A DNA stretch of 35,034 bases from a candidate division WOR-3 bacterium (GCA_039801365.1 JBDRUN010000016.1:1-35034), one strand, 5' to 3'. Counted from the stretch's first letter, positions 1 to 35,034 are shown. The notes: generated by a model not told the origin, from the sequence alone. Translations and numbers: made by a program.

Positions 1-89
1 GAAGAAGCAGCGCTGAATCCGATAAGCGCAGACACAAGCACCGTCCCGCCGGCTCGCCGCCCTAGAACCCGAACCAGTCTCCTGCTCAC
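1..89 (-). CDS. 5' end of an unknown gene with signal-peptide-like N-terminus (partial)
   Basis: A GTG at 89-87 overlaps the TGA of the upstream LptF/G-type permease by four bases (GTGA), the classic sign of translational coupling. The frame stays open to the window edge for 29 codons. The visible residues begin with a basic stretch (VSRRLVRVLGRRAG) followed by a hydrophobic run (TVLVSALIGFSAAS), which looks like a signal peptide or signal anchor. By position it is the third gene of an Lpt-type permease operon, so an envelope protein is likely, but the family cannot be named from this fragment. Confidence 0.5.
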   Translation of the reverse strand, partial: MSRRLVRVLGRRAGGTVLVSALIGFSAAS

Positions 90-1243
90 TGCCGCATTTC
101 GAGCATCAGCACCACAGCAATCGCACCGAACACAATGTTCGGAATCCACGCCGCCATCGCCGGGCTGATTACGGGAGAGGTGCCGTATGCCCGGCATAGC
201 TGGGTTGCTCCCCAGTACAGAAAGGAAACAAGCAGCCCGAGTCCAAGCCCGAACATCACACCGCCTTTACGCAGCCGTACCGACAACGGTAGTCCGAGCA
301 GGACCACGATGAGTCCGATAAGCGAATAGGAGAACCGGTAGTGAAGCTCCACCTCTTCGTCCGCCACATCCTCGCCTGCTCGACGCATCTTGCCGATGTA
401 GTGCGTAAGTTCCCGGGTCGAGGTCTCCTGCACTGGCCGGGAAATGCGCACGAAGTCTGCCGGCGTCTCCGTGATGCCAGAAAGCACCATGGTATCGGCA
501 AGAAACATCCGTTCTGTCCCGTCTGATGCGAACTCACGGACCGTAACGTCGTAGCCGACCCAAACCCCAGCAGTATTCTGAATCCTGGATTTCGGATGAC
601 GGATGTCCGGAGCCGCGGCCCCGGTATCATCTGTTCCTGGGACTCTAGGAACGTAACGGGCGCTGGCGCCGTCAATCCGGCGTCGAACCTTGCGGTCTGA
701 CCCGAGCTCCTCAATCGAGAAACCGGTCATGACGCCGTTCGAGTCATACTCCCTGATACTGTAAACTCGGCCGCTCTCGCCAACGAAGAAGACATCGCGG
801 CGCTTCACTGTCGTCTGTATCGCACGCTTCTCAATCTTGTAGCTGCGCAGGTCTGCCAACGCTGCGTTGGCCGGTATCGTCAGAAACTCGTTGCCGGCAA
901 GGTACGCTGGCACCGTGGCGAGGCCGAACCCGACTGCCGGTGCAAACAGCCGCAGCGCCCGGACTCCGGCACTCTCAAGCGCGTGCAGTTCCCGATGCCG
1001 CGTCATCTGACCGTACACCACGAACACCGCCAGCAGCATGCTCACTGGATACAGGAGCGTCACCGCTGACGGCAGGATATAGACGTAGTAGAGCAACACC
1101 GTGAAGATGCTTACCTTCCGAGTCAGAAAGTAGTTCAGCTCCTCAAACAGGTCAATGAGCAGGTAGATGACCACGACCGAAAGCAGTGCAAGCAGCGTAA
1201 AACGCACGACCTCTCCAAGGATGTGGCGGTCAATCGTCTTCAT
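86..1243 (-). CDS. LptF/LptG (YjgP/YjgQ) family permease, second copy
   Basis: Inner-membrane component of the family that, with LptB, extracts lipopolysaccharide from the inner membrane for transport to the outer membrane. The 385-aa product starts MKTIDRHILGE and has the family layout: an N-terminal membrane block (about residues 10-110), a periplasmic domain rich in beta-strand patterns (about 120-300), and C-terminal membrane segments ending in MLEMRQ. I chose the ATG at 1243 because it overlaps the TGA of the upstream permease (ATGA); the open frame runs 37 codons further upstream but only inside that gene. Residues about 198-224 hold an odd Gly/Ala/Pro-rich insert containing DIRHPKSRIQN, which looks like a translated repeat word. 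LptF and LptG cannot be told apart safely here; as the second gene of the pair it is probably LptG. Confidence 0.85.
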   Translation of the reverse strand: MKTIDRHILGEVVRFTLLALLSVVVIYLLIDLFEELNYFLTRKVSIFTVLLYYVYILPSAVTLLYPVSMLLAVFVVYGQMTRHRELHALESAGVRALRLFAPAVGFGLATVPAYLAGNEFLTIPANAALADLRSYKIEKRAIQTTVKRRDVFFVGESGRVYSIREYDSNGVMTGFSIEELGSDRKVRRRIDGASARYVPRVPGTDDTGAAAPDIRHPKSRIQNTAGVWVGYDVTVREFASDGTERMFLADTMVLSGITETPADFVRISRPVQETSTRELTHYIGKMRRAGEDVADEEVELHYRFSYSLIGLIVVLLGLPLSVRLRKGGVMFGLGLGLLVSFLYWGATQLCRAYGTSPVISPAMAAWIPNIVFGAIAVVLMLEMRQ

Positions 1244-2490
1244 CTGCGCATTCGACGCAGGTGGCCAACAATCTCCCGGACGAGTGATTTCTCGAAGAAC
1301 GCCCGGGCCGCAAGTTCTGTAACCGGTAGCGTCAGGACAATATTCGGCAACCACATACCGAGGGACGGCGCCACCTTACCAGAATCAGCAAAGTTCTCGC
1401 CAGCAAGCAAAAGCACGTAGAACGCGGCAAAGAACACAAGTCCGACGATAAACCCGGTGCCGATCCCACCTCGGCGCAAGACTATTCCGAGCGGTGCCCC
1501 GAAAAGAACAAAAAAGAAACAAGAGAACGCCAGGGACAAACTCTTGTGGAACTCGGTCTCATAACGGCCGGTCTCCAGCCGCTTGTACTGCAGCCGCGTC
1601 ATAAGCTCATCGAGCTTGAGCCGGCCAGGCTCGCTCTTTGCCTCGGCCCTTGCCGCTACCACCTTGGCGCTGATCTCGGCCTCGTCCTTGCGAAGCCTGC
1701 GAATCTGATCCAGAAGCTGCAGCAGGGTCATTTCCTGGTCACCCCGGAACTCCCGGTCGCGCCGGATTAGCTCCACGTCCAAGGCAACGTTGATGACATG
1801 CCTGCGAAAACTCAACCGGCGGTAATTGTTGCTGTCTCCAAGTTCATGCATCTCGCCGTCGTAGAGTGTCAGCACCATATACCGGTCGTCATCAGTATAG
1901 GCGATTTCGCCCTGCGGTGCAGTGACGAACCCGGGTGTTTTCTTACCCTGGCGGCGTTCAAATATCGCCACGTTCTTCACCCTCGACCGACGCTCGTCGA
2001 TCGTCCCAATGTAGATGAGATAGTTTGCAAAATCGTCCATGAAGACACCTTCACGTACGCGCAGAGCCGGCTTCTTTCTTGCCACGTCGGTGAGAAGATT
2101 GCGGACGTTGTGCTGCGACTCCGGCACTGCAAACCCGTTGAACCCGACCATTACAACCATCAGGAGACAGCATACCGCTGCGGTCGGCAGGAAAACGCGC
2201 AGCACCGGGATACCCGCGGCACGGATTACCTTGATTTCGTTGTCCTCGGCCATCCGGCCAAAGGTTACCACACCTGCGATCAGCGTGCCGAGCGGTGTAC
2301 ATACGCTCACGACAAACGGCAGCGACAGCACCATGATTTCGCTTACCACGCTGACCGCCACGCCCTTGCGCACCAGCAAGTCTGCCAGCAGGAATAGCCG
2401 GTCCATGAGCAGGACGAACGCGAGGATAACAACTGCCAAAAAGAACGGCGGCACGAACTGCCTGAGCGCGTAACGTTGGAGTATGCTCAT
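1240..2490 (-). CDS. LptF/LptG (YjgP/YjgQ) family permease, first copy
   Basis: A 416-aa permease of the lipopolysaccharide export family. It starts MSILQRYALRQFV, with a first membrane helix (FFLAVVILAFVLLMDRLFLL), two more helices by about residue 115, a periplasmic beta-rich domain (about 130-270), a charged coiled-coil-like stretch (about 250-310: LLQLLDQIRRLRKDEAE...) and three C-terminal helices. It is directly followed by, and overlaps by four bases, the second permease, as expected for an LptF-LptG heterodimer. No strong Shine-Dalgarno is visible; the purine-rich stretch GGGGACCGG precedes the ATG. A 159-bp gap separates it from the GT-C gene upstream, and I see no clear promoter in that gap. 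Confidence 0.88.
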   Translation of the reverse strand: MSILQRYALRQFVPPFFLAVVILAFVLLMDRLFLLADLLVRKGVAVSVVSEIMVLSLPFVVSVCTPLGTLIAGVVTFGRMAEDNEIKVIRAAGIPVLRVFLPTAAVCCLLMVVMVGFNGFAVPESQHNVRNLLTDVARKKPALRVREGVFMDDFANYLIYIGTIDERRSRVKNVAIFERRQGKKTPGFVTAPQGEIAYTDDDRYMVLTLYDGEMHELGDSNNYRRLSFRRHVINVALDVELIRRDREFRGDQEMTLLQLLDQIRRLRKDEAEISAKVVAARAEAKSEPGRLKLDELMTRLQYKRLETGRYETEFHKSLSLAFSCFFFVLFGAPLGIVLRRGGIGTGFIVGLVFFAAFYVLLLAGENFADSGKVAPSLGMWLPNIVLTLPVTELAARAFFEKSLVREIVGHLRRMRR

Positions 2491-2649
2491 CCGGTCCCCG
2501 GCCGATAAGCCCGCGCCCGCGGCAACAGGGCCGATTGACTATTCTGAAATCGTCGTCTGTTGGCATTCATCCGCGGTTTCCTATTTCACGAGATGATACC
2601 GGCGGCCTGAGAAGCGTCAACGCATGCTTGACCTGTGGTACAACCTCTG

Positions 2650-4347
2650 CTATTCGAGCTCCGGGACCGCATGCGGCACCGGCTCAGCACCAGGACCGCC
2701 CGGCCTGCCCGAAGCCCTGAGCACAAAAAACACTGGTTTCTCGGTCTTGAACACATACCGGAATCGGTCCACGTCCTGCTTGAGTACCGGTGCGACGAAC
2801 ACGCGGAACAGATTCGTCCAGTAGAAATTGTCAAAGAGGATGTAGTCACACTTCTCGATTGCGGCCTTGACCGCGGCCTGGTCTCCGGTAAACGGCGGGC
2901 AGAAAGACCGGCGCCCGGACAGAAGGTAAACGAACTCCGGCTTGCGAGCCAGTATCACCCGGTCCTCCGGTACGTTGTCTCTTATCCACTCGATGCACTC
3001 AAAGTACCGACGCCAATCCAGGCTGTAGCCAGCGTACCGGTCGCCGGCAAGATACCTGATATTGTCCCCAACCGATTTCCTGGCGGCAAGTGCAAGCGCC
3101 ACCATGTTGACCACAACCAGGACGCCGACTACCGCCGCCGCCAGGTACTTGCGCCTGAGCCGGTGTTCAAGCCAGCAAAGCCCGGCGACGATATACATGA
3201 CTGCGAGCGGTGCGACTGGCAGGAAGAACCGTTCACCGGCCCACAGTGATGGCCAGCCAAACAGTACCGCGAATGCAAACACGAAATATGTCTCGACTAT
3301 CGTCCACACCCGCACCACAACCGCAAACCCGAGCACCATCAGTCCGGAAAGCACGACGCCAACACCGACCGAAAACCAGCCGGGCTGAAGCACGGCGCAG
3401 AACTGCTGCGGTATCACTGCCGCAAAGTACTTCACTGCATTCTCCCCGATACGGACGACGAAGTCCTTCACCCCGGCCCGACCAAAGTCTGGGATGTACG
3501 GGTTCTTGGCAAAGAACTGCTCGAAATAGGACTGACCGGTACCAGCCCGGATTGCCCTTATCTCCCAAGGCACGAAAACAGCAAGAAACACAACAACGAA
3601 TACCGCAAGATACCAGTACTGCTTCCTGAACACAAGCAGCAGTATAACCCCGAGCACAAGCGCAATCCCTGCGGTCCGCAACAAGAATCCGGCGATCGCA
3701 CACGCAAACCCGGCCCAGTAGTTCACCCCTCCCATGTCCTCTGCCCTGAGCAGGAAATACACTGCGGCCATGGACACACTGAGGAACGGTATCTCGGTGA
3801 GGATATCATGATTGTACTTGATGAGCATCGGAATGGAGACAACCAAGGCCATTGCCAACCAACCCGGCTGCAGGAGCCGGTTGCCGTCCGAAGACCATGC
3901 CCTACTGTTCTTGCCAGCACCGGCCGCAGCAGCAGTCATGGCGAACCAAAGTCCGCATAGCCGGTACACGATGAACATCGCCAGCACACCCGACACTACA
4001 ACAAGAACCTTATCCAGGAAGATATTCATTCTACCCGATATCTTCTCCAGGACTGCGAGGATGGCCGGGAAACCGGGAGGGTACTGCGTGTGCTCCGGCT
4101 GCTCGGGCAGGTAAACTGAACGGTACCCGGTGCCGCGTGCAAGCGAACCGGCCAGAATCAGATACACCGCATTGTCACCGCCGACCGAAAGCTTGGGGTC
4201 GAACAGAAGAATGGAAAAGAGGACGTACGCTCCCAGGAAGACAAGAAGCCACCTGTTCTTCACCAGCCAGTGCCTGTTCAAGACCGCAGCCGGTTTGCTC
4301 GCCAACCCTTGCCGTCCCGAGTCCCGCACCGTGTGCCGTGACATCAT
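2650..4347 (-). CDS. GT-C fold membrane glycosyltransferase (GT39/ArnT-like)
   Basis: A 565-aa polytopic membrane protein. After a basic N-terminus comes a helix (WLLVFLGAYVLFSILLF), then an acidic loop DPKLSVGGDNAVYLILAGSL and, further on, EHTQYPPGFPAILA. A loop with an early Asp and a Tyr-Pro-Pro-Gly motif is typical of lipid-phosphosugar-dependent GT-C enzymes (dolichyl/undecaprenyl-phosphate-mannose transferases). Around ten hydrophobic segments follow, then a soluble tail (from about residue 440) ending VLRASGRPGGPGAEP. The likely role is transfer of a sugar from a polyprenyl carrier to lipid or protein on the outer face of the inner membrane. It lies 31 bp downstream of the MBL-fold hydrolase gene, so it is probably in the same transcript. 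A Ser/Gly-rich loop near residue 140 (AAAGAGKNSRAWSSDG) looks like an insertion. Substrate unknown. Confidence 0.75.
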   Translation of the reverse strand: MMSRHTVRDSGRQGLASKPAAVLNRHWLVKNRWLLVFLGAYVLFSILLFDPKLSVGGDNAVYLILAGSLARGTGYRSVYLPEQPEHTQYPPGFPAILAVLEKISGRMNIFLDKVLVVVSGVLAMFIVYRLCGLWFAMTAAAAGAGKNSRAWSSDGNRLLQPGWLAMALVVSIPMLIKYNHDILTEIPFLSVSMAAVYFLLRAEDMGGVNYWAGFACAIAGFLLRTAGIALVLGVILLLVFRKQYWYLAVFVVVFLAVFVPWEIRAIRAGTGQSYFEQFFAKNPYIPDFGRAGVKDFVVRIGENAVKYFAAVIPQQFCAVLQPGWFSVGVGVVLSGLMVLGFAVVVRVWTIVETYFVFAFAVLFGWPSLWAGERFFLPVAPLAVMYIVAGLCWLEHRLRRKYLAAAVVGVLVVVNMVALALAARKSVGDNIRYLAGDRYAGYSLDWRRYFECIEWIRDNVPEDRVILARKPEFVYLLSGRRSFCPPFTGDQAAVKAAIEKCDYILFDNFYWTNLFRVFVAPVLKQDVDRFRYVFKTEKPVFFVLRASGRPGGPGAEPVPHAVPELE

Positions 4348-4378
4348 ACCCAGTCCCTGACAGTAGCAACCGGCACAA

Positions 4379-5068
4379 TCACCCCGGCCAGACGCTGCCC
4401 AGGAAGGGGTTCACAAGCAGCGCCCGGGCCATGGTGCCAGGCTCATTGTGACCAGGGTAGAGCATTGTATCACGGGGCAGAAGTGTCTGAAGTCGGCCGA
4501 GCGAGTACTGCATCTGAACTTCTGAACCACCTGGAAAATCGACCCGGCCGATCGAGTCAACAAACAGTGTATCCCCAGTAAAGGCAAACCCGTTGCCGAT
4601 GAGCGTTATCCCACCCGGTGTATGGCCCGGAGTATGGACAACCCGCATCCGCTCGTTGCCCACGACAATTTCATCGCTATCGGCCAGCGTGCGGTCCGGA
4701 CGAAGTGGCTCCATCCTGAAACCCACAAGAACCGCAAGACTCCGCTCCGGATGTGTAAGCATCACGGCGTCCAGTTCACCGATAAGCAACTGGGCCCCGG
4801 TCGCATCCAGCACCGGCTTGTCGGCTGCCACATGGTCAATATGACCGTGAGTATTGATGACGTACTTGACCCTCATCTTCTGACAGTCGTCTCTGGCCGC
4901 AACCAGCTCCTCGATTTTCCCAAGTATCAGCTCTGCGTCTCCCCCGGGATCAATAACTGCCAGTTCGTCGGCCGACATTAGTACGTAGCAGTTTGTTGCC
5001 AGCGGCCCGACTACCAGACGCTCGACCACACGCTGCCCCGGCTCTCCAGGTTCTCGACGGCTGGTCAT
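4379..5068 (-). CDS. MBL-fold metallo-hydrolase, glyoxalase II-like
   Basis: A 229-aa metallo-beta-lactamase-fold hydrolase. The metal ligands are all visible: THGHIDH at 73-79 (HxHxDH), HTPGHTPGG at 145-153, FTGDTLF with Asp166, and YPGHNEPGT with His207. The N-terminal VVGPLATNCYVL is typical of the hydroxyacylglutathione-hydrolase-like subgroup that acts on thioesters or related small metabolites. It is shorter than classical glyoxalase II and lacks that enzyme's C-terminal glutathione-binding domain, so the substrate is open. It sits 21 bp after the ogt-type gene and 31 bp before the GT-C gene, an operon-like arrangement. Start MTSRREPGEP is an ATG; no convincing ribosome site precedes it. 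Confidence 0.87.
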   Translation of the reverse strand: MTSRREPGEPGQRVVERLVVGPLATNCYVLMSADELAVIDPGGDAELILGKIEELVAARDDCQKMRVKYVINTHGHIDHVAADKPVLDATGAQLLIGELDAVMLTHPERSLAVLVGFRMEPLRPDRTLADSDEIVVGNERMRVVHTPGHTPGGITLIGNGFAFTGDTLFVDSIGRVDFPGGSEVQMQYSLGRLQTLLPRDTMLYPGHNEPGTMARALLVNPFLGSVWPG

Positions 5069-5089
5069 TATTGGCTGAGCACTGGTCTG

Positions 5090-5608
5090 CTACCGGACCC
5101 TGCTATTCTTCAGGACGACCCTACGGTTCCTACCGCGGCCCGCAAAACTCCAGCCTTCAGCCGAAAGCAGCGCCTCCTTCATCAACCGCCCTCCGCCGAA
5201 CCCGACAAGTCTGCCATCTACGCCTACCACCCGATGACACGGAACGAGCAGCGGAAACGGATTACGGGCCATCACCTGACCTACAGCCCGTGCCGCGTTC
5301 GGCCTTCCAGCCGCCTTGGCAAGTTCGGCATAAGTCATCACCCTACCCGGCCTGATACGGGCACACAAACCAATAACCTTGCGGGCAAATGTGCTAAGCC
5401 CTGAAGCATCCATGCGCAACACCCTGGGTGTTCCCTCCCCGCGCAGGACAGACAGAAGCCGAGGCCCGAGCTTTGGGTCCAACCGGGCCGACTTTGGCTT
5501 GGCACGCAGAACCACTCTGGCAACCCTGCCCCGGGACCAGACAACACGTACCAGACAAAACGGCGTGTGCGCAAGCCTGGTCACTTCTTGACCAGCGGTC
5601 GTCCTCAT
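5090..5608 (-). CDS. ogt: Methylated-DNA--[protein]-cysteine S-methyltransferase
   Basis: Suicide DNA-repair protein that moves the alkyl group from O6-alkylguanine to its own cysteine. The active-site motif PCHRVVG is present with Cys124 (numbered from the ATG). It is preceded by the helix-turn-helix region (RPGRVMTYAELAKAAGRPNAARAVGQVMARNP, written here as a region, residues about 86-117) with the Arg finger in NAARAVG, and followed by GFGGGRLMKEALLSAEG. The 172-aa length is normal for Ogt/MGMT. An in-frame TTG lies two codons upstream at 5614. I prefer the ATG at 5608 because a promoter (TTGACC, 16 bp, TATGAT) ends only eight bases before it, which would make the mRNA leaderless. First gene of the ogt/MBL/GT-C run. 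Confidence 0.93.
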   Translation of the reverse strand: MRTTAGQEVTRLAHTPFCLVRVVWSRGRVARVVLRAKPKSARLDPKLGPRLLSVLRGEGTPRVLRMDASGLSTFARKVIGLCARIRPGRVMTYAELAKAAGRPNAARAVGQVMARNPFPLLVPCHRVVGVDGRLVGFGGGRLMKEALLSAEGWSFAGRGRNRRVVLKNSRVR

Positions 5609-5616
5609 TGTCAAGT

Positions 5617-5644
5617 ATCATACCCTGCCACCGACATGGGTCAA
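5617..5644 (-). promoter_or_regulatory. Promoter of the ogt operon, leaderless type
   Basis: On the minus strand: -35 TTGACC (5644-5639), 16-bp spacer, -10 TATGAT (5622-5617). The ATG at 5608 begins eight bases after the -10 box, so the start site of transcription and the start codon would nearly coincide. Confidence 0.6.
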
Positions 5645-5791
5645 GCAAGACCGGTGCAACCTTACCGTTACTGTACTCCGTCCACTGGAAGTTCTCGGTC
5701 CGACTTCAAACCCCATCATCACAGCCCAGAGCACTCACCCCGGGCACGAGCAGGGTGGAACCAGGGACCACAAGGCACCGATGCAATGCAC

Positions 5792-5819
5792 TTGACTTGG
5801 CGACCCTGGCAGCTAACTT
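5792..5819 (+). promoter_or_regulatory. Putative promoter of the PTPS_related membrane protein gene
   Basis: -35 TTGACT (5792-5797), 16-bp spacer, -10 TAACTT (5814-5819). It has the same spacing as other promoters in this window. A 16-codon ORF (GTG 5825 to TAG 5873) would begin almost at the predicted start site and could be a leader peptide; this is speculative. Confidence 0.4.
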
Positions 5820-5914
5820 TGGCCGTGCGTCCGTCGGCCCGTCTGTCAATAGCTTTCGCGCTATCTGGAGTGTAGGACCTGTTATCCAAAACGCACCGCA
5901 TCCTCACGTTATCC

Positions 5915-8113
5915 TTGGGCGGTCTGACAATTGCGGCTGTACTCCTGTCCGGCTATGTATTCACCGTTCCCGGGTACCCCGCTGCGGTTGACATCTGGCC
6001 CCACCTTGTGCGTCAGACCGCGGTTGCTGATGCCATCCGGACCGGTCATTCGCCATTCTACACCTTCATGTTCTACTGCGGATTCCCCTTGCTGCGGTTC
6101 TACGGCCCGGTTTTCGCATTCCTCGGCGCTCTGCTCTCACTCGCCTTGCACGTCAACCAGCTCGCGGCACTCAAGACGCTGCTCTTCATTCTCCACCTCG
6201 GCTCGGCGGCTGCCATGTTCTTCTACCTTCGTCGTCTGACTGGCAGCCAGCGAACCCAGCCCCAGTTCGGCTCACCATGCTCCGCATTCAGCACTCAGGA
6301 TTCTGCCCCAGCACTACTCGGTACGCTTGTCTATTCGATCGTTCCCTGGCGTGTGCTCAGCCTTGTGTATGACGCCAACTACCCGCAGGCACTCATCTAC
6401 GTTCTACTTCCGCTTTCGTTCCTTGCCCTTGATGCGCTGCTCAACCGACCCACCCTGCCTCGAGCCGTACTCCTTGCCCTGGTCATCTGTACCGCGCTCA
6501 CATCGCACACCGTGTTCGCTGTTTTCCTTGTCGTCTTTCTCGGCGTAGCCCTGGTCCTCGGTCTGTACGAGCAGCCGGCAACCAGCCAGCCCCGAATAGC
6601 CGGCCTTGCCGCGCTTTCCGGCCTGCTCGGACTCCTGCTCGCCGGATTCTACATCATCCCGTTCCTCGCCGAATTCCGCCAGCACGTGTTTCCACAACTG
6701 CCGCTCAATATCGGCACACCATCACTCCTCAGCCTTGTGTTCCCCTGGACAAAGTCCGGCCCGTACAACTATCTCGGCGCCGCAAACATCCTGCTTTTCG
6801 CCGCCGCAGTCGTCGTTCCCCTTGTCCGTGGCCGGTCCACACACTGTTGCTCAGTTCCTGTGCCTCATTCACCGTCCTTCCTTCCCGCCCTTATCTGCCT
6901 CATCGCCAGCCTGCTGCTGGTTCTGTTCTCGCCCCGTTTCGGATTGACTCGATCCCTGCTCAATTACGGGCTTCCGCCGCACCGCTTCCTCGTATTCACT
7001 GTGTTCTTCGCAACGGTTCTCATTGCCCTCGGCTGGTCCCGGGTTCTGCTATCTGACAAGCCTGCTCGTCGCTGGCTATTGCTTATTCCTGCTACTGTTC
7101 TCGTGCTCGCTGATTGCCTTCCCCACGTGCTCAATGTCCGCTTCTGGCAACCTGAGAAACTATTCCCGGTCCGACTTGAAGCCTACCGGCTGCTGTCATG
7201 GCAGCAGCCGACCCGGGTATATGACACCTACACTTCGGACGACCGGGTTGACGACTATGCCCGGCTTTCCTGCTATCCGGCAGCCGGGTTTTTGTTCGGC
7301 AACCTGCCAAACCTCCTGGGTCCACCCTATCACCAGTTTGCGCCCCGCTCAATGCTCTACGCCTATCCCTGGTCCAACCTGATTGCAGTGGACCTTGGTG
7401 ACTCATCCCGCCGCGAACTGCGATCGGAGACAATGAAGGCTGTCCGGCTCCTGGGCATCTCCCACATCATCTCGCTACCCTGTATCATCGCAACCGAGAA
7501 TAACTACACGAGCGTTATCACCAAGCCGGGCATCGCTTGGGACGACCGGTTCCTCGCTGCTGACCGTAAACCGCCAATCATCTTCGGCCCGACTGGTGCC
7601 GGACTGCTCCTTGCGTCAAACCGGCTCGTGCCGGTGCCGGCCGAGAGTCTGTTTCCGGCCCGTACATTCTTCTTCGCTCACGACTGGCTTACTCTACTCC
7701 AAGCCCTCGAACTCGATACCGCTGGTAACCGCATGAACTTCATCCCAGTGACCGAAGACCAGCCGCCCGACTCACTGCCCATTCTCGCTCCGCTCCGACT
7801 TGGGCCAACTTCGGTTGAGCACAACCGGCTTGGCATCCGATTCGAGGCCGGCTCTGACTGCTTCCTGCGGCTTGCGGTCAGCTACTACCCGGAACTCTCG
7901 GTTCTACTCGACGGCCGACCAGTCCGGTTTGGAGAGACCAAGGACCACTTCATCTGGCTTTGCTGCCCGGCCGGCGAGCACCGACTTGAAGTCCTGGCCC
8001 CTCTGACTCCGATCCGTCGCACCACCCTGGTATCCAGCGCCCTCACCCTGCTGCTGTGCCTTGTTCTGCTCTACCGGCCCTCACCCCGGCCCACTCGCCA
8101 ACGGTCTTCCTAA
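5915..8113 (+). CDS. Large polytopic membrane protein, PTPS_related / GT-C-like
   Basis: A 732-aa membrane protein. After the first helix, the loop (residues 26-64) reads DIWPHLVRQ, GHSPFY and CGFPLLRFYGP, the signature of the '6-pyruvoyl-tetrahydropterin synthase related' membrane family (PF10131). These proteins resemble GT-C glycosyltransferases and YfhO-like proteins with an early Asp and His. About a dozen hydrophobic segments extend to residue ~400, then a soluble, beta-rich extracytoplasmic domain, and a last helix (LVSSALTLLLCLVLL) near the end. The TTG at 5915 is the first common start. A CTG at 5879, eight bases after GGAG, would add LLSKTHRILTLS, a sensible basic N-terminus, so the true start may be there. 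The loop after residue 110 contains CSAFSTQDSA, a repeat-like insertion. Function unproven; probably lipid-linked sugar transfer. Confidence 0.7.
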   Translation: MGGLTIAAVLLSGYVFTVPGYPAAVDIWPHLVRQTAVADAIRTGHSPFYTFMFYCGFPLLRFYGPVFAFLGALLSLALHVNQLAALKTLLFILHLGSAAAMFFYLRRLTGSQRTQPQFGSPCSAFSTQDSAPALLGTLVYSIVPWRVLSLVYDANYPQALIYVLLPLSFLALDALLNRPTLPRAVLLALVICTALTSHTVFAVFLVVFLGVALVLGLYEQPATSQPRIAGLAALSGLLGLLLAGFYIIPFLAEFRQHVFPQLPLNIGTPSLLSLVFPWTKSGPYNYLGAANILLFAAAVVVPLVRGRSTHCCSVPVPHSPSFLPALICLIASLLLVLFSPRFGLTRSLLNYGLPPHRFLVFTVFFATVLIALGWSRVLLSDKPARRWLLLIPATVLVLADCLPHVLNVRFWQPEKLFPVRLEAYRLLSWQQPTRVYDTYTSDDRVDDYARLSCYPAAGFLFGNLPNLLGPPYHQFAPRSMLYAYPWSNLIAVDLGDSSRRELRSETMKAVRLLGISHIISLPCIIATENNYTSVITKPGIAWDDRFLAADRKPPIIFGPTGAGLLLASNRLVPVPAESLFPARTFFFAHDWLTLLQALELDTAGNRMNFIPVTEDQPPDSLPILAPLRLGPTSVEHNRLGIRFEAGSDCFLRLAVSYYPELSVLLDGRPVRFGETKDHFIWLCCPAGEHRLEVLAPLTPIRRTTLVSSALTLLLCLVLLYRPSPRPTRQRSS

Positions 8114-8200
8114 ACGCAGACCCGGCTGACCCCACTCCAGTCTCGCAAGAACTCTAGCTCGCTACAAGCTGTCCTGCCTCCTAGTGCAGCAACTTTTCGA

Positions 8201-8659
8201 CTAGGCTCCTGTGACCGTTAGTACGATAGCTCCGGGTGTTACACTATGACGCAGGTGGGTTTTCGGGCTTTGTCCAAGGGGGTACGGTGCACCCCTGGGC
8301 GATTCCCTCTGTGATATCAAAAGCGAGGTCGAAACTGAAGTCGCACGGAAAGACGACTCCAACACCGCAATGGGAAACGTTTCTGAAACCGGTCCGGACA
8401 ACTGAACCGGAAACAGCCGGGAAATCGTTTCTGACATCCCACTGGACAACGCTTCGGAAATCGGCCCCCAAAACGCTGTGGACAACGCACCTGAAAACCC
8501 TCCGGACAACGCTTCGGAAATCGGCCCTGAAATCCTTCCCGAAAACCATCCTGACATCGCTCCTGAAACCCTTATCCATATCGTATCCGGCACCGGCCCG
8601 GGAATCTGCTCCGCGCCCCTGACAACACTGGCTACAGCCGACCGGATGGCTCCGTTCAT
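8201..8659 (-). CDS. Doubtful ORF reading through the 12-bp array (tetrapeptide repeats)
   Basis: A 152-codon minus-strand frame starting at an ATG inside the 8640-8665 hairpin. Its middle repeats S-[GE]-x-[ILFM] every four residues (for example SGPISEALSGGFSGALS) because it crosses the 12-bp array. Several other frames across the array are also open, as expected of any stop-free 12-bp repeat, and no good ribosome site precedes the ATG. Variation is concentrated only partly in third codon positions. It may be an artefact of the repeat; no function can be given. Confidence 0.15.
   Translation of the reverse strand: MNGAIRSAVASVVRGAEQIPGPVPDTIWIRVSGAMSGWFSGRISGPISEALSGGFSGALSTAFWGPISEALSSGMSETISRLFPVQLSGPVSETFPIAVLESSFRATSVSTSLLISQRESPRGAPYPLGQSPKTHLRHSVTPGAIVLTVTGA
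8335..8610. repeat. Degenerate 12-bp tandem array 1
   Basis: About 22 tandem 12-base units, in strict register from 8371 to 8598 and with small indels to the left. Typical units are CGGACAACGCTT, CGGAAATCGGCC, CTGACATCGCTC and CTGAAAACCCTC; G3, A4, A6 and C8 are nearly invariant. A 24-base block recurs exactly at 8444-8467 and 8504-8527, five units apart, which shows duplication of a higher-order block. There are no unique spacers, so this is not CRISPR. Confidence 0.8.
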
Positions 8660-8665
8660 CCGGTC
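8640..8665. terminator. Perfect 9-bp-stem hairpin beside the 12-bp array
   Basis: GACCGGATG (8640-8648), loop GCTCCGTT, CATCCGGTC (8657-8665). Symmetric stem in a convergent gap, so it could stop transcription from either side, but neither side carries a proper T-tract (TTGGTAGTT follows on the plus strand). Confidence 0.35.
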
Positions 8666-8820
8666 TTGGTAGTTCGGTCTCAGCCGCTAAAGCCGCCTGA
8701 GTTATGGGCAAGGAGCGATGACTAACAGGAAAACTGCGGGTAGTAACAAACGATGGGTATTGCGACGAGACCGTGCGTTCGTGCGGCTGCCGCCACTACT
8801 ATGTCATTCCCCCTGACGCA

Positions 8821-11355
8821 TCACACAATGTCCTTCCTCTTCAGCGCCACCGCGGTCAGTACCGTGAAGACCACAGCCAGCGTAACCAGCACCAATACGC
8901 CGGGGACTACTCCCAACGTCGGCATATCGGCGAACCACTGGTGAACGGTCCCTGGCGCGACTGGTGGGTTGTACTGACCAGGACCAGGACCAACCTCACC
9001 CACCGTCTTCGTACTGAAGTGCGACAACACGTCCAGTACCCACCGCGAAATCATGAAGCTGGACATGAACTTCATTGCCCCCAACTCGGATAGCTTCACC
9101 ACCATCCCGGCGAACAGCACCTGGGGAATGAGGACCACCGGCACCAGCCCCATCGCGCCCTCCGACGAAGACAGCAAAGACGAAATCAGCAGTCCCATTG
9201 CGGAACCAGCCATTCCGCCCAGGGTCAGGAACGTCGTGTACCCGAGTATGCTTCCCGGCAGGTTGTCGACCATCAGCTTGACCACTGCGGACAGGACGAA
9301 GCACTGCAGAAGCAGAAACAGTGAGAGTACGAACGTCTTAGATAGTACGTACGGTGCGATTTTCAGGTTCACCATTCTCTCCCGGCGATATACTGAACGC
9401 TCGGACACTATCTCCCGGCACGAGTTGGTTGCGCCGAACCAGATGGCGGCCAGAGCCATCATGAAAAGCACGCCACCCATGTGAGCATACCCCTTGCCAC
9501 CGAACACGAGACCGATAAGCACGGCGATTACCGGCGCCTGAGCAATGAGCACACCGGTGCCCGGGGCGTCCGCCAACTTTATCCGGCAGTAACGGCGCAC
9601 CAGTATCCACCATTGGCGCAAACCGTTCGCTTGCTGCCGGCCGGTCTTCCTTCCCACGTTCGTCTTGACGCTTGACACTTCCATTCTGCCCGCCACGTAC
9701 CGCGCGTAGTGGGCCGACTCGCGGAACCGTTTCTCCCAGTACTCGGCCGGCCAGTACATCTTCTCACCGCACACCTCACACTTCTCCAGCGGCCTCGTGG
9801 TCTTGGTATACATCTTGTCGCACTTCGGGCAGTACTTGCCCTGCAGAAAGAAAAGCACCTTGGGCGGGTAGTCTCGGCCCACCCCGAAATAGTCGAATAC
9901 CTCCCGGCCCGGGCCGTAATAGACCAGCCTGCCTTCGTGCAGCAACAGTACCATATCAAGCGTCTCGAAGGTACGCGGGGATTCAACGTTGTGCGTGGTA
10001 AGGATAACACACCGACCTCGGCGCGATGCGTCGGCCAGTACCTCGGTCACTTCTTCTGCCTTGGCCGGGTCCAAACCGGATAAAGGCTCGTCCAGAAACA
10101 GGCAAGCCGGCTCGGTGATGAGCTCCTGCGCCAGATTCACGCGCTTGCGCTGCCCTCCAGAGATGCCACGTTTCTCCGGATCGCCGATGCGAACACTACG
10201 GCAGTCCTCCAGCCCGAGGTCAGCTATGACCTTGTCCACGCGACGTTTCACCTCTTCTTCAGAAGTATCCTCAGGCAGACGCAGTTTTGCCGTATAATAG
10301 AGTGACTGTTCCACGGTCAGTTCACGGTGGATGATGTCGTCCTGCGGAACGTAGCCGACGTTACCCCTTAGCATGTCGTAGTTCGCGTATAGGTCCAAAC
10401 CTGAGAGCTCCACCCGGCCGGTCGCGGTGTGGTCGTATCCGGTGACGACATTGAGCAGTGTCGTCTTGCCCGAGCCGGACGGCCCTATCAGCCCGGTGAA
10501 CTCGCTGGGCTCGGCTACGAAGGAGATTCCCCGGATGATGACCTTGTCCTTCACCGCCTTTCGTATGTCGCTGCAAACCAGCCGGGCGCGGCCGGCGTAG
10601 GACGACTGGCAGAACGAGCCCTCTTTCTCGAATACCAACACATAGGAACCGAGGTTGATGGTGTCGCCGACCGCAAGCCGCGCCTCCTTCACCCGGTATC
10701 CGTTCACGAAGGTACCGTTCGTCGAGCCCAGGTCATAGATGAAGGTCTGTCCATTGCGGCGCACGATGCGGCAGTGGTGCCGGGAAACCTGCGGATAGTC
10801 GAGCACAAGGTCATTGTCTTGAGCACGACCAATGTTGAGCACGTCGCGGTCGAGATGAACCACCTTACCTGCCGGACGCTGAGCGCCTCCCGCTTTCCGC
10901 TCGCCGACGTCCTTTCTCTTCACTTCTCCCTCTTCACTCTTCACTCGGCCCTCTGGCAGCGTAAGCCGGCACGCCTCCGACTCGTCTACCTCCACCCGGA
11001 ACCGCAAGGCTCCGCCCTTTCCCAGTCGGACGACCTGGCCCTGCTCAACCAGGGCCTCTGTCACCGGTACGTCGCTAGAACCCACATAGGTCTTGTTCGT
11101 TGAGCCCAAGTCCCGCACCAGGACCCGGCCTGCCTTGTCCAACCCGACCCAGCAGTGCAGACCTGATATGTTGTGCTTCTCGTCTCTTGCTTCCAGCAGC
11201 AGCGGCTGGCCCTCTGCCGGAAGACCCAATTCCGCCCGCCTTGTCGCTGCCGCCTGCTCGAGCTTTTCCATCCGGTAACCGATGAGGATTCCGGCTGGAG
11301 GAATCTCAAAGACTCGTCCCTGCTTCGGACCCGCGATGATTCTCAGCTTAGCCAC
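8821..11355 (-). CDS. Double-FHA ABC transporter (ABCG-type half transporter)
   Basis: An 844-aa protein combining phosphothreonine-reading and ABC export modules. FHA1 spans about 20-122 (DLGSTNKTY at 82-90) and FHA2 about 168-244 (IGRAQDNDL, SRHHCRI, DLGSTNGTF). The ATPase has Walker A GPSGSGKTT (291-299), signature ISGGQ (398-402), Walker B CLFLDEP (418-424) and switch His455. A Cys4 knuckle follows (CPKC 509-512, CEVC 526-529), then six or so membrane helices from residue 600 to the end (ABC2-type). Similar FHA-ABC proteins, for example mycobacterial Rv1747, are controlled by Ser/Thr kinases; here two kinases and a PP2C phosphatase are encoded just upstream on the same strand. The exported substrate is unknown. 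Linker 131-165 (GRVKSEEGEVKRKDVGERK) is a translated purine-rich repeat. The zinc-ribbon-like insertion is unusual. Confidence 0.92.
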   Translation of the reverse strand: MAKLRIIAGPKQGRVFEIPPAGILIGYRMEKLEQAAATRRAELGLPAEGQPLLLEARDEKHNISGLHCWVGLDKAGRVLVRDLGSTNKTYVGSSDVPVTEALVEQGQVVRLGKGGALRFRVEVDESEACRLTLPEGRVKSEEGEVKRKDVGERKAGGAQRPAGKVVHLDRDVLNIGRAQDNDLVLDYPQVSRHHCRIVRRNGQTFIYDLGSTNGTFVNGYRVKEARLAVGDTINLGSYVLVFEKEGSFCQSSYAGRARLVCSDIRKAVKDKVIIRGISFVAEPSEFTGLIGPSGSGKTTLLNVVTGYDHTATGRVELSGLDLYANYDMLRGNVGYVPQDDIIHRELTVEQSLYYTAKLRLPEDTSEEEVKRRVDKVIADLGLEDCRSVRIGDPEKRGISGGQRKRVNLAQELITEPACLFLDEPLSGLDPAKAEEVTEVLADASRRGRCVILTTHNVESPRTFETLDMVLLLHEGRLVYYGPGREVFDYFGVGRDYPPKVLFFLQGKYCPKCDKMYTKTTRPLEKCEVCGEKMYWPAEYWEKRFRESAHYARYVAGRMEVSSVKTNVGRKTGRQQANGLRQWWILVRRYCRIKLADAPGTGVLIAQAPVIAVLIGLVFGGKGYAHMGGVLFMMALAAIWFGATNSCREIVSERSVYRRERMVNLKIAPYVLSKTFVLSLFLLLQCFVLSAVVKLMVDNLPGSILGYTTFLTLGGMAGSAMGLLISSLLSSSEGAMGLVPVVLIPQVLFAGMVVKLSELGAMKFMSSFMISRWVLDVLSHFSTKTVGEVGPGPGQYNPPVAPGTVHQWFADMPTLGVVPGVLVLVTLAVVFTVLTAVALKRKDIV

Positions 11356-11442
11356 ATCAACCTCCCGAGAAAATGATGAGTAATGAGTGAAGCGTAATGA
11401 GAAACGGACGAAAAGCGACCATCACCTGTTGCTTCGCCCGGT

Positions 11443-12630
11443 TCATATCCATCCGGAACCATACTTACCCTGCTCAGTTGCCGGCGGCTTTCGCGGCCCG
11501 ACACTTTCAGGCATTGCGCCAGGCGCGGTCGTGTCGGTGTGGCCCTTCGCCTTCGCTTTCGCGGTGTCGGTCTTTGGCGGCCCGGCCGGGCCGCGCGCGG
11601 AGTCTGCCGGAATCGGCGGCTTGGGCGATGCGCCGGGATTACGCACCAGATACATCCTTACCGCGGCAGCTACAAGTAACGCCAGCACAACGACAGCGAA
11701 CAGCACCAGCACGAGCCTCCTGCGCCGCCCTTTGACCGGTCCCCGCGCTCCGCCGACCGCTGACCGCTTCCCAAGCTCCACGGCCTCCTCTCTTTCTTTC
11801 TCTTCCTCTTCCCCTTGAAGCGGACTAGGGGGGGAGGGCAAAAACTGCTCACTGCCCACCTTCACTACGATGATCGTCGCATTGTCAGGTGCGCCGCGTC
11901 TTTTCACTTCATCAATAACGCTCAGCACTGCCCTTCCCGGCTGGCCGGAAAGCACCAAGTCGCGCAGCTCCTCGTCCTCCAGCACACCGTGCACTCCGTC
12001 GGTTGTGAGCACAAAGACATCCCCGGTGCGGACTTCCTCCTCAAACAAGTCCGGCTTGGCCGCATCGCTTCCCAGCACCCGGCTGATGACGTTGCGCTTC
12101 GGGCTGGTCCTAGCCTGCTCCGGCGTCATCAAACCCTTGCGCACGAGCCGCGCCACCAGAGTGTGGTCTTCTGTTATCTGCCGCATCTGCCCGTCGCGTA
12201 TGAGGTAACACCGGCTGTCCCCGATGTTCAGCACGTACGCCCGGTCAGCCACGAGTGCCAGAGCGACCAGGGTCGAACCCATCCCCCTGCGGCTTGGGTC
12301 CTGGGCCGCGTCCAGAACAGCCCGATTTGCCGCCTCAGCCGCCTGCACAAGCATCTTGCCCGGACTCCCGGCCCAAGGCCGCTGGTAGTAGAACTCCGCA
12401 ACCGTGTCCACGCCCAACCTACTTGCCACTTCGCCCGCGGCCTCGCCGCCCATCCCGTCCGCGACCACGTACAAGAGCCCGCGCTCCCCGGCAAGCGCCT
12501 GCTCGGCCTCGCCCGGCACGAACAGCGCGTCCTCATTCTTCGGCCGCATCTCGCTCAGCCCACGGTCGGACAGGAAGCCAACCGCTGGCCGCCCGCCGCG
12601 TTCCGGCTGTTTCACTTCACCCTTTGCCAT
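11443..12630 (-). CDS. PP2C-family Ser/Thr phosphatase with C-terminal membrane anchor
   Basis: A 395-aa metal-dependent protein phosphatase that would reverse the neighbouring kinases. The metal-binding motifs are all present: RPKNEDAL (Asp34), VVADGMGGEAAGE (Asp58), GMGSTLVAL, NIGDSRCYL, LTTDGVHG (Asp211) and APDNATI (Asp249). After the catalytic domain (about 16-258) comes a linker (264-303) of repeat-like text (PSPPSPLQGEEEEKERE), one transmembrane helix (305-328) and a Pro/Ala/Lys-rich tail of about 65 residues, which would lie outside the cytoplasm. Start ATG at 12630. It lies between the kinase gene (118-bp gap) and the FHA-ABC gene (87-bp gap); both gaps are purine-rich on the coding strand. 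Prokaryotic PP2C enzymes linked to PASTA kinases are well known; the extracellular tail is not a standard part. Confidence 0.92.
   Translation of the reverse strand: MAKGEVKQPERGGRPAVGFLSDRGLSEMRPKNEDALFVPGEAEQALAGERGLLYVVADGMGGEAAGEVASRLGVDTVAEFYYQRPWAGSPGKMLVQAAEAANRAVLDAAQDPSRRGMGSTLVALALVADRAYVLNIGDSRCYLIRDGQMRQITEDHTLVARLVRKGLMTPEQARTSPKRNVISRVLGSDAAKPDLFEEEVRTGDVFVLTTDGVHGVLEDEELRDLVLSGQPGRAVLSVIDEVKRRGAPDNATIIVVKVGSEQFLPSPPSPLQGEEEEKEREEAVELGKRSAVGGARGPVKGRRRRLVLVLFAVVVLALLVAAAVRMYLVRNPGASPKPPIPADSARGPAGPPKTDTAKAKAKGHTDTTAPGAMPESVGPRKPPATEQGKYGSGWI
12581..12605. repeat. 25-bp dispersed repeat, copy A
   Basis: This sequence (ACCGCTGGCCGCCC...) recurs at 13689-13713 with 23 of 25 bases identical. 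Copy A encodes RGGRPAV near the N-terminus of the PP2C phosphatase; copy B encodes RGGRPAVSG in the kinase linker. The proteins are otherwise unrelated there, so the similarity is at the DNA-word level. Confidence 0.7.
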
Positions 12631-12748
12631 TCACTACTCACTCTTCGCCTCGCGTCCTTCTCTCCTTCGCTCCTCTCTCTTCTCTCTTCACTCATCACTT
12701 CATCGGTCAGATGTTCAGATGGCCAGATTACCAGATTCACAGAAAGAA

Positions 12749-14938
12749 TTACTGACGCCGGGAACAGCGGAAACCCAGATGGCCGTGCCGGTACGATGGC
12801 TCAAACCCGGCGCGATTCGCGCAGCGCAGGTCCCTGGCGAGGTAGTACCAGGACCCGCCACGAGAGACGCGGGCCAAGCCAGAAGACGGCCCTTGTGGGT
12901 TGTTGCTTGCGCTTGAACCGTAGTAGTTGTCTTTGTACCAGTCATTGCACCACTCCCACACGTTCCCGGCCATATCCATACAGCCATAGGGTGATGCACC
13001 CGAAGGAAACGAGCCGACCGGCGCGGTTCGGGCATAACCGTCATCCGCGCTCTTGTCGCTCCAACCGTAGTCCGTGTTCCGGTCCGCAAAGTTGCACCGG
13101 CTACCGGTTGGCTCTGAGTTACCCCACGGGTACTTCCGCGAGTCCGTGCCGCGCGCGGCCTTCTCCCATTCTGCCTCGGTCGGCAACTGCTTGCCTGCCC
13201 AGTCGCAGTACGCCTTGGCATCCTTCCACGATACATTCACGACCGGGTAGTCCGGATAGCGCGTGAAGTAGTCAGTCATTCCGAGGAAGTCCGGGTCAGA
13301 CGGATAGCTCCGGCCGGTCGCATCGCAGAACTGCTTGTACTGCCGGTTCGTCACTTCGTACTTGTCTATGTAGTACTCGTCCAGATACACCTGATGTACC
13401 GGCTTCCCGTCCGGGCCTCCGTCATTTGACCCCATCGTGAACGTCCCGGCCGGTATCTTTATCATCACCGAGCTGTCCTTCAGCCAGAGGAACTCCTCAT
13501 ACCCCTGGCTGTTCCGACCAAGAGCAGTCATCCTCGTGGGAGCGGTCTCCTGACCACGATTGTCGCCCTGCCCTGTGCGAGCGGCATCCCTGCTGCGACT
13601 GCCCGCAACTATCGCAATCACCACGACTGCGGCGAGGACGGCAAGGATACCGGCGACAATCCAGCCGGTTTTCTTCCGCTCGCCGCTGACCGCTGGCCGC
13701 CCACCGCGCTCCGCCACCCCCTCCCTTTCTTTCCCTCTCCCTCGAGGGGGAGGGAAGGGTGAGGGTGAAGACGGAATGCGGTCCGCGGAAGACAGTTGGC
13801 TTTCCTCCGGCACCGTCTGCTGTTCCCAAAGCTGTCGGCTGTCAGCGGATGGCTGTTGGCGCTCCTCCGGCCGCTTGCCCCGGCTGAGCGTCACCCGGAC
13901 CGCCGCTCCCGCGGCGCAGAACTCACCGGGCGCAGGGCACTGGCGCAGAACCGCGCCCTCGGGAACCGTGTCTGAGTACTCCTCGCCCTCAAAGGCTACG
14001 CCGCACCCTGCCTGCCGCAGAAGAGCTTCCGCTTCGGCCCGAGCTCGGCCCTGCACCGAGGGCACAACCCGCCGGGCCGGGCCTGCGGTCAGCGGCGAGC
14101 GGGGGGCGGCAGGCTCTTGCTCCAGCGCCGCCGCAAACTCCTCGCAGGACGCAAACCGGTCGGCCGGCTTCTTCTCCATCGCCTTCAGTATTACCCGCTC
14201 CAGCTGCTCGGAAATTGCCGGGTTGCGCTGCCGCGGCGGTATCGGCGGCTCCTGCAGGTGCGCCTCGAAGAAGGACGAGGTCTCGGACGCGTCGAACGGC
14301 AACCGGCCGGTCGCGGCTTCATACAAGGTGCACCCGAGAGAGTAGATGTCCGTTGCTTTGGTCAGCTTTTTGTCCAGGACCTGCTCAGGAGACATATACG
14401 CCGGCGAGCCAACGCGATGCCCGGATACAGCGATACTCGTGTCGCCCGACACTATCCGGGCAATTCCGAAGTCTCCCACCTTGGCCCCGAACTCAGACAG
14501 CATGATGTTCAAGGGCTTCAGGTCCCGGTGAATGATGCCGTGCCGGTGCGCAAACCCGACCGCGGACAACACCTGACCGAACAGCCGCTTCAGTTCCTCG
14601 GCCGGCAGCGCGCCGTTCCGGCGTATCAGCTCGGACAGGTTACGCACCCCGGCCACGCCGGCAATGTACTCCATTATCAGGAACAGCCCGCGCTCGTTCT
14701 CCACAAAGTCGTAGAGCGAGACGATGTTAGGATGCTCCCTGAGCTTGGCCTGAGACTCGGCCTCGGCCGCGGCCCGCTCCGATGCCGCCTTGTCGCCGTA
14801 GATGAGTGCGGGCGACAACAGCTTCACCGCCACAACCTGAGAGGCAATCTTCTGGTGCACCGCCTTGTACACCACGCCCATCCCGCCCCGGCCGACCTCC
14901 TCAACGATGCGATAGTTGCCGACGGAAGCGCCAATCAT
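12749..14938 (-). CDS. Ser/Thr kinase with PASTA, membrane helix and FGE-sulfatase-like domain
   Basis: A 729-aa membrane kinase. The kinase domain (8-275) is intact: GRGGMG loop, Lys39 in VAVKLL, HRDLKPLN with Asp139, DFG at 156-158, and GSPAYMSPEQ. One PASTA-like domain follows (291-353). Unusually it precedes the transmembrane helix (425-446), so it should be cytoplasmic. A low-complexity linker (356-424) holds SADSRQLWEQQ, PSPFPPPRGRGKERE and RGGRPAVSGERKK. The outer part (487-729) is a formylglycine-generating-enzyme/sulfatase-modifying-factor-like domain: IPAGTFTMGS, DEYYIDKYEVTN, LPTEAEWEKAARG, NVWEWCNDWY, SRGGSWY and a final GFRCSRR. This fold is often a carbohydrate-binding or sensor module. 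The kinase would read an extracytoplasmic signal through it and phosphorylate cytoplasmic partners such as the FHA protein. Start MIGASVGNYR; the gap upstream is 112 bp. Confidence 0.92.
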   Translation of the reverse strand: MIGASVGNYRIVEEVGRGGMGVVYKAVHQKIASQVVAVKLLSPALIYGDKAASERAAAEAESQAKLREHPNIVSLYDFVENERGLFLIMEYIAGVAGVRNLSELIRRNGALPAEELKRLFGQVLSAVGFAHRHGIIHRDLKPLNIMLSEFGAKVGDFGIARIVSGDTSIAVSGHRVGSPAYMSPEQVLDKKLTKATDIYSLGCTLYEAATGRLPFDASETSSFFEAHLQEPPIPPRQRNPAISEQLERVILKAMEKKPADRFASCEEFAAALEQEPAAPRSPLTAGPARRVVPSVQGRARAEAEALLRQAGCGVAFEGEEYSDTVPEGAVLRQCPAPGEFCAAGAAVRVTLSRGKRPEERQQPSADSRQLWEQQTVPEESQLSSADRIPSSPSPFPPPRGRGKEREGVAERGGRPAVSGERKKTGWIVAGILAVLAAVVVIAIVAGSRSRDAARTGQGDNRGQETAPTRMTALGRNSQGYEEFLWLKDSSVMIKIPAGTFTMGSNDGGPDGKPVHQVYLDEYYIDKYEVTNRQYKQFCDATGRSYPSDPDFLGMTDYFTRYPDYPVVNVSWKDAKAYCDWAGKQLPTEAEWEKAARGTDSRKYPWGNSEPTGSRCNFADRNTDYGWSDKSADDGYARTAPVGSFPSGASPYGCMDMAGNVWEWCNDWYKDNYYGSSASNNPQGPSSGLARVSRGGSWYYLARDLRCANRAGFEPSYRHGHLGFRCSRRQ
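13689..13713. repeat. 25-bp dispersed repeat, copy B
   Basis: Partner of 12581-12605 (two mismatches). It lies inside the kinase gene and encodes part of the linker just before the membrane helix. Confidence 0.7.
13731..13756. repeat. 26-bp imperfect palindrome inside a kinase linker
   Basis: Centred on CTCGAG, with arms TTCCCTCTCC and GGGGAGGGAA and one mismatched pair. Translated on the minus strand it gives the linker residues FPPPRGRGKER. It resembles the dispersed palindromic 'SPLP-GEG' type words seen in many bacterial genomes. A related non-palindromic word occurs in the PP2C linker around 11805-11840. Confidence 0.6.
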
Positions 14939-15050
14939 GGCTTATCGTCTATAGCTGGCCGCGTTTGGTAGTATCGCTATTCACCATTCGCTACTCGCTC
15001 CCCACTTCGCTTCCTTCTCCATTCTCTGCCTACCGCCCACCTCTCGTCTC

Positions 15051-15527
15051 TCATTTCATCACCGCACCAAGAACAGCAAGCAGCTTCTCCTTCACTGCTA
15101 TGCGGCGTTCAACGGAGAACTTCATCCTTGGCTTGAGCAACAGCACCTCCAGTTGATAGGTACCATCCACACGGCACACGATTGTATCCTGTGCCAGCTG
15201 GGGCAGAACTCGGAACAGCGCTGCCATATCGTAACTCAGCGGCAGGCAAGTAACCAGAGAGTCCCGACCACGCAGGCTCAAAACTTCGTTCGCCCGTCCG
15301 CGGCCAACGGCCTCGCTGCCAATGAAGACGGTGTACTCAACATCGGACACCTTGGCCGAGAACGAGTTGGGGTTTCTTACCTTCACGCTCAGGTCTAAAA
15401 CGCTCTCGCCGGGAAAAGCCAGTCCAACCAACTCCACTTCTGCCGGTTTCACCATCCAGCCGCAGTTCAGACAAGAAACCAACAGGGCAAGAGCCAACAC
15501 CCGCAATCCATACTTCACGCTACGCAA
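15051..15527 (-). CDS. LEA2/WHy-domain lipoprotein
   Basis: A 158-aa probable lipoprotein. The signal sequence LRVLALALLVSCLNCGW offers a lipobox with Cys at LNC|G. The rest fits the LEA type 2 (water-stress/WHy) fold: VELVGLAFPGESVLDLSVKVRNPNSF... (a long conserved beta segment with the hallmark NPNSFSAKVSDVEY), then a second strand block and VDGTYQLEVLLLKPRMKF. The TTG start at 15527 is supported by GGAGG four bases upstream. LEA2 domains are beta-sandwich modules tied to desiccation tolerance or to binding of envelope components; their role with kinases is unknown. It lies between the two kinase genes and is a distant paralogue of the product at 18799 and of the C-terminal half of the product at 19351. 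Confidence 0.75.
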   Translation of the reverse strand: MRSVKYGLRVLALALLVSCLNCGWMVKPAEVELVGLAFPGESVLDLSVKVRNPNSFSAKVSDVEYTVFIGSEAVGRGRANEVLSLRGRDSLVTCLPLSYDMAALFRVLPQLAQDTIVCRVDGTYQLEVLLLKPRMKFSVERRIAVKEKLLAVLGAVMK

Positions 15528-15695
15528 GTAACCTCCAGTTCACATCTACACAACACCAAACCCGCCCTCGCCGAGCTTGCCAGTTGCCTGATGTTCGGTA
15601 ACGGCCTAGCCAGCCATGTCCTATGAGAAACTGCGACTGGAAATCTGATGTTGCATCTGTTTTTCCTTCCGATGTGCTGTTGCCAAAGTGTCTGG

Positions 15696-18659
15696 TCATC
15701 GCCCGGCTGCCCAGAGCACAAGGCGCGTAAGAAGTCCATCGCTCGCTGAACTTGTTCCTGCGCCGGAATAGAAGTATGCACACCGACCAGAGCCATATAC
15801 GTATCTAACAGCCGCGGCGCTGCCGTCGTTCCATTTGGCTATCACCGTCCCCCTAGTTCCTGTGATCGCGGCACCACCGTTGCACTTCGAGTTTGAGTAG
15901 AGTATCTGACCATCAGTGGTGTTCACCCAGCAGTTGCCAAAAGTGTTATGGTATTCTCCACCACCCATCCACGAGGGCAGTGAATACCCGCCAGCGAGAA
16001 AGTAGGGAGTGCCGCTGGTAAGGACAACTCCACCACCTTCTGCGATACGGTTACGCAAATAGGCTGCGGTCGTAGTGTTGCAGGCGTCATAGTTTTCAAC
16101 AACGATAACCGAGTAGTCTGAAAGGTTGGATGGTATAGAACTGGAAGTTCGAACATTGAACCCCAGACCAGTCAAGAGCGTTGTCATCGTCGAACTGCTT
16201 CCGACGTAGAGCGCTGGAGAACCTGACCGTGCGCCGGTCCCCGGGTCCACGTTCCCAGCTCCCTCAGCGTTGATAGCTGCACGCGCGTACGGAGACTTCG
16301 GATACTCGGACAGCAGGCGATGTGCTTCACGCCAATCACTCACCGCTTGTTCTTCATTTCCCACTTTGTGGTACGCTTCACCTCGCCACGACCAGGTCCA
16401 GGCGCTCGTAGGCTCCAGCTTCAGGGTCATCGAGAAATCCTCAATTGCGAGCCAGTATTCGCCCTTGCAGTAGTAGGCCAAGCCACGGTTAGCATAAGGT
16501 GTGGGATGATTGGGATTCTGATTGATACAAGCTCCGTAGTAACGAATTGCCTCGTCGTACTTACCAGCTCTGATTGCCTCTGCCCCGAGCTCGAAGTTCT
16601 CGTCGAAGCTACGGCTCGGCGTCCCACCATCTGTGGATTTCGTCCGTATCTGAGTCTTGGCGAAGACAGACACGGCAGGAGGTGTGGTACGCAACTCCCC
16701 ACTGGTTTCAAGAGACCGGGTAACGACCGTCTCTGTGGTCGTGTCAGGCATCGTGCCGGCGGCGCGGTCAACAACCTGGCGCTTCTTGTTCGATAAGAGC
16801 AGTAGTAGCAGACCGACAATGACCAGCATTACGGCCAGGGCTGTCGCGAACACACGGCTGCGACGGGCGCGCCTGCGACGGCCCTGCTTTTCCACAACAG
16901 TTGCTCCAGACGCAGGACGTTCAAGAGTGGATTGACCGGGTGACGGCTCCCGCACCGTCCTCTCAGAGAAGAACGCACGCGGCTCCTTGCTCTTGCTGAG
17001 AACAAGAGCAACCGTTTCGCCTTGGTTCAGCAGGGCGCCGGGAGGGGGACTCTGCCAGGTAACCGTCCCAGCCTGGGCCGCTTCCGAGAAGTCCTCGTGC
17101 TCCACCGTCGGCGTCAGACCGACACCGGCGAGCAATCCCTCGGCCTCCTCAAGTAACCTGCCCCGAACGTCCGGGACCTCCACCTGCCGCTCCTGCACTC
17201 CCAAGCTCAGCACGACACTGAGTTCAGAACCCTCTGCCAGCCGCACGCCGGCCGGAGAAGCCTGTCTGAGTACCCTGCCGGCCGCAATGTACTCGGACGG
17301 CTCCTTGCCTGATACCACCAGCCGCAGACCCAGAGCAGCAGCAGCTCCCTCGGCCTCGGCCTGTGTCAGCCCGCCCAGCGCAGGCACGCTGACCAGCTTC
17401 GGCCCCTTGCTCAGCACCACGGTCACAACACCGCCTGGCTCAAGCATCACGCCGGCCTCAGGCGTCTGCCCGACAACCGCACCCTGCTTCACCTTTCTGG
17501 AGAACTCCTCGCTGCCGACCGCGAGCTTGAGCCCAAGTTCAGCCAGCATCCGCTCAGCCTCAACCTTCTGTCTGTCCCGAAGCTCGGGTACGCTGACCGG
17601 CTTCGGCCTTGGCCCCTTGCTCACAACCAGCCTGACCAGCGTGCCGTCTTCCACCACTGCGCCAAACTCCGGCTCCTGGCGCAGAACCGTCCCGGCCGGC
17701 ACGTCGTCTGAATGCTCCTCCGCAATTTGCTCGACCCGTAGCCCGACCTGCCGGCCCAGCGGCTCAGCCTCGGCCCGCGTCTTTCCGCAGAACCCGGGTA
17801 CAACAACCATCCGCGCCTCGCGCGTGCGCGCAAGCGCCGCCGCAAACTCCTCGCAGCTCTGGAACCGCTCCTCCGGCTTCTTGGCCAATGCCTTGAGCAC
17901 GGCCCGCTCCAGCTCAACTGGTATGTCCGGATTTGTCTCCCGCAAAGGCGGCGGCGGCTCGGATAGGTGCTGCTCCTCAATAGAAGTCGTCGAGGTGGCA
18001 TTGAACGGTATTCTGCCCGCCAGCATCTCATACAGCGTTATCCCCAAGGCATAGATGTCGGCCCGTGCATCCAGCACCTTATTCAGCACCTGCTCCGGTG
18101 ACATATACGCCGGAGTGCCCATTCCGCCCCGGGTCAACGAGTACTCGCCCTGCCCGGGCGCCAGCATCTTCGCCAGCCCGAAATCTCCTACCTTAGCTGT
18201 CCCCTGCTCGTTGAACAACACATTCAGAGGCTTCAGGTCACGGTGCAGCACACCGTGACGGTGCGCGTAACCCACTCCGGCCAGAACCTGCCGGAATACC
18301 GAAAGTGCCCGCTCTTCCGGCATCGGCCCCAGTTTGATGAGCTCGGCCAAAGACCGCACCCGCTTCCCCTCGGCCACAACCATCCCATCCATCAATTCCA
18401 TCACTATGAAGTACCGGCCATTGTGCTCAAAGAAGTTGTGAATGCCGACTATGTTCTCGTGCCGCAGTCGGGCCTGGGCCCGGGCCTCGGCAAAGAACCG
18501 GTCTCGGAACCGTGCCTCGCCGGTCAGGAACTGGTGCAGAGTCTTGATAGCCACTTCCTGCTCCAGTAGCCGATGCACTGCTTTGTACACGACGCCAAAA
18601 CCGCCCTTGTCCGAGATAAGCCCGGTTATCCGATAGTCACCGACGGTCTGGCCGATCAT
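15696..18659 (-). CDS. Ser/Thr kinase with four PASTA domains, TPRs and a ThuA-like tail
   Basis: A 987-aa membrane kinase from ATG 18659 (MIGQTVGDYR); the open frame extends 23 codons further upstream, but the kinase homology starts here, just as in the neighbouring kinase. The kinase domain (8-280) has Lys39, HRDLKPLN with Asp141, DFG at 159-161 and GTPAYMSPEQ, with a slightly atypical glycine loop (SDKGGFG). Four PASTA-like repeats run 284-348, 353-418, 421-487 and 492-556, before the membrane helix (602-623), so by simple topology they are cytoplasmic. This is the reverse of PknB-type kinases. Beyond the helix come about three TPRs (685-790) and a C-terminal alpha/beta domain (815-987: ALYVGSSSTMTTLLTGLGF, SVIVVENYD, GGGVVLTSGTPYF, GSGRCAYFYSG) that looks like a ThuA/GATase1-like fold. 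That last call is inference. Confidence 0.9.
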   Translation of the reverse strand: MIGQTVGDYRITGLISDKGGFGVVYKAVHRLLEQEVAIKTLHQFLTGEARFRDRFFAEARAQARLRHENIVGIHNFFEHNGRYFIVMELMDGMVVAEGKRVRSLAELIKLGPMPEERALSVFRQVLAGVGYAHRHGVLHRDLKPLNVLFNEQGTAKVGDFGLAKMLAPGQGEYSLTRGGMGTPAYMSPEQVLNKVLDARADIYALGITLYEMLAGRIPFNATSTTSIEEQHLSEPPPPLRETNPDIPVELERAVLKALAKKPEERFQSCEEFAAALARTREARMVVVPGFCGKTRAEAEPLGRQVGLRVEQIAEEHSDDVPAGTVLRQEPEFGAVVEDGTLVRLVVSKGPRPKPVSVPELRDRQKVEAERMLAELGLKLAVGSEEFSRKVKQGAVVGQTPEAGVMLEPGGVVTVVLSKGPKLVSVPALGGLTQAEAEGAAAALGLRLVVSGKEPSEYIAAGRVLRQASPAGVRLAEGSELSVVLSLGVQERQVEVPDVRGRLLEEAEGLLAGVGLTPTVEHEDFSEAAQAGTVTWQSPPPGALLNQGETVALVLSKSKEPRAFFSERTVREPSPGQSTLERPASGATVVEKQGRRRRARRSRVFATALAVMLVIVGLLLLLLSNKKRQVVDRAAGTMPDTTTETVVTRSLETSGELRTTPPAVSVFAKTQIRTKSTDGGTPSRSFDENFELGAEAIRAGKYDEAIRYYGACINQNPNHPTPYANRGLAYYCKGEYWLAIEDFSMTLKLEPTSAWTWSWRGEAYHKVGNEEQAVSDWREAHRLLSEYPKSPYARAAINAEGAGNVDPGTGARSGSPALYVGSSSTMTTLLTGLGFNVRTSSSIPSNLSDYSVIVVENYDACNTTTAAYLRNRIAEGGGVVLTSGTPYFLAGGYSLPSWMGGGEYHNTFGNCWVNTTDGQILYSNSKCNGGAAITGTRGTVIAKWNDGSAAAVRYVYGSGRCAYFYSGAGTSSASDGLLTRLVLWAAGR

Positions 18660-18798
18660 GGGGATGTAAGACGTGAAAAGTAAGGTGTGTGACGCGAAAC
18701 CGGGGATGCGAGACGGGAAACGTGGCACTCAGGTCGAAGGGGCAGAGGACGTTCTCCCGACCGACTCATTTCACATCTTCCATTTCACGTTTCACATC

Positions 18799-19335
18799 TC
18801 ACTCTTTGCTCCTGGCCATCAGCGATTTCAGCAGCGACGAAGCTGTGAAGGTCTGCTCGCTCGTGGCGGCAATGGCGTACGACCCGCGCACCTGATACTT
18901 GACGCTCTTGCTGGCCAATGACGACTTCACCGAGCTAAGCACGCTGCCGGGCTTGACCGAGAGCGGTACCGAGATAACCTGCGAACCTTCGCCCGAAAGC
19001 GTCACCGGCGCTTGCTGCTCACCCGAGGCCACGACCGAACCCGCGATGAGGACCTCGTACTTGATGTCCGAGACCGTCGCGGTCAGCTTCGATGGATTCG
19101 TCACCTTCAGGTCGAGCTTGGCCGGGACTTCGAAAAGCTCCAGCCCGACCGGCGCAAGCTGTAGCAGGATTGCGCCCGTAGTGCTCGATAGGAAGGTGGC
19201 GCAACCCGAACCGAGCACCAGGCAGGCGAGCAGAATGCCGACCGCCAACCGCCTACCGCTACCCGCCCCAAGCATCAACCGGAATCTTCTTCTCACTCCT
19301 CCGTCTTCTCTCTTCACTCGTGACTCTTCACTCAT
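18799..19335 (-). CDS. LEA2/WHy-domain lipoprotein
   Basis: Product of about 178 aa. The signal peptide RRLAVGILLACLVLGSGC ends in a good lipobox (LGSG|C). The mature part has the LEA2 pattern: LELFEVPAKLDLKVTNPSKLTATVSDIKYEV (residues about 70-100, with NPSK at the usual NPN position), VPVTL-type strands and VKYQVRGSYAIAAT. Two adjacent ATGs exist (19338 and 19335). AGGAG stands five bases before the second and only two before the first, so I take the second. An internal ATG at 19275 is also possible. The N-terminal residues SEESRVKREDGGVRRRF are simply the translation of a purine-rich repeat, so they may not matter. It begins 15 bp after the PASTA-LEA2 gene, clearly in the same operon. Confidence 0.75.
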   Translation of the reverse strand: MSEESRVKREDGGVRRRFRLMLGAGSGRRLAVGILLACLVLGSGCATFLSSTTGAILLQLAPVGLELFEVPAKLDLKVTNPSKLTATVSDIKYEVLIAGSVVASGEQQAPVTLSGEGSQVISVPLSVKPGSVLSSVKSSLASKSVKYQVRGSYAIAATSEQTFTASSLLKSLMARSKE

Positions 19336-19350
19336 CACTCCTTTCCCTCT

Positions 19351-20319
19351 TCACTCGTACATCGCACGGAAGTACGGCCCGAGTTTCTCGGCCAGGTTGA
19401 AGTTACCCGAAACAAACACCGGCTCGATCGACCGGCCACCCTCAGCCGCAAGGATGTAGTACCCGCGCACGCGGTAGTCAACATTGCCCCGGCCAAGTAG
19501 TGCGGCTGCGGCCCGGCCCAACCGGTCGTGGCGGATGTTCACCGAAAGCGTCATCACGCCTCGACCGTTAGGCTGTAGCGGCATCTCGCAGTACTGCTTG
19601 GCACTGGCTAGATAGAAAGTATCAACTTCAAGCTTGTAGTAGAATCCCTTGACCTCGCCAGGAACCGAGTTCGGGTTTGTAGCCGCGATACCGACCACAA
19701 GGTTGAACCCCCTGTCGGTAGGTTCGGCAACTTCAACTGAAGTTAACTCCAATGAGGGTCGCAGGAAGGACTGCGGCACCGGTGGTGGTGGCGGCGCGGT
19801 ACTGATGACCAGGTTCACCGGCTGGCCTTTCATCAACTTGGTGCCCGGGGGAGGGTCCATCTTCATTATCCTGCCCGGTGGGATTTCGGTCGAGACCGCG
19901 GTCGTGACCGTACCCGGCACAAGCCCGCACTTGGGCAGTTCGGTCGCGGCGTCGGCTTTCTTGAACCCGGTCAGCTCCGGCACGAACCGGGTCGGACCCT
20001 CGCTGACCGTGACCAGTACCGTATCGCCCTTCTTGAGCGTTTCGCCCGGTTTCTGCATCTGGGTAACGACCGCGCCGGCCGGCAGAGAATCTGAGCTGAC
20101 CTTCATCTGTTCCTTGATTCCAAGGCCCGCGGCCGCGATCTCGGCTGATGCCTGCTCAAACGTCTTGCCAACTACGTTGGGTACTGCTACCTTCTTGGGG
20201 CCTTTGGACATCAGCGCAATGACAACGACCGCGGCGACGACAATGACTCCGACCAGGACGTACATCGCCGTGCTACGGTTGCGCGGGCTGTCGGACTTTC
20301 CTCTTACGGTCCGCTCCAT
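19351..20319 (-). CDS. Membrane-anchored PASTA-PASTA-LEA2 fusion protein
   Basis: A 322-aa protein: basic N-terminus, a transmembrane helix (19-37: MYVLVGVIVVAAVVVIALM), two PASTA domains (43-108 beginning VAVPNVVGKTFEQA; 109-175 beginning RFVPELTGFKKADA), a proline run (PPPPPVP, 176-182), and a LEA2/WHy domain (about 188-322) with ATNPNSVPGEVKGFYYKLEV and VDYRVRGYYIL. No kinase domain is present. With the helix at the N-terminus, PASTA and LEA2 parts should lie outside the inner membrane, where PASTA domains usually bind wall precursors or one another. A strong AGGAGG stands four to five bases before the ATG. The combination of PASTA with LEA2 is unfamiliar to me. It is the first large gene of the signalling operon. 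Confidence 0.85.
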   Translation of the reverse strand: MERTVRGKSDSPRNRSTAMYVLVGVIVVAAVVVIALMSKGPKKVAVPNVVGKTFEQASAEIAAAGLGIKEQMKVSSDSLPAGAVVTQMQKPGETLKKGDTVLVTVSEGPTRFVPELTGFKKADAATELPKCGLVPGTVTTAVSTEIPPGRIMKMDPPPGTKLMKGQPVNLVISTAPPPPPVPQSFLRPSLELTSVEVAEPTDRGFNLVVGIAATNPNSVPGEVKGFYYKLEVDTFYLASAKQYCEMPLQPNGRGVMTLSVNIRHDRLGRAAAALLGRGNVDYRVRGYYILAAEGGRSIEPVFVSGNFNLAEKLGPYFRAMYE

Positions 20320-20334
20320 CGTTCCTCCTTGTGT

Positions 20335-20469
20335 TTACTGCTTTCCTCGCGTGCCCGTAAAAACGAACCGAAGGCCAACGAGCGCACCCAGACTCCGCTG
20401 CCTCGGATTCGAAAGGCGACTGCGCAGAAGCGGACTCTTCTTTTCGTTTTCCGGCTCGGTCATGAGCAT
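20335..20469 (-). CDS. Possible 44-aa leader or small protein at the head of the signalling operon
   Basis: Reads MLMTEPENEKKSPLLRSR... and ends RGKQ, stop TAA at 20335; acidic start, then strongly basic. GGAGG lies four bases before the ATG, a TATAAT box lies 21 bases upstream, and the stop is 15 bp before the next ATG, so the signals for translation are good. No family is recognised and length alone gives no support. It could be a real small protein or a leader peptide affecting the PASTA-LEA2 gene. Confidence 0.4.
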   Translation of the reverse strand: MLMTEPENEKKSPLLRSRLSNPRQRSLGALVGLRFVFTGTRGKQ

Positions 20470-20490
20470 TAGGCCTCCGATTCCGGTTTT

Positions 20491-20518
20491 ATTATATCAA
20501 AGCTTGACGGTAGTCAAG
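20491..20518 (-). promoter_or_regulatory. Promoter of the signalling operon with inverted repeat over the -35
   Basis: -10 TATAAT (20496-20491) preceded by TGA (extended -10), 15-bp spacer, -35 TTGACT (20517-20512). The -35 lies inside a perfect inverted repeat, CTTGAC / GTCAAG (20518-20513 and 20508-20503, four-base loop). The repeat could be an operator for a dimeric regulator or a by-product of the -35 sequence. Confidence 0.6.
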
Positions 20519-20834
20519 TCACGGGCGGTCGCCGGCGCACACACCAGTATTACGAAGGAAACCGAAGGCGTGGAAGAAGGTGTATGAGACGAGTGTAACC
20601 GTGCAGCAGTCTCTAGAGCTGTGAAAGCGTGTGCGAGCGAAGTGTGTCTTTGCGAATGCCGAAAGCTGTGGGTGGTTCGCGTGTCTGCCGCTTCGGAAGG
20701 CGAACCGGTGGTCGGTGCAGCGCTAGAAGTACAAGCAACGGTACCCTACCAAACCCAAGCTAGAAAGCTGGCAGCGCAAGATGTCAGTCGGAAGCTACGC
20801 AAGAGAATTGACACTACCCGTACGATACAACAGG

Positions 20835-20862
20835 TTGACAGATGGAGGATTTCGGCTATCCT
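20835..20862 (+). promoter_or_regulatory. Promoter of rpmB
   Basis: -35 TTGACA (20835-20840), 16-bp spacer, -10 TATCCT (20857-20862), about 36 bases before the TTG start of rpmB. AGGAGG (20888-20893) follows as ribosome site. Confidence 0.55.
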
Positions 20863-20898
20863 CATCGTGCCCAATGACTTGACAGTTCAGGAGGACAA

Positions 20899-21144
20899 TT
20901 GGCTAGACATTGCGAAATCTGCGGTAAAGTCGGTGCGGTCGGCTCCAATATCAGTCACGCGCACAACGTTACCAAGCGTCGCTGGGAGCCGAATCTGCAA
21001 AGAGTCCGGGCCAGGCTTGAGTCTGGGACCAGGCGTATCTGGGTCTGCGCCCGTTGCCTGCGTTCGGGCAAGGTGGAAAAAGCAGGAGCCCAAGGAACCG
21101 GCAGCCAACCAGCCGAGTCCCATGGCTCCGAACCTGCGCGCTAG
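20899..21144 (+). CDS. rpmB: 50S ribosomal protein L28 (bL28)
   Basis: An 81-aa product with the full bL28 pattern: [10 protein letters not shown] at the start, [20 protein letters not shown] (11-34 region), then [17 protein letters not shown]. All four zinc-ligand cysteines are kept (Cys5, Cys8, Cys50, Cys53), so this is the zinc-binding C+ form. The start is TTG, fixed by AGGAGG about five bases upstream and by the conserved N-terminus. The last ~20 residues ([20 protein letters not shown]) extend beyond the usual length and carry no known motif. It lies 49 bp before the gmd-like gene, so the two may be co-transcribed. Confidence 0.95.
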
Positions 21145-21193
21145 CAACATAGAACCCTCGGACCATTGAACCATTTCTCTGGCAGGAGGTAGC

Positions 21194-22156
21194 TTGAAGT
21201 GCCTTATTACTGGAATCACCGGTTTTGCCGGCAGCCATCTGGCTGAGTATCTTCTGAAACTCGGTAACTGCGAGGTCCACGGCACAGTACGCTGGCGCTC
21301 AAGAACTGAGAATATCGAACACATCCAGAACCGGCTTCTGCTCCATGCCTGTGACCTGCGGGACGCAAAGTCCACACTCGACCTGGTGCGGGAGGTTCGA
21401 CCTGACCGCGTGTTCCATCTTGCAGCCCAGAGCTATGTGCCGATGTCCTGGGTCGCGCCGTCCGAGACTTTGACCACGAACATCGTCGGCCAGTCGAACT
21501 TGTTTGAGGCCCTGCGCCAGGAAAAACCAGACTGTCTTGTCCAGATTGCAGGTTCGAGCGAGGAGTACGGAATGGTGTACCCTAACGAGGCACCAATCAA
21601 GGAAACCAACCCGCTCCGGCCACTTTCGCCTTACGGCGTATCCAAAGTCGCGCAAGACCTGATGGGCTACCAGTACTTCAGAAGCTACGGCCTGAAAGTA
21701 GTGAGAACCCGGGGGTTCAACCACACCGGTCCTCGGCGTGGCGAGGTGTTCGCGACGTCGAATTTCGCCAAGCAGATTGCCGAAATCGAGGCTGGCAGAC
21801 GCGCACCCGTGCTTTACACCGGAAACCTGGATGCAGTACGCGACTTTACCGACGTGCGCGATACAATTGTCGCCTACTGGCTTGCACTTGAGAAAGGTGA
21901 ACCGGGCGAGGTGTACAATATTGCGTCCGGCAAGGGCTGGCGGATAGGCGAAATGCTTGAGCTTCTGCTCAGTATGGCCAGAAAAAAGATTGAAGTGAAA
22001 CAGGACCCCAAGCGGATGCGGCCAAGCGATGTCGAACTGCTCATTGGCGACCCCTCCAAGTTCGAGCAGCGTACCGGCTGGACCCGCCGGTACGATTTCC
22101 GACAGACCTTGTCCGACTTACTCGACTACTGGCGCAATAGAATCCCGGCCGCCTGA
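21194..22156 (+). CDS. gmd: GDP-mannose 4,6-dehydratase-like SDR
   Basis: A 320-aa extended short-chain dehydrogenase. The Rossmann motif GITGFAGSHLAEYLL (7-21) leads into EVHGTVRWRS, close to the EVHGxxRRSS of GDP-mannose dehydratases. The active site has SSEEYG (121-126) and Tyr147-x3-Lys151 (YGVSK). RDFTDVRD and NIASGKGWRIGEML follow, as in the family. The expected reaction is GDP-D-mannose to GDP-4-keto-6-deoxymannose, the first step to GDP-rhamnose or GDP-fucose. It is somewhat shorter than classical Gmd, so a reductase of the Rmd type cannot be excluded. The TTG start at 21194 has AGGAGGT directly upstream. A second, related SDR gene follows. Confidence 0.75.
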   Translation: MKCLITGITGFAGSHLAEYLLKLGNCEVHGTVRWRSRTENIEHIQNRLLLHACDLRDAKSTLDLVREVRPDRVFHLAAQSYVPMSWVAPSETLTTNIVGQSNLFEALRQEKPDCLVQIAGSSEEYGMVYPNEAPIKETNPLRPLSPYGVSKVAQDLMGYQYFRSYGLKVVRTRGFNHTGPRRGEVFATSNFAKQIAEIEAGRRAPVLYTGNLDAVRDFTDVRDTIVAYWLALEKGEPGEVYNIASGKGWRIGEMLELLLSMARKKIEVKQDPKRMRPSDVELLIGDPSKFEQRTGWTRRYDFRQTLSDLLDYWRNRIPAA

Positions 22157-22189
22157 ACCACGGGGGAAACGGGGATGAACATGGGGTTC

Positions 22190-22208
22190 TGCGGCGCAGC
22201 GCGCCGCA
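22190..22208. repeat. GC-rich perfect inverted repeat between the two SDR genes
   Basis: TGCGGCGC, loop AGC, GCGCCGCA: an 8-bp stem in the 223-bp gap after the gmd-like gene. No T-tract follows, so it is a weak candidate for a terminator or mRNA-processing hairpin. I see nothing else convincing in 22157-22379. Confidence 0.4.
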
Positions 22209-22379
22209 CATCAGGAACAGTACGCCTTTCGCGTCAATCCGTGCCTGCTCCAGTCCCAGCAAGAGCGTCCGGAGTTGCCCCGGATTCCGGTCGTCCGACA
22301 CCTGGGCCCGGCACCAGTCTGACACCAAGCATCTCGGCTCTGACGTTATGTCCCTGCTCACCAGTCCCAGTTTACTGAC

Positions 22380-23309
22380 TTGAAGCTCATCCTTGTTACC
22401 GGTATTGAGGGCTTTGTTGGTCGGCACCTGACCCGCGCACTTGTTGACGCCGGCTACAGCGTGGCTGGCATCCATCTTGCTCCAGCGCCAGCCGGCATGC
22501 CGGCCCGGTTGTTTGAGGGCAATGTCTGTGACTTCCACTGGCTCAGGCAGACGCTTAGTCAGATAAAACCCGACGCTGTGATCCATCTGGCTGCGGTCAG
22601 TTCAGTCGCGGATGCAGAGAACCAGTTACTCGGCACATTCGAGGTGAATGCTAGCGGCACACTCAAACTGCTTGCGGCTCTGAGCGAACTCGCACTCCGA
22701 CCCCGGGTTCTACTCATCTCGTCCGGCAGCGTGTACGGCTGCGGCACCAGGACACCTTTCACCGAGGAAATGCCCCCAGACCCAATTGACGCCTATGCTC
22801 TGAGCAAACAGGTCGCTGAGGACATCGGAAGGTTCTTTTTCCGGGCATACGGAGCCGACGTTGTTATCCTCAGGCCATTCAGCCATACCGGCCCGGGCCA
22901 GAGTCCGAGTTTCGTATTCTCGTCTGTGGCCAGACAGATAGCCGAGCTGGAACGACAGGGCGCAACTACCGGCACAATCGAACTTGGCAATCTCGACGTA
23001 CGCCGTGACTACGTTGACGTGCGGGACATTGTCCGCGCCTACATCCTGGCGATTGAGAAAACATCTGGCGGCGAGACCTACAACGTGACTTCCGGTAGCG
23101 CTGTCTCCATTCGGGAAGGAGTCGAGAAGCTGTGCCGCCTTGCCCGGGTCAGAGTGACCTACACGAGCACCGCTTCCCGGCGTCGGGATCGGGACCTGCC
23201 CAATCTTACCGGCGACCCGACCAAGTTCCAGACTGTAACCGGGTGGAAACCTCAGATTTCGTTTGACCAGACCCTTGCCGACCTGCTCGAATACTGGCGC
23301 AGTCAGTAA
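22380..23309 (+). CDS. NAD-dependent epimerase/dehydratase, GDP-6-deoxymannose reductase-like
   Basis: A 309-aa extended SDR: GIEGFVGRHL (8-17) for NAD(P) binding, ISSGSVYG (113-120), Tyr139 and Lys143 in YALSK, RPFSHTGPGQSPSFV, RDYVDVRD and YNVTSGSAVSI. The SHTGPGQ motif and overall pattern match GDP-4-keto-6-deoxymannose reductases (Rmd), which would use the product of the neighbouring dehydratase to make GDP-D-rhamnose. The TTG start at 22380 begins MKLILVTGIEG; no strong ribosome site is visible. The exact reduction product is inferred from context only. Confidence 0.75.
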   Translation: MKLILVTGIEGFVGRHLTRALVDAGYSVAGIHLAPAPAGMPARLFEGNVCDFHWLRQTLSQIKPDAVIHLAAVSSVADAENQLLGTFEVNASGTLKLLAALSELALRPRVLLISSGSVYGCGTRTPFTEEMPPDPIDAYALSKQVAEDIGRFFFRAYGADVVILRPFSHTGPGQSPSFVFSSVARQIAELERQGATTGTIELGNLDVRRDYVDVRDIVRAYILAIEKTSGGETYNVTSGSAVSIREGVEKLCRLARVRVTYTSTASRRRDRDLPNLTGDPTKFQTVTGWKPQISFDQTLADLLEYWRSQ

Positions 23310-23424
23310 GACCATCAATGCTCGTCTGCCACTTGTTCCCCGTTTTTCAAGACCTTGGCGTCTTCGCGACAATCGCTTCCTGGAGTCAGCATCTGGGCTC
23401 TGAACACCGTGGTCATCTGCGACC

Positions 23425-24279
23425 ATGAAGCTGTCGATCGTCATCGTTACCTGGAACAGCGCGAGTGACATCGAGACCTGCATTGATTCCATCAGCTTCA
23501 CTCAGAAGTTCGAGGTCGTTGTTGTTGACAACGCATCCGCTGATTCCACCCGTGAAAAGCTCGCCCAGTACCGCCACCTCAAAGTCATTGCCAATGACCG
23601 CAATCTTGGCTATGCCCGGGCCAACAACCAGGGGATCCACAGCTCAAGCGGCGAATACGTTCTGCTGCTCAATCCCGACACAAAAATCGAACTCGGCGCA
23701 CTTGACGTGCTGACCGACTGGCTCGATACTCACCCGCAGGCCGGTGCGGCTGCTCCCCGACTGCTGAACTTCGATGGCACGACCCAGCTTTCGATCCGCT
23801 CCTTTCCAACTCCGGTCTTGGTACTCTGGGACTTGATCGGCCTTGCCCGGTTGTTCCCCCGCAGCCGTTCTTTCGGCCGGTGGCGTCTGGCGTATTTCGA
23901 CTATGACAAACCTGCCCAGGTCGAGCAGCCAATGGCTTCGTGTCTGATGCTGCGGCGCACAGTCCTGGACCAGCTTGGCGGCCTGGATGAACGCTTTCCC
24001 GTGTTCTGTAACGACGTTGACCTGTCAAAGCGAATGGCCGATTCCGGGTGGCAGACCTGGTACGTTCCTGCCGCGCGAGTATTTCACCGGCGGGGAGCCA
24101 GTACCAGTCAGGTCAGACCGAAGATGATCTGGGAATCACACCGCTCACTGTTTCGCTATCTGGCCAAGCATGACCGGTCCGGCTTTTTCTGGCTCAAGGC
24201 GATTGTGCTGCTGCCCCTGCTGGAGCTGGTTGCGCTCGTACGCGTGCTCTGGTACCGGCTGACAGCACGTAATAAATGA
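23425..24279 (+). CDS. Family 2 glycosyltransferase
   Basis: A 284-aa GT-A enzyme: MKLSIVIVTWNSASDIETCI (1-20), VVVVDNASADSTREKL (31-46), NLGYARANNQGI (60-71) and the metal-binding region LLNPDTK (81-87), then QPMASCLMLRR and ERFPVFCNDVDLSKRM (acceptor/catalytic Asp region). This is the subgroup often annotated as rhamnosyltransferase. A C-terminal hydrophobic stretch (FFWLKAIVLLPLLELVALVRVLW) probably associates with the membrane. It follows the gmd/rmd-like pair and may use their GDP-deoxyhexose. Its 3' end faces the GT4-like gene across a 502-bp gap that holds the second 12-bp array. Confidence 0.88.
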   Translation: MKLSIVIVTWNSASDIETCIDSISFTQKFEVVVVDNASADSTREKLAQYRHLKVIANDRNLGYARANNQGIHSSSGEYVLLLNPDTKIELGALDVLTDWLDTHPQAGAAAPRLLNFDGTTQLSIRSFPTPVLVLWDLIGLARLFPRSRSFGRWRLAYFDYDKPAQVEQPMASCLMLRRTVLDQLGGLDERFPVFCNDVDLSKRMADSGWQTWYVPAARVFHRRGASTSQVRPKMIWESHRSLFRYLAKHDRSGFFWLKAIVLLPLLELVALVRVLWYRLTARNK

Positions 24280-24639
24280 GATGTCTGACCCACTGAGATT
24301 GTGACATTTGGCCATCCCCGGGGTAGCTTGGTACACTCTCTGCCCTGCTGTTTGGTCTAGCGCCTGGCTCTTTGCCTGCCCTGCTTCCTGTCCTGGGCTC
24401 TGGCTCACAGTCTGACCTGCCGCCTGCGTCGCCACCTGACCCGCGGTCTGCCCTGCCGCCAGTCTCGTCGCCTGGCTCGCAGTTTGGCTCACTGCCTGCC
24501 ACACAGCCTGACCATGCGCTTGCGACGCAGTCTGGCCCGCTCCCTGGCCTGCGGTTTGCCCTACCGCTTGTCTCGCAGCCTGGTCTGCTGCCTGCCATGC
24601 CGCCTGACCCAGGGTCTGCCTCCCGGCCTGACCTACCAC
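24145..24639 (-). CDS. Doubtful repeat ORF, A-[G/S/R]-Q-[A/T] tetrapeptides
   Basis: A minus-strand frame (GTG 24639, 164 codons) whose first ~100 residues repeat a four-residue unit with Gln at every fourth position (for example GQTAGQAA-type). In this frame all four third codon positions fall on variable columns of the 12-bp unit (columns 2, 5, 8, 11), with columns 5 and 11 taking all four bases, while second positions are conserved. That is what synonymous drift of a coding repeat would give. Against it: an in-frame stop lies just upstream (24655), the ribosome site is weak, other frames are also open, and the 3' part overlaps the GT2 gene by 135 bases. Could be a decayed gene. Confidence 0.25.
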   Translation of the reverse strand: MVGQAGRQTLGQAAWQAADQAARQAVGQTAGQGAGQTASQAHGQAVWQAVSQTASQATRLAAGQTAGQVATQAAGQTVSQSPGQEAGQAKSQALDQTAGQRVYQATPGMAKCHNLSGSDISFITCCQPVPEHAYERNQLQQGQQHNRLEPEKAGPVMLGQIAKQ

Positions 24640-24781
24640 CTGCCTAGGAGTTGCTTATCAGTTTCGGTCGCACCCTAGCCGGCAACCGGGCTCAAAGTAG
24701 CGCAGCGGCCCCATAGACAACACACACTCCCAAGGCGGCCTTGTTCTGACCCTACTTCACCCTGCATGAGCTGGTACTGGT
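24280..24781. other. 502-bp convergent intergenic region
   Basis: Between the 3' ends of the GT2 gene (+) and the GT4-like gene (-). Most of it is the 12-bp array (24339-24650). The flanks hold a CCCCGGGG palindrome (24317-24324 region) and an imperfect AGCCGG/CCGGGCT stem near 24678. No gene on other grounds. Confidence 0.7.
24339..24650. repeat. Regular 12-bp tandem array 2, 26 units without an indel
   Basis: Twenty-six consecutive 12-base units in perfect register, consensus about YCTGNCYYGCNG on the plus strand (examples: CCTGCCCTGCTT, TCTGGCTCACAG, CCTGACCTGCCG, CCTGGTCTGCTG). G4 is invariant and T3 nearly so; columns 5 and 11 vary freely. No two neighbouring units are identical, so the array is old or under selection for pattern rather than sequence. 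No spacers, so not CRISPR. The sequence differs from array 1, but the period is the same. Confidence 0.9.
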
Positions 24782-25978
24782 CTACGTACCCGACGTGACC
24801 AGTCGCTCCATCAGAGCCGCGAGCTTTCCAGCCTGAACTCGGCGGTCATATCGATCCCGGTTGGCGCTCGTGAACCTGGTTGCCTCGGATCGGAGCTTCA
24901 TGAGAGCCTGGCCGAGTGATTCCTGGCCGGCACACGCCACGCCTGCCTCGCACTGCTCGACGATTGCCGCCGCTTCAGTTGTATCCGGGCCGAAAACAAG
25001 TATCGGCCGACGTGCACCCAGGTACTCATAGAGCTTTATGCCGACCGGCTGTCCAGGCTTGCCGATATAGAGCAGCACGTTTGCTCCTTTCATCAGTCGG
25101 CAAGCCTGGTCGTGCGCCACCGTGCCGAGCAAACGAACTTGCTTTTCCTGCCCAAGCCGTCGCCGTGTCTCGCGGTCAACCCGGCCAGCTAAATAGAGCT
25201 GCGCATCTGGAACATCTCTTATCGCTTGACAGACCGCAAGAAGCTCCTGCTGATTCTGCCATAGGTTTCCGACGTGAACGATACTGAACCCGTCCAGTCT
25301 TGCCGGCTCAACATCGAACTCGTCCGGGTCAAAGCCATTGTCAAGCACCTCGGCCTTGGGCCCGAGCTCACGGGCCGTGCCGTAATTCACCGCCAGAATC
25401 GCATCTGCGTGCCTGACGATGTATCCTCGCACTCGCCGCAGGAGTGTACGCTGCGGCTGAGGCGGCAGGACAAAGCCGGTCGGCCAGGGGTCACGGAAGT
25501 CGGCTACCAGCGGCAAATGGCCGTGCGCCTTCAGCCTGACTCCAACAAGAAGAGCGGTGAAGGGCGGTCCAGTCGCAAATATCGCAGCCGGCCTTTCCCG
25601 GTCAATGATATGCCGGCCGGCAACCGAAGCAAAGGGAAACCACCCAGCCTTGGAATCCGGAAACAGCAAGTAGTTGAGCAGTCTCGGACCACGCCCCAGA
25701 CTCCTGCTCAGCATTGGGTTCAGCCTTGACCTGACCGGCCGAAGCCGGTTGAGTAACCGGGCCGGGTCAAAGCTCTCTGTGCGAAACACCTTTGAGCCCC
25801 GAAGGTCGGAAAGTAGGGCCGGGTCATAGTAGTAGTAGGCCGCCGGCTTGACCGTGAGGATCAGCGGCCGCCACCCGAAATCGGGCAGAAACTTCACAAG
25901 CTTGGTCACCCGCATCACTCCAGACAGACCTAGCGGCGGGGTGTAGTACGAGACAACCAGGACGCGACGCGCTACCAT
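24782..25978 (-). CDS. Family 4-like glycosyltransferase (GT-B fold)
   Basis: A 398-aa GT-B enzyme. The N-terminal acceptor domain starts VLVVSYYTPPLGLSGVMRVTKLVKFLPDFGW (residues 6-36), with the Gly-rich loop of GT4 enzymes, and contains FATGPPFTALLVG and LVADFRDPWPTG. The C-terminal nucleotide-sugar domain shows FSIVHVGNLW, LYLAGRVD, VRLLGTVAHDQACRLMKGANVLL and the E-x7-E-type region IKLYEYLGARRPILVFG. It probably builds cell-surface polysaccharide with the nearby GT2. It lies 144 bp downstream of the helicase gene on the same strand, but function and the gap suggest a separate unit; no clear promoter is visible. Confidence 0.85.
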   Translation of the reverse strand: MVARRVLVVSYYTPPLGLSGVMRVTKLVKFLPDFGWRPLILTVKPAAYYYYDPALLSDLRGSKVFRTESFDPARLLNRLRPVRSRLNPMLSRSLGRGPRLLNYLLFPDSKAGWFPFASVAGRHIIDRERPAAIFATGPPFTALLVGVRLKAHGHLPLVADFRDPWPTGFVLPPQPQRTLLRRVRGYIVRHADAILAVNYGTARELGPKAEVLDNGFDPDEFDVEPARLDGFSIVHVGNLWQNQQELLAVCQAIRDVPDAQLYLAGRVDRETRRRLGQEKQVRLLGTVAHDQACRLMKGANVLLYIGKPGQPVGIKLYEYLGARRPILVFGPDTTEAAAIVEQCEAGVACAGQESLGQALMKLRSEATRFTSANRDRYDRRVQAGKLAALMERLVTSGT

Positions 25979-26122
25979 ACCTTTTAGACCCGTAATTTAG
26001 GCTCAGGCACTCGGTCGGCGGCCACCTGTTGATCAGTCCTGAATCTCATCCGGTTCGATTGTAGCACCAGCATGCATCATATCAAGACAGGCACTAACCT
26101 TGCTTGCGTCGTCGATCTAAAG

Positions 26123-28288
26123 TCAGTCATCTGCTGGCGCCTCATCACCGGTCTCAAGCTGTGCCTTCATCTGTCTGCGGACCTCGTCTGCCGCAAGCTC
26201 GACCGGTTTCACCGACCCGAGGAAATCAATAAGTCCGGCCACGTCAAGCGCCAGGAGGTGGTCCTCCACCTGTAGTTCAGCCGGCAGCAGCCTGAAGAAC
26301 GCACCTGACCCAAGGTTATCCTGAAGTCGAGTGATGTTCTTGCGCACGACCTGTCTGATTGAGGACATCTCCGGGATCGGAAAGCGCGAGAGACCGGTTT
26401 TTGTGGCCGGGAAGGAAAACAGCTTCCCGTCCAGATCTGCAACCTGTCTTCCCTCTAGCACAAATGCCTCGCTCAGGAGGAATCCGTGCAACGGGCCAAG
26501 CAGGTGCACCAAGAAACGTTGCCGGCCTTCGTCAAACCATGGGAACTCGTCTGCCGCCAAGTCGGGGAAGAGCCGGCTCTTCAGGACTTGCGCCAGCCGG
26601 TACCCGTATCCGGCCGTACCGGTACCTTCGAACACCTTGGTCGTCGCGCCGACATCCTGAAATGGCCGGACCATGACCCGGCTCTCCTTTTCTCGGAACT
26701 CAACGACCTCCCACGCCCGACCACCAAGCATAAACGTCCGGAAAACGTAGAACACCGTACCAAGATGCCGGTTGGTCTCAGCATCGCACACCTCGTATTT
26801 GCCGAAAGACTTGTCCTGAATGTTGGAGTGAATCTTGCCGTATTCAACCTGCCGCTCGAGCTTCGGCCCCAGGTAGTAGATACCCGACCGCTGCTCCACG
26901 ACCACGCCCTGCTCGCACAAGTGATGAAACGTCTGCTCGACTGCGCCGCCGGTGCCGAAAACCGAGCTCAGCACTCGACGTAGCGCCGGTAGTGTTGTGC
27001 CGACTCGACGCCGCTGCAAAAGATATGATGCGACCTGCTGCGGAATAACCGAGAGCGCAGGCGTATAGCGTTTCTCGCACAGCCTTCCTAGCCGGCAGCA
27101 CTCAAGGAAGGTCTGAAACAGAAAACGCTCCCAGGCATCGGCGTAGGTGCCCAACATGAAAAGCGTGCCTTTGCGCCGATTGCCCCTTCCCACCCGTTGC
27201 AGAAGCGACGACACGTTGAAGGGCGGCCGGACAAGAACTACAGCATCAATATCGCCGATGTCAATCCCGAGCTCCAAGGTAGAGGTACAGCACAGAATAC
27301 CTATCCTCTCCTGATTCATGCGCGCCTCGACCTCTTCCCTAACTTTACGGGTCAGACTCGCGTGGTGAACCCAGACCCGATTGGCAAACGGCGGGATGGC
27401 CAAAAGTCCGGCCGAAGATTCGGCCCAGGACCGCGAGTTGAAAAAGCATAGTACCTTGCGCAGACCACGGGACCGTAGCTCAGCCACGGTTCGCTCGTGC
27501 CAGCCCTCGCGCATCGGCAAAAGTACGTTCTCGATTTCCCGGCAGGCGTCAACCTGAACCACAACCGGGTCCGGGAAATAGCGCTGGCCGATGTTGGTAT
27601 CGTCGATCGTCGCCGAAAGAGCACAGCACTGAAGACCGGGCATTGGTTCCCTAGAATCCGATATTACCTCGGAATCTTTGGCCAATGCCGAACCCGGCAG
27701 CGATTTGGAGGTCGAGGAGAAAACCCCTGACTCCCAACGCCAGGCGCGAGAGTTTATTAGCCTCAACCGCTCAAGCAGCACGCGAAGCTGGTCTCCGCGT
27801 GGCGTGTTATCCAGAAGATGCAGCTCGTCCAAAATAACCGCGGCCAGGCCGGCGAAGACGGACGTATGTCGGCACAGAAGGGAATCAAGTGACTCAGGTG
27901 TTGTCAACAGCATGAACGGAAGCCGCGACTCGGAAATCTCCGGATGGTCTCCAGTCTTGCGTGCCAGGTCCAGGCCGAGATACTCCATCGGTTCACAGAG
28001 TCGACGGTGCAGGTCATTGACCAGCGCCCTGGTTGGTGAGACGTACAACACCGAGACTGAACTGACGCAAGAGCGGTAGCATCCGGCAACCTGCAGCAGG
28101 CGCTCGATGACTGGCGCGGTTACTGCCTCAGTCTTACCCGAAGCTGAAGGTGATATCACTACGACGTTCCGGCCCCGGATGATGAGCGGAATCGAACGTA
28201 CCTGGACCTCGGTCAGCCGGCCGAACCGGCCAAAGAACGGAAACCAGGTCCTCTTTAGAAGGCGCCGGACTTCGGTCTCAGTCGTCAA
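26123..28288 (-). CDS. Superfamily II DEAD/DEAH helicase, Lhr/BrxHI-like
   Basis: A 721-aa ATP-dependent nucleic-acid helicase. Motifs: SPSASGKTE Walker A (47-54), SPTRALVNDL (84-93), LLTTPESLDSLL (128-138), DELH (154-157), LSATIDD (224-230), CFFNSRSWAE, HHASLTRKVREEVE, TSTLELGIDIGDID and QRVGRGNRRKG (364-374). The order and text match Lhr-like helicases, including the BrxHI proteins of some BREX loci; the C-terminal ~250 residues are not a family I recognise. The TTG at 28288 overlaps the end of the preceding ATPase gene by 11 bases (TTGACGACTGA); an ATG 90 bases further up lies deep in that gene and is less likely. Residues 183-219 (SSTSKSLPGSALAKDSEV) form a repeat-like insertion between motifs II and III. 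Last gene of the four-gene operon. Confidence 0.88.
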   Translation of the reverse strand: MTTETEVRRLLKRTWFPFFGRFGRLTEVQVRSIPLIIRGRNVVVISPSASGKTEAVTAPVIERLLQVAGCYRSCVSSVSVLYVSPTRALVNDLHRRLCEPMEYLGLDLARKTGDHPEISESRLPFMLLTTPESLDSLLCRHTSVFAGLAAVILDELHLLDNTPRGDQLRVLLERLRLINSRAWRWESGVFSSTSKSLPGSALAKDSEVISDSREPMPGLQCCALSATIDDTNIGQRYFPDPVVVQVDACREIENVLLPMREGWHERTVAELRSRGLRKVLCFFNSRSWAESSAGLLAIPPFANRVWVHHASLTRKVREEVEARMNQERIGILCCTSTLELGIDIGDIDAVVLVRPPFNVSSLLQRVGRGNRRKGTLFMLGTYADAWERFLFQTFLECCRLGRLCEKRYTPALSVIPQQVASYLLQRRRVGTTLPALRRVLSSVFGTGGAVEQTFHHLCEQGVVVEQRSGIYYLGPKLERQVEYGKIHSNIQDKSFGKYEVCDAETNRHLGTVFYVFRTFMLGGRAWEVVEFREKESRVMVRPFQDVGATTKVFEGTGTAGYGYRLAQVLKSRLFPDLAADEFPWFDEGRQRFLVHLLGPLHGFLLSEAFVLEGRQVADLDGKLFSFPATKTGLSRFPIPEMSSIRQVVRKNITRLQDNLGSGAFFRLLPAELQVEDHLLALDVAGLIDFLGSVKPVELAADEVRRQMKAQLETGDEAPADD

Positions 28289-29705
28289 CCATTCCCCGTC
28301 TGGCCAGCCCCCCTGCCCGGGTCCGCGCCACATCCAACCCCTCGACACAGAACTTAATGAACGACCTGACACCCTCATTTCCGGACTGCACTGCGGCAGA
28401 GAACAGCCGCTTCTGCTCGAACTCGGAAATATCGAAGCCGGGATAGGCCCGCTGGTAAGTCATCATCAGCGTGGCGAACAGGTCCACAAGCGCCCGATCG
28501 GCAAGCGGTGCGAGCTCAAGCTTCTGCTTCACACGATTCGCAATCCTGATGTAACCGTAGTCGTACGGGTTCGGCGTCGTGGCAAAAACCAGTAGCATCG
28601 AGGGGTCACGGTAAATGTAGGGTACTGGTCGCACCTGATTGTGAATCATCCGCTGGCTAATGTGCCTGACCTCAGGGTCGTTCTGGGCGGTCCGGACAAG
28701 GCCCTCCAGAAAGTTGATACTCTTGGTTAGATAGATGACGTCCCACAAGTGAGTTACGGTCTCGGCCTCGTCAATCAGGAGAACCAGGCCCTTGAGACCG
28801 AGCTGCCGTGCAATCCAGCCGATTCCGGACAGGATGTTGCAGTAGAAGTCGGCCGCGGTGGAAAAATCATAGAGTGCGGGAATCCGCTGCCCGCCCCTGA
28901 CCCGGTGCCGGCTCTGCCGCTCGGTCGCGTACTCCTTGGTGCTTTCACCCTCAATCCACTGCCAGAACACCTCGTTCTCGGTTCGCCCCGGGTCAAGCCG
29001 GCTGAGCTTACGTAGTACTGGTCCGAGGAACACGTGGTCGGAAAGGTCCAGCTCCCCGGCCTGACGCAGCAGGTCGCGAAAACCGTACTCCCGGCCACCC
29101 TGGATGTAGCGCAGATTGTGGACGATTTCCCGGTACACCCGCTTGGGCCGATGCGGGCTCACCTCATGTGGGTCAAACTGACATAGACTGGTGACCATGC
29201 CCGCCTTAAGCGCACGGTGGTGAATATACTCAAGCAGATGGGTCTTGCCGGTGCCGTAGTCGCCCTCCACGAGGTACGCCTCTCCTTGCCCTCGGCCAAG
29301 CTGCAGGAGCGCAGCATCAATCACCCCCATCTCTCGGTCTCGACCAAAGGTAAAAGCTTCAACGTCCTGGTGCGGCACGATGCCGAGTCGAAACGCTTCG
29401 ATCATCCGGCATGCCTGGATTCGGTCAATTGAACGGAATCGGCTGGTGCCAAACTTGAGCAGGTCATCGTCAAACTTCGCCACGAGCCTGACCCTTCTTG
29501 TCGGCAGCCACAGCTTGAGCCCGCTCGTGAACTTCACCAGCAGTTCAGTACCGCGCCAGCGTGCGTCAAGCACTTCGCCCTCGCCGAACACCGGGTGCGA
29601 AACAAGCCGTGCCGAGCGGCCAGAAAGAGCGGGCTCCGGACTTTCGACTGCTGATCCCACCCCCGGTTCTCTTGTCTCTGGCCTCTCTCCCCTAGTACTC
29701 TTCAC
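28278..29705 (-). CDS. BREX-like DUF2791 P-loop ATPase with N-terminal Tudor-like domain (ATPase A)
   Basis: A 475-aa ATPase from GTG 29705, which overlaps the TAG of the upstream ATPase gene; a longer frame exists but lies inside that gene. Residues 1-30 are low complexity (STRGERPETREPG). Residues 33-75 (RLVSHPVFGEGEVLDARW, ELLVKFTSGLKLWL) match the small beta-barrel seen at the C-terminus of UvrD/PcrA helicases. The ATPase core follows: GRDREM, Walker A GDYGTGKTHLL (148-158), Walker B LVLLIDEAET (307-316), then VFATTPNPYDYGY and a helical C-terminus. The pattern fits the 'BREX system P-loop' family (DUF2791; BrxD-like). A role in loading or controlling the helicase on DNA is inferred from the fusion and operon. 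Its stop overlaps the helicase start. Confidence 0.8.
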   Translation of the reverse strand: MKSTRGERPETREPGVGSAVESPEPALSGRSARLVSHPVFGEGEVLDARWRGTELLVKFTSGLKLWLPTRRVRLVAKFDDDLLKFGTSRFRSIDRIQACRMIEAFRLGIVPHQDVEAFTFGRDREMGVIDAALLQLGRGQGEAYLVEGDYGTGKTHLLEYIHHRALKAGMVTSLCQFDPHEVSPHRPKRVYREIVHNLRYIQGGREYGFRDLLRQAGELDLSDHVFLGPVLRKLSRLDPGRTENEVFWQWIEGESTKEYATERQSRHRVRGGQRIPALYDFSTAADFYCNILSGIGWIARQLGLKGLVLLIDEAETVTHLWDVIYLTKSINFLEGLVRTAQNDPEVRHISQRMIHNQVRPVPYIYRDPSMLLVFATTPNPYDYGYIRIANRVKQKLELAPLADRALVDLFATLMMTYQRAYPGFDISEFEQKRLFSAAVQSGNEGVRSFIKFCVEGLDVARTRAGGLARRGMVDD

Positions 29706-30960
29706 CCTCAACCTTCTCCCGGTCAGCCTGGCCCAGCCGCTGGCTGGTAACGCGCAGCAGCCTGTCGGCTTCCTTGCCATCGATCACCGTTCCGGGCTCG
29801 GCCCGCAACCGGTGAAATGCCTCGATTGCCGCTACCACAAAAAGCCGTCGGTAACTGATATCGAACATGAACGCCGAAACCGCCCGCTTCGCCAGTATCG
29901 AAATCGCCCGACTTTTCTCCTCTGGCAGCCTCCCGCCGTACGCCGCCTCGAACAGCTCGGCCAGTTTTGTCCCGAGCCCAACCAGGAACTCAACCGGTTC
30001 GATACCTAACTCCTCGAGATTGATTCGGACTCCGACTGGATTGGTCTGGGAGAACACGCTGCGCAACCGCTGCTTCAGCGCCTCGTAGACTCCGCCCGAA
30101 CCATCGAGCAGCAGGTTCTCGTCCGGAATCGCATAGAAGAACATTGCTCCGGGCAGACGTGAGTTGCCGCACTCGTCCACGAGCTGCCGCAAGTTGTCAA
30201 GGGCACGGCGCTTGTCGCGCGATGATGATATCGACATTCCCCGTTCTGCCTCATCGAACAGAAACACAAGCCCGGCGTACCCGATGGCGTGGACCCACTG
30301 AATCAGCGAACGCAGCATCCGGAACGCGGTTGCCTTGTCAACCCGCTCGGAAATGCGGTACTGAGCCCTCACTTCCCGGGCAATGTCCTCGCCCTTGAGC
30401 CACTGCACAAGCTGGCTGAATCCCTCTCCGTCCTCAGCCAGCAGCGCCGAAAACGCGCCCTTGACTGCGTTCGAGAAACTCGTGCTTTCGGTCACGGGCA
30501 GCTCATCAAGCTGTCGGAGCAGAACTTCCTTACGGTCCGCAGCCTTCCGACTCTGCACCACCCATCTGCGCACCACTGATTCGATACCCTTCTCCCAAAC
30601 TGGCGCCGGCCGGTCAACCGGCTGCGGCGCAGCCAGATTGGCGACAATCGCACGATAGACAAGCTCAAGTCGGTCAAAAGGACACTCGCTCGGATTCAGA
30701 CTCACGTATGCAACGCAGTAGTTATGTCTGAAAGCAAGGTTGCGTACCGAATACAGGAAGTGTGTCTTGCCGCCGCCATAGTTGCCGGTAATGAGCTTGA
30801 AGCTCGACAGGTTGTAGGGCAAGATACCTTTCAGATACTCCTCTTCCACAACGGCAAGATAGGGCTCCAGCCCGATGGTGAAAGTCTCGATGCCGAACTC
30901 CGGCGGCGTGCCGGTCGCGCCGAGCTTGCTGATTATCGCCTTGGCCAGTTGTTGATCCAT
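29692..30960 (-). CDS. BREX-like DUF2791 P-loop ATPase (ATPase B)
   Basis: A 422-aa ATPase with Walker A GNYGGGKTHFLY (59-70), Walker B LVFLFDEAERG (231-241) and the region FYAIPDENLLLDGSGGVYEALKQR that fits DUF2791/BrxD-like proteins. The N-terminus (SKLGATGTPPEFGIETFTIGLEPYL) is also family-like: this segment contacts the N-terminus of partner ATPases in AAA-type assemblies. It is similar in plan to the adjacent ATPase A but lacks the Tudor-like domain. Neighbours: the 294-aa protein upstream (116-bp gap), ATPase A downstream (14-base overlap). Two distinct ATPases in one operon suggest a hetero-oligomer. ATG 30960 is the only good start; its ribosome site (AGGGTG) is weak. Confidence 0.85.
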   Translation of the reverse strand: MDQQLAKAIISKLGATGTPPEFGIETFTIGLEPYLAVVEEEYLKGILPYNLSSFKLITGNYGGGKTHFLYSVRNLAFRHNYCVAYVSLNPSECPFDRLELVYRAIVANLAAPQPVDRPAPVWEKGIESVVRRWVVQSRKAADRKEVLLRQLDELPVTESTSFSNAVKGAFSALLAEDGEGFSQLVQWLKGEDIAREVRAQYRISERVDKATAFRMLRSLIQWVHAIGYAGLVFLFDEAERGMSISSSRDKRRALDNLRQLVDECGNSRLPGAMFFYAIPDENLLLDGSGGVYEALKQRLRSVFSQTNPVGVRINLEELGIEPVEFLVGLGTKLAELFEAAYGGRLPEEKSRAISILAKRAVSAFMFDISYRRLFVVAAIEAFHRLRAEPGTVIDGKEADRLLRVTSQRLGQADREKVEGEEY

Positions 30961-31076
30961 CGGCTACACCCTAAGCTCTGCGCTACGCACCACCGGACAT
31001 TCAGCTCTCGCAGACAGCATATGGAGACTTGCACCATGAACCTTTGCAATTGACTGGATTTCGGCCATTTGACTCC

Positions 31077-31961
31077 CTACCCGGACACCGGAGTATCGCC
31101 TTCGGTCACCTCGTTTGCCCTCACCGCTAGCGAGATGTAGGAGTAGTATGTTCCTTCACCCTCCTCGTTATCCGGCACCCAGAGCGCGCTGGTCTTGTCT
31201 GTCGTCTTGTCGAAAGTGGCCACATGCACTCTAATCCCGGCACTGGCCTGGCCGAGTTGGCCTGACGCCTTGAGCCGGAACAGGTCGTAGCTGAACCGCA
31301 CACGCGGATATTCTACGAACTTCTCCCTTGACGGATCGGCTCTGAACCCCTTGGGCTGCATCAAAAGTACTACCTCGGCCAGCACTTCAAGCAGCGGCAC
31401 CCGTGAACCCGGCTCAAGCCCGCGCTGGACATACACCCGTCGTAGCCCTTCGGTCATCAACCGGGCAAGCCGCTCCGGCTCCATGCTCTTCTCCTTCAGA
31501 CTTCTCGACCAGCGTATCAGTGTCGAGGCAAGCTCAGCCGGAACGAGCCGGACCGACTCTTTCAGTCGCTCGACCTCAGGTCCCCAAAAAATCACCGCCT
31601 TCCCTGCCGCGAAATCGACCCGAAGCGAAAACATGCCTGCTCGCAACACCGGTAACTGACCCCGGACTTTGAGTCCGGCCTGTTCCAGTGCTTGGGCGAG
31701 CTGGGTACCAAAACCAAACCTGAACTCCTCCTTGTCCCGTTCGATTGCTGCCTGCTCAGCGGCCACCCATTCGGCCAGAACTTCCCGCAACTCTGAATCT
31801 GGAAACTGATTGACCAGACCGGAAACACCTGCCAGCGCCTTCTCTCTGGCAAACGCATTGTTCACCGGGTCGGTCAGGAGCATCCGATATGCCACAAGCC
31901 GTTTCGCGACCTTCTGGCTGCCGGCGGCAACGCTATTGAGCCGTGCGAGCAGTCCTTCCAT
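31077..31961 (-). CDS. Unrecognised 294-aa protein, first gene of the ATPase-helicase operon
   Basis: No family recognised. The N-terminal half (1-110) is helical and charged (MEGLLARLNSVAAGSQKV, EKALAGVSGLVNQF, EVLAEWVAAEQAAIERDKEEF). The middle shows strands (SLRVDFAAGKAVIFWGPEVERLKESV). The region 150-230 is helical with LIRWSRSLKEKSMEPERLARLMTEGL-type text and VPLLEVLAEVVLLMQPKGF. The C-terminus has strands (VRFSYDLFRL, RVHVATFD) and ends EGDTPVSG. No signal peptide, helix-turn-helix or catalytic motif is obvious, so a cytoplasmic structural or recognition subunit is a guess. The frame is open 85 codons further upstream, but the ATG at 31961 is favoured because a promoter (TTGACA, 16 bp, TATACT) ends eight bases before it. 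Confidence 0.75.
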   Translation of the reverse strand: MEGLLARLNSVAAGSQKVAKRLVAYRMLLTDPVNNAFAREKALAGVSGLVNQFPDSELREVLAEWVAAEQAAIERDKEEFRFGFGTQLAQALEQAGLKVRGQLPVLRAGMFSLRVDFAAGKAVIFWGPEVERLKESVRLVPAELASTLIRWSRSLKEKSMEPERLARLMTEGLRRVYVQRGLEPGSRVPLLEVLAEVVLLMQPKGFRADPSREKFVEYPRVRFSYDLFRLKASGQLGQASAGIRVHVATFDKTTDKTSALWVPDNEEGEGTYYSYISLAVRANEVTEGDTPVSG

Positions 31962-31969
31962 AATCAGGT

Positions 31970-31997
31970 AGTATAAGCTGGCGCTCCAGACTGTCAA
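31970..31997 (-). promoter_or_regulatory. Promoter of the ATPase-helicase operon, leaderless type
   Basis: -35 TTGACA (31997-31992), 16-bp spacer, -10 TATACT (31975-31970). The ATG at 31961 begins eight bases downstream, the same distance as at ogt. One promoter is thus enough for all four genes, although the 116-bp gap before ATPase B could hold another. Confidence 0.65.
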
Positions 31998-32026
31998 ACC
32001 GTCGCCGGCTGACCCGGTATTCCCTA

Positions 32027-32054
32027 TTGACGAATCCCTGCTGCAGGATAAGCT
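32027..32054 (+). promoter_or_regulatory. Putative promoter of the Kelch gene
   Basis: -35 TTGACG (32027-32032), 16-bp spacer, -10 TAAGCT (32049-32054). It would give a leader of about 335 bases, which is long for this window, so a nearer promoter may exist. Confidence 0.3.
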
Positions 32055-32395
32055 GACAGTGTCGGGCTCAACCTTCGGAGGCATGTCTGAAGCACACTTC
32101 ACGCCTACATCTGGGCAGCAGCCCCTGCCAGCTCTGCCGCAACCAACGACACTACTTGGACCACGGCTACATCTCCCCCTTTCCACGCTGCAACACTGCT
32201 GACAGGACGGCTCCAATCAAGGGCCTGCACATGGTTTGGCCCGGCGCCTGTTCGCTGCCCCTGGCCAGCCGGCGGCCCGGACTCCGCAAGACCTCAGGTA
32301 TTACCTACCTCGGCTCTATCCAGCGCTTCCGTGGCTGCTCCGGATTCCAGACGCCCCAAACACTGTGTCATGAATCGGCACAGAAAGGAGGACAT

Positions 32396-33553
32396 ATGCG
32401 AAGAATATTCGTCGCCATCACCCTTATCTGTCTCTCTTCCTGGGCCTGGGAGGCGGTCGCACCCCTGCCCTCGCCGCGCTACGGTGGTGCGCTCGTCGCG
32501 GTCGGCTCGAAACTATACTACATCGGCGGCTCTGCTGTGGGCGGTGTCAAGACCAGGACGATGTTCATCTACGACGTTGCCGCCGACTCCTGGAGTGTTG
32601 GCGAGTCAATGCCGACCGCACGCCATCGGTTCGGTGCTGCCGAGTGCCTCGGCCGCATCTATGTGTTCGGTGGCTGGGGCGAAGGCGGCCAGTTGCTCAA
32701 ATCAGCCGAGGTTTATGACCCGATAACCCGGCAATGGTCGCCAATCGAGACCCTGCCCAGCCCCCGTGCTAGCGTGTTCGCTGGCGGAATCTACTACGGC
32801 CTTGGGGTCCACTGCATCGGTGGTTGGACTGGAACCAGCTCGCTCCGGGACAATCTGCAGTTCCAACCGTCGTCCGGACACTGGACCGCACGTGCACCGA
32901 TGCCCACGGCCCGGTGCGAAGGTGCTGCCGTCTCGACCGGCGCGTACATATACTGTGTCGGCGGAACTGCAGACGGAATTCTGCCTCTCGACATCAATGA
33001 AACCTACGACTATCACGGTGACCGGTGGCTCACCTTTGTTCCAATGCCCACCCCCCGTGCTGGCTGCGCTGCAGGCTGGACTGGTGAGCTTGCCGTGCTC
33101 GGTGGGTTGATGCTTGATGGCCGGCCCACATCCCGGTATGAGATCTTCGATCCGAATCGCAGCCTCTGGCGGGAAGGCCAGCCGCTCCCAGAGTCCTTGA
33201 AATACCTGAGTGCGGCAACGGCCAAGGCCGGGCACGAATCCTACCTCTTCGTAGCCGGCGGCATTGACCGGAACGAGCAACCAAGTAACCGAGTATATCG
33301 GGCACTGTACGCAGTCGGACTCGCGGATGAAACTGGCCAACGCCTGAATTGCCCCCTGAAAACTCTGTTCAGCCGACCCGGCGAAGTCCTGGCCGTAACC
33401 GATAGCCCGGCCGACTTCTTTTCTGTTGCCGGCCGGCTCGTTGCCCGTTCGACCGAACCTAGCCGGCCTCGCTGCCCATCACTCAGCCCCGGCACTTACT
33501 TCATCCGGTTCAAGTCCGGAACTCTTGCAAGGCTCATTGTCATCAACCGCTAG
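32396..33553 (+). CDS. Secreted Kelch-repeat protein with T9SS-like C-terminal sorting domain
   Basis: A 385-aa exported beta-propeller protein. Signal peptide MRRIFVAITLICLSSWAWEAVA. About five to six Kelch repeats follow, each with a paired Gly/Tyr-Trp pattern: LPSPRYGGALVAVGSKLYYIGG, SMPTARHRFGAAECLGRIYVFGG (given as separate repeats, residues about 25-47 and 70-93), LPSPRASVFAGGIYYGLGV, MPTARCEGAAVSTGAYIYCVGG and MPTPRAGCAAGWTGELAVLGG. The last ~70 residues (VAGRLVARS... LSPGTYFIRF... ARLIVINR) resemble the type A sorting domain of the type IX secretion system. AGGAGG precedes the ATG by four bases, which fixes this start over the longer open frame. Kelch propellers bind glycans or proteins; the ligand is unknown. 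Confidence 0.85.
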   Translation: MRRIFVAITLICLSSWAWEAVAPLPSPRYGGALVAVGSKLYYIGGSAVGGVKTRTMFIYDVAADSWSVGESMPTARHRFGAAECLGRIYVFGGWGEGGQLLKSAEVYDPITRQWSPIETLPSPRASVFAGGIYYGLGVHCIGGWTGTSSLRDNLQFQPSSGHWTARAPMPTARCEGAAVSTGAYIYCVGGTADGILPLDINETYDYHGDRWLTFVPMPTPRAGCAAGWTGELAVLGGLMLDGRPTSRYEIFDPNRSLWREGQPLPESLKYLSAATAKAGHESYLFVAGGIDRNEQPSNRVYRALYAVGLADETGQRLNCPLKTLFSRPGEVLAVTDSPADFFSVAGRLVARSTEPSRPRCPSLSPGTYFIRFKSGTLARLIVINR

Positions 33554-33567
33554 TCCGACAGTAATGC

Positions 33568-33595
33568 AAGAGCGGGCCGATACTGGCCCGCTCTT
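33568..33595. terminator. Strong intrinsic terminator at a convergent junction
   Basis: AAGAGCGGGCC (33568-33578), loop GATACT, GGCCCGCTCTT (33585-33595): a perfect 11-bp stem followed on the plus strand by the T-rich run CTGTTTCTCTTGTTT. It ends the Kelch gene and can also serve the lipoprotein gene on the other strand. Confidence 0.88.
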
Positions 33596-33614
33596 CTGTT
33601 TCTCTTGTTTCCGG

Positions 33615-34097
33615 TTACTTCGTGCCGTAGGTCACGGCAACCGTTGTCTTACCTTCATCGGTCCCAACCATCACCGTCGCAAACTGCTTCTCGTCTGGTG
33701 ACTGGTGCATCAGCATCGTTCCCTCGCCTGTCTCCATGACCGCACTCTCCTTCCAGCCCTGACCGACAAACGATGCCTTGAACCAGTTGACAACCGCATC
33801 CTTGGCATCCGTTGTCTCGAAGGAGTACACGCTACCTTTGCCTTCACCAGTTGATAGCGACCACTTGGCAACGGCCTTAGCACCAGGATATCGCAGGAAA
33901 GCGGGCAAGTCAGAGACATCCACGTCGCCACTGACGTCAATCTGAGCCTTACCGCCGGTCGCCGTCTTGACCGCGTTCTCAAGCGCCTTTTCGGTCGCCT
34001 TGCGTGCAATGTTCTCACCACACTTCATGCAGCCGGTGTTGGCCACAACCGCGAATCCGAGCACGAACACGACTATCAGATAGCTGACAATCCGCAC
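33615..34097 (-). CDS. Small lipoprotein of unknown function
   Basis: A 160-aa lipoprotein: signal peptide IVSYLIVVFVLGFAVVANTGC with lipobox ANTG|C (Cys23), then a helical region (IARKATEKALENAVKTATGG) and a compact alpha/beta domain: LRYPGAKAVAKWSLS, SVYSFETTDAKDAVVNWFKASFVGQGWKE (residues about 90-118) and FATVMVGTDEGKTTVAVTYG. The 'YPGA ... F.T.D ... V..W(F/Y)K ... GW' pattern occurs in many bacterial lipoproteins of unknown role. GTG start at 34097, with AAGGAGG six bases upstream. It has its own promoter and ends against the shared terminator. Confidence 0.85.
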   Translation of the reverse strand: MRIVSYLIVVFVLGFAVVANTGCMKCGENIARKATEKALENAVKTATGGKAQIDVSGDVDVSDLPAFLRYPGAKAVAKWSLSTGEGKGSVYSFETTDAKDAVVNWFKASFVGQGWKESAVMETGEGTMLMHQSPDEKQFATVMVGTDEGKTTVAVTYGTK

Positions 34098-34122
34098 TGA
34101 CTACCTCCTTATGGTATGCCAC

Positions 34123-34150
34123 AGCTTAGACAATAATCAGCCCGGGTCAA
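34123..34150 (-). promoter_or_regulatory. Promoter of the small lipoprotein gene
   Basis: -35 TTGACC (34150-34145), 16-bp spacer, -10 TAAGCT (34128-34123), then AAGGAGG and the GTG start. It lies back to back with the uvrA promoter. Confidence 0.5.
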
Positions 34151-34166
34151 GCAATGCCACGTCGGC

Positions 34167-34194
34167 TTGACCCTCCGATACCCGGTTCTATACT
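34167..34194 (+). promoter_or_regulatory. Promoter of uvrA, near-leaderless
   Basis: -35 TTGACC (34167-34172), 16-bp spacer, -10 TATACT (34189-34194). The ATG of uvrA at 34205 begins ten bases after the -10 box and has no ribosome site. I see no LexA-like palindrome. Confidence 0.6.
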
Positions 34195-34204
34195 TCCTCG
34201 CTCC

Positions 34205-35034
34205 ATGCCAGACGAATTCATCCAGGTCCGCGGTGCGCGCGAACACAATCTCAAGAACGTTCACCTTGCAATCCCGCGCAACAAGCTGGTCGTCATTACC
34301 GGCATCTCCGGCTCCGGCAAGTCCTCGCTTGCGTTCGACACTATCTACGCCGAAGGCCAGCGCCGCTACATTGAGTCACTCTCTGCCTACGCCCGTCAGT
34401 TTCTCGGAATGCTCGAGAAGCCGGACTGCGATCAGATAACCGGACTGTCGCCAGCCATTGCCATTGAGCAGCGCACCACCGCTCGCAATCCCCGATCAAC
34501 GGTCGGCACGGTTACTGAAATCTACGACTATCTGCGTCTCTTGTTCGCCCGCATCGGCCGGCCCCACTGCCCCAAGTGCGACCGGCCAATATCTTCGCAG
34601 ACCATCGACCAGATTGTTGACACGCTTCTTGCCGAGGCCGGCGACTCAAACCTCATCATCCTCGCCCCGCTTGTCCGCGGCCGCAAGGGTGAGTACCAGG
34701 AACTTCTGGCCCGGGCAAAACGTCGCGGATTCATCCGGGTCCGTGTCGACCGCGAGCTTTACGAAATTGACAAGGTGCCGAAACTCGAACGGTACAAGAA
34801 ACACGATATCGAACTTGTCATTGACCGCTTGACCGCAAAGCCCGAGGCCCGCAAGCGCCTGGCCGATTCGATCGAGCTTGCGCTCCGGGAAGGCAACGGG
34901 ATATGTATCGTCACGTCCAATAACGCTGACCGCCTGTTCTCTGAAAAACTCAGTTGTCCGGACTGTGGCTTCAACCTTGAGGAAATCACCCCCCGACTCT
35001 TCTCTTTCAACTCGCCATACGGTGCATGCCCGGC
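34205..35034 (+). CDS. uvrA: Excinuclease ABC subunit A (5' part)
   Basis: The first 276 codons of UvrA, the damage-sensing ATPase of nucleotide excision repair. [19 protein letters not shown] is the standard N-terminus; Walker [14 protein letters not shown] lies at 33-45, followed by [20 protein letters not shown] and [10 protein letters not shown]. The first zinc module begins at [10 protein letters not shown] (about 119-128). The UvrB-binding and insertion regions follow ([42 protein letters not shown]). The gene runs off the window at 35034. ATG 34205 is a near-leaderless start behind its promoter. Confidence 0.97.

What the first reader, a model, noticed from the sequence alone, without database searches (positions are those of the whole stretch)
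26123..31997. Compact four-gene operon: unknown protein, two BREX-like DUF2791 ATPases and an Lhr/BrxHI-like helicase
Seen: one promoter, four minus-strand genes; the last three overlap (14 and 11 bases), so they are probably made in fixed ratio. Both ATPases have intact Walker A/B and differ in build; the helicase has all motifs. Known (from memory): BrxD-type ATPases and Lhr-like BrxHI helicases occur in type 2 BREX, and related ATPase/helicase pairs occur in TerB-type operons. Here no methyltransferase (PglX/BrxX), PglZ/BrxZ, BrxL, TerB-type or kinase gene lies in the operon, and the lead gene is unrecognised. Inference: a stand-alone NTPase-helicase module, for defence or DNA repair, not described as such to my knowledge.
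Basis: partly seen in the sequence, partly recalled or inferred. Interest (0 to 1): 0.78.

Follow-up and report, generated by a model that had tools for sequence, protein, structure and literature searches.

The report
Core four-gene ATPase-helicase operon
A four-gene operon (a new protein, two related ATPases and a helicase) looks like parts of anti-virus systems, yet in this bacterial group it is inherited like a housekeeping gene set, and one ATPase carries a domain like the one the repair helicase UvrD uses to bind RNA polymerase.

Summary
The operon is real: lead gene (294 aa), two BrxC/BrxD-type ATPases and a BrxHI/Shango-like helicase, with promoter and overlaps as described. The window lies in a WOR-3 (Stahlbacteria) genome. 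The same genes, in the same order, recur in Latescibacterota, Aminicenantes, Gemmatimonadota, Zixibacteria, Desulfobacterota, Myxococcota, Bradymonadales and an archaeon. Trees of ATPases and helicase place the set outside BREX type 2 and Shango as a third family. I found no published description.

In WOR-3 it does not behave like a sporadic defence system. It is in 56 of 100 sampled relatives, by lineage (17/18 of the own family); its tree follows RpoB; ATPase A evolves as slowly as RpoB; and lead gene and helicase mostly persist even where the operon is broken up. ATPase B begins with a domain whose only solved relatives are UvrD/PcrA C-terminal Tudor domains, the RNA-polymerase-binding part. 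Among 30 genomes compared, this domain sits on UvrD or on ATPase B, never on both.

Best reading: a resident, probably transcription-linked genome-maintenance machine in which ORC/Cdc6-like ATPases load a helicase. Against it: sister branches lie on plasmids, one directly behind a BREX locus, so defence remains the main rival. Function is untested.

The parts
31970..31997 (-). promoter-like site, TTGACA-16-TATACT
   Evidence: 11 of 12 consensus matches; ATG about 9 bases downstream
31077..31961 (-). lead gene, 294 aa, new family; predicted N-terminal helical bundle, central beta-meander, winged-helix-like C-terminus
   Evidence: no Pfam, PADLOC or NCBIfam match; AlphaFold2 mean pLDDT 90.7; only weak fold matches, to ORC1/Cdt1 winged helices, E at least 0.48; homologues in 52 of 100 relatives
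29692..30960 (-). ATPase A, 422 aa, BrxC/BrxD family (PF10923)
   Evidence: PF10923 E=5e-46, 157.8 bits; 61% mean column identity across the phylum; evolves at the RpoB rate
28278..29705 (-). ATPase B, 475 aa, divergent BrxC/BrxD-type ATPase with N-terminal UvrD/PcrA-like Tudor domain
   Evidence: PF10923 E=4.5e-24; AAA+ fold incl. ORC/Cdc6 matches; GTG start, 14-base overlap with A
29472..29618 (-). Tudor-like domain of ATPase B (about residues 30-78; motif HPVFGEGEVL...GLKLW)
   Evidence: profile A4 finds only UvrD/PcrA-type C-terminal domains in the PDB (4c2t E=0.0066, 7egt 0.0074, 7egs, 6yi2); five-strand barrel in the model
26123..28288 (-). SF2 helicase, 721 aa, BrxHI/SngC-like (Lhr/Ski2-type core)
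   Evidence: PADLOC BrxHI E=1.6e-68, SngC 2e-63; DEAD and Helicase_C; motifs intact in alignment

Best explanation
A resident genome-maintenance machine, not a sporadic defence island. SHOWN: a four-gene unit, a third family beside the BrxD-BrxHI pair of type 2 BREX and the SngB-SngC pair of Shango, is core and vertically inherited in most of this WOR-3 class. ATPase B carries a UvrD/PcrA-type Tudor domain, which in the genomes compared is found either on UvrD or on ATPase B but not on both. INFERRED: ATPases A and B (ORC/Cdc6-type AAA+) form a mixed oligomer that loads or drives the helicase on DNA. The lead protein (winged-helix-like end) recognises the DNA site or bridges the ATPases. The Tudor domain docks the machine on RNA polymerase or another UvrD partner such as UvrB, so that it acts on transcription-linked trouble (R-loops, stalled polymerase, excision repair), a job UvrD/PcrA does elsewhere.
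For: Lineage-wise presence: 56 of 100 relatives (own family 17/18, own order's other families 10/10, family f6 21/23, f9 4/4) and absence from whole sister families such as f8. ATPase tree against RpoB tree: 18 of 23 splits shared, no well-supported conflict on the module side, at most 2 shared in 1000 shuffles. Identity within the family: ATPase A 74.0%, RpoB 74.0%; slope of distances 0.98. Where dS could be computed, dN/dS was 0.04-0.21. The lead gene occurs only with ATPase B (52 both, 4 B alone, 0 lead alone), also on other contigs in G021, G070, G095 and G099. The helicase occurs unlinked in several module genomes and in 0 of 18 module-free ones. In a Myxococcota order ATPase B is in 12/12 genomes. 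Neighbours read are housekeeping genes: gyrAB-like in Gemmatimonadota, mutY-like in Lujinxingia (named by eye). Tudor domain: UvrD/PcrA-type C-termini are the only PDB matches. Of 17 genomes with Tudor-bearing ATPase B none has a UvrD with Tudor; of 13 without it 8 do (p=2e-4), and G089, whose ATPase B lacks the Tudor, has it on UvrD. The UvrD/PcrA CTD binds RNA polymerase and PcrA suppresses R-loops (PMC5397179, PMC7585439, PMC8318588).
Against: Closest relatives are anti-phage systems. Sister branches are on plasmids, one directly behind a BREX locus, and one moved as a 97%-identical block between unrelated flanks. The Tudor match is weak (E about 0.007). Of the PcrA residues mutated for polymerase binding (H681, W684, K712, L714), ATPase B keeps H-x-x-aromatic but K712 is not conserved (PMC5397179), and the TGE docking motif is in only some WOR-3 RpoB. 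The complementarity is clustered by lineage (family f8 lacks both). Whole WOR-3 families live without the module.
Confidence: 0.5

Rival explanations
1. A chromosomally fixed anti-phage or anti-plasmid system: the ATPases recognise invading DNA and load the helicase, like Shango or the BrxD-BrxHI dyad, and the lineage has kept it as innate immunity.
For: ATPases and helicase are sister to BREX-2 and Shango. Plasmid-borne branch: Aulosira laxa plasmid3, where the module follows PglZ-BrxD-BrxHI-like genes, and Desulfomonile tiedjei pDESTI.01 near an AbiE toxin-antitoxin pair. An IMG/VR contig carries it. A Desulfobacterota branch has the helicase fused to a Mokosh MkoA-like SF1 helicase, with one 97%-identical block in unrelated flanks, one copy near transposase- and integrase-like genes.
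Against: In WOR-3: near-universal in whole families, RpoB-like tree and rate, no defence neighbours in the stretches read, no recognisable nuclease or methyltransferase in the set.
Confidence: 0.33
2. Domesticated defence (an origin story compatible with the best explanation): mobile branches are immune systems, and the Tudor-bearing branch was recruited once for chromosome maintenance and then passed on vertically.
For: The Tudor is present in the core branch across several phyla and absent in the mobile branches; the core branch lies beside mobile ones in the trees.
Against: The root and direction of change are not established; a core origin with later mobilisation fits as well.
Confidence: 0.3
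3. A BREX type 2 or Shango remnant or degraded island.
For: Family matches of the ATPases and the helicase only.
Against: Genes intact and under purifying selection, own clades, no TerB, conserved as a set.
Confidence: 0.02

Closest known systems
Shango (SngA TerB protein, SngB ATPase, SngC helicase)
   Same: A BrxD-like ATPase followed by a BrxHI/Lhr-like helicase in a small operon; ATPase A matches the SngB model (E=1e-20) and the helicase matches SngC (E=2e-63).
   Different: No TerB protein, two ATPases instead of one, separate clades, vertical inheritance in WOR-3; Shango is a variable hotspot defence system (PMC10250203).
BrxD-BrxHI dyad of type 2 BREX
   Same: Same ATPase and helicase families; BrxD was proposed to load BrxHI (PMC12839542); best PADLOC matches.
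   Different: No PglW, PglX, PglZ or PglY/BrxC in the operon; scores far below the BrxD equivalog cut-off (136 and 89 against 350 bits); separate clades.
PcrA/UvrD helicase, C-terminal Tudor domain
   Same: Five-strand Tudor barrel with H-x-x-aromatic motif, joined by a low-confidence (probably flexible) linker; the only PDB matches of the ATPase B N-terminus.
   Different: Placed at the N-terminus of an AAA+ ATPase; K712 not conserved; binding to RNA polymerase untested.
Lhr-type SF2 helicases
   Same: Similar DEAD/Helicase_C core; weak NCBIfam matches to repair helicases such as TIGR04121 (167 of 850 bits).
   Different: Far below every equivalog cut-off; only DEAD and Helicase_C above the Pfam cut-offs besides a marginal Cas3-like C-terminal match.

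Membership tests
BREX type 2 | PglW kinase, PglX methyltransferase, PglZ, BrxC/PglY with BrxD and BrxHI | tested here: not met
   none in the operon or among the neighbours scanned with Pfam; the rest of the genome was not searched for them
BREX type 2 | ATPase is a BrxD equivalog | tested here: not met
   NF033438: 136.3 and 88.8 bits against a cut-off of 350; separate clade
Shango | TerB-domain protein SngA | tested here: not met
   no TerB match in 24 lead-gene homologues; hhalign against three TerB-N proteins of Shango loci gives 0.1% probability
Shango | ATPase and helicase group with SngB and SngC | tested here: not met
   SngB/SngC group with BrxD/BrxHI, apart from the module; helicase split support 1.0
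PF10923 BrxC/BrxD ATPases | profile match above the gathering score | tested here: met
   157.8 and 85.6 bits against 22.2
UvrD/PcrA-type Tudor domain | five-strand barrel with H-x-x-[FW] | tested here: met
   model strands 34-75, profile match, H, F, G, G and W invariant in 18 sequences
UvrD/PcrA-type Tudor domain | match to the curated Pfam model PF21196 | tested here: inconclusive
   one of 18 members at E=0.11; the model also misses some true UvrD Tudor domains in this phylum
UvrD/PcrA-type Tudor domain | conserved lysine K712 needed for polymerase binding | tested here: not met
   K in the window but K, R, E, C, Q or T in relatives
UvrD/PcrA-type Tudor domain | binds RNA polymerase | not testable with these tools
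   needs a pull-down
anti-phage defence system | patchy, horizontally spread distribution | tested here: not met
   in WOR-3 lineage-wise and congruent with RpoB; but met for sister branches
anti-phage defence system | protects against phage | not testable with these tools
   needs phage challenge

The most novel reading that the evidence does not exclude
A previously undescribed transcription-coupled genome-maintenance machine, spread over many bacterial phyla and at least one archaeon, in which a pair of ORC-like ATPases with a UvrD-type polymerase-docking domain loads a BrxHI-like helicase and takes over the polymerase-linked role of UvrD/PcrA. Its plasmid-borne sisters are immune systems, so one machine serves both repair and defence.
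Probability: 0.28. Interest if true: 0.88.

Novelty: new variant of a known kind. Interest (0 to 1): 0.7.

Why it matters
BrxD-BrxHI and Shango are defence ATPase-helicase pairs of unknown mechanism. A core, slowly evolving relative links such immune machines to chromosome maintenance and offers a wide set of orthologues for biochemistry. The Tudor domain gives a direct test: does this machine ride on RNA polymerase? It also bears on how bacteria that lack UvrD/PcrA, or have it without its Tudor domain, handle R-loops and transcription-linked damage.

Tried and rejected
(1) TerB in the lead gene: none by Pfam over 24 homologues, none by hhalign. (2) Lead-gene fold: no confident match in the PDB or the viral library. 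(3) The module as the known Dpd set: DpdJ matches only through the helicase parts, and the library holds no paper defining such a set. (4) Kinase/PP2C/FHA genes near the operon as partners: the shared cluster was an artefact of loose linkage, mixing PP2C with other domains. (5) Mfd absence as the reason for the module: Mfd matches in all 100 relatives, so presence of the module does not track it. (6) The TGE docking motif in RpoB: present only in some genomes, so not used as support. (7) Phage carriage: no match in 50,697 phage records. (8) PF21196 as a detector of UvrD Tudor misses divergent cases (G066, G089, G097), so the C-termini were read directly.

Full report
WHAT IS THERE. The four minus-strand genes are real: lead 31077-31961 (294 aa), ATPase A 29692-30960 (422 aa), ATPase B 28278-29705 (GTG, 475 aa), helicase 26123-28288 (TTG, 721 aa). 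Overlaps are 14 and 11 bases. A strong promoter-like site lies at 31997-31970, about 9 bases before the first ATG. Both ATPases pass the PF10923 cut-off and the helicase has DEAD and Helicase_C. PADLOC's best matches are BrxD, then SngB, for the ATPases, and BrxHI, then SngC, for the helicase. The lead protein matches nothing in Pfam, PADLOC or NCBIfam. Titles of the nearest public contigs identify the lineage as candidate division WOR-3 / Stahlbacteria.

THE SET RECURS. In WOR-3 the order lead-A-B-helicase is kept in most loci that are not cut by a contig end. A named-genome scan found the same order in Latescibacterota, Aminicenantes, Gemmatimonadota, Zixibacteria, Desulfobacterota, Myxococcota, an Archaeoglobaceae archaeon and the cultured Lujinxingia vulgaris. 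Trees of ATPases and helicase agree on the main groups and separate the module from BREX type 2 and Shango; the helicase split has support 1.0, the ATPase splits are weaker in places. It is best described as a third family beside those two.

CORE IN WOR-3. Of 100 relatives, 56 have ATPase B, by lineage: 17/18 of the own family, 10/10 of the rest of the order, 21/23 of f6, 4/4 of f9, and none in f8 and several other families. The ATPase A+B tree shares 18 of 23 splits with the RpoB tree, with no well-supported conflict on the module side and at most 2 shared after label shuffling. ATPase A evolves at RpoB speed (74.0% against 74.0% identity in the family; slope 0.98), ATPase B and helicase slightly faster, the lead gene about twice as fast; dN/dS was 0.04-0.21 where dS could be computed. 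The lead gene never occurs without ATPase B (52 both, 4 B only, most of these at contig ends), even where it lies on another contig (G021, G070, G095, G099). The helicase is unlinked but present in G019, G021, G024, G033, G035, G052 and G095, missing in G022, G060, G070 and G099, and absent from all 18 module-free genomes tested. A Myxococcota order has ATPase B in 12/12 genomes, whereas the class of the Aminicenantes carrier has one close copy in 80. These counts are not corrected for relatedness.

SISTER BRANCHES ARE MOBILE. On Aulosira laxa plasmid3 a module lies directly behind PglZ-BrxD-BrxHI-like genes (genes checked). On Desulfomonile tiedjei pDESTI.01 the whole set is annotated as hypothetical protein, two BREX ATP-binding proteins and a helicase. 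In Desulfobacterota a third branch has the helicase fused to a C-terminal UPF1/MkoA-like SF1 helicase. One such block is 97% identical in two genomes and the identity stops at the lead gene's start; one copy lies near transposase- and integrase-like genes (named by eye). These branches look defence-like; no Tudor domain was found in the ones tested.

THE TUDOR DOMAIN. ATPase B starts with a small five-strand barrel (model strands 34-75). A profile of this region finds only UvrD/PcrA-type C-terminal domains in the PDB (best E=0.0066). In PcrA/UvrD this domain binds RNA polymerase (PMC5397179, PMC7585439), in PcrA through a TGE motif in RpoB that is shared with UvrB, and PcrA suppresses R-loops (PMC8318588). 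ATPase B keeps H-x-x-aromatic, while the lysine important in PcrA is not conserved. In 30 genomes of the WOR-3 phylum I read UvrD C-termini. None of 17 genomes with Tudor-bearing ATPase B has a UvrD with Tudor, and some (G001, G007, G020) have no close UvrD/PcrA at all; 8 of 13 others do (p=2e-4, not corrected for relatedness). G089, whose ATPase B has no Tudor, has it on UvrD. Family f8 lacks both, so the exchange is not a strict rule.

MECHANISM. Inferred: A and B, of the AAA+ type (fold matches of B include ORC/Cdc6; BrxD is classed as ORC-Cdc6 AAA+ in PMC12839542), form a loader or driver for the helicase, as proposed there for BrxD-BrxHI. The lead protein, modelled at high confidence with a winged-helix-like end (weak ORC1/Cdt1 matches), may choose the DNA site. 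The Tudor domain may dock the machine on RNA polymerase or UvrB. None of this is tested.

KNOWN OR NEW. Literature searches found Shango (PMC10250203) and the BREX survey (PMC12839542) but no tandem-ATPase set; the library holds open-access papers only. I file it as a new variant of the BrxD/Shango-type ATPase-helicase kind, not as a member of BREX or Shango, because defining features were tested and not met.

Noticed in passing
window 8821-18728: Signalling cluster: FHA-domain ABC-2 transporter, PP2C phosphatase and two PASTA Ser/Thr kinases, one with an FGE-sulfatase (formylglycine-enzyme-like) domain.
   Followed up: partly
window helicase 26123-28288, between the DExH and SAT motifs: An insertion of about 37 residues (RAWRWESGVFSSTSKSLPGSALAKDSEVISDSREPMP) just before the SAT motif, absent from the relatives aligned.
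   Followed up: no
L265 3554-12554 (Aulosira laxa plasmid3): Type 2 BREX-like ATPase-helicase pair followed at once by a complete four-gene module on a conjugative plasmid.
   Followed up: partly
L284 1060-6948; L285, L286, L288, L289, L290, L292: Giant 1940-2180 aa fusion of a BrxHI-type SF2 helicase with a C-terminal UPF1/MkoA-like SF1 helicase, made with the same three upstream genes.
   Followed up: partly
genomes G001, G007, G020: Nearly complete WOR-3 genomes without a close UvrD/PcrA helicase, only AddA-like-sized matches.
   Followed up: no
genomes of family f1 (e.g. L219, RpoB): RpoB is about 100 aa longer than in related families.
   Followed up: no
window 31961-31997: The lead gene's ATG is about 9 bases after the -10 box, suggesting a nearly leaderless transcript.
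   Followed up: no
L202 2000-14607 (Paenibacillus agricola): A divergent set with three BrxD-like ATPases and a helicase in a likely defence island beside HsdM-like, HelD-like and Z1-like genes (neighbours named by eye).
   Followed up: no
window 34154-35034: A UvrA-like gene starts close to the operon, on the opposite strand (named by eye).
   Followed up: no
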